Notes under the pieces: model-generated
What the model was told of the DNA's origin: nothing
The model's database searches: none
The model's input: the letters and a program-made list of their open reading frames with translations, nothing else
Part shown: positions 1 to 64,000 of the stretch, in pieces
How positions within the stretch are numbered: the first letter of the stretch is position 1
Layout: the number at the start of each line of letters is the position of its first letter
Made by a program: the position numbers and the translations under genes
Origin: Citrobacter youngae ATCC 29220
GTDB taxonomy: Bacteria > Pseudomonadota > Gammaproteobacteria > Enterobacterales > Enterobacteriaceae
Direction: 5' to 3'
Length of the DNA: 64,000 nt
NCBI RefSeq assembly: GCF_000155975.1
Contig: NZ_GG730300.1
Location: forward strand, 149,558-213,557

Positions 1-8
1 GGGAACAG

Positions 9-710
9 ATGCGATATCCGGTCGATGTTTTTACAGGCAAGGTTCGGGACTATACGGGAAGTCGTCCCAGCGCGATTGCTAAAGTTCAGGTTGATGGTGA
101 GCTGATGCTGACCGAGCTGGGCCTGACGGGCGATGAACAGGCGGAAACGAAAATTCATGGCGGGCCGGATCGCGCGCTGTGCCACTATCCGCGTGAACAC
201 TATCAGCACTGGAGACAAGCGTTTCCGGAGCAAGCGGCGTTATTTGTCGCGCCCGCTTTTGGCGAGAACCTCTCCACTGAAGGGCTAACGGAAGAGAATG
301 TTTATATTGGTGATATTTTCCAATGGGGAGAGGCGTTGATTCAGGTCACGCAGCCGCGTTCGCCGTGCTTTAAGCTGAATTTCCATTTTGGTATTAGCGA
401 TATGGCAAGCCAGATGCAGAATGCGGGCAAGACGGGCTGGTTGTACAGCGTCATCGCCGCAGGCCAGGTCTCGGCGGATGCGCCGTTGATCCTGGCGTCA
501 CGCGTGAGCGACGTCAGCGTGCGGGAGGCGATTGCCATTGCCTGGCATATGCCGTTTGATGACTCGCAGTATCACCGTTTACTGTCGGCTGCCGGGTTAT
601 CGAAAAGCTGGACCAGAACAATGCAGAAACGTCGCCTGAGTGGCAGGATTGAAGATAATGCCAGACGACTATGGGGCGGCAATCCCCCTCAGGAAAGAAA
701 GGAAGTGTAA
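9..710 (+). CDS. yiiM: YiiM, MOSC-domain protein (6-hydroxyaminopurine reductase component)
   Basis: The protein (233 aa) begins MRYPVDVFTGKV and carries a MOSC domain over most of its length. The conserved HGGPDRALCHYP stretch lies near residues 50-62, and a cysteine sits in the PRSPC motif near residue 119, where MOSC proteins bind the molybdenum cofactor. In E. coli YiiM reduces N-hydroxylated bases such as 6-hydroxylaminopurine and so guards against mutagenic base analogues. The C-terminus is about nine residues longer than the 224-aa E. coli protein as I remember it, because the reading frame runs on to overlap the start of the next gene. Only eight bases lie upstream in the window, so its promoter is not visible. 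Recognition rests on overall resemblance and is firm. Confidence 0.95.
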   Translation: MRYPVDVFTGKVRDYTGSRPSAIAKVQVDGELMLTELGLTGDEQAETKIHGGPDRALCHYPREHYQHWRQAFPEQAALFVAPAFGENLSTEGLTEENVYIGDIFQWGEALIQVTQPRSPCFKLNFHFGISDMASQMQNAGKTGWLYSVIAAGQVSADAPLILASRVSDVSVREAIAIAWHMPFDDSQYHRLLSAAGLSKSWTRTMQKRRLSGRIEDNARRLWGGNPPQERKEV

Positions 711-1111
711 TGACTGAATCTGAAAATGCAGTGGCTATCGTTAAAGCGTTTCTGGTTGCTTCTATGATCCCAGACGCGGAACGCGCTGCGACGTTTATGC
801 ACCCGGAGGTGAAGATTACCTTTACCGGGCGGCGTGAGATGGTGGGCGCTGCGGATATTGCTCGCTTTAACGGTGAACGCTATAAGTGGGTAAAAAAGTC
901 GCTGGGCGAGTTTGATGCGGTAGCGCACGCAGACTGTGTGGTCGTTTATTCTAACGGCACGCTGTATGGCGAGTGGCCGGACGGACGCGCGTTTGCGGGC
1001 AATCGTTATATCGATCGTTTTGAAGTGCGTGACGGAAAAATTACCCATATGGATGTGTGGAACGACAGCGCTGAATGGCTCCTCGCCCCGGAAATTTCCC
1101 GCCAGGCGTAA
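710..1111 (+). CDS. SnoaL-like / NTF2-fold small protein
   Basis: The start is the ATG that overlaps the yiiM stop (TAATG), preceded by a strong AGGAAAG/GGAAG ribosome site inside the end of yiiM. This gives 133 aa rather than the longer frame opening at 671. The protein has the pattern of SnoaL-like NTF2-fold domains: an N-terminal helix (residues 5-35, AVAIVKAFLVASMIPDAE), a phenylalanine/glycine-rich strand (KITFTGRREMVG), and a C-terminal sheet ending YIDRFEVRDGKITHMDVWND. Such proteins are small enzymes or ligand binders. No catalytic residues can be assigned, so no reaction is proposed. The one-base overlap means it is translationally coupled to yiiM, which hints at a shared detoxification role (inference). 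E. coli K-12 has no equivalent here that I recall. Confidence 0.8.
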   Translation: MTESENAVAIVKAFLVASMIPDAERAATFMHPEVKITFTGRREMVGAADIARFNGERYKWVKKSLGEFDAVAHADCVVVYSNGTLYGEWPDGRAFAGNRYIDRFEVRDGKITHMDVWNDSAEWLLAPEISRQA

Positions 1112-1197
1112 GGCCAGCAGTTCACTTATGTAAGATAGTAAAAGATCGCCTGCTCAGAAGATGGCTTTTGAGAATGCTTCCGTAAGGATAACACCGT

Positions 1198-1500
1198 TCA
1201 CTTAAGATGCTTTGAGTGAACGGAATAATGGTTTTTTGAGATTCGAAAACTTCTCTTTTTGGGCCGTTTTCTCTTTTCTGGCAGGATAAATTGTCTCACA
1301 TTCTCCCGCATTTTCTTCAGCTTCGTTGGGATCGTCCCTGGTTTGCCCAGCGAATATACCCCATTCGTCATACTCGGCTCGACAAGCGGGTCGAGTTTTT
1401 CCGGCGTCAGGCCACATTGCCTCAGCCACTGATGACTCGCGTCACTGACTGCGTTCTGTTGTAACTCCCTCTCCAGCAGGGCGACCAGTATTTTATCCAA
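1198..1500 (-). pseudogene. Rhs core remnant (end of the island)
   Basis: The frame encodes LLERELQQNAVSDASHQW and then LRQCGLTPEKL, which aligns with the Rhs core segment just before the HLYHCDHRG repeat in the intact Rhs protein of this window. After VEP the reading shifts: the next recognisable core piece, CRAEYDEWG, lies in another frame. The stretch between, including [13 protein letters not shown], is deleted. The remainder is basic nonsense-like sequence and no start codon with a ribosome site is present. It is the most decayed and most distal piece of the Rhs train and should make no functional protein. Its 5' end overlaps the 3' end of the neighbouring immunity gene by a few bases. 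Confidence 0.75.
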
Positions 1501-1741
1501 AATAACGGCAAATTACATTATAAATGGAGTATATCCCATTAGCTAAAAATAAGAATGAAATATAACGTGACCATCCTCCGCCAGAATAAAAAAATAAACA
1601 TGTTGATATCGATATCATACTACATACTATTGCGACAATGAATAGTTTGTAATATTCAGTCTCATTTATGGCTGTCACACTAATTGCCGTTAATGCAATG
1701 ATTGAAGCGATAAGCCCAACGATGAAAATTAAATTTTTCAT
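1493..1741 (-). CDS. Small membrane protein, probable immunity protein of orphan Rhs tip B
   Basis: The predicted protein (82 aa) has three hydrophobic segments: residues 3-24 ([19 protein letters not shown]), about 31-51 ([20 protein letters not shown]) and 57-78. It therefore looks like an inner-membrane protein with little soluble mass. Its ATG overlaps the stop of the Rhs tip upstream as ATGA, the arrangement usual for rhs toxin/immunity pairs. I do not recognise the family. Membrane-embedded immunity proteins generally protect against toxins that act on the inner membrane or from the periplasm, so toxin B may be membrane-active (inference). Sequence is AT-rich compared with the Rhs cores. 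Confidence 0.6.
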
Positions 1742-2244
1742 TTGGACGTTCCACTATTTGTTGTAGTGCTGCTTCCCCTTGACGATGAGGCACCGAATCC
1801 CATTGTAGTAACTGCACCATCTCTTTTCGGGGCAGTGGTTGACTGGCCGGGAGCTTCTTTAAATTGACGTTGGCTCCAGCTTCGACAAATATCATCATAA
1901 CCATAGTAACTACTATCACCAATTTTTCCATCCATCAAATTTTTAAAGGCTTTATCTTGTTCGGATGTTGTTGTTTTATAGGCATCAATCACGCCTCCGT
2001 GATTTACATCATTATAGACTTCACCTGTAATGATGCCACTCAACCCATAACTGTATGAATAATAATCCCCATTAGGATCACCGACATTTACGCTTTGATG
2101 AAGATCCGGTTCACTTGATGCTGCACCCTCCAGCCCAATTGGGTCCTGGGTGATATACCGGCCCAGTCCCGGACTGTAGTACCGGTGGCGGTTGTAGTGC
2201 AGTCCGGATTCGTCGTCATACTGCTGTCCCGGCAGGCGGATTCG
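1738..2244 (-). pseudogene. Orphan Rhs C-terminal tip B (displaced toxin)
   Basis: The reading frame is open from 2244 down to the stop at 1738. The first 40 codons are the end of an Rhs core ([18 protein letters not shown], then [13 protein letters not shown]). They are followed by a variable tip of about 128 residues containing [16 protein letters not shown] and a Ser/Thr/Gly-rich tail. The core part starts abruptly at an AT-rich junction near 2245, with no start codon and no N-terminal Rhs cage, so this is a displaced rhs-CT segment of the kind left when a new tip recombines into an rhs gene. The tip matches no toxin family I know. It ends in an ATGA overlap with its immunity gene. It could be reactivated by recombination through the shared core sequence. 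Confidence 0.75.
2126..2244 (-). repeat. Rhs core-end direct repeat 1
   Basis: First copy of the repeated segment encoding the last part of the Rhs core (RLPGQQYD...ESGL, NRHRYY, DPIGL). Further copies lie near 3141-3413, 4372-4554, 6461-6585 and inside the intact rhs at 7557-7823. All are on the same strand, so they can serve as recombination sites for exchanging toxin tips. Confidence 0.75.
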
Positions 2245-2311
2245 TTTTTTTATCCTCTTTGGAACAAAAAATCTATTATATTAAGACAAAAACAATCAAG
2301 CATACATTCTT

Positions 2312-2602
2312 TCAACTATATTTGGTCGGAAATATACATCCGTGCCCCTCAGCCCATAGTGAAATTCCTGCAGTAAAAAAAAACAATAATGCCCCTCCAT
2401 AAATACACACCAATATAGTAATGGAAAAAATCTTATCCTTAAAGCTAAAAACATGTCGATACATTTCAAAAATACCAGAAAACGTGTTCATATCAATTTT
2501 TTTCCTCCTGCAAAAAATAAAACCATAACTTATTGATGTTATGAGCATAATGAATATCAAGGTAAATAAAATAAATCTTATATATGTTATTTTTTCGCAC
2601 AT
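2312..2602 (-). CDS. Two-span membrane protein, probable immunity protein of orphan Rhs tip C
   Basis: The protein (96 aa) has two clear hydrophobic stretches, residues 8-30 (IRFILFTLIFIMLITSISYG) and about 60-84 (FSITILVCIYGGALLFFFTA), separated by a basic loop (CRRKKIDMN). The gene starts nine bases after the Rhs tip C stop and runs in the same direction, the place of an immunity gene. I recognise no family. A membrane location suggests that the cognate toxin is met in the periplasm or at the inner membrane (inference). The sequence is strongly AT-rich, unlike the GC-rich Rhs core, as is usual for horizontally shuffled toxin/immunity cargo. Confidence 0.6.
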   Translation of the reverse strand: MCEKITYIRFILFTLIFIMLITSISYGFIFCRRKKIDMNTFSGIFEMYRHVFSFKDKIFSITILVCIYGGALLFFFTAGISLWAEGHGCIFPTKYS

Positions 2603-2611
2603 AGAGACTCA

Positions 2612-3436
2612 CTAGTAAACAGGGATAGATACACTTGATGTATATGGGGCTTTTAACTCAGGGCCTATGCCAGTACCACTTCCAATATAAACCTCTGGCC
2701 ATTTTGTGGTTTGTGTAACCTCAATGGATACAAAACCTAACCCAATGGCAAAACCTGCATTGGTTTTTAAATCCTTAGCATCCGAACTTCTAAATTTAAG
2801 CCCACATGTTAGGGAGCCTCGTAAACCAATTGCAGCTAAAGGGGCACCAATTAATACATTCCCACCATTTTTTTCATTGTACGAGTAACTTCCAGAAAGA
2901 CCGCTACCCAATGCGGCTATCCCTGAGACTCGGCACTCTCTCGATATAGATGATGGTGGTGGTAATGGTGCCAGAGCTTTAACCATTTGATCTGTAGACG
3001 CTCCATTTTGAGCCATCCATAAACCAAGAGATGCGCGTTCGGTAGTTGCGCTCCCCATATTAATACTATTCCATGGTTGTAATCCTAAGGGATCTATCTT
3101 CCTAATAGGATTTCGTGGGTATGTATACGGGTTTAAACCGCCTTCCAGCCCTATAGGATCCAGGGTGAGATACCGATCCTGCCCCGGGCTGTCGTACCGG
3201 TGGCGGTTGTAATACAACCCCGACTCCTCATCACACTGCTGTCCCGGCAGCCGTATCAGCCGTTGCAGATTGTGCGGATTATCTTCCCGCAGCACGTTAC
3301 CCCATTCGTCATATTCCGCGCGCCAGCTGATGGCGCCGTCCTGGTTTATCAGCGCCAGCGGCAGGCCCCGGTGGTCGCAGTGGTACAGGTGGAATTTACG
3401 CCGCGGCGTGTACACCGGTGCCAGCTGGTTCAGCAT
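2612..3436 (-). CDS. Orphan Rhs C-terminal protein C (core end plus toxin tip)
   Basis: This 274-aa frame starts at an ATG ([15 protein letters not shown]) with AGGA five bases upstream, at an internal methionine of the usual Rhs core. It keeps [24 protein letters not shown], the GLYYNRHRY segment and two DPxGL motifs near residues 93-97 and 114-118. After the second DPLGL comes a variable tip of about 155 residues rich in glycine and serine ([15 protein letters not shown] and later [10 protein letters not shown]). I do not recognise this tip. Several normally invariant core residues have drifted (QQC for [12 protein letters not shown] for [13 protein letters not shown] for TQDP), so this copy is not under core-function selection. 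With an apparent ribosome site it could be translated on its own, but without PAAR or cage it has no delivery route. Confidence 0.65.
3141..3413 (-). repeat. Rhs core-end direct repeat 2
   Basis: Second and longest displaced copy of the Rhs core end, from the HLYHCDHRG motif to DPIGLEGG. It is collinear with the intact rhs at 7557-7823 and has scattered substitutions. Confidence 0.75.
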
Positions 3437-3576
3437 TCATTCCTGTATCAGGCCACACTAAAGTTCTTCACTTCACCCGGGCATATTTACAATTATATGA
3501 AAAGGTCTTTGGTGATTTCATCGAAAATTTACCTTTTATTTATTGGAAACATCAATATATTTACCTTATGTAAGCA

Positions 3577-3912
3577 TCATTCATACACAACCTTTATATT
3601 TTTAAATGTTAGATTCAGATATCCATCGGTAAAATAAAGAAAGAATTTATATTTTGATTTGTTGCTGACTTTTTTTACATAACCATTGCTAATATTTCCT
3701 GCGTTACGGTTATCATTAATTTCTGTTACATCCATAGTCATGGTTAAATTTTCAACACTTATAAACTCCACATTTAATTCATTACGTTTATTATCATTGT
3801 AAACACTGACGGATATCATCAGATTGATGCTTCCATCTTTACAACTCAGTCGTGAGTCTAAAAACACCCCATCATGCCACTCAATCTCATTAAGAATATT
3901 ATATTCATTCAT
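3577..3912 (-). CDS. Probable immunity protein of orphan Rhs tip D
   Basis: The protein (111 aa) is soluble-looking and beta-rich, with no signal peptide or membrane span. It opens MNEYNILNEIEWHDGVFL. The WHDG motif near residue 13 resembles FHDS at the same place in the broken immunity gene at 4639-5082, so the two may be distant relatives. It starts 17 bases after the stop of Rhs tip D and is transcribed with it. The open frame is intact even though its toxin upstream carries an amber codon, consistent with selection for protection rather than attack (inference). The exact family is not recognised. Confidence 0.6.
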   Translation of the reverse strand: MNEYNILNEIEWHDGVFLDSRLSCKDGSINLMISVSVYNDNKRNELNVEFISVENLTMTMDVTEINDNRNAGNISNGYVKKVSNKSKYKFFLYFTDGYLNLTFKNIKVVYE

Positions 3913-3929
3913 TGCATAATACCTTTTTA

Positions 3930-4649
3930 TTACGGAGTTACCGCATTAACGGGAATTGTTGGCCAAAGAGGCGGGGCAAGCGAAGGTATCATTCGAATCA
4001 CTCGATATATAATATACCCCATACCAATAGTAGCTCCAGTTGCAACAACCACCTGTGCAGTGGATGTCTCTGAGTCTTTACATGCTAGTTTACTTTGTTC
4101 TGGCTCGAAACCATACCTTCTTGCACATTTTTTAATAGAATTTGGTGCGGATGAGTAATCATCTCCGTGAGATTGACCACCAAATTCACCCATTACTCCG
4201 CTTCCATTTTTGCATTCCCAGTGCAAATGTCTCCCATCGCCAACCGCATCTCCATCAATACGAATGCGACAACCTTTGCCACAGTCTTTCCATTTTCCAG
4301 ATATATGAGCTAAGCCTAGCGGATCAATCCAATTAACTGGATTATTTTTAACATAGCTGTATGAGTTCAACCCGCCTTTCAGCCCAATCGGGTCCTAGGT
4401 GATATACCTTCCCGTCCCCGGATTGTAGTACCGGTGGCGGTTGTAGTGCAGCCCCGACTCCTCATCATACTGCTGGCCAGGCAGGCGTATCAGCTGCTGC
4501 AGATTATGTGGATTATCTTCCCGCAGCACGTTGCCCCATTCATCATGCTCCGCGTGCCGTAGCTCCTTTTCCAGCCCACACAGCAATACCATCAGCTTCG
4601 GCACATTTCGACTTTGACCGGCTGTGTGAAGACGATTGTTATCTTTCAT
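3930..4649 (-). pseudogene. Orphan Rhs tip D with an in-frame amber codon
   Basis: The 5' part (from about 4600) is Rhs core with an internal deletion that joins [12 protein letters not shown] to [10 protein letters not shown]. It then continues normally ([18 protein letters not shown]). At 4395-4397 the usual glutamine of [10 protein letters not shown] has become TAG. Eight codons later the same frame goes on through [19 protein letters not shown] into a variable tip of about 125 residues. The tip has a histidine/cysteine-rich region (CRIRID, GRHLHWECK, SHGDDY, CARRYGF) and a hydrophobic tail ending PPLWPTIPVNAVTP. I recall similar RIRID/HLHWECK tips in other enteric Rhs proteins but not an established activity. 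Without amber suppression no toxin is made from the core start, though an internal start near 4370 would still give the tip. Confidence 0.75.
4372..4554 (-). repeat. Rhs core-end direct repeat 3
   Basis: Third displaced copy of the Rhs core end (YDEWG-like to DPIGLKGG), with the amber mutation inside it at 4395-4397. It shares an extension into the tip (NSYSYVKNN) with the copy at 6461-6585. Confidence 0.75.
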
Positions 4650-5082
4650 GCCGTAGTAAAAACTGACGATTGACAGTTCGTTGACTTCCTGTAATTTCTA
4701 AAGAAAAGGATGATGCGCCAAAATTAATACAACTATCATGACTATTTGTATAAATACCCCACAAAAAATAATTATCTGCAATAGGGGAGTGTATTTTGGT
4801 TTTCGTTATATCGGTAATATAAAGTCCTGAAGCATGTCCAGAGAAAAAACTATTATTTGTCTCCCCCCAATCAATAGATATCTTTAAGTCGGTTACTTCA
4901 TGGAATTTCAATAACGCGCTGGAAATAACAAAATTTATTTCATTGCTATCTGTTTTGATTCATTCATATATATAGTCAATATCCAATGCTATGTCTGAAG
5001 AAAACTCTCCAGGTTCAGAATAAAAAACAATGCCATGAATTAAGCTGTCATGAAAATCATCTTCGTTTAAATTATGTTTCAT
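4639..5082 (-). pseudogene. Immunity gene of Rhs tip E, broken by an opal codon
   Basis: Reading starts at the ATG at 5082 (MKHNLNEDDFHDSLIHGIVF) after a GGGA ribosome site. It runs about 40 codons to a TGA at 4960-4962, then continues in the same frame for over 100 codons (IKTDSNEINF, later LKISIDWGETNNSFF and ITGSQRTV) to a TAA at 4639. A single TGG-to-TGA change would explain the break. The restored protein would be about 146 aa, soluble, with an FHDS motif near residue 10 that recalls WHDG in the neighbouring immunity gene. It starts 20 bases after the Rhs tip E stop. A sequencing error at one base cannot be excluded. Confidence 0.7.
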
Positions 5083-5102
5083 AAGTATCCCAGTGATTTT
5101 TA

Positions 5103-5745
5103 TTAAGGTAAACCACAGCCACCAAAAACGTGTGTCTGAGGGTGGCACTTATATGTTTTGGGGTTCTGATTATTAATATCATAATGCCAGTGCACAGGAC
5201 TGCTAGTTAAAACCATGCAACCATGGGCTCCATCGGCTAAACCTCTACCTTCGTGTTTTTCAGTATGTATTTCTATATTATATTTTTCTCCTGCAGGAGG
5301 AGCATATGGTGGACACTCATCTTCCTCACTATTACTAAAAGTTTTATTTAACCATTTTCGGCTTTTGCCAGTTCCGTCATCTCCGTTTCGATTCTGACAA
5401 ACGGCGTGAAGCTGCCCGGTGTGTAAATCGTCTACGTGGTCGTCAGCTTGTCGCCGTCCCATACCACCTCCGGCACGGGGTTAAGCCAGATCCTAGTGAG
5501 GCTTTCCCGTTCAGTCTTGCTTTTTCATATCCGTTTACCGACGCGGCGGTCCTGCGGGTCATACAAATAACGGCTTTCCGTCAGCGACTACCTCTGCTGC
5601 GCACGGACGTAATGCGCCAGCCTGTGCCGGTTATCATAATGGTGGCGCCGTCACGGATGCGCCGTTCGTCTTTTTCTGTCAGCCTGCCGCGCTCATTGTA
5701 CTGCCAGCACTCAGCAGCTTCACTGTTCACCATGCACGGTTTTTA
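5103..5745 (-). pseudogene. Decayed Rhs core fragment and toxin tip E
   Basis: From about 5745 to 5400 the sequence is recognisably Rhs core at the DNA level: pieces matching the intact gene around 8100-8400 and 9080-9130, such as WDGDKLTTT and TIYTPGSFTPFVRIET. It carries several stops and frame changes. From about 5370 to 5103 one frame is open and encodes a tip with ECPPYAPPAGEKYNIEIH, HEGRGLADGAHGCM and a C-terminal HVFGGCGLP. The histidine/cysteine content suggests a nuclease- or hydrolase-like tip, but I recognise no family. The core and the tip are no longer joined in one frame. The broken gene at 4639-5082 sits in the immunity position. Confidence 0.7.
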
Positions 5746-6048
5746 TTAGAAAGATGATTCCAGACCACAATCATAATTTTTTGCCTGCCGTATGTAATTT
5801 CGAACATCATTCGCCATGAGTTGGTCTGGGTCTAAATATGTTAATTTAATCAATAGTGCTAACTCGTTTCTATCTGGAACGCGTTTTAACCACCAATGAA
5901 AAGCGCCATTGCGATCGTGTTCTGAGCCTTGTTCATCCCCATCTTGATAGTTTTTTACTTGGATGAAATAAAGTTCATCAGGGTACATGTTGTAGATTTT
6001 CCACTCAATTGGGAAATTCATTTTTTTTAGAAACTCATCTTTATTCAT
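5746..6048 (-). CDS. Probable immunity protein of orphan Rhs tip F
   Basis: The protein (100 aa) is acidic and soluble, with FHWWLKRVPDRNELALLI followed by LTYLDPDQLMANDVRNYI, a helix-rich layout. The ATG at 6048 overlaps the stop of the frame-restored Rhs tip F as ATGA, with an AAGGAG ribosome site just upstream. This coupling identifies it as the immunity partner. I have a vague memory of similar short FHWWLKR proteins beside rhs genes but cannot name a family. The gene is intact while its toxin is frameshifted. Confidence 0.65.
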   Translation of the reverse strand: MNKDEFLKKMNFPIEWKIYNMYPDELYFIQVKNYQDGDEQGSEHDRNGAFHWWLKRVPDRNELALLIKLTYLDPDQLMANDVRNYIRQAKNYDCGLESSF

Positions 6049-6590
6049 TTCTTACTCCTTATATAGCTGGCGGGGTCAAATCTCCCCCCCATGTCTTCAT
6101 AATTTTGACATGATACTAATTCTCCACGTTGACACATTTCACCTGCTACGTCTCGGACCGACATATAATCACCAAGCACTCCCAGTAATTTACCATATTT
6201 AAATATATGCTTTTGTCTCTCAGATAATATTTTTTAGCTTCATCGGTTAGTTTCTTACAAAAAGATTTCTGTTCTGCTGAGCACCTACTTTTACGAACTC
6301 TTGATATGCGAAACCATTCACCCTTTACAGGATCGATGCCATGTAACTCAACAGTTAATTTCATAAATTATTTCCAATTATATTCTGTAGTGGGTGAAAT
6401 ATTTTCTTTACAACCTCGACAATTAACTGATTATTTTTAACATAACTGTATGAGTTCAACCCACCTTCCAACCCTATCGGATCCTGGGTGAGATACCGAC
6501 CCTGCCCCGGGCTGTAGTACCGGTGCCGGTTATAATACAGCCCCGTTTCTTCATCATACTACTGTCCCGGCACTCTGATTAACCTAGGTT
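6045..6590 (-). pseudogene. Orphan Rhs tip F, frameshifted
   Basis: The 5' part is an Rhs core end ([34 protein letters not shown]) with a stop in place of a glutamine (PGQ-stop-YDEE). The toxin part follows in a different frame. From 6364 an open frame reads [18 protein letters not shown] and TDEAKKYYLRDK, but the A6 run at 6230-6235 appears to have lost one base. With seven A's the frame would continue KKILSERQKHIFKYGKLL and MCQRGELVSCQNYEDMGG, ending RSKK with TGA exactly overlapping the immunity ATG. There is thus one clear -1 frameshift plus a damaged core/tip junction. The restored tip would have about 105 residues downstream of 6364; its activity is unknown. Confidence 0.7.
6461..6585 (-). 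repeat. Rhs core-end direct repeat 4
   Basis: Fourth displaced copy of the Rhs core end, including [14 protein letters not shown] and the SYSYVKNN extension shared with repeat 3. It is followed upstream (6590-6707) by AT-rich sequence in which I see no gene. Confidence 0.7.
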
Positions 6591-6707
6591 GTGTAAGTTT
6601 GTTTCACTGACCATTTTATTTACTCACCAAGAACTCCTTTGCGTTGCACTGAGAATATGTATACCTCTTCGGTATATAATTTATTGTTATTTTTCATTGT
6701 TCTCACT

Positions 6708-7088
6708 TCATTCAGTGTCACCATCATTTTTCACCAATAAATATATCAATTCACATAAAGCAGGGTCATTTTTCGATAATTGTACTGAGCTTGTATTTTC
6801 TTTTAATTGATTAATTGTTATAATGCCAGAATCATTACAAACAATAGATCCAGATATTGATGTTAATTTTAGTTTTGGGGCATAGCTTTTCATGTCATAA
6901 GACCACCCAGATAAATTTTCTTTTTCCAAAAATAGTTCCTTCACCCTATTGCCTAAAATATTTCCTTGTTTAATCTCTTTTCCAGAATCATATAAATAAT
7001 AATGATATGAATTAGATAGGAAATCTATCGGCACACTAGTTTTATACCAAGGTATGAAACTTAAAATAAGGAATGCAAATTTATTCAT
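6708..7088 (-). CDS. Probable immunity protein of the intact Rhs effector
   Basis: The protein (126 aa) starts with a hydrophobic segment ([15 protein letters not shown], residues 1-15) that looks like a signal anchor or an uncleaved signal peptide. It is followed by a polar domain with two cysteines (IVCNDSG near 83 and ALCELIYLL near 113). Its ATG overlaps the rhs stop as ATGA, so toxin and immunity are translationally coupled. An exported immunity protein implies that the effector is neutralised in the periplasm, which fits a cell-wall or membrane target (inference). The family is not recognised. Low GC content contrasts sharply with the rhs core next to it. Confidence 0.7.
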
Positions 7089-10000
7089 TTAAAGAATCCT
7101 TTTACTGTGTCTATTATGTCATTTATTTTATCTTTCACTCTCTTTTTCATAATCATGCGAACCATTTCATTATATTCTCCATTAGAATAGGTTCTACAGC
7201 TATTAAAAAGAACATTGTATGAACCTGTCTTACCTACCTGCTGTTCCAAATGTTTTTTTATCAAAGCATCTTCTTCTGGTGTGGTTTTAAATGACTCAGC
7301 TACTTTTATAGCACTATCATTGTCTACATATACCATCCCATCTCCAGCTTTTCCTACATCAGGGGTTCCAGACACATTTCCCCATATATCAGGATCAGCA
7401 GTGTAGACCCCGAAGCTTATACCATAAGTTCCTGTGCCCTCATCTACTTCAACTTTTCTATGCCAACCACCTACAGCATCGGTATTTACCAACCTTACAT
7501 CAAGTCCTGACGGATCAATATATTCAACTGGGTTTAGGGGATATTTATAAAGGTTCCATCCCCCTTTCAGCCCTATCGGATCCTGGGTGATATACCGGCC
7601 CAGTCCCGGATTGTAGTACCGGTGGCGGTTGTAGTGCAGTCCGGATTCGTCGTCATACTGTTGGCCCGGCAGGCGTATCAGCTGTTGCAGATTGTGCGGA
7701 TTATCTTCCCGCAGTACGTTACCCCATTCGTCATACTCCGCGCGCCAGCTGATGGCGCCGTCCTGGCTTATCAGCGCCAGCGGCAGGCCCCGGTGGTCGC
7801 AGTGGTACAGATGCAGCGTCCTCTCCGGGACCGGCAACGGCTCCATCTGCGCCGCCATCTGTTCCGGCGTCAGGCCGCACCCGGCCAGCCACTGGCGGTT
7901 TGCATCGCTGATAACCCCGGCGCGCAGCTCACCTTCCAGGCGGTCAAGCATGTTCACCAGCGCCGGCGGGAACACCACGCCAGCGCCATCCCCGCTGCCT
8001 TCCTGCCGGAGTTTCTCCGCCAGCGTCCGGTGACGGCGCAGGGCGTCCAGCGCCTCTGTGGCGGTCTCCACCCGGATGAGCGGCGTGAAACTGCCGGGTT
8101 CATAAATTGTCTGGACGCGGGTCTGCGCCGTCTGCGTGGTGGTCAGCCGGTCGCCGTCCCAGCCGTACCAGGTGGTGTACGGCCTGTGCGACAGTGCCGT
8201 CCGCGTGTCGCTCCAGTGCACGGGTTCGCGTTTCCATACCCGCTTACCGACGCGGCGGCCCTGCGGGTCGTAAATATACCGCCCCTCCGCCTGCGTCTCA
8301 CCGTGCTGCGTGCGTACACAGTGCACCAGCCGGTGCTGGTTATCGTAGCTGTAGCGGTGCGTGCGTTCATCGTACATGCGGATGGCCCCGTCGGGGATAC
8401 GGTCCGTCTTCTCCGTCAGCCTGCCGTAACGGTCATAGCGGTACAGGTACTGTGCATCCTCCGTGATGCGGTTATCCGCCCATATCTTTCTGCTGCTGTC
8501 CGGATAAAATTCCGGGTCCGGCAGACGGTTGCCCGCCGGGTCGGTGGCGTAAGGGAGGCGGATATCCAGACCGTCCGCAATCATGCGCACGCCGGTGAGC
8601 CTGCCGGTCTGGCTGTAGCCGTATTCCCGGGTCTGGTGCGGGGTGCTGATGCGGGTCAGATGCCCGGCCCCGTCATACCCGTAGTCGCGGTTCAGAAGCG
8701 GACTGTTCAGGTGCCGGCTCAGCAGCTGTCCGGCCGCGCTGTAGCCGGTGGCGAGCGTATATTCGCCGAAACAGCGTTGTGTCTCCCGGTGCAGGCGGTC
8801 GCGGGTGAAGTCGATGAGTGGGGTGTCACCGAGCTTCACCCCGGCCAGCCAGCCGCTGCCGTACGTCAGCCAGGCCACCGGGGGAAGGTGGTCGTGCGTG
8901 GTTTTATTCGCCAGTCCGTTCTGATAATCGTGCTGCGTGAGGTGCTCCCACAGCAGGGTTTGCGTCTGCGGGGCATGGACGGTCTGTTTCTCGCTGAGCA
9001 GCCGGCCTTTCTCATCATAGCCGTAGTGCACCGCCACCCGGTGCCCTTCGCTGAGGTGGCTGATGCCCGTCAGCCAGCCGTGGTCGTTGTACTGCCACTG
9101 CTCCGCCGGTTCGCCGTTCACCGTGCGGTGTGTCAGGCGGTCAGCGTCATCGTAATGCCACAGCGTGACGAGGTCTTCGTCCTCACTGCGGACAAGCTGT
9201 CCACCGGTGTTGTAGCCATAGCGCTGCGTGCGGCCGTCAAAGCCGGTCTGCTGCGTCAGCCTGTCCAGTGCATCGTAAGTGAATTCAGTATGGCTGCCGT
9301 TCTCATTGGTCAGCTGTGTTACGCGTCCGGCGGCATCGTATGTTATCTGCCGGGTCAGGCCGCCTGCGGTGATACTGACCGGTCTGCCGCCCGCATCGTG
9401 CTGCGTTTCCGTGCGGCTGCCGTCCGGGGCAATCACTGCCGTCAGGTCGCCGGCCTCACTGTATTCATAGTACGTCTCGCGGCCTGCCGCGTCGTGCTGG
9501 CTGACAGGCCGGCCCCGGGTATCGTAAGCGCGATACCGGCTGAGACCTTCCTCCTGATGCATGGCCGTGAGCTGCCCGAAGCGGTCATACTCATAGCGGG
9601 TTTCATACCCGGAGCAGTCGGAGACGCTCAGCAGCTGACCGTAATGGCTCCATGTCATCTGCTTTTTGCTGCCGGTGGCATCCTCCCTGGCGCAGGGATA
9701 TTCACTGTGCGGGTCAGCATACACATAGCGGGTGGTGCTTCCCTGACGGGAAGTCTGTGCCGTCAGGCGGCCCTGTTCATCGTATGCCAGCTTCTCCCGT
9801 AAACCGTCCGGGTGGGTGACACTGGTCAGCTGGCGCCCGCCATTGTAATAAAACGCCGTTTTCCTGCCGTCGGGGGAGATAATTTCTGTGACGTTACCGG
9901 ACGCAATACTGTACCGGTATTCGGTTTTCCGGCCCGCCGCATCGGTCCGGGCGGTGAGCCAGCCCGCGGGGTTGTATTCACTGCAGGTCACGCTGCCGTC

Positions 10001-11182
10001 GGCGTATTCCTTTTTCACCACCCGTTTCAGGCCGCCTTCACCGGCCGTGTGCAGCACTTCCCGGCGGTGCAGGCTGTCGGTGATGGCAACATGGTCCCGC
10101 TGGTACTCATAGCGGTAACTCAGTCCTGCCGGGTTTAGCTGCTCCACCACGCGCCCGGCCGCATCATAGCGGTAGCTGGTCTGCGGGCGTCCGGCGTACT
10201 GGTGGGCCACCATCCTGCCCGGGGTCTCCGCGTCATAGTCAAAACGGCGCACCTGCACCCCGCCCCGGTCATACACCGCGGCCAGCTCGCCGCGCGGGGA
10301 ATAGGCATAGCGCGCCAGCGGGGACGCCGGCAGGTTGTCCGGGTACAGCGGGTCGTGCACCAGCCAGACGGCGCCGAGACGGATCCCGTCATCCCGGCCG
10401 TAGCGGGTGACCGGCAGCACATCCGTCTGCTTCAGCACCAGCCGGAAGCGGCGGCCAGCGCCGTCCGTCACGCCGGTGATATGGCCGCTGAACGGCCCGG
10501 CGGCCTCGCGGTGATATGAGAGCCTGCGCCCGAAACTGTCCACCAGCCCGGTCAGCACCCGGTACGGCGGCAGCGGGGCGGGGAGTGCCTCATCCACGTC
10601 CGGCACCCGTTCAGACCACCCCAGTAACCACCACGGCCCCTGCGGACTGTTTGCCGCCAGGTACTGATGCGGGCTCAGGCGGATGTCTTCCGGCAGCGCC
10701 TGCCAGAGCCGGTGCAGGGGATGGCTCTCGTGCAGCTTCGCCACGCCGCCACGGGCGAGCCAGAAGCGTTCGCTGCGGCTGAAGGCCACTTCTCCGGGGA
10801 GCAGGTGCTCAAAGTGGATGCTGCGCCCGCCGTTGTCGTTGAGGATAAGTTCCTCATCCTGAACCTGCAGATAAATATCGCAAGGCGCTTTCCAGCCGGG
10901 GCCGAAGATACCGACCGGAGCCGGGGTGCGGGTCCGGTAACTGCTGTAGGCGCGGGTGAGGACAAAGGGCAGCGGGCCGGGCAGGGAAAAATCGGTCTCA
11001 CCGGGCAGGACTTTGGCGCCGAGGAGCGGGTTGACCGGAGGGCCGTAGATGACGTCGCCGGGGCAGACGGAGCAGGCGACGCCGGTGGGGGCGCCAATCA
11101 TCACGCCCATGGAACCCTGCACAATCGGGCCGCCGAATTTCGTCATGTCGCCCATGCGGGCAGCCGGTTTTCCACCGCTCAT
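7085..11182 (-). CDS. Intact PAAR-like Rhs effector with C-terminal toxin tip
   Basis: The ATG at 11182 ([12 protein letters not shown]) has AAGG eight bases upstream; the TTG at 11188 is too close to it. This gives 1365 aa. Residues 1-60 form a PAAR-like cap ([24 protein letters not shown]) that would sit on a type VI secretion spike. Residues about 60-1200 are the Rhs cage with many YD repeats (for example [25 protein letters not shown]). The core closes with [31 protein letters not shown] and IDPSGL (about 1223-1227), after which Rhs proteins self-cleave. The tip (about 1228-1365) has GGWHRKVEV (His near 1241) and [16 protein letters not shown] (Cys near 1329). The His-before-Cys order recalls circularly permuted papain-like/NlpC-P60 folds, so a peptidoglycan or lipid hydrolase is possible (inference). 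No T6SS genes are in the window. Confidence 0.9.
7557..7823 (-). repeat. Rhs core-end direct repeat 5 (within the intact rhs)
   Basis: The parental copy of the repeated core end, still in frame with the full Rhs core and the current toxin tip. The displaced copies at 2126, 3141, 4372 and 6461 share this segment. Confidence 0.75.
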
Positions 11183-11380
11183 CGCCAAATCCTTTTGTAA
11201 AACATCAGGATTTGCAGATTACGCCTGCTTCAGATGAGGGGATTGTGAGATAAGTGCAACAGAGAGAAGATTCGGAAATAATTTAGATTGAGCACATGAA
11301 AAATTGCCACTATTTCCATTAGCGAAGGGAATATCAAAGCCTTAACAGCTATCGGCCTACGTGAGGTAGGCCGACATTGA

Positions 11381-12754
11381 TTAGGTACGTTTGTACAACG
11401 GGAGCCAAAGCACCAGCCGCAAGCCACCCAGCGGGCTGTCTTCGGCCTTCACCCAGCCACGATGTTGCTGAATAGCCGTTTCAACAATCGCCAGACCCAG
11501 ACCCGTTCCGCCTGACTCGCGATCGCGCGCCTCATCGGTACGATAGAATGGACGGAAAATCTGTTCCCGATCCTCAGGGCTGACGCCCGGACCATCGTCG
11601 TCCACGGTGATGGTGATCCCGTCTTTATCCACCGCGAAGCCCACTTCAATCTGGGTGTGTGAATAGCGCAGGGCGTTGCGCACAATGTTTTCCAGCGCGC
11701 TTTCCAGCGCATTTGGGTTGCCGTACAGCGGCCACGGACCCGGCGGGAAATTCACCGTGAGCGATTTACCCATCTGCTCGGCTTCAAAGGCGGCGTTATC
11801 CAGTACTTCGCCCCATAGCTGATTGGCTTTCACCGTTTCGCTGACCAGCGCGTTTTTCTGCTGATTACGGGACATCACCAGCAGGTCGTTGATCATGCTG
11901 TCCAGCCGATGCGCTTCTGTTTCAATACGTTCCAGCTCTTTACTCTCACCGCTGCGCCGACGCAGCAGGGCGGTACCCAGCTGCAGACGCGTCAGCGGCG
12001 TTCTCAACTCATGCGAGATGTCCGACAGCAGGCGCTGCTGCGTGGTCATCATCCGCTCCAGCGCCGTTACCATCTGGTTAAAGCTGGCGCCAGCCGCCAG
12101 AAACTCCTGCGGACCGGCTTCCAGCTCCGGATGCTGACGCAGGTTGCCCTGGGCCACTTCATCCGCTGCATTTTTCAGCTTACGCGCCGGTTTCGCCAGG
12201 CTCCAGGCAAGCCAGAGCAATAGCGGAGAACTGACCAACATGGTGACGATCAGCAACAACAGCGGTCGGTCGAACAGCAGGTTGATAAAGTCAGATTGTG
12301 AGCTGCTGGCAGGTCGAATGAGATACAACTGGTAGTTATCTTCACCGTCTCTGACGGAGAAAGGCCCGACCATCTCAACGCGACCGTATTTTTTCTTTTG
12401 CGGATGGTCGGCGTTATCGGCCTGACCAATAAAGTTACGAATGATCTGCATTTCGTTGCGTTCTGCGCCGATCACGCGTCCTTCCGTCGTAACAAGTAAT
12501 AACCGCTGTCCTGGCGGCGCCCACTTGTCTATCGCCCGAAACAAGCGACGCCACCACATCAAATCGTTGGGTGGATCGTTCGCCAGTTCAGCTTCAACGT
12601 GCTGCTCAATCATCAACCCCTGGCGCTGCTCGCTGTCCAGTAGCTCGGTCATCTGGCGTGAGTCGAGCTTGGGTAACATCAGTACCAACATCAACACCAG
12701 TGCCAGCGTCAACCAGAAGATGGCAAAGATGCGTGCGGTTAAGCTCCCTATCAT
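11381..12754 (-). CDS. cpxA: CpxA, envelope-stress sensor histidine kinase
   Basis: The protein (457 aa, the E. coli length) has a first membrane span at about 7-28 and a periplasmic sensor loop from 29 to about 162. A second span follows at 163-185, then a HAMP linker, a dimerisation domain with the phosphorylated histidine H248 in SDISHELRTPL, and a C-terminal ATPase with N box (IVRNALRYSH) and G boxes (DDDGPGV, GGTGLGLAIV). It senses misfolded envelope proteins and phosphorylates or dephosphorylates CpxR. Its ATG overlaps the cpxR stop (ATGA), so both are made from one mRNA. No unusual residues were noticed. Confidence 0.98.
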   Translation of the reverse strand: MIGSLTARIFAIFWLTLALVLMLVLMLPKLDSRQMTELLDSEQRQGLMIEQHVEAELANDPPNDLMWWRRLFRAIDKWAPPGQRLLLVTTEGRVIGAERNEMQIIRNFIGQADNADHPQKKKYGRVEMVGPFSVRDGEDNYQLYLIRPASSSQSDFINLLFDRPLLLLIVTMLVSSPLLLWLAWSLAKPARKLKNAADEVAQGNLRQHPELEAGPQEFLAAGASFNQMVTALERMMTTQQRLLSDISHELRTPLTRLQLGTALLRRRSGESKELERIETEAHRLDSMINDLLVMSRNQQKNALVSETVKANQLWGEVLDNAAFEAEQMGKSLTVNFPPGPWPLYGNPNALESALENIVRNALRYSHTQIEVGFAVDKDGITITVDDDGPGVSPEDREQIFRPFYRTDEARDRESGGTGLGLAIVETAIQQHRGWVKAEDSPLGGLRLVLWLPLYKRT

Positions 12755-13449
12755 GAAGCGGAGACCATCAGGTAGCCGCGACCACGCAGGGTTTTAAACC
12801 ACGGGTGTCCGTCTTTACGCTCTGGCAGCTTACGACGCAGGTTCGAGATATGCATGTCGATCGCGCGATCGAAAGGCGTCAGGCGCTTGCCCAGCACTTC
12901 CTGGCTCAGATGTTCACGCGACACCACCTGACCGAGATGCTGTGCCAGCAAATAGAGCAGGGTGAATTCGGTGCCGGTTAACTCCAGGGTTTGCCCGTCA
13001 AAGCTGGCTTCCTGGCGACCCGGGTTAAGGCTTAATGCGTCCACTTCCAGGGTCGGCGAGCCGTTGTCGCTGTTCTGCTGCTGTTCGCTCCAGTGCGAAC
13101 GACGCAGAATAGCGCGGATGCGCGCGACCAGTTCACGGTCGTTAAATGGTTTAGGTAAATAGTCGTCCGCGCCCAGCTCAAGGCCGAGTACGCGATCCAA
13201 TTCGCTGCCGCGAGCGGTCAGCATGATTACGGGTGTCTGGTGTGTCTGGCGAAGCGCTTTCAGTGTATCGATACCGTTTTTCTTCGGCATCATGACGTCG
13301 AGCAAAAGTAAATCGATGCTGTCATCCAGAAGCTCAAGCGCTTGTTCCCCATCATAGGCAACCAGCACATCGAAACCTTCCATTTCGAGCAATTCCTTCA
13401 ACAGGGAAGTCAGCTCTCGGTCATCATCAACTAACAGGATTTTATTCAT
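12751..13449 (-). CDS. cpxR: CpxR, envelope-stress response regulator
   Basis: OmpR/PhoB-type regulator of 232 aa. The receiver domain (1-115) has the acidic pocket VDDD at 7-10, the phosphoacceptor D51 in LLLLDVMMPKKNG and the conserved lysine in the LPKPFNDREL motif. A winged-helix DNA-binding domain follows (about 135-232; REHLSQEVLGKRLTPFDRAI and RRGYLMV-like end). Phosphorylated by CpxA, it activates cpxP, degP, dsbA and its own operon. A GGAGG ribosome site lies ten bases before the ATG. The divergent cpxP promoter region holds a clear CpxR box. Confidence 0.98.
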   Translation of the reverse strand: MNKILLVDDDRELTSLLKELLEMEGFDVLVAYDGEQALELLDDSIDLLLLDVMMPKKNGIDTLKALRQTHQTPVIMLTARGSELDRVLGLELGADDYLPKPFNDRELVARIRAILRRSHWSEQQQNSDNGSPTLEVDALSLNPGRQEASFDGQTLELTGTEFTLLYLLAQHLGQVVSREHLSQEVLGKRLTPFDRAIDMHISNLRRKLPERKDGHPWFKTLRGRGYLMVSAS

Positions 13450-13504
13450 TGTTTACGTACCTCCGAGGCAGAAATTACGTCATCAGGCGTCGCTAATCTA
13501 TGAC

Positions 13505-13519
13505 TTTACGTTGTTTTAC
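13505..13519 (-). promoter_or_regulatory. CpxR box between cpxR and cpxP
   Basis: Read on the minus strand this is GTAAA-N5-GTAAA, an exact match to the CpxR consensus. It is placed to control both the divergent cpxRA and cpxP transcripts. Extra GTAAA half-sites lie near 13550 (plus strand) and close to the cpxR start. Confidence 0.85.
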
Positions 13520-13599
13520 ACCCCCTGACGCATGTTTGCAGCCCGAATCGTAAACTGTCTCTCGTTGAATCGCGACAGAAAAGATTTTGGGAGCAAGTG

Positions 13600-14100
13600 A
13601 TGGGCAAAGTTACCGCTGCCGTCATGGCCTCAACGCTGGCATTTAGTTCTTTAAGCCATGCAGCTGAAGTCGTCACAGGCGATCACTGGCACCTGGGTGA
13701 AGGCTCCTCGCAACGCAGCGTACAGAGCCACATGTTTGACGGTATCAGTTTAACCGAACATCAACGTCAACAGATGCGAGATTTAATGCAGCAGGCAAGA
13801 CACGAACAGCCTCCTGTTAATGTTAGCGAAATGGAGACAATGCATCGCCTTGTCACCGCAGAGAAATTTGATGAAAGCGCTGTGCGCGCTCAGGCAGAAA
13901 GAATGGCGCAAGAACAGGTTGCCCGCCAGGTTGAAATAGCCCGGATTCGCAATCAGATGTATCGCCTGTTAACGCCCGAGCAGCAAGCGGTTTTAAACGA
14001 GAAACATGAGCAACGAATGGAGCAACTGCGCGACGTAGCGCAATGGAAAAAAAGCTCATCGTTGAATTTATTGAGTAGTAGCAACTCACGTTCCCAGTAG
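13600..14100 (+). CDS. cpxP: CpxP, periplasmic inhibitor and adaptor of the Cpx system
   Basis: Starting at the ATG at 13600 gives 166 aa, the E. coli length. A GTG immediately upstream would add one residue. A signal peptide ends in LSHA-AEVV (cleavage near 21). The mature protein has the two LTxxQ-type motifs of the CpxP/Spy family, [13 protein letters not shown] near 50 and [10 protein letters not shown] near 127. The protein is a cradle-shaped helical dimer that binds misfolded pilins, hands them to DegP and keeps CpxA quiet. It is one of the most strongly Cpx-induced genes, in keeping with the CpxR box about 80 bases upstream. Its 3'UTR is the CpxQ sRNA. Confidence 0.97.
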
Positions 14101-14108
14101 TACCCCTG

Positions 14109-14166
14109 TTTTCCTTGCCATAGACACCATCCCTGTCTTCCCCCACATGATGTGGGGGTTTTTTTT
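14109..14166 (+). ncRNA. cpxQ: CpxQ small RNA from the cpxP 3'UTR
   Basis: The region just after the cpxP stop is the known position of CpxQ, a roughly 58-60 nt Hfq-bound RNA cut from the cpxP mRNA by RNase E. The sequence begins TTTTCCTTGCCATAGACACC and ends in a strong rho-independent terminator, as I remember the Salmonella/E. coli CpxQ. It represses several envelope-protein mRNAs and nhaB. The exact 5' end is taken from that memory, not measured here. Confidence 0.9.
14140..14166 (+). terminator. cpxP/CpxQ rho-independent terminator
   Basis: A perfect 8-bp stem (CCCCCACA / TGTGGGGG) with a TGA loop is followed by eight T's. Confidence 0.95.
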
Positions 14167-14247
14167 GCCCAAAATTTGTCACTCGGTAATTGCCTGACTG
14201 TTTTACTTCATCCGTTATACTAGCGGCATATCCTGGCAGGAGTGTTT

Positions 14248-15150
14248 ATGAATCAAACCTATGGGCGGCTGGTTAGCCGGGCGGCAATCGCGGCGACCGT
14301 GATGGCATCGCTGTTACTTTTGATCAAAATTTTTGCGTGGTGGTACACCGGATCCGTCAGTATTCTGGCGGCGCTGGTGGATTCTCTGGTCGACATTGCG
14401 GCGTCGCTCACCAACCTGTTGGTGGTGCGCTATTCATTGCAACCCGCCGATGATGAACACACGTTCGGACACGGAAAAGCGGAATCGCTGGCGGCGTTGG
14501 CGCAAAGCATGTTTATTTCCGGCTCAGCGCTGTTTTTATTCCTGACCGGGATTCAGCATCTCATCCAACCCACGCCGATGAAAGATCCCGGTGTCGGGGT
14601 GGGCGTCACCATCATTGCGTTAGTTTGTACAATCATACTGGTTTCGTTTCAGCGCTGGGTGGTGAAGCGTACGCAAAGCCAGGCCGTTCGGGCGGATATG
14701 CTTCATTATCAGTCTGATGTTATGATGAACGGAGCGATTCTCATTGCGCTTGGCCTGTCATGGTACGGCTGGCATCGCGCAGATGCCTTGTTTGCGCTCG
14801 GAATTGGCATCTATATTTTATATAGCGCATTACGCATGGGGTATGAGGCGGTACAGTCATTGCTGGATCGCGCTTTACCTGATGAAGAACGTCAGGAAAT
14901 TATTGATATAGTGACGTCATGGCCGGGGGTCAGCGGCGCTCACGATCTTCGCACGCGGCAGTCAGGGCCGACCCGCTTTATTCAGATTCATTTGGAAATG
15001 GAAGATAATCTGCCGCTCGTTCAGGCGCATGTCGTGGCTGAGCAGGTAGAGCAGGCGATTTTGCGACGTTTCCCGGGATCGGATGTCATCATTCATCAGG
15101 ATCCCTGTTCTGTCGTACCCAAGGAAGGCAAGATGTTTGAGCTTTCATAA
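14248..15150 (+). CDS. fieF: FieF (YiiP), cation-efflux CDF transporter
   Basis: Starting at the ATG at 14248, five bases after CAGGAG, the protein has 300 aa as in E. coli. It is a cation diffusion facilitator with six membrane spans in the first about 210 residues. The transport-site residues are visible as ALVDSLVDI (Asp45, Asp49) and HYQSDV (His153, Asp157). A cytoplasmic ferredoxin-like domain follows from about residue 212 with metal-binding histidines ([20 protein letters not shown]). It exports Zn2+ and Fe2+ from the cytoplasm in exchange for protons. It stands alone between CpxQ and pfkA. Confidence 0.97.
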
Positions 15151-15335
15151 TTCGTTGTAAAAAAAGTGAACCAGGCCAGCATTTTGTGTATAAATTACCA
15201 CCATTTGGCCTGACCTGAATCAATTCAGCAGGAAGTGATTGTTATACTATCTGCATATTCGTTGGATCGTTTCGATATGCGGAATCGACTTCCGGCAGCA
15301 GATTTCATTTTGCATTCCAAAGTTCAGAGGTAGTC

Positions 15336-16298
15336 ATGATTAAGAAAATCGGTGTGTTGACAAGCGGCGGTGATGCGCCGGGCATGAACGCAGCAATCCG
15401 TGGTGTTGTACGTGCAGCGTTGACGGAAGGGCTGGAAGTCATGGGGATCCATGATGGCTACCTGGGTTTGTATGAAGACCGTATGGTTCAGCTCGACCGC
15501 TATAGCGTGTCCGACATGATCAACCGTGGCGGTACCTTCCTTGGTTCAGCTCGCTTCCCGGAATTCCGCGACGAAAACGTGCGTGCGGTGGCTATCGAAA
15601 ACCTGAAAAAGCGTGGCATCGACGCGCTGGTTGTTATCGGCGGCGACGGTTCTTACATGGGTGCGAAACGCCTGACTGAAATGGGCTTCCCGTGCATTGG
15701 TCTGCCGGGCACTATCGACAACGATATCAAGGGCACCGACTACACCATCGGCTACTTCACCGCTCTGGGTACTGTAGTAGAAGCGATTGACCGTCTGCGT
15801 GATACCTCTTCTTCTCACCAGCGTATTTCCATCGTTGAAGTGATGGGCCGCTACTGTGGCGACCTGACCCTGGCAGCAGCGATTGCTGGCGGCTGTGAGT
15901 TCGTGGTGGTTCCGGAAGTCGAATTCAGCCGTGACGATCTGGTTGCTGAAATCAAAGCCGGTATCGCGAAAGGTAAAAAACACGCGATTGTGGCGATCAC
16001 TGAACACATGTGTGACGTTGACGAACTGGCGCATTACATTGAGAAAGAAACGGGCCGTGAAACGCGTTCAACCGTACTGGGTCACATCCAGCGTGGTGGT
16101 TCTCCGGTTCCTTATGACCGCATTCTGGCGTCCCGCATGGGTGCGTATGCCATCGAACTGCTGCTGGAAGGCCACGGCGGTCGTTGCGTAGGTATTCAGA
16201 ACGAGAAGCTGGTTCACCATGACATCATCGACGCTATCGAAAACATGAAGCGTCCGTTCAAAGGTGACTGGCTGGACTGCGCGAAAAAACTGTACTAA
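15336..16298 (+). CDS. pfkA: PfkA, ATP-dependent 6-phosphofructokinase isozyme I
   Basis: The protein (320 aa) is the standard bacterial PFK. ATP site: [10 protein letters not shown] at 11-20 and GGDGSYMG at about 102-109. Catalytic loop: [15 protein letters not shown], with the catalytic Asp at 128 counting Met (127 in usual numbering). It makes fructose-1,6-bisphosphate from fructose-6-phosphate and is the committed step of glycolysis, inhibited by PEP and activated by ADP. Codon use is strongly biased as in highly expressed genes. An AGAGG ribosome site precedes the ATG. The 185-bp upstream gap would hold its promoter. Confidence 0.98.
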
Positions 16299-16306
16299 TT
16301 GCAATT

Positions 16307-16384
16307 GCCGGATGGCTGCTTGCGCCTTATCCGGCCTACATGATGCAAATCGTAGGCCTGATAAGCGTAGCGCCATCAGGCAAA
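16307..16384. repeat. REP pair (BIME) after pfkA
   Basis: Two inverted REP units (GCCGGATGGCTGCTTGCGCC... and the opposed GTAGGCCTGATAAGCG...) are separated by a short spacer. Such elements act as mRNA 3'-end stabilisers and gyrase sites. Confidence 0.85.
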
Positions 16385-16498
16385 AACTCGACTCCATATA
16401 TTCCCCCAAGTTATAGCAAATCTTTTTTTATTCTTTAATGTTCGGGTGTCTTTCTGGCACGCTTTGTTCATCACAACACCACATAAGAGAGCTGGGCG

Positions 16499-17488
16499 AT
16501 GAACAAATGGGGCGTAGGGTTAACATTATTGCTGGCATCGACCAGCGTTCTGGCAAAGGATATTCAGTTACTTAACGTATCGTACGATCCAACGCGTGAG
16601 CTGTACGAGCGGTACAACAAAGCTTTTAGCGCGCACTGGAAGCAGGAAACCGGCGACAACGTCGTGATCCGCCAATCGCACGGCGGTTCGGGTAAACAGG
16701 CGACTTCCGTCATTAACGGCATTGAGGCCGATGTTGTGACGCTGGCGCTGGCTTACGACGTGGACGCCATTGCTGAACGTGGCCGTATCGATAAAAACTG
16801 GCTTAAGCGCCTGCCGGATAACTCTGCGCCGTACACCTCCACCATCGTTTTCCTGGTGCGCAAAGGCAACCCAAAACAAATTCATGACTGGAACGATCTG
16901 ATAAAACCGGGCGTGTCGGTCATTACGCCAAACCCGAAAAGCTCAGGCGGCGCACGCTGGAACTATCTGGCGGCATGGGGCTACGCCCTGCATCACAACA
17001 ATAACGATCAGGCTAAAGCGCAAGACTTCGTGAAGGCCCTGTTTAAAAACGTTGAAGTGCTGGACTCCGGCGCGCGTGGCTCAACCAATACCTTCGTTGA
17101 ACGCGGTATCGGTGATGTGCTGATCGCCTGGGAAAACGAGGCGCTGCTGGCGGCGAACGAGCTGGGTAAAGATAAATTCGAGATAGTGACGCCGAGTGAA
17201 TCTATTCTCGCGGAGCCGACCGTTTCCGTGGTCGACAAAGTGGTGGAAAAGAAAGACACCAAGACGGTAGCGGAAGCTTACCTGAAATATCTCTACTCGC
17301 CGGAAGGTCAGGAGATAGCCGCGAAAAACTTCTATCGTCCGCGTGATGCTGAAGTGGCGAAGAAATACGAAAATGCATTTCCGAAGCTGAAGCTGTTCAC
17401 CATCGACGAAGAGTTTGGCGGCTGGACGAAAGCGCAGAAAGAGCACTTCTCTAACGGCGGTACCTTCGACCAGATCAGCAAGCGCTAA
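16499..17488 (+). CDS. sbp: Sbp, periplasmic sulfate-binding protein
   Basis: The protein (329 aa) starts [19 protein letters not shown] with cleavage before KDIQLLNV, then shows the typical sulfate-binding fold ([51 protein letters not shown]). It delivers sulfate to the CysTWA ABC transporter, which is encoded elsewhere. In E. coli it is part of the CysB regulon and induced by sulfur limitation. The ATG follows an AGAGAG ribosome site. No membrane transporter genes accompany it in the window. Confidence 0.97.
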
Positions 17489-17508
17489 ATAAGTCTGTGA
17501 TTGACCGA

Positions 17509-17540
17509 CCCGGTGGCATAACGCGACCGGGTTTTTTATT
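17509..17540 (+). terminator. sbp terminator
   Basis: A CCCGGT / ACCGGG stem with an 11-base loop is followed by TTTTTTATT, directly after the sbp stop. Confidence 0.85.
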
Positions 17541-17592
17541 TGTCATGGTTTTGCGTTACTCTTGCCCTTCAATAGGATACAGGGAACGCGTA

Positions 17593-18354
17593 ATGAAAAA
17601 AGCAGGCTATCTTTTACTGGCGGTGATGGCGATCGCCGCTGCCGCAGGCATCGGGTACTGGAAATTCACCGGCAACCCGGACGCATTACGCCAGATTGTT
17701 CTTCAGCAATGCCTGCCTCACCAGTTGCAGCAACACGATCCTGCCCCGTGCGCGGAAGTGAAGCCGGATGCCGGATATGTGGTGTTCAAAGATCGTAACG
17801 GTCCGCTGCAATATCTGTTGATGCCTGGCTACCGTATCAACGGGATAGAAAGCCCGTTGCTGTTGAAATCAGGCACGCCGAACTTTTTCTGGCTGGCCTG
17901 GCAGGCGCGTAGCTTTATGAGCCAAAAATACGGTCAGGAAATCCCTGATAAAGCAGTCTCGCTGACCATTAACTCACGCAGCGGGCGCACGCAAAATCAC
18001 CTGCACATTCATATCTCCTGCCTGCGGACCGATGTCAGAAAACAGTTGGATGACAACCTGGCGAAAATCAGCACCCGCTGGTTGCCTCTGCCGGGTGGAT
18101 TACGCGGGCATGAATATCTGGCGCGTCGCGTCACGGAAAATGAACTGGCGCAACGCAGTCCGTTTATGATGCTGGCGGAAGAAGTACCGGATGCGCGAGA
18201 ACATATGGGCAGCTATGCGCTGGCGATGGTGCGCCAGAGCGATGAGTCCTTTGTCCTGCTGGCGACCCAGCGCAATCTGCTGTCGCTGAATCTCGCCTCT
18301 GCTGAGGAAATTCAGGATCACGATTGTAATTTACTTAATTATTCTGAAAATTGA
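17593..18354 (+). CDS. cdh: CDP-diacylglycerol pyrophosphatase
   Basis: The ATG at 17593 ([20 protein letters not shown]) is chosen because an upstream in-frame start would lie within the sbp terminator. It gives 253 aa, close to E. coli Cdh (251). An N-terminal signal anchor (about 5-23) is followed by a HIT-superfamily-like domain with the histidine motif [11 protein letters not shown] near residue 140. The enzyme splits CDP-diacylglycerol into phosphatidate and CMP. In Salmonella the same locus is called ushB for its UDP-sugar hydrolase activity. Four cysteines outside the anchor would be periplasmic. It follows sbp closely but after a terminator, so it likely has its own promoter. Confidence 0.93.
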
Positions 18355-18420
18355 TTCTGCTGAATGAATTTGTTTGTAGTTGGGAATATGATAGCAGCGT
18401 GAATAAAAAAGGAAATTTCC

Positions 18421-18705
18421 ATGTACAAGGTATCCTTACTCACGGTGCTATTATTTAGCTATTATATTACGGTAATAAATATGATGCCTGGCATCAACGT
18501 AACGTAGATTTGCCAGAAAGATAATTAACTCTTATGCTTGTGATACGGTGATGAATGTAGATGTCTACTCTTTTGGTGGCGAATATTTAAATGGTGTCAT
18601 ACGGTGACAGAAGATAGATAAAACAGTCACTTAATGATTTCCGAGATAATAAGCTATTAGATATTAACCTTAAAGAAACGACTCTTATTATGCCCAAAGA
18701 ATAAC
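18421..18705 (+). pseudogene. Remnant of a small exported protein gene (decayed)
   Basis: The 427-bp gap between cdh and the next gene holds traces of a coding region. An ATG at 18421 opens MYKVSLLTVLLFSYYITV, a likely signal/anchor segment, but stops after 28 codons. Further pieces in shifted frames read DLPER, SYACDTVMNVDVYSFGG and NDFRDNKLLDINLKETTL. The layout, a short hydrophobic start followed by DLPER and a cysteine, recalls FidL-like small membrane proteins of enterics, but this is only a weak resemblance. No intact frame remains. Confidence 0.35.
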
Positions 18706-18781
18706 TGGATGTGCTTCACCAGCATCATTAATGTGAGAACTCTGTTGGCAGAATAGGGCATTAAATCTGAAAGGAAATGTT

Positions 18782-19810
18782 ATGTTATCAGGAAAGCATG
18801 TTTCGCAATTGCTTGGAGTTGTTACGTTTTCATTGGGGCTGCTGACGACACCCGCTGAGGCCAAAAGATATGACTGGTCGTTACCGGAAAACGGCACGTT
18901 AACGGTAAATATTGCCAGGGGCGCCTTGCTCATCATGACGCGCGATGATGGTAAATCACAGGTTTCGCTGGATGTGCAAAAGATCAATATTGCCCGCGAA
19001 TCGACGCTGACCACGCGAAAAATAATTGGCGAAATACCTTCCGAAGAGCCGCAATGGTCGCTTGCTGGGCAGGCCGCCACCCTCACTCTACCCGCGCCAT
19101 CTGATATCGATCTGCAGAAAGTAAAAGGTGTTACGGCTGCGCTTATCCTTCCTTCCACTGGTCAATACGAGATTAACGGCACCTTGTCCGATGTTTATCT
19201 TAAGGGTACGAAAAATAATATCCGTATTAATGTGGTGAACGGAAAGGTGATTGCGCAGAACGCGGCGGCTGGCACGATATCGATTGATGTGATGAAAGGG
19301 AGTATTTCTACAGAAGCGATGAAAAGCGATTTGTCGCTAAAACTACGCAGTGGCTCTCTGACCGATAAAGATTCTACGGGCGCAATGGTTGTTGATCTGG
19401 TGAATGGAGATTTAACGCTCAACTCGTCGGCTAAATCGATTAACATCAGACAAACTACCGGTAAACAAACTATTAATGCACTTGTCTGCGAGACCTTCAG
19501 TAACGATCTGCAAACGGGAAATGGGACGGTACGCCTGGGAATGCCGTTGGTAAAAGGACATATATTTTCGGCAGACGGCGAGATAACAACAATCATACCC
19601 GCTGGCTGGCAGGGAAAAATCGTTGCCGATGGCGTTACCGGTAATAACATCGTTAATAGGCTCTCTGAGCAGAAGCCAATACCTGTTAAACCGCCACTTT
19701 CTGATGAAAGACTGGAATTAGTTCAAGGACAAACCGGGACGTCGGAGATAGCGCTTTCAACCATTGGCGGCGTGTTTACAATTCAACCATCAGAGCCGGG
19801 AAGCAAATAA
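18782..19810 (+). CDS. Exported DUF4097-like beta-solenoid protein
   Basis: The protein (342 aa) starts MLSGKHVSQLLGVVTFSLGL, with a signal peptide and a plausible cleavage after TPAEA before KRYDWSLP. From about residue 105 to 270 short beta strands recur in a ladder pattern (YEINGTLSDVYLKGTKNNI, VVNGKVIAQNAAAGTI, VMKGSISTEAMKSDLSLKL, LVNGDLTLNSSAKSINI). This is the look of DUF4097-type right-handed beta-solenoids. I know no function. A GGAAA ribosome site precedes the ATG. The next gene starts one base after its stop, so the two form an operon. Only one cysteine (near 239) is present. Confidence 0.7.
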   Translation: MLSGKHVSQLLGVVTFSLGLLTTPAEAKRYDWSLPENGTLTVNIARGALLIMTRDDGKSQVSLDVQKINIARESTLTTRKIIGEIPSEEPQWSLAGQAATLTLPAPSDIDLQKVKGVTAALILPSTGQYEINGTLSDVYLKGTKNNIRINVVNGKVIAQNAAAGTISIDVMKGSISTEAMKSDLSLKLRSGSLTDKDSTGAMVVDLVNGDLTLNSSAKSINIRQTTGKQTINALVCETFSNDLQTGNGTVRLGMPLVKGHIFSADGEITTIIPAGWQGKIVADGVTGNNIVNRLSEQKPIPVKPPLSDERLELVQGQTGTSEIALSTIGGVFTIQPSEPGSK

Positions 19811-19811
19811 A

Positions 19812-22049
19812 ATGAATAAGATACGTGGTTGGATGTTAACGACAATGCTTGGCTCATTCGTCGTTTTCGGAAACGTGATGGCCGCAGATTTGGGGAAATT
19901 GGTGCACGGCCCATTGGCAACTCATGATGGTCAAACCCTCGCGTTTTATCAGAAAGATAACATGGTTACCGCATACTTTACCTCTGCGGAAGATACCGGA
20001 GATCATACGCTATCGGATGGTGAGCAGCTCCAAAATAAACAATACGCGCTGGGGAATGTTTCGATTGTCGCCGTATTTTATCAGGATCTTGATCGGGGAG
20101 GGCAGGATGAAATTATCGTTATGTATCGCGATGATGCAGGAAAACCTCATCTCAGGGCGTGGGGCGCAGATTCTGAAAGCGCACTACCGCTAACACGTTT
20201 CACGCCGCAACTGGAGAAAGTGGCGGCATCGTTGGATAAATTTACTGTAGCCAACGCCCGCAAGGCTATCGGTCGTTTATTGCCGCAGCAGTATTTAGTG
20301 ACCAGCTTCCCACAGGATTTACCTGACCCGCTATTTACTGAGGTTCTTGCCTCACCGGATAAATATCATTCTGAATTTCTACGCTATTTTGATGAAATGG
20401 GGGATGATGTTAAGAATATGAATGATGTTAATGGTTATTCAATTATTTTCCCGGATAAATTCATCGAGCGAGTAAACAATAAAAATGAAAAGACGCGTTA
20501 TACGTTGACGATGGACGTGCTACGTCAGGGTTCTTGTGGTAATGATGATAGCGGTTTTGCCATTACCGGGCTTTATTACCAAAATATAACGGCGGAAAAA
20601 GACTATCGTAAAGAAGGGCCGTTTGTTTATTTCAGCCAGCAAGGATGCCAGTTAGTTAAGAATAGCATTGGGCAATACCACAATAGTGAACTTGATGGAG
20701 AAATAACGAACTATAGTGCAGATGAAGGACGATTACTGGAGAAAGGGAATTACCGCGACGGCAAACGTGAAGGGGTTTGGCAGGAATATACCGTTGACTT
20801 TCAGCGGCAGGAAGGAAAGTATCGTGATGATGAGAGGGATGGAGTATGGCAGACCTTTGCTGATTCTGGAGAGGTTGTTGCGGTTGAGACCTGGAAGAAT
20901 AAAACGTTAAACGGACTCTGGCAGCGGAAAGTGCAGCAAAAGGGCACTGACTCCTCTTGGGTTGTTGAAGAAGAAGGGCAGTACCTCAACGGTGATAAAG
21001 AGGGGGAGTGGAAGGAGATGATGACCACCGAACCCCGTTATGCAAAATACCATCGTGGGTTACTGGAAGGCGAGCTGCGACTGACGACCCCTGAGGGGCA
21101 AAATATTGCCATAAAAAACTACCAACATGGTTTATTAAATGGTGAAGTCAATGAATGGTTTGCGAACGGGAAATTAAAAAGGCATGCAAACTATCTGAAT
21201 GGCCAGTTGCAGGGTGAAGAAATTTATTATGATAAAAATGGTCAGATGTCTGAACTTCACCACTGGAAGATCATTTCACCCACGGATAGCGGCTTATGTA
21301 AAAATCTCATTCTTCAGGAGGTTTGCGATCGGCGCGCAGCGAATCAGACGGATTCGGTCAAAGAGGGGGAATGGCGCTCCTGGCATGAAGGTGGTGTTCT
21401 GGCATCATTAGCCCACTGGAAAAATGGTCAGAAATTTGGTGCGGAGTATAAGTTTAACTATTCTGGAAAGCTGTTTTCTTACGCGCGTTGGGAAGGCGGG
21501 GCATATCCAGTAGAAGATACTCGTTACGATTACTCATCTTCAGATGATTACGCCCATAAACCTGTTCACATGCGATTGTTAGCAGACACGCATATTCTCA
21601 GGGATGGACTTAAAGAACAATCAACCTTTCAATCCGGCGAAAATAACCTGTCACGACAAAATTATTGGTGTACCACTCCGTCAAATGCTGGCGCGGTTTG
21701 CGGAATGGAATACTGGTGGCATGACACCGGTTTTTTGGCATCAAAAGTACTGCAGCAGAATAATCGGAAAATCGAAAGCACGTCATGGGATAATAAGGGT
21801 GTGATTGATCGCCAGTTAGTTAAGGCTTCAGATAGCACGTTTAGCGATCGTTTCTATGTTGAGGGAGTCTTGTATAGCAACACGATTATTCTTGCGAAGA
21901 CCTACCATGACGGCAATGAAGATATAGTAACGGCCGATCCAAGTAGCGCAGGTGTGAATTATTATTATGATAAACAGGGCAATGAGGTGCCGATAGAAGA
22001 GCTGCGAAAGCAATGGAAGTCCGATGGAGCCAACCCCCTTTCTGAGTAA
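19812..22049 (+). CDS. Exported MORN/YwqK-repeat protein
   Basis: With the ATG at 19812 (MNKIRGWMLTTMLGSFVVFG) the protein has 745 aa and a signal peptide ending VMA-ADLGK. Residues about 300-590 carry MORN/YwqK-type repeats of the form G-x-x-x-x-G-x-x-x-E-G-x-W, for example NYRDGKREGVWQEYTVD, KYRDDERDGVWQTFADSG, GQYLNGDKEGEWKEM, NYLNGQLQGEEIYYDKNG and KEGEWRSWHEGGVLAS. The N-terminal 250 residues are unlike any family I know. YwqK-like repeat proteins are often annotated as antitoxins, but that label is weak and an exported 745-aa protein is a poor fit. It is co-transcribed with the beta-solenoid protein before it, so the two may act together in the periplasm or at the surface (inference). 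Confidence 0.7.
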   Translation: MNKIRGWMLTTMLGSFVVFGNVMAADLGKLVHGPLATHDGQTLAFYQKDNMVTAYFTSAEDTGDHTLSDGEQLQNKQYALGNVSIVAVFYQDLDRGGQDEIIVMYRDDAGKPHLRAWGADSESALPLTRFTPQLEKVAASLDKFTVANARKAIGRLLPQQYLVTSFPQDLPDPLFTEVLASPDKYHSEFLRYFDEMGDDVKNMNDVNGYSIIFPDKFIERVNNKNEKTRYTLTMDVLRQGSCGNDDSGFAITGLYYQNITAEKDYRKEGPFVYFSQQGCQLVKNSIGQYHNSELDGEITNYSADEGRLLEKGNYRDGKREGVWQEYTVDFQRQEGKYRDDERDGVWQTFADSGEVVAVETWKNKTLNGLWQRKVQQKGTDSSWVVEEEGQYLNGDKEGEWKEMMTTEPRYAKYHRGLLEGELRLTTPEGQNIAIKNYQHGLLNGEVNEWFANGKLKRHANYLNGQLQGEEIYYDKNGQMSELHHWKIISPTDSGLCKNLILQEVCDRRAANQTDSVKEGEWRSWHEGGVLASLAHWKNGQKFGAEYKFNYSGKLFSYARWEGGAYPVEDTRYDYSSSDDYAHKPVHMRLLADTHILRDGLKEQSTFQSGENNLSRQNYWCTTPSNAGAVCGMEYWWHDTGFLASKVLQQNNRKIESTSWDNKGVIDRQLVKASDSTFSDRFYVEGVLYSNTIILAKTYHDGNEDIVTADPSSAGVNYYYDKQGNEVPIEELRKQWKSDGANPLSE

Positions 22050-22135
22050 AGATGATGGGTAACCCACCTTAATCTGGCGTTTACTCCACATGCCTGCCCC
22101 CGTATTCTTGTTGAAAAAAACAACAGGAGACAGGC

Positions 22136-23440
22136 ATGTCGCTCTGGCTTACACACCCTCTGTTTATCCCCTCTCTGGTGGTTGGCATCACCATCCTGCT
22201 CTGGGCGACATCGCTGCTGCCTGAGTTTATAACGGCGCTGCTGTTCTTTGCCGTGGCGATGGTGGCCAAAATCGCGCCAGCGGATGTGATCTTTGGCGGC
22301 TTTGCGTCGTCGGCGTTCTGGCTGGTCTTTAGTGGTTTTGTGCTGGGTATTGCGATTCGCAAAACGGGGCTGGCGGACAGGGCCGCCCGGGCGCTGTCAT
22401 CGCAGTTGACCGACTCCTGGCCGTTAATGGTGGCGAGCGTGGTGCTGCTGAGTTATGCGCTGGCGTTTGTGATGCCGTCCAACATGGGGCGTATTGCGCT
22501 GCTGATGCCGATTGTTGCCGCGATGGCGAAGCGGGCCGGAATTCATGACGGCACGCGCGCCTGGTACGGCCTGGCGTTAGCCGTGGGTTTTGGGACGTTC
22601 CAGCTTTCCGCCACGATTTTACCCGCTAACGTGCCGAATCTGGTGATGAGCGGCGCAGCGGAAGGTTCTTACGGTATCCATCTGAATTATGTGCCCTATT
22701 TACTGTTGCATACGCCGGTTCTGGGCTGGCTTAAAGGCGCGATACTTATCGTACTTGTTTGCTGGCTGTTTCCTGGCAAGCCCCATGCGCCGCGCGATCT
22801 GACGCCGCCTGAACCGATGAGCCGGGATGAAAAACGTCTGGCCTGGATGTTAGCGGCGGTGCTGTTTTTATGGGTAAGCGAAAGCTGGCACGGTATTGGT
22901 CCGGCGTGGACCGGACTGGCGGCGGCGGTTATCACGCTGCTACCCCGGGTTGGCTTTATAAATGGCGAGGAGTTTTCCAGTGGGGTAAATATCCGTACCT
23001 GTATTTACGTGGCGGGTATTTTGGGGCTGGCGATCACCGTCACGCAGACCGGTATTGGCAGCGCGGTGGGCGAAGCGCTGTTACAGGTGATGCCGCTGGA
23101 TGCGGAAAAACCGTTTACCAGCTTCCTCGCGCTGACCGGCATTACCACCGCACTCAATTTTATTATGACGGCAAACGGCGTTCCGGCGTTGTATACCACG
23201 CTGGCGCAAAGCTTTGCCGATGCGACGGGGTTTCCGCTGCTGTCGGTAATTATGATTCAGGTGCTGGGGTATTCCACACCGCTACTGCCGTATCAGGCTT
23301 CACCCATTGTTGTGGCGATGGCGCTTGGGAAAGTACCTGCAAGGGCGGGAATGTTGCTGTGCATCTCGCTGGCGGCGGCAACGTACCTGGTGCTGCTGCC
23401 GCTGGATTATCTGTGGTTCAGCGTGCTGGGGAAATTATAG
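22136..23440 (+). CDS. DASS/SLC13-type anion transporter
   Basis: The protein (434 aa) is almost entirely membrane-spanning with 11-12 predicted helices (for example LFIPSLVVGITILLWATSLL at 9-28, VVLLSYALAFVMPSN near 102-116). It has paired polar break motifs typical of the divalent anion:Na+ symporter fold (PSNMGRIALLMP and later TANGVPALYTTL). Both halves show the re-entrant pattern of this family. Substrate cannot be told; dicarboxylates or sulfate are possible. The ATG follows CAGGAGACAGGC. It sits next to a second, clearly different DASS transporter, and Salmonella carries a permease at this place beside the cdh (ushB) gene as I recall. Confidence 0.8.
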   Translation: MSLWLTHPLFIPSLVVGITILLWATSLLPEFITALLFFAVAMVAKIAPADVIFGGFASSAFWLVFSGFVLGIAIRKTGLADRAARALSSQLTDSWPLMVASVVLLSYALAFVMPSNMGRIALLMPIVAAMAKRAGIHDGTRAWYGLALAVGFGTFQLSATILPANVPNLVMSGAAEGSYGIHLNYVPYLLLHTPVLGWLKGAILIVLVCWLFPGKPHAPRDLTPPEPMSRDEKRLAWMLAAVLFLWVSESWHGIGPAWTGLAAAVITLLPRVGFINGEEFSSGVNIRTCIYVAGILGLAITVTQTGIGSAVGEALLQVMPLDAEKPFTSFLALTGITTALNFIMTANGVPALYTTLAQSFADATGFPLLSVIMIQVLGYSTPLLPYQASPIVVAMALGKVPARAGMLLCISLAAATYLVLLPLDYLWFSVLGKL

Positions 23441-23552
23441 TTGTATCAAAATGTTAATTTTTTGTTTTGTGAGAGGGTGAATTGTATTATGCGCGCCAAT
23501 ATCGGTTAATACCTGAGCGCATATTGCGTGCTGGAAACTCAAGGATTGATTC

Positions 23553-25025
23553 ATGGACAGTTTGACCCCCATCCGCTGTTGGCCTGCTATCATCTCGCTC
23601 GTGATTACGCTGACCATCTGGTTTGTTATCCCGTGCCCGCCTGACGTAACCCCGCAAGCGTGGCATCTGCTGGCGCTGTTCATTGGTACGATCGTAGCGA
23701 TAATCGGTAAAGCCATGCCTATTGGCGCAATTGCGATTGTGGCGATTATGCTGGTGGCGATGACCGGCGTCACTAACCCGGGTAAACCCTCGGCGGCGCT
23801 GAACGATGCGTTGAGCGGCTTTTCTAATCAACTGATTTGGCTGATTGGTTTATCCATCATGCTGTCGCAAAGCCTGTTAAAGACCGGGCTTGGCGCGCGT
23901 ATTGGCTACGGGTTTATTGCGCTGTTTGGTAAAAGAACGCTGGGTATTGCGTGGGCATTAACCCTTGCGGAAACGCTGATTGCGCCGGTAACGCCAAGCA
24001 ACACGGCGCGCGGCGGCGGCATTATTCACCCGGTCATGCGGGCGATTGCGGAAAGCCTCGGCTCGCAGCCAGGTAATAACGAGAATGGCTCAACGGGCCG
24101 CTATCTTGCGCTGGTTAACTACAATATTAACCCCATCAGCTCGGCAATGTTTATTACCGCGACCGCGCCTAACCCGCTGATTGTCAGCTTTTTGACGAAA
24201 GGGACGGATGGGGTGCTGAATATGAGCTGGGGCATGTGGGCCATCGCCGCGCTCCTTCCCGCCGTTGTCTCACTGATCGTGATGCCCATTGTCATCTGGT
24301 GGCTTTATCCGCCGGCCATTACCCGCACGCCGAATGCGCCGCAATTTGCCCGGCAAAAGCTGGATGCGCTCGGCCCGTTGTCGCTGGCAGAGAAAATCAC
24401 TCTCGCCGTTTTCGCTTTGCTGCTCTGTCTGTGGGCGGGTGTGCCAGCGATGTTGATGGGCAGCGCCTGGAGCGTAAACCCTACCAGCGCCGCGTTAATT
24501 GGTTTGTCGATTCTGTTGATGGCTGGGGTATTAAGCTGGGACGATATTCTTAAATGCCGCGGCGCATGGGATACGATAGTCTGGTTCGCCGCGCTGGTGA
24601 TGATGGCCGACTTCCTGAGCAAGCAGGGGCTGGTCGGTTGGCTGGCGACCAGCGTCGGGAGCGCAATCAACCATCTTGGCGTGCACTGGAGCGTCGCGAC
24701 GCTGCTGCTGATTCTGCTTTACGTCTACTCACACTACTTTTTCGCCAGCACGACTGCGCATATTACGGCGATGTTCGCTGCGTTCTTCGCCGCGGGGTTA
24801 GGCCTCGGCGCGCCGCCGGCGCTACTTGGGTTGATGCTCGGGTTCTCTTCTTCCCTGATGATGTCGCTCACGCACTATGGCACGGGGACCGCGCCGATCA
24901 TCTTTGGTTCAGGCTATGTCACGCTGGCTGAATGGTGGAAAACAGGGCTGGTGATGAGTGTGGTCAACCTGACCATTTGGGGTGCTACGGGGGCTTTCTG
25001 GTGGCACTGGCTGGGGTACTGGTAA
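23553..25025 (+). CDS. DASS/SLC13 carboxylate transporter (CitT/YbhI-like)
   Basis: The protein (490 aa) has about 12-14 hydrophobic segments. It carries the CitT/TtdT-type signatures AETLIAPVTPSNTARGGGII near residues 140-160 and LTHYGTGTAPIIFGSGYV near 440-458, which form the substrate and Na+ sites of dicarboxylate/tricarboxylate antiporters. PQAWHLLALFIGTIVAII near 34-51 matches the first conserved helix pair of this group. Likely substrates are C4-dicarboxylates, tartrate, citrate or 2-oxoglutarate (inference). An AAGGA ribosome site lies before the ATG. A 112-bp AT-rich gap separates it from the previous transporter, so it may have its own promoter. Confidence 0.85.
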   Translation: MDSLTPIRCWPAIISLVITLTIWFVIPCPPDVTPQAWHLLALFIGTIVAIIGKAMPIGAIAIVAIMLVAMTGVTNPGKPSAALNDALSGFSNQLIWLIGLSIMLSQSLLKTGLGARIGYGFIALFGKRTLGIAWALTLAETLIAPVTPSNTARGGGIIHPVMRAIAESLGSQPGNNENGSTGRYLALVNYNINPISSAMFITATAPNPLIVSFLTKGTDGVLNMSWGMWAIAALLPAVVSLIVMPIVIWWLYPPAITRTPNAPQFARQKLDALGPLSLAEKITLAVFALLLCLWAGVPAMLMGSAWSVNPTSAALIGLSILLMAGVLSWDDILKCRGAWDTIVWFAALVMMADFLSKQGLVGWLATSVGSAINHLGVHWSVATLLLILLYVYSHYFFASTTAHITAMFAAFFAAGLGLGAPPALLGLMLGFSSSLMMSLTHYGTGTAPIIFGSGYVTLAEWWKTGLVMSVVNLTIWGATGAFWWHWLGYW

Positions 25026-25039
25026 GAAGCGGATATGAG

Positions 25040-25060
25040 AAGGGGGGCGATGCCCCCCTT
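25040..25060. terminator. Hairpin between the transporter gene and tpiA (convergent)
   Basis: A 9-bp stem AAGGGGGGC / GCCCCCCTT with a GAT loop lies between two converging genes and probably ends transcription from both sides. Neither strand has a long T tract. Confidence 0.65.
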
Positions 25061-25068
25061 GCAACAAC

Positions 25069-25836
25069 TTACGCCTGTTTAGCGGCTTCAGCTGCTTTGA
25101 CGATCACGGCGAAGGCGTCTGCTTTCAGAGAAGCGCCGCCAACCAGCGCGCCGTCGATGTCCGGTTGAGCGAACAGTTCTGCCGCGTTAGCTGCGTTTAC
25201 GGAACCGCCGTACTGGATGATAACTTGTTCAGCGATTTTCGCGTCAGCTTTGGCAATGTGGTCACGAATGAATTTGTGAACAGCCTGAGCCTGTGCCGGA
25301 GTTGCAGATTTACCGGTACCGATAGCCCATACTGGTTCGTAAGCGATAACGACGCCTTCGAATGCTGCCGCGCCCTGAGTTTTCAGAACGGCGTCGATCT
25401 GACGTGCGCAAACTTCTTCAGTTTTGCCCGCTTCGTTTTCTGCTTCGGTTTCACCGATGCACAGAACCGGAGTCAGACCCTGCTCTTTCAGCACAGCGAA
25501 TTTCTTCGCGATCAGCTCGTCAGACTCTTTGTGGTAAGTACGACGCTCAGAGTGACCGATAATGATGTACTGCGCGCCGATATCTTTCAGCATTTCAGCG
25601 CTTGTTTCACCGGTGAATGCGCCAGACAGGTTCAGGTCAACGTTCTGCGCGCCCAGGATGATGTGGCTACCGGCAGCGGCGTGTTTCGCCAGGTCGATAT
25701 ACATTTCCGGCGGAGCAATCGCTACTGCACAGCCAGCAACGCCAGCCAGTTCTTTACGCAGATTAGCAACCAGTTCGTTTACCATGTGGCGGCTGCCGTT
25801 CAGTTTCCAGTTACCCATCACTAAAGGATGTCGCAT
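25069..25836 (-). CDS. tpiA: TpiA, triosephosphate isomerase
   Basis: The protein (255 aa) shows all catalytic residues: Lys11 in GNWKLNG, His95 in IIIGHSERR and Glu167 in [12 protein letters not shown], plus the phosphate-binding QYGGSVN and ALVGGASL motifs near the C-terminus. It interconverts dihydroxyacetone phosphate and glyceraldehyde-3-phosphate in the cytoplasm. It links glycerol breakdown (glpFK nearby) with glycolysis. Codon use is of the highly expressed type. Confidence 0.98.
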
Positions 25837-25947
25837 TTCATTTCTCCACGCTTGTCAGCGAATTAAGGAATATGGCCGCCCGTCAGGGCAGCATGGTCTG
25901 TGAAACAGTATAGAGATTCGTCTGCGGAAAGGCTTTGCTTTTTGTCA

Positions 25948-26544
25948 TCAATTCGCCTTCTCAAGACTTTCTGATAGAGCCAGCTTAATCGGTTCAACAG
26001 CGAAGGTCAGCCCTTTTTCACCGTTATCTGCGACGACATAGCGAATTGCGCCTTCTGTTTCGGTGTAATAATGCTTACCTTTGCCGGCTGCGAGCAGTTT
26101 TTGCAGCTTTTTCTGGCTCTGCTCTTTCGTTAGTAGCGGCGCGACGGTGCGAATGACGGCGGTCATGTATTCCAGCGCTTTCGCTTTGGCCGCCTTTTGT
26201 TCCGGTCCCTGAATCGGTAGCCAGGTTATCTGCATACTTTTGATTTTTAAGGTGCCATGCTCAAGGGCGGAGGACGCATACAGGTTTTCATTAATTTTAC
26301 TGGCGGCGCGGGTGAGGTTTGCCCGATCGCGGCTGCTGTCGATGGCGCGGAATTCATTCAGGATAAGCTTTGGATTCTGCGTATTAAAGTTTTCGCGAAA
26401 CTGGCTGATCGACAGGTCAAAGGTCGGCGCGCCCGCCAGCAAATAGGGGGCCGTGATGGTTGTCGAGGGTTCTTCCGCCAGCGCCGCGGTACTTGCGGTT
26501 AAGGCTGAAAACAATAATAAAAACAGTGTATATCCTTGCTTCAT
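25948..26544 (-). CDS. yiiQ: YiiQ, periplasmic DUF1454 protein
   Basis: The ATG at 26544 gives 198 aa; the preceding TTG would add one. A signal peptide (MKQGYTLFLLLFSALTAS, cleavage near TAALA-EEP) shows that it is exported. The body matches E. coli YiiQ in pattern: ITAPYLLAGAPTFDLSISQF, FRAIDSSRDRANLTRAASKI, TYLPIQGPEQKAAKAK-like and TETEGAIRYVVADNGEKGL. No function is established. It lies upstream of tpiA in the same direction with a 111-bp gap. Confidence 0.92.
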   Translation of the reverse strand: MKQGYTLFLLLFSALTASTAALAEEPSTTITAPYLLAGAPTFDLSISQFRENFNTQNPKLILNEFRAIDSSRDRANLTRAASKINENLYASSALEHGTLKIKSMQITWLPIQGPEQKAAKAKALEYMTAVIRTVAPLLTKEQSQKKLQKLLAAGKGKHYYTETEGAIRYVVADNGEKGLTFAVEPIKLALSESLEKAN

Positions 26545-26644
26545 CAATCGTACCTTTTATTCTCACTGCTCACGATTAAAACGGTAACCGTCCGGCTTGT
26601 CAAAAGGGTAAACTGTTCTGGAAGGTAATAATAAAGGAACTTAC

Positions 26645-27073
26645 ATGACCATACAGCAGTGGTTATTCTCATTTAAAGGGCGTATTGGGCGCCGTGATTT
26701 CTGGATTTGGATAGGCCTGTGGATCGTCAGTATGCTGGCACTGTTCTCGCTGGCGAGTAAGCAATTACTTGAGATTCAGACCGCCGCATTTTGTCTGGTG
26801 TGTCTGCTGTGGCCGACGGCGGCGGTGACGGTAAAGCGTCTGCACGACCGGGGGCGTTCTGGGGCGTGGGCGCTGTTGATGATTCTGGCGTGGATGCTGC
26901 TGGCCGGAAACTGGGCGATGTTGCCTGGCGTCTGGCAATGGGCCGTAGGCCGCTTTGTTCCGACGCTGATTCTGGTCGGTATGCTTATCGATCTGGGCGC
27001 GTTCGTTGGCACCCAGGACGAAAATAAATATGGTAAAGATACGCAGGACGTAAAATACAGAGCTGACTCGTAG
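26645..27073 (+). CDS. yiiR: YiiR, DUF805 inner-membrane protein
   Basis: The protein (142 aa) begins MTIQQWLFSFKGRIGRRDFW, the typical DUF805 entry motif (FxGRxxRxxFW), and has four hydrophobic segments (about 21-41, 45-62, 76-95, 98-120). The KRLHDRGRSGAW motif lies in a cytoplasmic loop near residue 64. Function unknown. It is divergent from yiiQ. The last codons touch a REP element that begins at the stop codon. E. coli has yiiS and uspD between this gene and fpr; they are absent here. Confidence 0.93.
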   Translation: MTIQQWLFSFKGRIGRRDFWIWIGLWIVSMLALFSLASKQLLEIQTAAFCLVCLLWPTAAVTVKRLHDRGRSGAWALLMILAWMLLAGNWAMLPGVWQWAVGRFVPTLILVGMLIDLGAFVGTQDENKYGKDTQDVKYRADS

Positions 27074-27101
27074 GCCGGATAAGCGTAAGCGCCATCCGGT
27101 A
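27071..27101. repeat. REP element between yiiR and fpr
   Basis: A single palindromic REP unit (TAGGCCGGATAAGCGTAAGC, then GCCATCCGG) lies between two converging genes and starts at the yiiR stop codon. Confidence 0.8.
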
Positions 27102-27106
27102 AGCCC

Positions 27107-27853
27107 TTACCAGTAGTGCTCAGCGGTCATATGGCCCGGTCGACGGCGCAGGTGTTTGGTCATCTGCCGGGTCTCTTTCAACAGTTGCTGCGTGTCGCGT
27201 ACCATTTGTGGATTCCCGCACAGCATCACATGGCTGGTTTCTTTATCCATTGGCAGACCTACCGCTTTTTCCAGCTCACCGCTTTCAATCAGCGCCGGTA
27301 CGCGCCCGGTCAGCGAATTTTCCGCCGTTTCACGGCTAACAACGGTCTGGACACGTAATTTGCCCTCGTAGCGCTTTTCCAGCGCCTGCATCAACGGCAG
27401 GTAGCTCAAATCGGCGGCATAGCGTGCCGCGTGAACCAGCACCAGATTTTTAAAGCGATCCAGATCTTTGCCTAACTGCAGAATCGACAAATAGGGGCCG
27501 ATAGCCGTGCCGGTCGCCAGCATCCACAGCGTGTCGCAATCGGGGACTTCATCCAGCACGAAGAAGCCTGCGGCTTCACTGACCACCTGAACGTCATCGC
27601 CAGGTTTTAGCGCGGCCAGACGAGGGCTAAGTTTGCCGTCGGGAACCGTCACCAGATAAAACTCTAAATCGGGGTTGTCAGGAGCATTCACATAGGAATA
27701 GGCCCGCTGGACGCGCTCGCCGTCGATCTCAAGGCCAAGCTTGGTAAACTGACCAGCAGTGAAAGGAAGAACCGGAGCCCGCACGGTCAAACTAAATAAG
27801 GCATCGGTCCAGTTCTGCACCTTTGTGACTTTGCCTGTTACCCAATCTGCCAT
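27107..27853 (-). CDS. fpr: Fpr, ferredoxin/flavodoxin-NADP+ reductase
   Basis: The protein (248 aa) has an FAD domain with RAYSYVNAP near residue 50 (RxYS motif) and an NADP domain with ATGTAIGPYLSIL near residue 113. Its C-terminus TAEHYW is the usual stacking aromatic end. It passes electrons from NADPH to flavodoxin and ferredoxin, supporting methionine synthase, pyruvate formate-lyase activation and ribonucleotide reductase. In E. coli it belongs to the SoxRS regulon; I could not confidently mark a SoxS box in the short gap to glpX. Confidence 0.97.
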   Translation of the reverse strand: MADWVTGKVTKVQNWTDALFSLTVRAPVLPFTAGQFTKLGLEIDGERVQRAYSYVNAPDNPDLEFYLVTVPDGKLSPRLAALKPGDDVQVVSEAAGFFVLDEVPDCDTLWMLATGTAIGPYLSILQLGKDLDRFKNLVLVHAARYAADLSYLPLMQALEKRYEGKLRVQTVVSRETAENSLTGRVPALIESGELEKAVGLPMDKETSHVMLCGNPQMVRDTQQLLKETRQMTKHLRRRPGHMTAEHYW

Positions 27854-27906
27854 GGTTTTCTCCTGTCTGCTTTGATTGCCTTATCTTCGTTCGTTGGACG
27901 AAAGAT

Positions 27907-27928
27907 TTCCAGCCCGGATGGGCTGGAA
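27907..27928 (-). terminator. Stem-loop after glpX
   Basis: A 9-bp perfect stem (TTCCAGCCC / GGGCTGGAA, four-base loop) lies about 20 bases past the glpX stop. The following T content is modest, so termination is likely but not certain. Confidence 0.6.
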
Positions 27929-27948
27929 GGCTCTATTGATCAAATCAA

Positions 27949-28959
27949 TTACAGGATGTGCGCCTGCACATCAGGATCTTTGCGATCGAGGTAGTGAATC
28001 GACTGAATGCGGCGGATCGTACGCGATTTGCCGCGGATCAGCAGCGTTTCGGTGGTCGCGATATTGCCTTTACGGCTAATGCCTTCCAGCAGATCGCCTT
28101 TGGTGATACCGGTGGCAGAGAAAATGACGTTGTCGCTACGCGCCATTTCATCCAGACGCAGCGCTTTACCCGCCTCAATACCCATGGCGGTACAACGCGC
28201 CAGCTCCTGTTCGCCGATGCGGCGGTTTTCTTCGCTGTCGCCTTTGACGTCATGACGCGCCAGCAGGCGGCCCTGCATATCGCCATCCAGCGCGCGGATC
28301 ACGGCGGCGGAGACCACCCCCTCCGGTGCGCCGCCAATGCCGTACAGGACGTCAACTTCGCTGTCCGGCATGCAGGTCAGAATGGAGGCCGCGACGTCGC
28401 CGTCGGGAATCGCGAAGACGCGTACGCCCAGTTTCGTCATCTCTGCAATAACGTCATCATGGCGAGGTTTTGCCAGGATAGTGACGGTCAGTTCGCTAAG
28501 CGGCTTGTTGAGCGCGGCGGCAATGTTACGCAAGTTGGCTTCCAGCGACAGGTTGAGGTCGATGGACCCTTTGGCGCCCGGGCCGACAATCAGCTTTTCC
28601 ATATACATGTCCGGCGCGTTCAGGAAACAGCCTTTGTCGCCGACTGCCAGCACTGCCAGCGCATTTGCCTGGCCCATTGCCGTCATACGTGTACCTTCGA
28701 TGGGATCGACGGCGATGTCGACCGCATCGCCACGACCGGTACCGACTTTTTCGCCGATAAACAGCATCGGCGCTTCGTCGATCTCACCTTCGCCAATCAC
28801 GATGGTGCCGTCGATATTGACCTGGTTGAGCATAATACGCATGGCGTTCACCGCCGCGCCGTCAGCGGTATTTTTATCGCCGCGGCCCAGCCATTTATAG
28901 CCAGCCAGCGCGGCCGCTTCGGTCACGCGTGAAAATTCAATGGCAAGTTCTCGTCTCAT
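27949..28959 (-). CDS. glpX: GlpX, class II fructose-1,6-bisphosphatase
   Basis: The protein (336 aa) has the class II FBPase motifs: GEGEIDEAPMLFIGEKVG at about 56-74, DPIEGTRMTAMGQANA at about 87-102 and GIGGAPEGVVSAA near 207. The acidic residues bind Mn2+. It removes the 1-phosphate of fructose-1,6-bisphosphate and supports gluconeogenesis from glycerol. It is the third gene of glpFKX. A 160-bp spacer with a REP pair separates it from glpK, which may lower its expression relative to glpFK. Confidence 0.97.
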   Translation of the reverse strand: MRRELAIEFSRVTEAAALAGYKWLGRGDKNTADGAAVNAMRIMLNQVNIDGTIVIGEGEIDEAPMLFIGEKVGTGRGDAVDIAVDPIEGTRMTAMGQANALAVLAVGDKGCFLNAPDMYMEKLIVGPGAKGSIDLNLSLEANLRNIAAALNKPLSELTVTILAKPRHDDVIAEMTKLGVRVFAIPDGDVAASILTCMPDSEVDVLYGIGGAPEGVVSAAVIRALDGDMQGRLLARHDVKGDSEENRRIGEQELARCTAMGIEAGKALRLDEMARSDNVIFSATGITKGDLLEGISRKGNIATTETLLIRGKSRTIRRIQSIHYLDRKDPDVQAHIL

Positions 28960-29052
28960 TGCAAACTCGTAGCAGAAAGGGATGGCGCGAAGTGTAGCAC
29001 AGGGGAGGGGGCGAGATTATTGATGTGTGTGCGGGTTGCCCCGCACGAAGAT

Positions 29053-29114
29053 ATTGCCGGATGGCGGCGTTGCCTTACCCGGCCTACACAAGGATGTAGG
29101 CCGAATAAGACGCC
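29053..29114. repeat. REP pair (BIME) between glpK and glpX
   Basis: Two opposed REP units (TTGCCGGATGGCGGCG... and GTAGGCCGAATAAGACGCC) lie inside the operon. Intra-operon BIMEs commonly stabilise the upstream mRNA. Confidence 0.8.
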
Positions 29115-29119
29115 ACGTA

Positions 29120-30649
<1,530 letters not shown>

Positions 30650-31495
30650 TTACTGCGAAGCTTTTTGTTGAGTGCTGGCCGCAACGTCTTTCTCTTCAAT
30701 CGCGCAGACATCGCACGGTAAATGGCGGCCAATCAGTTTGCGGTATGCCCATGCGCCCAAAATCGCGCCGGTAATCGGGCCAAACACCGGTACCAGGAAG
30801 TAAGGGATATCACGGCCACCCGTGAAGGCAATCTCACCCCATCCTGCAATCCCGGCGAAGAGTTTCGGTCCGAAGTCACGTGCCGGGTTCATCGCAAAGC
30901 CGGTCAGTGGTCCCATGGATGCACCGATAACGGCAATCAGTAAGCCGATCAGCAGTGGCGCCAGCGGACCGCGAGGTACACCGTTACCATCGTCGGTCAG
31001 GGCCAGAATCAGCCCCATTAGAATAGCGGTAATGACCATTTCAACCGCGAAGGCCTGCACAAAATTAATATGCGGGTTCGGATAGGTGGAGAAAATGCCA
31101 GCCAGATTAAGGCTTTCTGCACTGCCGCGCACGATATGATTCGTTTGTTCGAAATCGATGAAAAGATTGTAATAAAGCCCGTAAACCAATGCCGCTGCGC
31201 AAAAGGCGCCGGCAACTTGCGAAATAATAAAAGGGACGACCTTGCGTTTATCAAAACAGGCGAACAACCAGAGTGCGATTGTTACTGCTGGATTCAGGTG
31301 TGCACCAGAAACGCCTGCGGTCAGATAGATAGCCATCGCTACCCCCAGACCCCAGATGATACTGATTTCCCACTGACCAAAAGTAGCCCCAGCCACTTTG
31401 AGTGCAGCGACACAGCCCACACCGAAGAAAATCAACAACCCGGTACCGAGGAATTCAGCAATGCACTGGCCTTTTAAGGTTGATGTTTGACTCAT
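30650..31495 (-). CDS. glpF: GlpF, glycerol facilitator (aquaglyceroporin)
   Basis: The protein (281 aa) is an MIP channel. It has two NPA-type half-helix motifs, SGAHLNPAVTIALW near residues 64-77 and GFAMNPARDFGPKL near 199-212, with the arginine filter in NPARD. Six membrane spans surround them. It lets glycerol and small polyols diffuse across the inner membrane. First gene of glpFKX, presumably under GlpR and CRP-cAMP as in E. coli. Confidence 0.98.
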   Translation of the reverse strand: MSQTSTLKGQCIAEFLGTGLLIFFGVGCVAALKVAGATFGQWEISIIWGLGVAMAIYLTAGVSGAHLNPAVTIALWLFACFDKRKVVPFIISQVAGAFCAAALVYGLYYNLFIDFEQTNHIVRGSAESLNLAGIFSTYPNPHINFVQAFAVEMVITAILMGLILALTDDGNGVPRGPLAPLLIGLLIAVIGASMGPLTGFAMNPARDFGPKLFAGIAGWGEIAFTGGRDIPYFLVPVFGPITGAILGAWAYRKLIGRHLPCDVCAIEEKDVAASTQQKASQ

Positions 31496-32169
<674 letters not shown>

Positions 32170-32209
32170 TTACGCTTTATCTTTCGCGTAATCGCCCCGT
32201 TTGTAGTTT

Positions 32210-32246
32210 GTAGGCCGGATAAGGCGCAAGCCGCCATCCGGCAAGC
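32210..32246. repeat. REP element between zapB and rraA
   Basis: A single REP palindrome (TAGGCCGGATAAGGCGCAAG, then CCGCCATCCGGCAAG) lies between two converging genes. Confidence 0.8.
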
Positions 32247-32260
32247 AGCAGCAAAGCATA

Positions 32261-32286
32261 AAAAAGGCACCTTGCGGTGCCTTTTT
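32261..32286. terminator. Bidirectional terminator of zapB and rraA
   Basis: A stem AAAAAGGCACC / GGTGCCTTTTT with a TTGC loop gives T tracts on both strands and lies four bases from the rraA stop. Confidence 0.85.
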
Positions 32287-32289
32287 CGA

Positions 32290-32775
32290 TCACTCGATAT
32301 CGAGCGGGTCTTCGGAGAGGATTATCCCGGTGTTGTCGGCGTACAGATGGTCGCCGGAGAAGAACGTCACGCCGCCAAAGTTGACGCGCACATCGCTTTC
32401 CCCAATGCCTTCTCCTGAAGCACCTACCGGAATGGCGGCAATCGCCTGAATGCCGATGTCCAGCTCTCCCAGATCGTCTACCTGACGCACAGAGCCGTAG
32501 ATGACCAGACCTTCCCATTCATTCTGTACGGCCAGCCGTGCCAGTTCGGCATCGACCAGCGCACGACGGACAGAACCGCCGCCATCGACCAGCAGAATGC
32601 GACCACGGCCGTTTTGTTCGAGCAGATCGTACAGCAACCCGTTGTCCTCGAAACATTTTACCGTGATGATTTGTCCGCCAAACGACGACCGTCCCCCAAA
32701 GTTAGAGAACAGCGGTTCCACGACGTTGACATCTTCCTGATAGATGTCACAAAGCTCGGATGTATCGTATTTCAT
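32290..32775 (-). CDS. rraA: RraA, inhibitor of RNase E
   Basis: The protein (161 aa) is the usual length and begins [20 protein letters not shown]. It carries the ring-forming fold with [20 protein letters not shown] and [19 protein letters not shown]. It binds the C-terminal scaffold of RNase E and lowers mRNA decay; despite its resemblance to methyltransferase/aldolase folds it is a regulator. It lies downstream of menA with a 92-bp gap. Confidence 0.97.
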
Positions 32776-32867
32776 AGGCTTAACGTTCAGTTGCTGCGAG
32801 AATTTTTAGTATATCGCGCTATGTGTACTGTTGGCAAAATCATCAATTGTTAATTGATATTTGTCAG

Positions 32868-33797
32868 TTAAAGAGACCACTGGCTTAAGAAAATTCCAAC
32901 GACAAACAGCAGGTTAGTTAATAGCGCCGCTTTTACGGTGCGTTCCAGCATCGGGCGCATTGCCTCAGGGTTCATCTCGCGCATCACGTAACGCGCCTGT
33001 TTGAAAAGCAGCGGAGCGGCGAGGATAAACAGCCATCCCCACAGGCTTTGCAGCGAGAACAGATTAAACAGCGCCAGGCAGACCAGCGTCCCCATCAGCA
33101 GGCAGGCATGGTAGCGGCGGGCATTGACCGCCCCTAAACGCACGACCAGCGTGTTCTTGCCGTTCTCCCTGTCGCTGTTGATATCGCGCAGGTTGTTGAC
33201 GTTGAGCACGGCAGTCGCCAGCAGGCCGCAGGCGGTGGCGGGCAGAATCAGCGCCGGAATCAGCGTATGCGCCTGCAAATACCAGCTTCCCATCACGCTA
33301 AGCCAACCGAAAAATACCAGTACGGAAATATCGCCCAGACCGATGTACCCGTAAGGGCGATTACCCACGGTGTAAGTGATCGCGGCGATAATCGACAGGC
33401 CGCCGAGCACCAGGAAACCGACAAAATCTGCCAGCGTATGGCAGGCGACTGCAACCAGGGCCAGACCGGACAGACAGATTAAAACCACGGTGACAATCAG
33501 CGCTCGCTTCATCTGCTGTTGGGTGATAACCCCTTTTTGCATGCCGCGCAGCGGCCCAATGCGGTCGGGCTTGTCGCTGCCTTTAACGGCATCGCCATAG
33601 TCGTTAGCAAGATTGGACAGAATTTGTAGCAGTCCTGCCGTAATCAATGCCAGCAGAGCGACCAGCGGATCGAAGTGTCCTTGCCACCATGCTAATGCCG
33701 TACCGACGATGATCGCCGCGAAGGCGAGCGGTAAGGTCTTAGGTCGTAAACTTTCCAGCCAGGCTTGTGAGCGGCTAATTTGTTGTTGTTCAGTCAT
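32868..33797 (-). CDS. menA: MenA, DHNA octaprenyltransferase
   Basis: The ATG at 33797 (MTEQQQISRSQAWLESLRPK) gives 309 aa, close to E. coli (308). A TTG four codons upstream is less likely. UbiA-family membrane enzyme with eight or nine spans and the two Mg-prenyl-diphosphate motifs NDYGDAVKGSDKPDR near residue 68 and NNLRDINSDRENGKNT near 197. It joins the octaprenyl tail to 1,4-dihydroxy-2-naphthoate in menaquinone synthesis. It follows hslU by about 67 bp on the same strand. Confidence 0.97.
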   Translation of the reverse strand: MTEQQQISRSQAWLESLRPKTLPLAFAAIIVGTALAWWQGHFDPLVALLALITAGLLQILSNLANDYGDAVKGSDKPDRIGPLRGMQKGVITQQQMKRALIVTVVLICLSGLALVAVACHTLADFVGFLVLGGLSIIAAITYTVGNRPYGYIGLGDISVLVFFGWLSVMGSWYLQAHTLIPALILPATACGLLATAVLNVNNLRDINSDRENGKNTLVVRLGAVNARRYHACLLMGTLVCLALFNLFSLQSLWGWLFILAAPLLFKQARYVMREMNPEAMRPMLERTVKAALLTNLLFVVGIFLSQWSL

Positions 33798-33864
33798 ATT
33801 TAGCGCCAATAAAAATGGGGCTTTATCAGCCCCATCAACAGTGATGAAAATGCATTGAACGCGA

Positions 33865-35196
33865 TTATAGGATAAAACGGCTCAGATCTTCATCTGCGAC
33901 CAGCGCATCCAGATGTTTGCTCACATATTCGGCATCAATTGTGATGTTTTGGCCGTTCAAATCGCTCGCATCATAGGAAATATCTTCCATCAGACGCTCC
34001 AGAACGGTATGCAGACGACGCGCACCGATGTTTTCGGTGGTTTCGTTAACCTGCCAGGCCGCTTCGGCAATGCGTTTAATACCGGATTCAGTGAAGTCGA
34101 TGTTCACGCCTTCGGTCGCCATCAGCGCTTTGTACTGAACGGTGATGGAGGCATTCGGTTCGGTAAGGATACGCTCAAAATCGCCGGTGGTCAGCGCCTG
34201 CAGCTCGACGCGAATTGGCAGACGACCCTGCAGTTCCGGGATCAGGTCAGACGGTTTCGCGACCTGGAATGCGCCAGAGGCGATAAACAGAATGTGATCG
34301 GTTTTCACCATACCGTGCTTGGTGGAGACCGTGCAGCCTTCAACCAGCGGCAGCAGGTCGCGCTGTACGCCTTCACGGGACACGTCCGGACCGGAGGATT
34401 CGCCACGCTTACAGATTTTGTCGATTTCGTCGATAAACACGATCCCGTGCTGCTCAACGGCATCGATAGCTTCCTGTTTCAGCTCTTCCGGATTCACCAG
34501 TTTGGCCGCTTCTTCTTCAATCAGCAGCTTCATCGCGTCTTTGATTTTCAGCTTACGCGGCTTTTGCTTCTGACCGCCCAGGTTCTGGAACATGGACTGC
34601 AGCTGGCTGGTCATCTCTTCCATGCCCGGAGGCGCCATGATTTCAACGCCCATCGGCGCGGCGGCGAGATCGATTTCGATCTCTTTATCGTCCAGTTGGC
34701 CTTCACGCAGTTTTTTACGGAATGCCTGACGCGCAGCGGAAGGTTCCTGCGGCTGTTCTGACTGTCCCCAGTTATTTTTAGCGGGTGGAATCAGCACGTC
34801 GAGAATGCGCTCTTCCGCCATCTCTTCTGCGCGGAAGCGGTTTTTCTCGATCGCCTGAACGCGAACCATCTTAATGGCTGCATCGGTCAGATCGCGAATA
34901 ATGGAGTCAACTTCTTTACCAACATAGCCGACTTCGGTGAATTTCGTTGCTTCAACTTTGATGAACGGCGCGTTAGCCAGTTTTGCCAGACGACGGGCGA
35001 TCTCGGTTTTACCGACGCCGGTCGGGCCAATCATCAGGATGTTTTTCGGTGTAACTTCATGGCGCAGCTCTTCGTCAAGCTGCATACGGCGCCAGCGGTT
35101 ACGCAGGGCAATCGCCACGGAACGCTTAGCGTTATCCTGGCCGATGATGTGTTTGTTCAGTTCGCTGACAATTTCGCGTGGGGTCATTTCAGACAT
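33865..35196 (-). CDS. hslU: HslU, ATPase of the HslUV protease
   Basis: The protein (443 aa) is a AAA+ unfoldase with Walker [10 protein letters not shown] at 57-65, the intermediate I-domain (about 110-240), Walker [11 protein letters not shown] near 250, a sensor region ([20 protein letters not shown]) and the C-terminal LSRFIL that docks into HslV. It unfolds substrates such as SulA and RpoH and feeds them to HslV. The hslV stop lies nine bases upstream; both are heat-shock induced through the sigma-32 promoter near 35805. Confidence 0.98.
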
Positions 35197-35205
35197 GGGG
35201 GATCC

Positions 35206-35736
35206 TTACGCTTTGGAGTTCAATTCTTCGATGGTATGGAAGTGGTTGGTATAAATGCAGATATCCCCTGCAATATCCAACGCTTTCTCAGCAATCTCGC
35301 GTGCGCCAAGCTCGGTGTTTTCCAGCAGAGCGCGTGCAGCTGCCTGGGCGTAGGGACCGCCGGAGCCGATGGCAATCAGATCGTTTTCTGGCTGCACTAC
35401 GTCGCCGTTACCGGTAATGATAAGCGACGCGTTTTCGTCAGCCACGGCCAGCAGCGCTTCGAGCTTGCGCAGCATGCGGTCGGTACGCCAGTCTTTTGCC
35501 AGTTCGACGGCGGCTTTCACCAGGTGCCCCTGGTGCATTTCCAGCTTGCGTTCAAACAGTTCAAACAGCGTGAATGCATCCGCAGTACCGCCCGCAAAGC
35601 CCGCAATGACTTTGTCGTTGTACAGACGGCGCACTTTCTTCACGTTGCCTTTCATTACGGTGTTACCCAGTGTGGCCTGGCCATCACCGGCGATTACCAC
35701 ATGGCCGTTACGGCGTACGCTTACTATTGTTGTCAC
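35206..35736 (-). CDS. hslV: HslV, peptidase of the HslUV protease
   Basis: The protein (176 aa) starts [20 protein letters not shown]; after removal of Met the first Thr is the catalytic nucleophile, as in proteasome beta subunits. [20 protein letters not shown] and [16 protein letters not shown] are typical. Twelve subunits form a double ring capped by HslU. Its 5'UTR has a GC-rich hairpin, and its promoter lies over the end of ftsN. Confidence 0.98.
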
Positions 35737-35771
35737 GAGCAGACCCCTTGGTTACAAATGCAGAATACAGG

Positions 35772-35790
35772 CCCCGCACAGGGTGCGGGG
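35772..35790 (-). promoter_or_regulatory. Stem-loop in the hslVU 5'UTR
   Basis: An 8-bp perfect stem (CCCCGCAC / GTGCGGGG, three-base loop) lies within the hslVU leader. A 5'UTR hairpin that stabilises the hslVU mRNA is known from E. coli; this sits in the same place. Confidence 0.75.
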
Positions 35791-35804
35791 CGTAATGCAA
35801 GTAT

Positions 35805-35831
35805 AGATGGGGGGGATTTTGGGGGTTTCAA
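35805..35831 (-). promoter_or_regulatory. Sigma-32 heat-shock promoter of hslVU
   Basis: On the minus strand TTGAAA (35831-35826) and CCCCATCT (35812-35805) are 13 bp apart, matching the sigma-32 -35 core and CCCCATnT -10 elements. The -35 element overlaps the last bases of ftsN. Confidence 0.85.
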
Positions 35832-36802
35832 CCCCCAGTGGCGAGTCGAATGCAGTTTGTGTGACCAGCAACCTTCAGGCGGCTGATGGTGTTGTCGGCA
35901 TTCTCTTTGCCTTTGACCGGACCAATCACCACGCGATTCCAACCGTTGTTGGTGGTGATATGGGAGTTGAATCCTTCAAAGGCCAACTGCGCCCGTACGG
36001 TTTCAGCCTGCTCCGCGCCTTTAAATGATCCGCACTGAACCATCCAGCGACGTTCATCTTTTTTCTCCGCCGTCTGTTTTGGCGGCTGCGTTTCATTCGT
36101 TATTGGCGCGGCCGGTTGCGTTTTCGGCTGAGCGGCAGTGGTATGCGCTGGTGTCTGGAGCAGATCCTGGTACGGCTGCTGAGCCGCCGGTTTGGGCTGC
36201 GCTTTCGGCTGTTGAACCGGCGCGGCTTGTACGGTACGCGTTTGCTGTTGCTGGTATGTCTGTTCCGTTGCCCGCGGACGTGGCTGCTGAGCCTGCTGTT
36301 GGGTGTTGTTCCACTGCTGCTGTTGCACCTGACGCTGACGCTGCAGCGTCTGCTGGCGTTGCTCAGGCGTTTGTTCGTTCCACGGTACTTCGTTGAGCTG
36401 TGTCGGCTGCTGACGCATATCAGCCTGCATCTGCGCCAACAGCTGGCGCTGCTCATTGGTTAATTGGTCGGCGTTCAGTACTTCGCCGCCTGCGGACGGT
36501 TCAGTAGGCGCGCGTACGCCTGGCTGACGGCTTTCCAGCTCTTTGATGTATCGCCAGCGCTCTTCCGGCTTCGGTGGGATCCCATTACCGGTGACTTTCT
36601 GGTTTTGCAGCGTTTCGGACTCTTCTTTTTTGTGATGCGTAATGAAGTACAGACCACCGATAAAGGTCACGAGTACGGCTGCAGCAATAGCAACCATAGC
36701 GGGGGAGACCGCAGACGTATTGCGTTGTTTTTTCCGTGATGTGCTCTTTTTGCGCCGCGAAGGTGCCGGTTGGCCGCGACGTACATAATCTCGTTGTGCC
36801 AC
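35828..36802 (-). CDS. ftsN: FtsN, essential cell-division protein
   Basis: The protein (324 aa) has a basic cytoplasmic tail (MAQRDYVRRGQPAPSRRKKS), one membrane span at about 34-55 (AMVAIAAAVLVTFIGGLYF), the essential short periplasmic helix region (ERWRYIKELESR near 82), a long Gln-rich flexible linker (about 120-240), and a C-terminal SPOR domain (about 250-324; RRWMVQCGSFKGAEQAE) that binds denuded septal glycan. It triggers septal wall synthesis by FtsWI. The length is a few residues over E. coli (319), in the variable linker. Confidence 0.97.
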   Translation of the reverse strand: MAQRDYVRRGQPAPSRRKKSTSRKKQRNTSAVSPAMVAIAAAVLVTFIGGLYFITHHKKEESETLQNQKVTGNGIPPKPEERWRYIKELESRQPGVRAPTEPSAGGEVLNADQLTNEQRQLLAQMQADMRQQPTQLNEVPWNEQTPEQRQQTLQRQRQVQQQQWNNTQQQAQQPRPRATEQTYQQQQTRTVQAAPVQQPKAQPKPAAQQPYQDLLQTPAHTTAAQPKTQPAAPITNETQPPKQTAEKKDERRWMVQCGSFKGAEQAETVRAQLAFEGFNSHITTNNGWNRVVIGPVKGKENADNTISRLKVAGHTNCIRLATGG

Positions 36803-36832
36803 TATCGTTTCGCTGTATTTATTCGTTCGTCA

Positions 36833-36859
36833 GCCCGCCATGTTACTTAAGCGGCGGGC
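36833..36859 (-). terminator. Stem-loop between cytR and ftsN
   Basis: GCCCGCC / GGCGGGC arms are separated by 13 bases, just past the cytR stop. There is no clear T tract, so its role as a terminator is tentative. Confidence 0.4.
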
Positions 36860-36895
36860 CTTTGACCAGACAGGGGAGTCCGAAAGCACTTTACT

Positions 36896-37921
36896 TTATG
36901 TCAATGCCCGGGTTGTGCCCCGAATAATTAGCTCACAGTCCAGTAAACGTGAGCCGCTGCTGACGTTCTGCCCTTGTAATTGATCGAGCAATAACAGCAT
37001 AGCTTCACGTCCGATATCGAAACGCGGCTGTGCGACGGTTGTCAGGGGTGGATCACAAAATTCCGTAAGCGAAATGTTATCAAAGCCAATGATGGACAGA
37101 TCGTCAGGTACTTTTAAACCCTGACGTTTGGCGTAAGAGAGCGCGCCCAGCGCCATGACGTCGCTGTGACAAAAGACCGCGGTAGGCGGCTGCGGTAGCG
37201 TCAGCAGCTGTTTAAGCGCATTAGCTCCCGCTTCGTAGGTAAAGTCACCGCGGGCGATGAAATGTGGATCGACCGTAATTCCGCTGCGGCGTAAAGCCTG
37301 AACGTAACCTTGCAGACGGTAATGACACAGCGGCATATCCTCTGGTCCGGCGATACAGCCAATGCGTTTATGTCCCAGCTCCAGCAGATAGTTCATCGCG
37401 TTGAAGGCGGCGGTGAGGTTATCAATGTGAACGGTGGGAAGTTCCAGCTCTGGCGCGAACTCGTTGGACATGACCATTGGCGGCAGGTTGCGCTGTTCTT
37501 CCACGCTGGCATCAAACGGCAGACGCGAGCTGAGCAGCACCATGCCATCGATCTGCTTGGTGATAATGAGGTTAAGAAAGGTCTTTTCCTGCTGGTTCTG
37601 GTGCGCGCAGTCGCCAATAAGCACCAGATATCCCTGCTCTGCGGCAGTGACTTCTATGCCGCGAATCACTTCGCTAAAAAACGGATCGCAGATATCCGGC
37701 ACAATCACCAGAATGGTACGTGACTCATTACGCTTTACGTTGCGTCCCATCGATTGAGGTAAATATCCCACTTCCAGAGCGGCCTGCTCAACCTTGTTAC
37801 GGGTTGACTGCGAGACTTTGTCTGGATTCATTAATGCGCGGGATACGGTTGCCGTTGAGACTTTCGCCTTCAGAGCAACATCTTTCATCGTAGCGGCGGC
37901 AACCTGCTTATTCGGTTTCAC
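36896..37921 (-). CDS. cytR: CytR, LacI-family repressor of nucleoside genes
   Basis: I place the start at the GTG at 37921, preceded by GAGGAG, as in E. coli; this gives exactly 341 aa. The N-terminal helix-turn-helix is TMKDVALKAKVSTATVSRAL near 11-30, with hinge PQSMGRNVKRNES. The effector domain from about 65 binds cytidine (ILVIVPDICDPFFSEVIRGI, FCHSDVMALGALS, IIGFDNISLTEFCDPPLTT). It represses deo, udp, cdd, nupC and nupG, acting together with CRP. Confidence 0.96.
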   Translation of the reverse strand: MKPNKQVAAATMKDVALKAKVSTATVSRALMNPDKVSQSTRNKVEQAALEVGYLPQSMGRNVKRNESRTILVIVPDICDPFFSEVIRGIEVTAAEQGYLVLIGDCAHQNQQEKTFLNLIITKQIDGMVLLSSRLPFDASVEEQRNLPPMVMSNEFAPELELPTVHIDNLTAAFNAMNYLLELGHKRIGCIAGPEDMPLCHYRLQGYVQALRRSGITVDPHFIARGDFTYEAGANALKQLLTLPQPPTAVFCHSDVMALGALSYAKRQGLKVPDDLSIIGFDNISLTEFCDPPLTTVAQPRFDIGREAMLLLLDQLQGQNVSSGSRLLDCELIIRGTTRALT

Positions 37922-38076
37922 TCTTTCTCCTCGCCAGGGGCTGCTGGCACAGACTCGTCCCTGGATAACCTTCATCTGAAACATTTTTATCAGATAGTGA
38001 ATGGAAGCGGTTACAGAATTTTCATAAAAAGTGTGATGGATATTTAATTTTACGATCCGCCTCGCATCGTGAAGGA

Positions 38077-40338
<2,262 letters not shown>

Positions 40339-40493
40339 TCAGTTTGCATGAGCAGGTTAATTTCTGTATGATTCGCCGCCTTTGATGCAAATTGATTGCG
40401 TCAAATAATGACCATTACCCGAGAATTTCAAGCTGTTGATGCAGTGTGAAAGGTGACGGGGAATAATTAACATCGCGTGGTGTCTGGCGTTAG

Positions 40494-40745
<252 letters not shown>

Positions 40746-40760
40746 GTTTCAGCTGTCAGA

Positions 40761-40787
40761 AAAAAGCGCCTTATGGCGCTTTTTTTG
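40761..40787 (+). terminator. rpmE terminator
   Basis: A stem AAAAAGCGCC / GGCGCTTTTT with a TTAT loop is followed by further T's. Confidence 0.92.
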
Positions 40788-41083
40788 TTTCTGCGTCAGC
40801 AAACTGAAATTCATATTGATGTATTGAATAGTGTCTCTTGTTTAATAAATAAAACAGTGTTTTTATTTTTACGATAAATTGTTTCAATTGTTGATCTGTG
40901 TTCATTTCTTCTTCTGATTTTTGCCACTCATGCCAGTTTTTGGCAAAATACCAAAGGTTTCACCTCTCTTTCTAAAATACACTTTTATGGAAATATAAAA
41001 TTATTCTTAATCCTTTATCGTTTCCCATTTATGGACGGAACGAGATGGGTAATTTCCTTGATGTAGTGTGAAGAGGGATGGTC
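40788..41083 (+). promoter_or_regulatory. AT-rich upstream region of the KdgM-type porin gene
   Basis: The roughly 300-bp AT-rich gap has no gene-like frame. It holds a KdgR-like palindrome (annotated separately) and should hold the porin promoter. Its base composition is clearly lower in GC than the core genes on both sides, in line with an acquired or heavily regulated block. Confidence 0.5.
40847..40869. promoter_or_regulatory. Candidate KdgR operator
   Basis: The palindrome AAATAAAACA-G-TGTTTTTATTT (with one extra T in the right arm) resembles the KdgR consensus AAATGAAACA-N-TGTTTCATTT. KdgR controls pectin-degradation genes, including kdgM porins. Mismatches and the 215-bp distance to the start codon keep confidence low. 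Confidence 0.35.
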
Positions 41084-41764
41084 ATGAAATTTAAATCTGC
41101 GTTATTACTGATTCCATTATTCTCTGTGGCCGCGCAAGCGGGTTATGTTGATTATCGTCATGAATATTATGACGATGGGCGTAATTACGACCGTGTTTAT
41201 ATGTCTCATCGTTTTGCCACGGGTTTTGGTGTGGCGGTAGAAGCCATTTCACGTTCCGAAGATACGCAGTCTAATGACGCGTGGAATAATATGGAAAGTA
41301 ATGGCAACGAGTATACGGCAAGCTACCAGTTTACCTGGCAGGATCTTATCTGGCAGCCGGGGATAGCGATCGAAACGGGCGATAACATCACGATTTATAA
41401 GCCTTATATCCGCGTGCAATATAACATTAACGATAGCTGGTGGACCGCGTTTCGCTATCGTCAGGAGTATATGCGTAGGAACACTGACGGCAAGGATGAC
41501 CGCATGGTCTATCGCCCGGAAGCATGGCTCGGTTACAACATAAATGACTGGATGTTTGAGCTTAACGGTATCTATAAAATTGCCGATAGCGAAGATTTAT
41601 ATAACAACCGGAAAGACGATTATGAATATAACTTCCGCGTGGCTTATAAAATAGGTTCCTGGGTTCCATTTGTTGAGGTGGGTAACGTTTCCTCGGGTTA
41701 TAACACCACAACCACAGACGATCGTCAGACCCGTTATCGCGTGGGTCTCGGTTATAACTTCTGA
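41084..41764 (+). CDS. KdgM-family oligosaccharide-specific porin
   Basis: The ATG at 41084 (six bases after GAGGG) gives 226 aa; an ATG two codons earlier lies too close to the ribosome site. A signal peptide (MKFKSALLLIPLFSVAAQA) precedes mature GYVDYRHEYYDDG. The rest alternates aromatic and polar residues in beta-barrel fashion (KPYIRVQYNINDSWWTAFRY, YRPEAWLGYNINDWMFELNG) and ends with GLGYNF, the outer-membrane C-terminal aromatic signature. KdgM-family porins are 12-stranded channels for acidic oligosaccharides such as oligogalacturonides or sialic acid. Together with the symporter 90 bp downstream it forms a two-step uptake route whose substrate is not shown by the sequence. Confidence 0.85.
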   Translation: MKFKSALLLIPLFSVAAQAGYVDYRHEYYDDGRNYDRVYMSHRFATGFGVAVEAISRSEDTQSNDAWNNMESNGNEYTASYQFTWQDLIWQPGIAIETGDNITIYKPYIRVQYNINDSWWTAFRYRQEYMRRNTDGKDDRMVYRPEAWLGYNINDWMFELNGIYKIADSEDLYNNRKDDYEYNFRVAYKIGSWVPFVEVGNVSSGYNTTTTDDRQTRYRVGLGYNF

Positions 41765-41853
41765 CCGTTAATACTCTTCGTATCAAGTTATTACGCTGAG
41801 CATCGGTATATACGCATAGTTTGCGTGAATAATGTGTCTAAGGAGTTAACATC

Positions 41854-43278
41854 ATGTCTAATGATGGAACTATGATCGGAAGTAATCAAAGCATTGCAGT
41901 CAGGCCTTTCGGATTAAGAGATAAATTTGGCTATTTATGTGGTGACCTCGGAACCTGTTTTATTCTGGGACTGGTCAATAGCTTTTTAATGATCTATTAC
42001 ACTAACGTACTCGGTATTTCCGGCGTTATTGTTGGTTCGCTCTATTTTGTGACCAAACTCTTTGATGCGTTTGTCGACGTTGGCGTAGGGCGTTTATGTG
42101 ATACCTCTAAACTAACGGTACACGGGCGGTTTAACCCCTGGGTACGCCGCATGAAGTATCCGTTCTGCATTATTGCGGTCGTCCTGTTCCTGCCATTTGT
42201 GAATGATTTCTCTTATACGGCGAAAATTATCTACATCTGCTGTTCCTATTTTATTTACGGTTCGTTGTTATCGACGGTCAGTATCCCGTATGGCGCCATG
42301 TCTGCGGCGATTAGCTCGAACCCGGAAGATCGTGTTTCGCTCTCAACCTGGCGCAGCGTTGGGTCAGCCATCGGCGGCGGCGCAACCGGCTTTTTTATTC
42401 CAATCCTGATGTACACCACCCTGGTGGACGGAAGCCAGGTGATTTCCGGCCAGCATTTCTTCTGGATCGCCATTGGTTGCGCAGTGCTGGGCTTTATCTT
42501 TTTAACGCTGACCTGTCAGTTAACGACGGAACGCGTGCGGGTGGAGAGAAAAGAGGGCATGCCCGTGTCGGTACTGCTGAAGGGATTGCTACGCAATGAG
42601 GCACTGATTGTTCTGGTTGTGGTGGATCTGCTGATTGTGATTAATCAGGGATTGTCTGGTACCAACATGACTTACCTGTTTAATGACTATTTCCATAACA
42701 AAGAGGCCATGTCCGTTGCGTTGCTGTTTACCTTTGGCTCCCTGGTTTTGCTGGCGCCATCGGCATCCTGGCTTACGAATCGATTTGGTAAAAAAGAAGC
42801 CAGCGTAGGCGCGCTGCTCTTTGCGGTAGCCATGTATTTGCTGATGTACTTTATCCATATAACCGACGCGAAAGTCTATTTGGTTTTCCTGTTCCTGGCG
42901 ACGCTGGGTGCGGGGTTATTCAATCTGATGATTTGGGCGTTTATGACCGACGTTTGTGACTATCACCAGTACGTTACCGGCGATCGGGAGGATGGGACCG
43001 TTTATGGCGTGAACTTCTTTGCCCGTAAAGTTGGTCAGGCGTGTGCAGGGGCGATTGGCGGCTTTATGCTGGCCATCATTGGTTATCAATCTTCGTCAAC
43101 GGGCGGCGCTGTGCAAACCAGCATCGTGCAGGAAAACATCTATACGATGGCGAATCTCTTACCGGCTTTATGCCTGTTTTTGGCGGCGGTCATTCTGATT
43201 TATTTCTATCCATTAAACCGTAAAGAAACGCTCAAAATGGAAGAGACTTTGAATAAGATCAATGGTATCAGTAAGTAA
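41854..43278 (+). CDS. GPH-family sugar/uronide:cation symporter
   Basis: The protein (474 aa) has 12 predicted membrane spans and GPH (glycoside-pentoside-hexuronide) signatures: LRDKFGYLCGDLGTCFILGL at about 20-39, FVTKLFDAFVDVGVGRLCD near 66-84, the IPYGAMSAAI loop near 147 and FMTDVCDYHQYVTGDREDGT near 366-385. Homologues carry oligosaccharides or uronides with H+ or Na+. Pairing with a KdgM porin fits oligogalacturonide or sulfo-/uronic-sugar uptake (inference), but no lyase or catabolic enzyme is next to it. A strong AAGGAG ribosome site precedes the ATG. Confidence 0.88.
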   Translation: MSNDGTMIGSNQSIAVRPFGLRDKFGYLCGDLGTCFILGLVNSFLMIYYTNVLGISGVIVGSLYFVTKLFDAFVDVGVGRLCDTSKLTVHGRFNPWVRRMKYPFCIIAVVLFLPFVNDFSYTAKIIYICCSYFIYGSLLSTVSIPYGAMSAAISSNPEDRVSLSTWRSVGSAIGGGATGFFIPILMYTTLVDGSQVISGQHFFWIAIGCAVLGFIFLTLTCQLTTERVRVERKEGMPVSVLLKGLLRNEALIVLVVVDLLIVINQGLSGTNMTYLFNDYFHNKEAMSVALLFTFGSLVLLAPSASWLTNRFGKKEASVGALLFAVAMYLLMYFIHITDAKVYLVFLFLATLGAGLFNLMIWAFMTDVCDYHQYVTGDREDGTVYGVNFFARKVGQACAGAIGGFMLAIIGYQSSSTGGAVQTSIVQENIYTMANLLPALCLFLAAVILIYFYPLNRKETLKMEETLNKINGISK

Positions 43279-43291
43279 CGTATTGAGAAGC

Positions 43292-43314
43292 GGCGGGAGT
43301 GATCCCGCCTTTTC
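43292..43314. terminator. Terminator between the symporter gene and metJ
   Basis: A 7-bp stem GGCGGGA / TCCCGCC with a GTGA loop is followed by TTTTCT on the plus strand; it lies between converging genes. Confidence 0.8.
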
Positions 43315-43331
43315 TCATCTGTCTTCAACAA

Positions 43332-43649
43332 TCAGTATTCCCACGTTTCCGGGTTGATACCCAGTTCACGCATGATTACCTTTGCTTCTTCCGGGATTTC
43401 ATCACTGCGCTCTTTACGCAGGTCGTCATCGTTGGGTAACGGTTGCCCGGTAAAAGCATGCAGAAACGCTTCACACAGCAGTTCGCTGTTGGTGGCGTGG
43501 CGCAGGTTGTTAACCTGACGACGCGTGCGTTCATCGGTTAGGATTTTTAACACCTTCAGAGGAATGGAAACCGTAATTTTTTTGACTTGCTCACTCTTCT
43601 TACCGTGCTCAGCGTATGGGCTGATATATTCGCCGCTCCATTCAGCCAT
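43332..43649 (-). CDS. metJ: MetJ, methionine repressor
   Basis: The ATG at 43649 ([18 protein letters not shown]) gives 105 aa, the E. coli length; the upstream extension in the frame is non-coding. It is a ribbon-helix-helix protein with the DNA-contacting strand KKITVSIPL at about 22-30. With S-adenosylmethionine as corepressor, dimers bind tandem 8-bp Met boxes. Such boxes are visible upstream of the divergent metB gene and upstream of metF. Confidence 0.98.
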
Positions 43650-43821
43650 GAGATACCTAATCCTCTTCGTCATTAATATTGAGGCCAGAACCTGAGCCCG
43701 GACCATAATTGCGCGTAGTTTATCGTAGTGGCGCGGCCCTGACACGAAGTAAGCCGACGCGGATGTACGCTAATGCATATAATTTTAACGGCTATTTGCA
43801 GTTTGCTCAATCTATACGCAA

Positions 43822-43853
43822 AGAAGTTTAGATGTCCAGATGTATTGACGTCT
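43822..43853 (+). promoter_or_regulatory. Met boxes of the metJ-metB control region
   Basis: Four consecutive 8-mers, AGAAGTTT, AGATGTCC, AGATGTAT and TGACGTCT, match the MetJ half-operator AGACGTCT to varying degrees. They lie between the divergent metJ and metBL promoters. Confidence 0.85.
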
Positions 43854-43914
43854 ATTGTGACAATGATTACTCTGGGGTCTGACTTTTCACCGACTCAGCC
43901 AGGATCTCCTCTCT

Positions 43915-45075
43915 ATGACGCGTAAACAGGCCACCATCGCAGTGCGTAGCGGATTAAATGACGACGAACAGTACGGTTGCGTTGTCCCGCCGATTCACCT
44001 CTCAAGCACCTATAACTTTACCGGTTTTAATGAGCCTCGCGCGCATGATTATTCGCGCCGCGGTAACCCGACGCGCGATGTCGTACAGCGTGCGCTGGCG
44101 GAACTGGAAGGCGGCGCGGGTGCGGTACTGACCAATACCGGCATGTCGGCGATTCATCTGGTGACGACGGTCTTTTTGAAGCCTGGCGATTTGCTGGTCG
44201 CGCCGCACGACTGCTACGGCGGCAGCTACCGTCTGTTTGACAGTCTGGCAAAGCGTGGCTGTTATCGCGTCCTGTTTGTCGATCAAGGCGATGAGCGGGC
44301 GTTGCAGGCGGCGTTGGCAGAAAAACCGAAGCTGGTGCTGGTAGAAAGCCCCAGCAACCCGCTGCTGCGCGTGGTGGATATTGCGAAAATCTGCCAGCTG
44401 GCGCGCGAGGCTGGCGCGGTCAGCGTGGTGGATAACACTTTTTTAAGCCCGGCACTGCAAAATCCGCTGGCATTGGGCGCCGATCTGGTGTTGCATTCAT
44501 GCACGAAATATTTAAACGGTCACTCAGACGTAGTAGCCGGTGTAGTGATAGCAAAAGATCCGCAAATGGTCACTGAACTGGCGTGGTGGGCGAATAATAT
44601 TGGCGTGACCGGCGGCGCGTTTGATAGTTATCTGCTGTTGCGCGGCCTGCGTACTCTGTCACCTCGTATGGAGGTGGCGCAACGTAATGCTCAGGCGATT
44701 GTTGATTATCTGCAAACGCAGCCGCTGGTGAAAAAATTGTATCACCCGTCATTGCCGGATAATCAGGGCCATGAGATTGCCGCGCGCCAGCAAAAAGGCT
44801 TTGGCGCGATGCTGAGTTTTGAACTGGATGGCGATGAGCAAACGCTGCGCCGTTTCCTCGGCGGGTTGTCATTGTTTACGCTGGCGGAATCGTTAGGGGG
44901 CGTTGAAAGCCTGATCTCCCATGCCGCAACCATGACGCATGCGGGTATGGCGCCAGAAGCGCGCGCGGCTGCCGGAATTTCTGAAACGCTGCTGCGCATC
45001 TCCACCGGTATTGAAGATGGCGAAGATTTAATTGCCGACCTGGAAAATGGCTTCCGGGCTGCAAACAAGGGGTAA
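43915..45075 (+). CDS. metB: MetB, cystathionine gamma-synthase
   Basis: The protein (386 aa) is a PLP enzyme of the Cys/Met metabolism family. The PLP lysine is in LVLHSCTKYLNGHSDVVAG near residue 198. Other conserved parts are HLSSTYNFTGFNEPRAHDYS, NTGMSAIHLVTTVFLKPGD and the C-terminal LGGVESLISHAATMTHAGM. It joins O-succinylhomoserine and cysteine to cystathionine in methionine synthesis. metL starts two bases after its stop, so both form one transcription unit repressed by MetJ. Confidence 0.98.
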   Translation: MTRKQATIAVRSGLNDDEQYGCVVPPIHLSSTYNFTGFNEPRAHDYSRRGNPTRDVVQRALAELEGGAGAVLTNTGMSAIHLVTTVFLKPGDLLVAPHDCYGGSYRLFDSLAKRGCYRVLFVDQGDERALQAALAEKPKLVLVESPSNPLLRVVDIAKICQLAREAGAVSVVDNTFLSPALQNPLALGADLVLHSCTKYLNGHSDVVAGVVIAKDPQMVTELAWWANNIGVTGGAFDSYLLLRGLRTLSPRMEVAQRNAQAIVDYLQTQPLVKKLYHPSLPDNQGHEIAARQQKGFGAMLSFELDGDEQTLRRFLGGLSLFTLAESLGGVESLISHAATMTHAGMAPEARAAAGISETLLRISTGIEDGEDLIADLENGFRAANKG

Positions 45076-45077
45076 AC

Positions 45078-47510
45078 ATGAGTGTGATTGCGCAGGCAGG
45101 GGCGAAGGGTCGTCAACTGCACAAATTTGGTGGTAGTAGTCTGGCTGATGTGAAATGTTATCTGCGTGTCGCAGGCATTATGGCGGAGTACTCGCAGCCT
45201 GATGACATGATGGTTGTTTCAGCGGCAGGCAGTACCACTAACCAGTTGATTAGCTGGCTGAAGCTAAGCCAGACCGATCGTCTTTCTGCGCATCAGGTTC
45301 AACAAGCGTTACGCCGCTATCAAAGCGATCTGATCGGTGGTTTGTTACCTCCAGAAGTGGCCGACGGGCTGATCGGCGCGTTTATTCACGACCTGGAGCG
45401 TCTGGCTGGGTTACTCGACAGCGGCGTGAACGACGCCGTCTATGCCGAAGTAGTCGGACACGGTGAAGTGTGGTCGGCGCGTCTGATGTCTGCCGTCCTT
45501 AACCAACAAGGCCTGGAATCGGCCTGGCTGGACGCGCGCGATTTTTTACGTGCGGAGCGGAGCGCTCAGCCGCAGGTGGATGAAGGGCTCTCTTACCCAT
45601 TGCTGCAGCAACTGTTGGCGCAGCATCCGGGTAAACGTCTGGTCGTTACCGGCTTCATTAGCCGCAGCAGCGCCGGTGAAACGGTACTGCTGGGGCGTAA
45701 CGGATCGGACTACTCGGCGACGCAGGTTGGCGCGCTGGCCGGAGTTTCCCGCGTCACCATCTGGAGCGACGTCGCCGGGGTTTACAGTGCGGATCCGCGT
45801 AAAGTGAAAGATGCCTGCCTGCTGCCGCTGCTGCGTCTTGATGAAGCCAGCGAGCTGGCGCGTTTGGCGGCTCCGGTGCTCCACGCCCGCACATTACAGC
45901 CGGTTTCCGGCAGCGATATCGATCTCCAGCTGCGTTGTAGCTATACGCCGGAACAGGGATCGACGCGCATTGAACGCGTGCTGGCTTCCGGGACCGGGGC
46001 GCGTATCGTGACCAGCCATGATGACGTCTGCCTGATTGAGTTTCAGGTTCCCGCCGGTCAGGACTTTAAGCTGGCCTACAAAGAGGTCGACCAGATTTTA
46101 AAACGTACCCAGGTGCGTCCGCTGGCGGTTGGTGTGCATCCCGATCGCCAGTTGCTGCAATTTTGCTATACCTCCGAAGTCGCTGACGGCGCGTTGAGAA
46201 TTCTTGATGAGGCCGGATTGCCGGGCGAGCTGCGTCTGCGCCAGGGGCTGGCGCTGGTGGCGATGGTCGGGGCGGGTGTCACCCGTAACCCGCTACACTG
46301 CCACCGTTTCTGGCAGCAGCTGAAAGGTCAGCCGGTCGAATTCACCTGGCAGTCGGAGGAGGGCATCAGCCTGGTTGCCGTACTGCGTACCGGACCGACG
46401 GAGAGCCTGATTCAGGGTCTGCATCAGTCAATTTTCCGCGCGGAAAAACGCATTGGTCTGGTGCTGTTCGGGAAAGGCAACATTGGGTCACGTTGGCTGG
46501 AGCTGTTTGCCCGCGAGCAGAGCACGCTCTCGGCGCGTACCGGATTAGAGTTCGTGCTGGCGGGCGTGGTTGATAGCCGCCGTAGCCTGCTGAATTATGA
46601 GGGGCTGGATGCCAGCCGTGCGTTGGCCTTCTTTGATGACGAGGCGGTGGAGCAGGATGAAGAGTCGCTATTCCTGTGGATGCGCGCTCACCCGTATGAT
46701 GATTTAGTGGTGCTGGACGTGACCGCCAGCGAGCAACTGGCGGATCAGTATCTGGATTTCGCCAGCCACGGCTTCCACGTTATCAGCGCCAACAAACTGG
46801 CGGGGGCGAGCAGCAGTAATAATTATCGCCAAATTCATGATGCGTTTGAAAAAACCGGCCGCCACTGGCTGTATAACGCCACCGTTGGCGCAGGCTTGCC
46901 GATCAACCATACCGTGCGCGATCTGATTGACAGCGGAGATACAATTCTGTCGATCAGCGGGATCTTCTCCGGCACGCTGTCGTGGCTGTTCCTGCAATTT
47001 GACGGCACGGTCCCGTTCACCGACCTGGTGGATCAGGCGTGGCAGCAGGGGCTGACTGAACCTGACCCGCGCGTGGATCTTTCCGGCAAGGATGTGATGC
47101 GTAAGCTGGTGATTCTGGCGCGTGAAGCGGGTTACGACATCGAGCCGGATCAGGTGCGCGTGGAGTCGCTGGTGCCTGCGCACTGTGAAGAAGGCTCTAT
47201 TGACCATTTCTTTGAAAATGGTGATGAACTGAACGAGCAGATGGTGCAGCGTCTGGAAGCGGCGCGTGAAATGGGGCTGGTACTGCGCTATGTGGCGCGT
47301 TTTGATGCGAACGGTAAAGCACGCGTTGGCGTTGAAGCGGTTCGTCCTGAACACCCGCTGGCGGCATTGTTGCCGTGCGATAACGTGTTCGCCATTGAAA
47401 GCCGCTGGTATCGCGATAACCCGCTGGTGATCCGCGGGCCTGGCGCGGGCCGCGACGTCACCGCCGGAGCTATTCAGTCAGACATTAACCGCCTGGCGCA
47501 ACTGCTGTAG
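45078..47510 (+). CDS. metL: MetL, bifunctional aspartokinase II / homoserine dehydrogenase II
   Basis: The protein (810 aa) has an N-terminal aspartokinase with KFGGSSLADVKCYLRVAG at about 16-33 and GRNGSDYSATQVGALAGV near 213-230. An ACT-like regulatory linker follows (about 310-450). The C-terminal homoserine dehydrogenase has NAD(P)-binding VLFGKGNIGSRWLELFA near 462 and ATVGAGLPINHTVRDLIDSG near 604. It catalyses the first and third steps from aspartate to homoserine and is regulated at the transcription level by MetJ rather than by feedback. Confidence 0.98.
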   Translation: MSVIAQAGAKGRQLHKFGGSSLADVKCYLRVAGIMAEYSQPDDMMVVSAAGSTTNQLISWLKLSQTDRLSAHQVQQALRRYQSDLIGGLLPPEVADGLIGAFIHDLERLAGLLDSGVNDAVYAEVVGHGEVWSARLMSAVLNQQGLESAWLDARDFLRAERSAQPQVDEGLSYPLLQQLLAQHPGKRLVVTGFISRSSAGETVLLGRNGSDYSATQVGALAGVSRVTIWSDVAGVYSADPRKVKDACLLPLLRLDEASELARLAAPVLHARTLQPVSGSDIDLQLRCSYTPEQGSTRIERVLASGTGARIVTSHDDVCLIEFQVPAGQDFKLAYKEVDQILKRTQVRPLAVGVHPDRQLLQFCYTSEVADGALRILDEAGLPGELRLRQGLALVAMVGAGVTRNPLHCHRFWQQLKGQPVEFTWQSEEGISLVAVLRTGPTESLIQGLHQSIFRAEKRIGLVLFGKGNIGSRWLELFAREQSTLSARTGLEFVLAGVVDSRRSLLNYEGLDASRALAFFDDEAVEQDEESLFLWMRAHPYDDLVVLDVTASEQLADQYLDFASHGFHVISANKLAGASSSNNYRQIHDAFEKTGRHWLYNATVGAGLPINHTVRDLIDSGDTILSISGIFSGTLSWLFLQFDGTVPFTDLVDQAWQQGLTEPDPRVDLSGKDVMRKLVILAREAGYDIEPDQVRVESLVPAHCEEGSIDHFFENGDELNEQMVQRLEAAREMGLVLRYVARFDANGKARVGVEAVRPEHPLAALLPCDNVFAIESRWYRDNPLVIRGPGAGRDVTAGAIQSDINRLAQLL

Positions 47511-47517
47511 TTTTTGT

Positions 47518-47595
47518 TGCCGGGTGGCGCTTACGCTTATCCGGCCTGACTATCACACTAACCGTAGGCCCGGTAAGCGGCAGCGCCACCGGGCA
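47518..47595. repeat. REP pair (BIME) after metL, running into the next gene
   Basis: Two opposed REP units (TGCCGGGTGGCGCTTACGC... and GTAGGCCCGGTAAGCGGCAG...). The distal unit overlaps the 3' end of the converging zinc-ribbon gene and encodes its last residues. Confidence 0.8.
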
Positions 47596-48721
47596 AATCG
47601 CGCTGGGCGATCAGGATGTTGTATTTCTCCGCCAGCAATCTCATCACCTGAAACACCGAATGGGCAGCGCAACGGTTACTATCCCGAAATTCCGGCTGTT
47701 GCTGTAGCCAGGCGATAAAATAATGGCTTGCCGCCAGAGTGATTGACGCCCCTTTTTCGACCAGACCTTCTGTTAACAGACACGCCATTTTTCGATTGTT
47801 GCCTTGTTCCCAAATCTGCCACTGGTTTCGCCACCATCCCTGATACGTTTTTCCCCGCAGCCGCCAGGGTAACAGACACGTATTGTCATTGATTTCTTCA
47901 TCAATAAACCACAGCGCGGCGCGGTGCTCGCGAAACTGTTCAGCCCATGCGGTAACCGCCGCGCCACGCAGAAAACATTCATGCGCAATGATGTGCGTTT
48001 TCACCTCCGGCCAGAGATGGCTCAGCACCCGGAAATGGCCGTGGGCAGCAATGACCGGGCGCAAAATAGCGCCGCTGGCGTTGCGCTTGAGTTCGGCGCT
48101 CCCGTACTGAATTTCGTCAAACTGACTGCGGCGTAAAAACTGCGTTTCTCGCTGAGCCACGCGCTGCACAATATCGTCATGCGCCGCAGTTGCCTCACCG
48201 ATGCCACGCCAGCGGTAACGTAGTGAATCTCCAATGGGATAGGGCGTGAAATTGCTGGAAACATGCAGAATATTGCCGCGAATAGCGTCAAAGCTGAGCA
48301 ATATATAAAGTTTCTGCTCGGCGCTGGCTCCCTGAAAAGGCACGATCAAGGGAACCGTTGCGATTTGCTCTGGCGACTCAATGGGCGTGAACGGCCGTCG
48401 TTTGGGCGTCCAGACTTTTTTGCACGCCCGACACTGAACGCGCTGGCTGCCCTGAGGATTCCGGCCATAGCGGATCGTTTCCCGTTGGTAACAATCCGGG
48501 CAAAAAAGACCGCTATCGGTAGCGAACTGCGTTAAACAGGCCGATAGCCAGCGACTGAATTGTTCATCATTAAACAGCGGAGGATAGCTCCCGCATGCCC
48601 GGCAATGCAGTGCGGCATAGCCCAGTCGATAGTCTGGCCAGCGGTAATCCGGCGAGCTCGCCAGCCCCAGGTTTTGGCAGCCAAAGGACTTGCAGCAGTT
48701 GATGGTGAACAGAGAAGTCAT
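47558..48721 (-). CDS. Zinc-ribbon protein, possibly transposase-derived
   Basis: The protein (387 aa) has ten cysteines in its first 100 residues arranged as zinc-ribbon pairs: CC at 9-10 and C15, CRAC at 40-43, CPDC at 74-77 and CRAC at 97-100. A middle domain follows with FDAIRGNILHVSSN, FDEIQYGSAELKRNASGAIL and WFIDEEINDN. The ribbons and the spaced acidic residues recall transposases of the IS1 type with an InsA-like head, but no terminal inverted repeats or target duplications were seen around it. The C-terminal twelve residues (LPGGAAAYRAYG) are encoded by a REP element. I recall an uncharacterised protein at this site in Salmonella. Function unknown. Confidence 0.65.
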   Translation of the reverse strand: MTSLFTINCCKSFGCQNLGLASSPDYRWPDYRLGYAALHCRACGSYPPLFNDEQFSRWLSACLTQFATDSGLFCPDCYQRETIRYGRNPQGSQRVQCRACKKVWTPKRRPFTPIESPEQIATVPLIVPFQGASAEQKLYILLSFDAIRGNILHVSSNFTPYPIGDSLRYRWRGIGEATAAHDDIVQRVAQRETQFLRRSQFDEIQYGSAELKRNASGAILRPVIAAHGHFRVLSHLWPEVKTHIIAHECFLRGAAVTAWAEQFREHRAALWFIDEEINDNTCLLPWRLRGKTYQGWWRNQWQIWEQGNNRKMACLLTEGLVEKGASITLAASHYFIAWLQQQPEFRDSNRCAAHSVFQVMRLLAEKYNILIAQRDLPGGAAAYRAYG

Positions 48722-48854
48722 CGTATTACCAACGATTTTTAATGGTTGTTGATTTTGCCCTGCAACAGTTACCGGGGGATGTGAGTTTTCTCACATAAAA
48801 AAGCCTTTCAGAACGTAACGTAGCGATTCTTTATATGACTGAAAGGGATTGATT

Positions 48855-50411
48855 ATGAAGTTAAAAATGCTTGCTGTCGGCGTGCTGGTATCACTGCCAT
48901 TATGGGCGTCAGCGAAAGACGTCACGATTATCTATACCAACGATCTCCATGCCCATGTCGAACCTTATAAAGTCCCGTGGATTGCCAATGGCACCCGTGA
49001 TATTGGCGGTTGGGCCAACATCACGACGATGGTGAAACAGGAAAAAGCGAAAAACAGCGCTACCTGGTTCTTTGATGCAGGGGATTACTTTACCGGGCCG
49101 TACATCAGCAGCCTGACCAAGGGCAAGGCGATTATCGATATCATGAATACCATGCATTTCGACGCCGTCACGATGGGCAATCATGAGTTCGATCACGGCT
49201 GGGACAACACGCTGCTGCAGCTGAGTCAGGCGAAATTCCCCATTGTGCAGGGCAATATCTTTTATCAGAACAGCAGTAAAATGTTCTGGGATAAGCCCTG
49301 GACCATCATTGAGAAAGATGGCGTGAAGATTGGCGTAATTGGCCTGCACGGTGTGTTTGCCTTCAATGATACGGTTTCCGCTTCGACGCGCGTTGGTATT
49401 GAAGCGCGGGATGAGGTGAAGTGGCTGCAACGCTATATCGATGAACTGAAAGGCAAAGTGGATCTGACCGTAGCGCTGATCCATGAAGGTACGCCTGCGC
49501 GCCAGTCCAGCCAGGGGAGCACTGACGTGCGCCGTGCGCTGGATAAAGACATCCAGACCGCGGGTCAGGTGCATGGGCTGGATATCCTGATTACCGGGCA
49601 TGCGCACGTCGGCACGCCAGAGCCGATTAAAGTGGGTAATACCCTAATTCTTTCTACCGACAGTGGCGGTATTGATGTTGGCAAACTGGTGCTGGATTAT
49701 CAGCAAAAGCCGCATCACTTCACCGTGAAAAATTTTGAGCTGAAGACTATCTACGCCGATGAGTGGAAACCCGATCCGCAGACGAAACAGGTTATTGATG
49801 GCTGGAATAAAAAGCTCGATGAGGTTGTACAGCAAACGGTCGCCAACTCGCCGGTTGAGCTGACGCGCGCTTACGGGGAATCCTCCTCGTTGGGGAATCT
49901 GGCGGCAGATGCGTTACTGGCTGCGGCGGGTAAAGATACCCAGTTAGCGCTTACCAACTCCGGTGGCATTCGCAATGAGATTCCGTCAGGTGCGATTACG
50001 ATGGGCGCGGTTATTAGCACCTTCCCGTTCCCTAACGAGTTGTCTACGATGGATCTTACCGGTAAGCAACTGCGTAGTTTGATGGAACACGGCGCGGGCT
50101 TAAGCAATGGGGTATTGCAGGTGTCCAAAGGACTGGAGATGAAGTATGACAGCAGTAAACCGGTTGGTCAGCGGGTCACCTTATTGACGCTAAACGGTAA
50201 ACCGATTGAGGATGCGACCACCTATCACATTGCCACCAATAGCTTCCTGGCTGATGGCGGTGATGGTTTCGCCGCATTTACCGAAGGGAAAGCGCGCAAT
50301 ACATCCGGCGGTTACTATGTTTCAAATGCTGTAGTGGATTATTTCAAAACGGGTCATACGCTGACGGACGAGCAGCTCAAAGGCATGCGTGTGGAAGATG
50401 TGAAAAAATAG
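48855..50411 (+). CDS. Periplasmic 5'-nucleotidase / 2',3'-cyclic phosphodiesterase family protein
   Basis: The ATG at 48855 ([20 protein letters not shown], cleavage before KDVTII) follows AGGGA; a TTG two codons upstream is rejected. The protein has 518 aa. The N-terminal metallophosphoesterase shows all metal motifs: YTNDLHAH (Asp30, His32), [26 protein letters not shown] and [12 protein letters not shown]. The C-terminal substrate domain has [22 protein letters not shown] and [12 protein letters not shown]. It would dephosphorylate external nucleotides in the periplasm, as UshA does, but it is not the usual ushA locus. It stands between met genes without an obvious Met box of its own. Confidence 0.88.
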
Positions 50412-50419
50412 GTCCTCTC

Positions 50420-50444
50420 GCCGCGGTATGTTCAATACCGCGGC
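50420..50444 (+). terminator. Stem-loop after the nucleotidase gene
   Basis: A perfect 10-bp stem GCCGCGGTAT / ATACCGCGGC with a five-base loop lies nine bases past the stop. The T tract is weak. Confidence 0.6.
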
Positions 50445-50532
50445 TTCAGATGAAGAAAATTCATCTTCACTGAGTATTCCTCACCTTTACCGATGATTTT
50501 TGTGTTGACGCCAGCGTGCTTTTCCGTCATTT

Positions 50533-50564
50533 TTACATCTAGACGTCTAAACGTATAGCAGTTC
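50533..50564 (+). promoter_or_regulatory. Met boxes upstream of metF
   Basis: Consecutive 8-mers TTACATCT, AGACGTCT, AAACGTAT and AGCAGTTC include one perfect MetJ consensus box (AGACGTCT, 50541-50548), about 42-73 bases before the metF start. Confidence 0.87.
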
Positions 50565-50602
50565 ACAACACAACATATAACGACAAAAGATTGATGAGGT
50601 AA

Positions 50603-51493
<891 letters not shown>

Positions 51494-51504
51494 ACAGATG
51501 TTCA

Positions 51505-51527
51505 AGCCCTCTGCGGAGGGCTTTTTA
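51505..51527 (+). terminator. metF terminator
   Basis: A 7-bp stem AGCCCTC / GAGGGCT with a TGCG loop is followed by TTTTATT. Confidence 0.9.
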
Positions 51528-51661
51528 TTGATCATTTTGATCTACATCTCTGTAACTTTAAATATAAAAGGAATTAGCTATCGAATCTGTGGGTTAATTC
51601 GACTATATCTTATCTCTGGTGGTGTATATCGTAGTCATAACACTGTAAAGGGAGCATATAG

Positions 51662-53842
51662 ATGAGCATGTCAGACGATAGCCAAAACGCATCAACTGCC
51701 GGAAAGTGTCCTTTCCATCAGGGCGGATCAGATCACAGCGCGGGAGCAGGAAGACATAACCGCGACTGGTGGCCAAATCAACTCCGCGTAGACCTTTTGA
51801 ATCAACATTCCAACCGTTCGAACCCATTGGGTGAGGACTTTGACTACCGCAAAGAATTTAGCAAACTTGACTACTCTGCCCTGAAAGGGGATCTCAGAGC
51901 CCTTCTGTCCGAATCTCAACCGTGGTGGCCTGCTGACTGGGGAAGCTATGCCGGTTTGTTTATTCGTATGGCATGGCACGGAGCAGGGACCTATCGCTCT
52001 ATCGATGGACGCGGTGGCGCGGGTCGCGGACAGCAGCGTTTTGCCCCCCTGAACTCCTGGCCGGACAACGTCAGCCTTGATAAAGCGCGTCGTCTGCTGT
52101 GGCCGATCAAGCAGAAATATGGTCAGAAAATTTCCTGGGCCGACCTGTTTATTCTCGCGGGTAACGTGGCGCTGGAAAACTCCGGCTTCCGTACCTTCGG
52201 TTTTGGCGCGGGTCGTGAAGACGTCTGGGAACCGGATCTCGACGTAAACTGGGGTGATGAGAAAGCCTGGCTGACTCACCGTCACCCGGAAGCGCTGGCA
52301 AAGACCCCGTTGGGCGCGACCGAGATGGGCCTTATCTATGTTAACCCGGAAGGGCCGGACCACAGCGGCGAACCGCTTTCCGCGGCCGCGGCGATTCGTG
52401 CGACCTTCGGTAACATGGGGATGAACGACGAAGAAACCGTGGCGCTGATTGGCGGCGGTCATACGTTGGGTAAAACTCATGGTGCAGCACCTGCCTCCCA
52501 CGTTGGGGCCGATCCAGAATCCGCGCCGATTGAAGCGCAGGGTTTAGGCTGGGCCAGCAGCTACGGTTCCGGCTCCGGCGCAGATACGATTACTTCCGGT
52601 CTGGAAGTGGTCTGGACGCAAACGCCGACCCAGTGGAGCAACTATTTCTTCGAGAACCTGTTCAAATATGAGTGGGTCCAGACGCGCAGCCCGGCTGGCG
52701 CTATCCAGTTCGAAGCGGTGGATGCGCCGGAGATTATCCCCGATCCGTTTGATCCGTCGAAAAAACGTAAGCCGACAATGCTGGTCACCGACCTGACGCT
52801 GCGTTTTGATCCTGAGTTCGAGAAGATCTCTCGTCGTTTCCTCAACGATCCGCAGGCGTTCAACGAAGCCTTTGCTCGGGCGTGGTTTAAACTGACGCAC
52901 CGCGATATGGGGCCGAAAGCGCGTTACATCGGACCGGAAGTGCCAAAAGAAGATCTGATTTGGCAGGATCCGCTGCCACATGCGTTCTTCAACCCAAGCG
53001 AAGAAGATATCCTTAACCTGAAGGCGACCATTGCGGCTTCCGGGCTGTCCGTGGGCGAGCTGGTTTCGGTGGCATGGGCCTCTGCATCGACCTTCCGCGG
53101 TGGGGATAAACGTGGCGGCGCGAATGGCGCTCGTCTGGCGCTAGCGCCTCAGCGCGACTGGGATGTGAATGCGACCGCGGCACGCGTACTGCCAGTGCTG
53201 GAAGGTATTTATAAATCTGCTCATACCGCGTCGTTGGCCGATATTATCGTGCTGGCCGGTGTTGTCGGTGTGGAGAAGGCAGCAAGCGCTGCGGGCGTCA
53301 GCATCACTGTTCCTTTTGTGCCGGGCCGTGTAGATGCACGTCAGGATCAAACGGATATTGAGATGTTCGAACTGCTCAAGCCGATTGCCGATGGTTTCCG
53401 TAACTATCGTTCTCGCCCTGACGTATCGACCACCGAGTCGCTGCTGATCGATAAAGCGCAGCAACTGACGCTAACCGCACCGGAAATGACCGTGCTGGTG
53501 GGCGGGATGCGTGTTCTGGACACCAACTTCGATGGTAGCCAGCACGGCGTCTTTACCGATCGTCCTGGCGTACTCAGCACTGACTTCTTCGTCAATCTGC
53601 TGGATATGCGCCACGAATGGAAGGCGGTTGATGAGTCACAAGAGCTGTTTGAAGGTCGTGACCGTCTGAGCGGCGAAGTAAAATACACCGCAACCCGCGC
53701 CGATCTGGTGTTTGGTTCTAACTCTGTACTGCGTGCAGTGGCTGAAGTTTATGCCTGCAGCGATGCGCACGAGAAGTTCGTGAAGGACTTCGTCGCGGCA
53801 TGGGTGAAAGTGATGAACCTGGATCGTTTCGATCTGCTGTAA
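51662..53842 (+). CDS. katG: KatG, catalase-peroxidase
   Basis: The protein (726 aa) is the standard length. The distal heme site is visible as [12 protein letters not shown] (Arg102, Trp105, His106). The proximal histidine is in [13 protein letters not shown] near 263-270, and YVNPEG near 226 contains the Tyr of the Met-Tyr-Trp adduct. The C-terminal half is the usual degenerate peroxidase duplication. It destroys hydrogen peroxide. E. coli katG is activated by OxyR; the 130-bp gap upstream has an AGCTATCGAAT...TCGACTATAT arrangement that could be the OxyR site. AAAGGGAG precedes the ATG. Confidence 0.98.
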
Positions 53843-53848
53843 TAAAAA

Positions 53849-53939
53849 TGCCGGATGGCGCTGACGCTCATCCGGCCTACAGTATTGGTACAATGTTGCC
53901 GTTTGTAGGCCGGATCGGGCGAAGCCGCCATCCGGCATG
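53849..53939. repeat. REP pair (BIME) between katG and gldA
   Basis: Opposed REP units (TGCCGGATGGCGCTGACGC... and GTAGGCCGGATCGGGCGAAG...) lie between two converging genes. Confidence 0.85.
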
Positions 53940-53945
53940 CTAACG

Positions 53946-55049
53946 TTATTCCCACTCTTGCAGATAACGCTGCCCGTACTGGTCAGCCACCAGCAATGCG
54001 GCATACACCTGGTCCGGCGTTGCGCCGCCAGGCATGTTGTGAATGGTTTCACCTTCAGCACAGGCCGCCTCTGCCACAATGCGCATTTTCGCCGGGATAT
54101 CCTGTTTGATATCCAGCTGCGCCAGCGTAATTGGCAGCCCAACTGAATGGCACAGCGCCGCTACGGTCTCGATTTCATCGACCGGCGCGTTTTCCAGTAC
54201 CAGCTGCGTCAGCGTACCAAACGCCACTTTCTCGCCGTGGTAGTAGTGATGCGCATCGGGGATTGCCGTCAGACCGTTATGAATGGCGTGAGCCGCTGCC
54301 AGACCACCGCTTTCAAAACCGACGCCGCTCAGATAGGTATTGGCTTCAATAACGCGCTCCAGCGCAGGCGTAACCACGTGCTGCTCGGCCGCCAGCATCG
54401 CTTTTTCACCTTCTTCTATCAGCGTATTAAAGCACAGCTCAGCCAGCGCCAGCGCCGCCTGGGTGCACTGACCGCCCGCCATGGTGGTTGCGCCGCTACG
54501 TGAACAGGCCCGTGCTTCGAACCAGGTCGCCAGTGCGTCGCCGATGCCCGCCGCTAGCAGACGTGCCGGTGCGCCCGCGACAATTTTAGTATCAACAATC
54601 ACCCTGTCCGGGTTGTTCGGCAGAAGCAGATAGCGATCGAATTCACCCGCATCGGTGTAAATGACGGACAGCGCGCTGCACGGTGCATCGGTAGAGGCGA
54701 TAGTCGGCGCGATGGCGACGGGCACACCCATAAAGTGCGCCAGCGCTTTGGCTGTATCCAGCGTTTTCCCGCCGCCAATACCGAGTACAGCGCCACACTG
54801 CGCTTTTTCCGCCACGCCGCGCAAACGGTCGATTTCGTTTTGTGAACATTCGCCGCCAAAAGGCGCGATCTCCAGCGCCAGTCCGGCATCCTGGAAGCTT
54901 TTTTCCAGCGCGGATTGTGCGAAGCCTAAGACAAACTTGTCCCCAACGACCAGCCAGCGCTCTGCCAGTGGTTTGAGGTAGCTGCCAAGACGGGTAATAA
55001 CATCGGCACCCTGGATGTACTTACCAGGTGATTGAATAATGCGATCCAT
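53946..55049 (-). CDS. gldA: GldA, NAD-dependent glycerol dehydrogenase
   Basis: The protein (367 aa) is an iron/zinc alcohol dehydrogenase family member. It has the NAD-binding [18 protein letters not shown] near 93-110 and metal ligands in [12 protein letters not shown] (Asp171 region), [12 protein letters not shown] (His near 254) and [10 protein letters not shown] (His near 271). It oxidises glycerol to dihydroxyacetone and also reduces methylglyoxal-type aldehydes. fsaB ends 12 bp upstream on the same strand, so the two are an operon acting on dihydroxyacetone. Confidence 0.97.
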
Positions 55050-55061
55050 ACTTTATTTCCC

Positions 55062-55724
55062 TCACAGGTTGATGTGACCAAATGCGTTGTTCCAGTCCTG
55101 CTCAAACTTCTCAATTGCTGACTCTACCGCAGGGGTATTGAGCATTTGTTGCGCTACGTCTAAGGGCAGGGTGATTGCTTCACATCCTGCCAGCAAGCAA
55201 TCCAGCGCCTGACGCGGCGTCTTAAAGCTGGCCGCCAGCACCATGCTATTTGGCGCATGTAGCTCCAGTAACGTTTGTAGTTCCTGTACCGTGCGGATCC
55301 CGTCGCCGCCCTGAGCGTCAATGCGGTTAACGTAAGGCGCGATATATTTTGCGCCAGCCAGCGCGGCCAGCAGCCCCTGAGCAGCACTGTAAACAGCGGT
55401 TCCCAGGGTGGTGATCCCCTCTTTTTTCAGTAACCTGATGGCGGCCAGACCTTCAGCGGTAACGGGAATTTTCACCACGATACCCGGTAAGGCGTTGCTC
55501 AGACGTTTGGCTTCATCCACCATTCCCTGCGCGCTGCGGCTCATGGTCTGGGCAAACAGAACGCCGTTTTCACCAATGACTTTTTGTAAGCGGGGCAAAA
55601 CATCCCAGATAGACTCTTTGCTGGCGGCGATAATACTTGGATTCGTGGTTACGCCAGCGATAGGGAAGATGCGGGCCAGACGTTCGACTTCCGCGACGTT
55701 GGCGGTATCAAGATAAAGTTCCAT
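55062..55724 (-). CDS. fsaB: FsaB (TalC), fructose-6-phosphate aldolase 2
   Basis: The ATG at 55724 ([18 protein letters not shown]) gives 220 aa, the E. coli length; a GTG three codons upstream is less likely. Transaldolase-like TIM barrel with Schiff-base Lys85 in [13 protein letters not shown] and conserved [17 protein letters not shown] and [15 protein letters not shown]. It interconverts fructose-6-phosphate with dihydroxyacetone and glyceraldehyde-3-phosphate. In E. coli ptsA and the frw genes come next upstream; here the upstream neighbour is yijO after a 245-bp gap. Confidence 0.96.
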
Positions 55725-55969
55725 ACAAAACACCCTCTTAATTTTGCGTGAGCAGCCCGTTGCCGGAATGCTTTGTTGTGCACAGGATAAGAGCGTTTCG
55801 TCGCAGCGCGCTATCTGACAAATCTGTCAAAAGCTGGATAAATGTAATGTGTCGATAAAAGTGAGACTTACTTCACATGTCAGCTGCGGGTAAGGTTTAT
55901 TCCGGTAATGGGGATGGCGAGTTAGCTTTTGATATTACAAAAATCCAGTTAATGTTGTTTTTATCTTCT

Positions 55970-56830
55970 TTATTGCTGGCGGATCGCTTTCTCCGTCAGC
56001 TGGCTGTGATATTGCCGACGATATTCTGATGGCGAACGTTCGGTATTCTTGCGAAACAGGCGGCAGAAGTAGTTGCTGTCAACAAACCCACTGGCGTGCG
56101 CCACGTCTTTGATCTTCAACTCGTAACCCTTCAGCAGCGTCTTCGCGTGTTCCAGCCGGGTGTGGTTCAGGTATTCATTAAAACCGATAGCGCCTGTTTT
56201 TTGAAACAGATGGGAAAGGTAGTTCGGTGATATGTAGAACGCCTGCGCGACCGATTCCCGGGTGAGCGGTGAAGCGTAATGTTCGTCAATATGGTCGCGA
56301 ATGGCTTCAAAAAGCGCCTGACTGCGTGATGCGGTCTGGATTTGGCTGCCGAGCAGATCGCGACAGTGGCTCAGCAAGCTTGCGACGATCAGCCTGGCCG
56401 TTTGCTGCTCCTGCGGCTGCATCTGTATTTCATTAAGCGTTTGCAGCAGGAAAGAGCCAATACGCGGTCCGCGCCGTGCAACATGCTGTTTGACGAGGTT
56501 TTGATATTGCTTGCCGTCCCACTGCACGACGTTAAAAACCAACTGCTGCTTGCTGAACAGGATACTAAGTATGGTGACGGGAGCAAGCCACTGCGGAAAG
56601 TTCCAGCCGCCGGCCGGAACGAACAGCACATCGCAAGGTTGTAACGTCGCGGATGCGCCAGCGACCCCGCGATCGGTGAACTCACCTTCCAGCACAATCT
56701 CCAGCCGGGGAAAATCAACCTGATGCGCCAGTTCCGGCGTTGCGTTAGCGGTGCTGGCAAAATAAACCTGGCGCAGCGGCGAGGGGCCGTTAATCAGGCG
56801 GGCGAGAAGATGGCTGACGTCGTGGTACAT
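55970..56830 (-). CDS. yijO: YijO, AraC-family regulator
   Basis: With the ATG at 56830 (MYHDVSHLLARLINGPSPLR) the protein has 286 aa, near E. coli YijO (283). The N-terminal cupin-like domain includes FPRLEIVLEGEF and LFVPAGGWNFPQW. The C-terminal AraC DNA-binding domain (about 180-280) shows two helix-turn-helices: SVAQAFYISPNYLSHLFQKT and KDVAHASGFVDSNYFCRLFR. Its ligand is unknown. In E. coli it flanks the frw/pfl genes, so it may have regulated them; those are missing here, which leaves its targets open. Confidence 0.93.
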   Translation of the reverse strand: MYHDVSHLLARLINGPSPLRQVYFASTANATPELAHQVDFPRLEIVLEGEFTDRGVAGASATLQPCDVLFVPAGGWNFPQWLAPVTILSILFSKQQLVFNVVQWDGKQYQNLVKQHVARRGPRIGSFLLQTLNEIQMQPQEQQTARLIVASLLSHCRDLLGSQIQTASRSQALFEAIRDHIDEHYASPLTRESVAQAFYISPNYLSHLFQKTGAIGFNEYLNHTRLEHAKTLLKGYELKIKDVAHASGFVDSNYFCRLFRKNTERSPSEYRRQYHSQLTEKAIRQQ

Positions 56831-56898
56831 GTTAATCCCTTGCTGGCAGCAGACAGGGAGAACAGTAACGTTGAAAACAACCGCCCTCAAGTGATTAT

Positions 56899-56978
56899 TG
56901 CCGGATGGCGGCTAATGCCTTATCGGCCTACAAGTCTTTGCGCACTGTAGGCCGGATAAGCGTCGCGCATCCGGCAGC
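56899..56978. repeat. REP pair (BIME) between yijO and eptC
   Basis: Opposed REP units (TTGCCGGATGGCGGCTAATG... and GTAGGCCGGATAAGCGTCGC...) occupy nearly all of the gap upstream of yijO and end at the eptC stop. Confidence 0.85.
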
Positions 56979-56981
56979 CTG

Positions 56982-58715
56982 TTATTGATTACCGATTTGA
57001 TCGCCGTAAGGCAAGGTATCGTAATCAATCAGGGCATTCTTCTTGTACGGGTTGCCAATCCAGCGGGTCGTCTCTTTGAACTGCGGGCTGGTAATGGAAC
57101 GCGTCGGATCGAAACCATCGTAAGTGAAGCCCGCTAAATCAGACCAGGTATGGATGAGCTCTGAGCTGCTGTATTTACGATTCACATCCTGTGAGAAGTC
57201 CCGAGGATGCGCGGCCTGCCATTTTTCCGAAGTCCACAGCAGGAACGGCACCGTATACATATGGCGCGTTGGGTTGTCTTCATTACGACCCTGCGTTTTA
57301 TGCGGCGGTGTGTCGTACACCTCTTCACCGTGATCGGAGAAGTACAGCAGGAAACCGTTCGGATCGGTCGCTTTGTAGTCTTTGATCAGGCTGGCAATGA
57401 TATGGTCATTGTAGACATTCGCGCTGTCGTAATCGTTGTAGGCTTCCAGCTCATCATTACCCAGGCCAGCGGGAACATTGTCGATATTGTTGTCGAACTT
57501 GCCCTGACCATCCGGATAACGGAACTTGTACTTAATATGGGTGCCCAGCAGGTGAACAATGATGAACTTTTTCGGCGCCGGGTCGGCCAGGACTTCTTTA
57601 AATGGCGCCAGCACGTTGCTGTCATATTCGCGCGCGCTTTGCGTACGCTGCTGGTTCATATAGAACTGTTTATCTGTCTGCTTAGAGAATACCGTCAGCA
57701 TAGTGTTGCGGGCAGTCATTGTCTGCTGATTGGTGATCCAGAAGGTTTTATAACCCGCCTGTTTCATCATGTTCATCAGGGATGGCTGGGTCAGATACAG
57801 ATCCGGGTTCTTCTCGTTAGCAAAGGTCAGCGCCTGCTGCAGGATTTCAATGGTATACGGACGCGAGGTCACGACATTATTGAAAACGGTGAAGTTAGGA
57901 TCGGATTTATGCAGTGCATCCAGTTCCGGTGTGGTTTCGCGCGGGTAGCCATACAGGCTCATACGACCACGCTGCGTTGACTCGCCAATCACCAGTACCA
58001 GCGTGCGCGGGGCATCACCGGAATGGTCCTTAAAGTTGGCCAGCGGCGGCAGCGCGTTGTTTTCATTGAGCAGGCTATTCAGTGCGGTCAACTGCTGGCG
58101 ATACTGATAATAACCGGAGATAAATTGCCACGGTGCGGCAGGCTCCATCCGCGAAGCGAGGCCATCCAACGTTTTTTCAAACGGTTTATGTTTGATGAAT
58201 GTGTTAACCGCTATCGGGTGCAGAATCAAGCCGTATAACAGCGCAAACGACACCAGATAGCGCCAGGGCGATGGAATATGCACAGGGCGCAGACGCGTCC
58301 ATAGCAAAATCGCCATTACCGTATACGCCAGCGCAATTAAAACAATCTTCAGACTGAAATATTGGCTCAGATATTCGCTGGCTTCGTTCGCATTGGTTTC
58401 AAACATTACGTACAGAACGCTTTGCGAGAACTCTTGTCCGTAAATGACGTAATAGCTCAGAGCCGCCAGCGAGGCCGCCCATAGTATGACGCCAATAACG
58501 GCAGCGATCGCGCGGATACGGTTTGGAAACAGGAATACAGGGATCAGCCATAGCGAACTGAACAGCAAGGAGTCGCGTAAACCGGTAGTTCCGCTATAAC
58601 CAGTTAAACAAATAACGACCTGGAGTAAACTGGAAAAAAACCAAAAATAGAGGAGCGCCCAACCCAGGGCTTTCCAGCTAAACACGGGTTTAGACTGGGG
58701 TTGTAAGGATTGCAT
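56982..58715 (-). CDS. eptC: EptC (CptA), LPS-heptose phosphoethanolamine transferase
   Basis: The protein (577 aa) has five N-terminal membrane spans (about 13-35, 45-60, 67-85, 115-135, 150-170) and a periplasmic sulfatase-fold domain. The nucleophile threonine is in VLVIGESTQRGRMSLYGYPR near residue 247, and metal residues are in YFSDHGEEVYD near 460. It adds phosphoethanolamine to the core heptose of lipopolysaccharide. In Salmonella CptA is under PmrAB control; no clear PmrA box was marked here. Confidence 0.95.
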   Translation of the reverse strand: MQSLQPQSKPVFSWKALGWALLYFWFFSSLLQVVICLTGYSGTTGLRDSLLFSSLWLIPVFLFPNRIRAIAAVIGVILWAASLAALSYYVIYGQEFSQSVLYVMFETNANEASEYLSQYFSLKIVLIALAYTVMAILLWTRLRPVHIPSPWRYLVSFALLYGLILHPIAVNTFIKHKPFEKTLDGLASRMEPAAPWQFISGYYQYRQQLTALNSLLNENNALPPLANFKDHSGDAPRTLVLVIGESTQRGRMSLYGYPRETTPELDALHKSDPNFTVFNNVVTSRPYTIEILQQALTFANEKNPDLYLTQPSLMNMMKQAGYKTFWITNQQTMTARNTMLTVFSKQTDKQFYMNQQRTQSAREYDSNVLAPFKEVLADPAPKKFIIVHLLGTHIKYKFRYPDGQGKFDNNIDNVPAGLGNDELEAYNDYDSANVYNDHIIASLIKDYKATDPNGFLLYFSDHGEEVYDTPPHKTQGRNEDNPTRHMYTVPFLLWTSEKWQAAHPRDFSQDVNRKYSSSELIHTWSDLAGFTYDGFDPTRSITSPQFKETTRWIGNPYKKNALIDYDTLPYGDQIGNQ

Positions 58716-58883
58716 AGTGTGAGCCTGTCTTTAATCGTAGCGCCAAGAGTAGCGGCTAAACATTAAGAGGAACTGAAGCATCACGATCTGCGGATCGTGT
58801 TTTGCTATTGTGATATTCACTTGGTGAATATATTCAGGCGAAAATATATTGAAAATGAAGTGGTTGTAACAGAAGTTTTTGTT

Positions 58884-58913
58884 GTCGCCTTCGCACAATA
58901 GCACGAAGGCGAC
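58884..58913 (-). terminator. Stem-loop after ppc
   Basis: A perfect 10-bp stem GTCGCCTTCG / CGAAGGCGAC with a ten-base loop lies just past the ppc stop. The downstream tract is A-rich rather than T-rich, so it may serve mRNA stability as much as termination. Confidence 0.5.
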
Positions 58914-58924
58914 GGGAGGAGAGG

Positions 58925-61576
58925 TTAGCCTGTGTTACGCATACCGGCGGCAACACCAGCAATAGTTACCATCAGCGCTTGTTCAACGCGTGGATCCGGC
59001 GCCTTGCCTTGCTCTTCCGCCAGACGTGAGCGATGTAACAGCTCTGCCTGTAAGACGTTCAGTGGATCGGTATAAACATTCCTTAACTGAATGGACTCGG
59101 CAATCCACGGCAGGTCGGCCATCAAATGTGAGTCGTTAGCAATCGCCAGTACGACGTTGATATCGGCTTCCTGGCGCTGACGCAGCTCTTCGCCCAGCGG
59201 CCACAGCTCTTTTTTGACCAGGCGTTGATCGTAGTATTCAGCCAGCCACAGGTCTGCTTTAGCGAAAACCATTTCCAGCATGCCAAGGCGTGTGGAGAAG
59301 AACGGCCAGTCGCGGCACATTGCCTCGAGTTCGCTTTGCTTACCGTCTTCCACCACTTTTTGCAGCGCGGTGCCAGCACCCAGCCATGCCGGGAGCATCA
59401 GGCGGTTTTGCGTCCAGGCAAAGATCCACGGAATGGCGCGCAGAGACTCTACCCCACCGGTCGGGCGGCGTTTTGCCGGACGTGAGCCGAGCGGCAATTT
59501 ACCCAGTTCCTGCTCCGGCGTTGCGGAGCGGAAGTAAGGGACGAAGTCTTTGTTTTCACGGACATACCCACGGTATAGCTCACACGAAATATCGGAAAGC
59601 TCATCCATGATATGACGCCAGTTATCCTTCGGCTCTGGCGGCGGTAACAGGTTGGCCTCGAGGATTGCCGCGGTATATAGCGACAGGCTGCTGATGGTCA
59701 CTTCCGGCAGGCCGTACTTAAAGCGGATCATCTCGCCTTGTTCCGTCACGCGCAGACCACCTTTCAGACTGCCGGGCGGTTGAGAGAGCAGCGCCGCATG
59801 CGCAGGCGCGCCGCCGCGACCAATTGAACCACCGCGGCCGTGGAATAACGTCAGCTCGATGCCGGCTTTTTCACACGTTTTGATCAATGCGTCCTGGGCC
59901 TGATATTGCGCCCAGGAGGCCGCCATCACGCCCGCGTCTTTTGCGGAGTCAGAGTAGCCAATCATGACCATCTGTTTGCCCTGAATAAAGCCGCGGTACC
60001 AGTCGATATTCAGCAGCTGGCTCATAACGTCATCAGCATTGTTGAGGTCATCCAGCGTTTCAAACAGCGGCGCAACCGGCATAGCAAAACCGATCCCGGC
60101 TTCTTTCAGCAGCAAATGCACGGCCAATACATCGGACGGCGTTTTCGCCATCGAGATAACATAAGCGGCAATGGATCCATACGGCGCTTCGGCAATGACG
60201 CGGCAGGTGTCGAGCACTTCGCGGGTGTCGTTGCTTGGTTCCCAGTTACGTGGCAGAAGCGGACGCTTGGAGTTCAGTTCGCGGATCAGGAAGGCCTGTT
60301 TATCCGCTTCTGACCAGTTTTCATAGTCGCCGATGCCCAGATAGCGGGTCAATTCGCCAAGGGCTTCAGTATGGCGAGTGCTTTCCTGACGAATATCAAT
60401 ACGTACCAGCGGTACGCCGAAACATTTTACGCGGCGTAGGGTGTCGAGTAATTCGCCATTAGCGATGATACCCATGCCACAGGCCTGCAGAGACTGGTAA
60501 CACGCATAGAGCGGTTCCCAGAGCTGTTCGTTTTGGGTAAGAAGGCCTGCAGGTTTCGGCAATTTCTCGCCTTTCAGACGGGCTTCGAGCCAGGCTTGAG
60601 TTGCCATCAGGCGTGACCGCAGGGTTTTCATCAGGTAGCGATATGGTTCTGCTGCGCCTTCTTCACCCACCATCGCCATCAGTTCCGGCGTGGCATCCAC
60701 CATCGACAGCTCAGAAATCAGAAACTGAATGTCTTTCAGGAACAGGTCGGTGGCTTTCCAGCGGCTGAGCAGCAGCACGTGACGGGTGATATCCGCCGTT
60801 ACGTTCGGGTTGCCGTCACGGTCGCCGCCCATCCAGGAGGTAAAGCGTACCGGGACAAAATCAACGGGCAGCTTATAACCCAGATTCTCTTCTAACTGTT
60901 CGTTCAGTTCGCGCAGATAGTTCGGCACGCCTTCCCACAGGCTGTTTTCGACCACGGCGAAGCCCCATTTGGCTTCATCAACCGGGCTTGGGCGTATCTT
61001 GCGGATCTCATCCGTATGCCAGGATTGGGCAATCAACTGGCGCAGACGGCGCATCAGTTGATGGCGTTCATAATCGACGAGATCTTTGTTATCAAGCTGT
61101 TTGAGACAGGCGTTTACTTCACCCATTTTATGGATCAGCGTACGACGGGTGATTTCAGTCGGGTGGGCGGTCAGAACCAGTTCCAGAGAGAGTGATTCCA
61201 CGGCTTTTTTGATGGTAGCTTCATCGAGGTTGGGCTGGTCTTTCAGTTTACGCAGAGTGCGAGCAATCACTTCCGGGTTGCTGGCTGCTTCGCCTTTTGG
61301 CGAAATGCTGTGGTATTGCTCGGCGGTATTGGCCAGGTTCAGGAACTGGCTAAACGCACGGGCAACCGGCAGCAGCTCGTCGTTAGACAAGTTTTGCAGC
61401 GTAGTGAGCAGCTCCTGGCGATTGACTTCATTGCCAGCGCGGGATGATTTGGACAGCTTACGGATTGTTTCTACGCGATCAAGAATGTGCTCTCCCAGCG
61501 CATCCTTAATGGTCTCCCCCAGCACTTTGCCGAGCATGCTGACATTACTACGCAACGCGGAATATTGTTCGTTCAT
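58925..61576 (-). CDS. ppc: Ppc, phosphoenolpyruvate carboxylase
   Basis: The protein (883 aa) is the normal length. Active-site motifs are [20 protein letters not shown] at about 135-154 (catalytic His) and [19 protein letters not shown] near 538-556. [19 protein letters not shown] near 579-597 is the mobile arginine/glycine loop, and the protein ends in the usual MRNTG. It makes oxaloacetate from PEP and bicarbonate to refill the TCA cycle, activated by acetyl-CoA and fructose-1,6-bisphosphate and inhibited by aspartate. Confidence 0.98.
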
Positions 61577-61888
61577 ATTAACCCAGACACCCCATCTCTT
61601 TTGTAAATGTCCTGTATCTTTCGCGCCGCCGTCAACACTGCTGCAACGTGAAATTTTTCGGACTTAATTTTTTCGCCGTCTTTTATAAAGCCACGTAAAA
61701 CTCGTAACGTCAATTGCTGCGAAATCGCTTCAGCAAACCAATAAATCGCGGCAATTTATGAAAGTTAATTCGCATCGTGCCAAATAAGAAATGCTTATGA
61801 ACATGTGGCATCGAGATGCCGGATGGTGCTGCGCTTATCCGGCCTACAGGACGGGGTAGGCCCGGTAAGCGTCACCGGGCAAGATTCA
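61577..61888. promoter_or_regulatory. Intergenic region ppc / argE
   Basis: This 312-bp gap holds the ppc promoter and leader in its AT-rich half near ppc, and a REP pair at 61817-61882 next to the argE stop. No gene-like frame was seen. Confidence 0.5.
61817..61882. repeat. REP pair (BIME) after argE
   Basis: Opposed REP units (TGCCGGATGGTGCTGCGC... and GTAGGCCCGGTAAGCGTCAC...) lie just past the argE stop. Confidence 0.85.
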
Positions 61889-63040
61889 TTAATGCCAGCA
61901 GAAATGGTGCACAACCTGGGTAATTAACTCCCGCGTCGGCTTAATAAAACGCGTTTCCAGGTATTCATCTGGCTGGTGCGCCTGATTAATGGAGCCTGGG
62001 CCTAACACCAGCGTCGGGCAAAGCGTCTGGATAAACGGCGCTTCAGTGCAGTAGTTCACCACTTCCGTTTGCGCTCCCAGCAGCTTCTCGACCACTTCGA
62101 CCAACTGATGGTCCGGGGGACACTCATAGCCAGGAATCGGCGGATGCAGTTCCGAGACCGTCAGGCGACCCGGCCAGCGCTCGCTGACGGGAGCTAACGC
62201 ATCGTTAAGTAAGCCATTGAGATCGTTGAGCGTCATGCCGGGCAGCGGGCGAATATCCATATGCAGCTCGCAGCAGGCGCAGATTCGGTTGGCGGCGTCG
62301 CCCCCGTGGATGTGGCCCAGGTTCAACGTTGGGTACGGGACGGTAAAAGCGTCATGGTGATAGCGTTCTTTCAGATCATCGCGCAGAGCCATGATATGGC
62401 CGATGGCATCATGCATCAGTTCAATCGCATTGACGCCGCGTGCCGGATCGCTTGAGTGACCTGATTGCCCCAGGATGCGAATGGCATTAGAGATATGGCC
62501 TTTGTGCGCGCGAACCGGCTGTAGGGAGGTGGGTTCGCCAATGATCGCGCAGTCCGGGCGCAGAGCGGTGGTTTCAGAAAAGTAGCGCGCCCCCGCCATG
62601 CTGGTCTCTTCGTCGGCAGTGGCCAAAATGTACAGGGGCTTTTTCAGCCTGGTTACGTCCACGTCGCGCAGCGCGTCGAGGATAAACGCGAAGAAGCCTT
62701 TCATATCTGCCGTACCCAGACCGTAGAGCTTATTGTCATGCTCGGTCAGGGTGAACGGATCGCGCGTCCAGCGTCCGTCGTCAAACGGTACGGTATCGGT
62801 ATGCCCCGCCAACAACAGACCGCCAGCGCCTTGCCCGATGCTCGCCAGCATATTGAATTTATTGCGCGTGTCGGGAACCGGCTGAACCTCTACATTGAAG
62901 CCTAAATCTTTGAACCAGCCCGCCAGCAGAGTGATTAAACCTGCATTGCTTTGATCCAGCGCTTCTTCGGTGGCGCTAATCGATGGCGTGGCAATCAGAG
63001 CGCGGTAAATCTCGATAAATGGCGGTAAATTGTTTTTCAT
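61889..63040 (-). CDS. argE: ArgE, N-acetylornithine deacetylase
   Basis: The ATG at 63040 ([20 protein letters not shown]) gives 383 aa, the E. coli length; the 13-codon extension upstream overlaps the ARG boxes. M20 metallopeptidase family with zinc ligands in [16 protein letters not shown] (His near 80), [16 protein letters not shown] (Asp near 112) and [11 protein letters not shown] (Glu-Glu near 144), then a dimerisation lid domain (about 180-290). It deacetylates N-acetylornithine to ornithine in arginine synthesis. Divergent from argC, under ArgR. Confidence 0.97.
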
Positions 63041-63064
63041 TGTTGACACACCTCGGGTCATGAT

Positions 63065-63103
63065 AGTATCAATATTCATGCAGTATTTATGAATAAAAAT
63101 ACA
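63065..63103. promoter_or_regulatory. Paired ARG boxes between argE and argC
   Basis: Two 18-bp imperfect palindromes (AGTATCAATATTCATGCA at 63065-63082 and TTTATGAATAAAAATACA from 63086) are separated by three bases. This is the spacing of tandem ArgR operators (consensus centred on TGAAT-N-ATTCA), placed over the divergent promoters of argE and argC. Confidence 0.8.
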
Positions 63104-63195
63104 TTAACGTTGAGCGTAATAAAACCCACCAAGTGTAAGGTGAGGTGATAAAGGCTTATACCTGGCAACAGAATCTAAGAAGGTGAGCTGCCCCG

Positions 63196-64000
63196 ATGTT
63201 GAATACGCTGATTGTGGGCGCCAGCGGCTATGCCGGCGCAGAGCTTGTGACCTATGTAAATCGCCATCCTGATATGAACATAACCGCTTTGACCGTCTCA
63301 GCGCAAAGCAATGATGCAGGAAAATTAATCTCCGATTTGCATCCGCAGTTGAAAGGCATTGTCGATTTACCGTTGCAGCCGATGTCAGATATCAGCGAGT
63401 TTAGCGCAGGGGTGGACGTTGTGTTCCTCGCCACAGCGCATGAGGTGAGTCATGACCTGGCCCCGCAGTTTTTGCAGGCCGGTTGTGTGGTGTTAGACCT
63501 CTCTGGCGCGTTTCGTGTTAACGACGGCGCGTTCTATGAAAAATATTATGGTTTTACCCATCAGCACCCCGACCTGCTGGCGCAGGCGGTATATGGGCTG
63601 GCGGAGTGGAAAGCAGATCAACTGAAAGAAGCGAATCTGATTGCCGTGCCCGGTTGTTACCCGACGGCGGCGCAGCTGTCGCTGAAACCACTGATCGACG
63701 CCGGGCTGCTGGATCTCGGCCAGTGGCCGGTGATTAACGCCACCAGCGGCGTCAGCGGGGCAGGCCGTAAAGCGGCCATCTCCAACAGCTTTTGCGAAGT
63801 GAGCCTGCAGCCGTATGGCGTGTTTACCCATCGTCATCAGCCGGAAATCGCTACTCACCTCGGCGCGGAAGTGATCTTCACTCCGCATCTGGGTAACTTT
63901 CCGCGTGGCATTCTGGAAACCATCACCTGCCGTCTGAAAGCGGGCGTAACCCATGAACAGGTGGCGCAGGCGCTGCAGCAGGCGTATGGCGATAAGCCGT
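63196..64000 (+). CDS. argC: ArgC, N-acetyl-gamma-glutamyl-phosphate reductase (cut by the window end)
   Basis: The first 268 codons are present; the E. coli protein has 334 aa, so about 66 are missing past 64000. The N-terminal NADP-binding motif is [20 protein letters not shown] at 5-24. The catalytic Cys154 is in [35 protein letters not shown] near 189-207 and [12 protein letters not shown] near 215 are conserved. It reduces acetylglutamyl phosphate to the semialdehyde in arginine synthesis and is the first gene of argCBH in E. coli. Confidence 0.97.

What the first reader, a model, noticed from the sequence alone, without database searches (positions are those of the whole stretch)
1198..11182. 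A train of five displaced Rhs toxin tips with immunity genes behind one intact Rhs effector
Downstream of the intact PAAR-Rhs gene the same strand carries five Rhs core-end segments, each fused to a different tip and each followed by a distinct small gene in immunity position, then a last core remnant. Orphan rhs-CT/immunity modules are known in enterics, but this is a long and well-ordered series in which all but one of the immunity genes look intact and most toxins are damaged. It suggests a growing archive: old tips are displaced, toxins decay, and immunity is kept against siblings with older weapons.
Basis: partly seen in the sequence, partly recalled or inferred. Interest (0 to 1): 0.75.

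Follow-up and report, generated by a model that had tools for sequence, protein, structure and literature searches.

The report
Displaced Rhs toxin-tip train
A gut-type bacterium carries one intact toxin-delivery gene followed by a row of older, swapped-out toxin ends and their likely antidote genes, a known arrangement; related strains do not show that the antidotes are specially preserved.

Summary
The train is real. On the minus strand, between cpxA and snoaL/yiiM, an intact Rhs gene with its tip and immunity gene (11188-6708) is followed by five core fragments with unrelated tips and small genes, then a core remnant. The first displaced unit is two modules fused by deletion, so six displaced pairs are represented. 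Four of the six displaced tips, and the front tip, have homologues at the end of an Rhs core in another species; M4 has no clear relative in the samples. In E. coli the M3 tip ends an intact Rhs gene in one strain and is displaced at the same locus in others. This is Rhs C-terminal displacement (Jackson 2009), one of the two longest among 39 loci sampled.

The claimed asymmetry (immunity kept, toxins decayed) is not supported. Here 3 of 6 tips and 4 of 6 immunity genes are open. In E. coli 395 of 397 genomes match the M3 tip at 99% or more, while its immunity gene is one base short in 34 of 59 full-length rows listed. Immunity was less conserved than tip in 6 of 6 comparable pairs; module 1b leans the other way. 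A new member of a known kind.

The parts
7085..11188 (-). Intact rhs gene: core residues 1-1229 plus front tip 0 at 7085-7501
   Evidence: NF041261 2107.9 bits; tip 94% to Atlantibacter hermannii L059 and 79% to Serratia silvae L060
6708..7088 (-). Immunity gene 0 (126 aa), overlapping the tip stop; homologues follow tip 0 in L059 and L060
6433..6585 (-). M1 core-end fragment (core residues 1169-1219), one in-frame stop
   Evidence: tblastn
6301..6412 (-). M1a: last residues of toxin A and first residues (about 20-25) of its immunity gene, cut off by deletion
   Evidence: 83% nt over 112 bases to E. coli SCU-301
6062..6275 (-). M1b: remnant (last ~70 codons) of toxin B, truncated and frameshifted
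   Evidence: 599-base alignment at 94% to G193, where toxin B ends an Rhs core
5746..6048 (-). Immunity gene 1b (100 aa), open, 97% to G193
5384..5735 (-). M2 core fragment (core residues 908-1042), stops and frameshift; core end missing
5103..5351 (-). M2 tip remnant, N-terminal part lost; 63% to the tip of an open 1382-aa Rhs frame in G025
4639..5082 (-). Immunity gene 2, interrupted by an in-frame stop; the part after it is 51% to the immunity gene in G025
4311..4560 (-). M3 core-end fragment with one in-frame stop
3930..4310 (-). M3 tip, Tox-WTIP family, open
   Evidence: PF15654 E 8e-17; 82% aa to E. coli
3577..3912 (-). Immunity gene 3 (111 aa), open
3080..3460 (-). M4 core-end fragment (core residues 1104-1229), one in-frame stop near its start
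2612..3079 (-). M4 tip, open; no clear relative found
2312..2602 (-). Putative immunity gene 4 (96 aa), open; no relative found
2126..2245 (-). M5 core-end fragment
1738..2125 (-). M5 tip, open; 85% to the tip behind an Rhs core in G391
1493..1741 (-). Immunity gene 5 (82 aa), open; 65-68% in G391
1340..1512 (-). Last core remnant (core residues 1071-1156, frameshifted)

Best explanation
An rhs locus grown by C-terminal displacement. A tip plus its immunity gene, carried on a piece of rhs core, recombines into the core and becomes the front tip; the old tip and immunity gene are pushed downstream with a core fragment. Repeated at least six times, here or in donors, this gives the train. Displaced tips have no full core, so they should not be deliverable; they remain a pool for later recombination. 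Displaced immunity genes may protect for a while against neighbours that still deploy the matching tip, but nothing here shows selection to keep them, and both halves of a module can decay. Shown: anatomy, homology, homologous tips at core ends elsewhere, one displaced/attached polymorphism in E. coli. Inferred: order of events, T6SS delivery, toxicity, protection.
For: Intact core followed by same-strand core fragments with unrelated tips. Homologues at a core end elsewhere: tip 0 in S. silvae (open 1359-aa gene) and on a partial core in A. hermannii, perhaps itself displaced; toxin B in G193 (core in two overlapping frames); tip 2 in G025 (open 1382-aa frame); tip 3 in E. coli MLI114 (open 4155-bp gene); tip 5 in G391 (core in two frames) and on a contig-end core piece in G260. 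Toxin A's relative in SCU-301 directly follows an Rhs core. In E. coli the same yddH-side locus carries WTIP at the end of a full-size rhs gene or displaced behind another tip. Immunity 1b and the start of the next core fragment are shared with G193 in one 599-base alignment. M3, M4 and M5 core fragments match the window's own core best of 13 compared. The genome holds three T6SS VasE matches. The island is absent at this site in 15 of 16 other genus members; the sixteenth, G003, gave no cpxA match.
Against: No clear relative was found for M4. M1, M2 and the last remnant match the G193 core better than the window's own, so part of the block may have been imported ready-made. No other strain of this species was available, so no displacement step was seen at this locus. 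No vgrG was seen among the ORFs of window 1-16000, and PAAR is below its cut-off.
Confidence: 0.87

Rival explanations
1. Selected immunity archive: displaced toxins decay freely, and the immunity genes are kept by selection against kin that still deploy old tips.
For: Four of six displaced immunity genes are open against three of six tips. M1b: immunity 9 synonymous and 3 non-synonymous changes and no indel against G193, toxin remnant 7 and 4 with two frame-breaking indels. Two E. coli records have the tip replaced or interrupted by an insertion sequence while the immunity gene is open. In G242 a shortened WTIP tip precedes an open immunity gene. In S. alvi immunity without toxin was seen but never the reverse (PMC5727410, passages); orphaned immunity genes are common in Gilliamella (PMC8125069, passages); an orphan Rhs immunity protein protects Serratia Db10 (PMC10539506, passages).
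Against: In E. coli the displaced M3 immunity gene is annotated as frameshifted in 6 of 12 opened records that still have the displaced tip and is one base short in 34 of 59 full-length rows listed, while the tip is at 99% or more in 395 of 397 genomes. Immunity genes next to an attached tip are open in 7 of 7 opened records. Immunity less conserved than tip in 6 of 6 comparable pairs. A Shine-Dalgarno-like match was found before only 3 of 7 immunity genes (0, 1b, 3).
Confidence: 0.12
2. Orphan modules act inside the cell as toxin-antitoxin pairs from internal promoters, as described for Salmonella Typhimurium rhs.
For: PMC7043789 (abstract). Tips 3, 4 and 5 are open with open immunity genes; 25 promoter-like matches in 1100-11400 against 15.2 (sd 4.0) in shuffles; the M4 tip has an in-frame ATG with AGGA upstream.
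Against: The promoter-like excess is on both strands and may reflect AT-rich tips in a GC-rich region; tips 3 and 5 have only TTG starts (their ribosome sites were not scored); three of six modules have a broken toxin.
Confidence: 0.07
3. A pre-assembled block: the train (or its M1b-M2 part) was imported whole with the rhs gene, so its order says nothing about this lineage's history. Compatible with displacement having happened elsewhere.
For: The 15 congeners read at this site lack it; window 6275-5678, which spans the toxin B end, immunity 1b and the start of the next core fragment, is 94% to G193 of another genus; M1, M2 and the remnant match the G193 core best.
Against: M3-M5 core fragments match the local core best, and beyond 5678 the alignment with G193 ends.
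Confidence: 0.35

Closest known systems
rhs loci with C-terminal displacement (Jackson et al. 2009, PMC2935791; passages)
   Same: Intact core gene, then long strings of dissociated core fragments of variable length with unrelated tips; the paper also describes E. coli strains in which one shared tip is displaced by two others independently.
   Different: Here the five fragments are 51-84% identical in protein to the local core in their best stretches, while a passage reports identical cores within a locus; one unit is a fusion of two modules.
Orphan cdiA-CT/cdiI and rhs-CT/rhsI modules (Poole et al. 2011, PMC3150448; passages)
   Same: Orphan toxin/immunity pairs behind a full gene; most orphan toxins lack start signals; orphan modules are fused to full genes in other bacteria.
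   Different: The longest array named there (11 pairs, E. coli EC869) is in a cdi locus; expression and activity were measured there, not here.
[quoted passage not shown] 2017, PMC5361080; passages)
   Same: Successive displacement leaves older immunity genes downstream.
   Different: There old effectors are replaced and the immunity genes often retained; here open tips are nearly as many as open immunity genes.
Snodgrassella alvi and other bee-gut Rhs loci (PMC5727410, passages; PMC8125069, passages)
   Same: Full Rhs gene at the 5' end, truncated Rhs genes with immunity genes behind, a tip-less gene at the 3' end; some orphaned immunity genes there also have nonsense mutations.
   Different: There many displaced toxins are transcribed and immunity genes matter for fitness; not tested here. 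There immunity outlived toxin in a few strains and never the reverse, unlike the E. coli M3 module here.

Membership tests
rhs locus with C-terminal displacement | Intact core gene with attached tip at the 5' end | tested here: met
   NF041261 2107.9 bits, open 1367-aa frame
rhs locus with C-terminal displacement | Downstream same-strand core fragments of variable length with unrelated tips | tested here: met
   Five fragments and a remnant; tips differ, except a weak likeness of tips 0 and 5
[quoted passage not shown]
   M3, M4, M5 best to the local core; M1, M2 and the remnant best to G193 (13 cores); no clade tree was built
rhs locus with C-terminal displacement | Displaced tips are attached tips in other strains or species | tested here: met
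   B, 2, 3 and 5 at a core end elsewhere; A adjacent to a core; M4 not found
Rhs polymorphic toxin with immunity pair | Tip toxic to bacteria, next gene specifically protective | not testable with these tools
   Only position, conserved pairing and one Pfam toxin domain over its cut-off (PF15654)
T6SS-delivered PAAR-Rhs effector | PAAR domain at the N-terminus | tested here: not met
   14.4 bits against a 27-bit cut-off, 20 of 70 positions
T6SS-delivered PAAR-Rhs effector | T6SS in the genome or adjacent vgrG | tested here: inconclusive
   Three VasE matches in the genome; no vgrG seen among the ORFs of window 1-16000
Selected immunity gene array | Immunity genes outlast their toxins across strains | tested here: not met
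   E. coli M3 module: with two opposite records; this species itself could not be tested

The most novel reading that the evidence does not exclude
The island sits directly behind the hairpin that follows cpxA. The one congener with the same snoaL neighbour has a run of T after this hairpin; the window has the hairpin without it. Read-through from cpxRA could then transcribe the rhs gene and the whole train, tying a set of immunity genes to the envelope-stress response, which incoming toxins might trigger.
Probability: 0.05. Interest if true: 0.5.

Novelty: new member of a known kind. Interest (0 to 1): 0.22.

Why it matters
It is a clean, fairly long example of how enteric bacteria change toxin tips, with one junction that preserves the scars of two modules. 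The E. coli comparison gives a simple test of the common idea that displaced immunity genes are kept as an archive: in one widely sampled module the displaced antidote is often lost while the displaced tip stays nearly unchanged as DNA.

Tried and rejected
Structure of the front tip from a three-sequence alignment: mean pLDDT 37.9, useless, so no fold search was run. PDB sequence searches of tips 0, 3 and 4: one hit at E 0.54 for tip 0, none for the others. Weak Pfam matches (PPPDE peptidase E 0.11 to the S. silvae tip; Ntox33 E 0.0069, below its cut-off, to the SCU-301 toxin A relative) are leads only. Tip 4: only 28-33% hits in G086 and G198; their regions gave no tip 4 hit at 1e-4 and were not followed further. 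Modules 0, 2, 4 and 5 have no DNA match in the E. coli collection. Absence in the family samples is weak evidence: they include many small-genome species, and tip 5 was missed in 217 genomes, its relatives appearing only when immunity 5 was sought in 382. The genus was not named. Selection on this species' own displaced genes could not be tested (one genome per species). The pair comparisons cannot separate changes before and after displacement, and dS was saturated for tip 2, immunity 2 and immunity 3 against E. coli, so no ratio is given there. The 34 one-base-short rows are nearly identical and probably descend from one deletion, so they are not 34 events. The 21 E. coli records opened at the M3 module were picked by hand to cover both lengths and both positions, not at random; open or broken is by the record's annotation, checked by translation in eight of them.
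Full report
WHAT IS THERE. The window lies in a 5.15-Mb genome; 17 genomes of its genus, itself included, are in the set searched. On the minus strand, behind cpxA (12754-11381), lies an rhs gene (11188-7085, 1367 aa; NF041261 RHS_core 2107.9 bits over a 2000 cut-off) with front tip 0 (7501-7085) and immunity gene 0 (7088-6708). Five more core fragments follow on the same strand, each with an unrelated AT-rich tip or tip remnant and a small gene, then a core remnant (1512-1340), then snoaL and yiiM on the other strand.

ANATOMY OF THE SIX DISPLACED PAIRS. M1 is two modules. Its core end (residues 1169-1219, one stop) leads into the last residues of toxin A and the first residues of its immunity gene, matching E. 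coli SCU-301 (83% over 112 bases). This breaks off into the last ~70 codons of toxin B, frameshifted, and an open immunity gene 1b. Window 6275-5678 is 94% identical to genome G193 of another genus, where toxin B ends an Rhs core that lies in two overlapping frames. M2 has internal core residues 908-1042 with stops, a tip missing its N-terminal part, and an immunity gene interrupted by a stop. M3 (Tox-WTIP, PF15654, E 8e-17), M4 and M5 have open tips and open immunity genes, though stops lie in the M3 and M4 core fragments. Count: tips open 3 of 6, immunity genes open 4 of 6.

WERE THE DISPLACED TIPS ONCE FRONT TIPS? Tip 0: S. silvae, open 1359-aa Rhs behind a vgrG-like gene (by eye), 79%; A. 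hermannii 94%, on a partial core near a contig end, perhaps itself displaced. Toxin B: G193. Tip 2: G025, open 1382-aa frame, 63%. Tip 5: G391, 85%, behind a core in two frames and a vgrG-like gene (by eye), and G260, 71%, on a contig-end core piece. Tip 3: E. coli MLI114, open 4155-bp gene. Toxin A: directly behind an Rhs core in SCU-301. M4: none in 198 (tip) and 217 (immunity) genomes beyond 28-33% hits.

THE ASYMMETRY TEST. In E. coli the WTIP tip has a match in 397 of 5426 genomes, 393 of them over at least 80% of its length; best-place identity is 99% or more in 395. Its immunity gene has a match in 399 (398 over at least 80%): 324 at 99% or more, 74 at 95-99%, 1 at 90-95%. Of the 60 immunity rows listed, 59 span the whole gene, and 34 of these are one base short. 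I opened 21 records by hand choice. WTIP contiguous with a full-size rhs gene: 7, immunity open in 7, but the rhs gene itself annotated as broken in 6. WTIP displaced behind another tip or its immunity gene: 12, immunity open in 6 and annotated as frameshifted in 6. Tip replaced or interrupted by an insertion sequence: 2, immunity open in both. So displaced immunity genes do decay, and in this module more visibly than the tip DNA, although the displaced tip lies behind a stop and is probably silent. The frameshift is probably one event inherited by many strains.

Protein comparisons go the same way. Immunity was less conserved than its tip in 6 of 6 pairs with a comparable tip: tip 0 against two species (94 v 84, 79 v 59%), tip 2 (62 v 50%), tip 3 against E. 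coli (82-83 v 45-46%) and tip 5 against two genomes (85 v 65, 71 v 56%); the shortened WTIP tip of G242 agrees (72 v 45%). dN/dS was 0.13 for tip 0 and 0.20-0.22 for immunity 0. M1b goes the other way: immunity 1b is 97% identical to G193 (9 synonymous, 3 non-synonymous changes, no indel), while the 70-codon toxin remnant has 7 and 4 plus two frame-breaking indels. Both ratios are low (0.07 and 0.15), so most divergence came while both were under constraint.

HOW UNUSUAL IS THE LENGTH? TIGR03696 core ends in 60 relatives: 24 genomes have one, 105 matches in all. Grouping same-strand matches less than 4 kb apart gave 66 clusters; 39 hold an open frame of 1300 aa or more and were counted, 27 without one were left out. 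Of the 39, 23 had no further core end, 6 had one, 6 two, 2 three and 2 four. This locus and one in G025 are the two longest; in G025 two of the matches overlap, so that train may be one shorter. The method misses M2 here. The same genome has two more trains. [quoted passage not shown] coli EC869 (PMC3150448, passages).

SITE. Of 16 other genus members, 15 gave a cpxA match and were read; the island is absent at this site in all 15, and G003 gave no cpxA match. In 10 of them cpxA is followed within about 100 bases by yiiM (9) or by snoaL and yiiM (L038); five have about 3.3 kb of other DNA. The island begins just behind a hairpin after cpxA. L038 has six T after that hairpin; the window and the other 14 show no such run behind theirs in the bases printed. 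As most congeners lack it too, the Cpx read-through idea is only a guess.

PRIOR ART. C-terminal displacement with 'long arrays of dissociated tips' (PMC2935791, passages); orphan modules with expressed immunity (PMC3150448, passages); immunity arrays in V. cholerae (PMC5361080, passages); bee-gut trains, with some orphaned immunity genes acquiring nonsense mutations but also immunity found without toxin and never the reverse (PMC5727410, passages; PMC8125069, passages); a protecting orphan Rhs immunity protein in Serratia (PMC10539506, passages); recombination that redeploys an orphan tip in Salmonella (PMC3967940, abstract); orphan rhs as toxin-antitoxin pairs (PMC7043789, abstract). Both the pattern and the archive idea are in print.

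VERDICT. A real, ordinary-in-kind, rather long displacement train. The displacement reading holds; the claim of selectively kept immunity is not supported by the comparisons that could be made, and the decisive within-species test could not be run.

Noticed in passing
11351-11375: Hairpin after cpxA without the T run that congener L038 has; the rhs island starts just behind it.
   Followed up: partly
7085-7501 and 1738-2109: Front tip 0 and the last displaced tip 5 look distantly related (hhalign probability 82, E 1e-5, 28% identity, shared C-R-x-[YW]-S stretch).
   Followed up: partly
L041:3054-9870 and L043:2098-8878: Two other rhs loci of the same genome also carry further core ends with tips and small genes.
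   Followed up: partly
L040:4064-7078: A shortened rhs core (1004 aa) behind a vgrG-like gene (by eye) in the same genome.
   Followed up: no
L025-L029, about 1415-4460 (oriented from cpxA): Five congeners carry about 3.3 kb of other DNA at the same site; in the two read, L025 and L029, three genes, transporter-like, epimerase-like and regulator-like by eye.
   Followed up: no
L050, L073, L074, L093, L100, L101: In E. coli with WTIP contiguous with a full-size rhs gene, that gene is annotated as broken in 6 of 7 opened records while the immunity gene stays open.
   Followed up: partly
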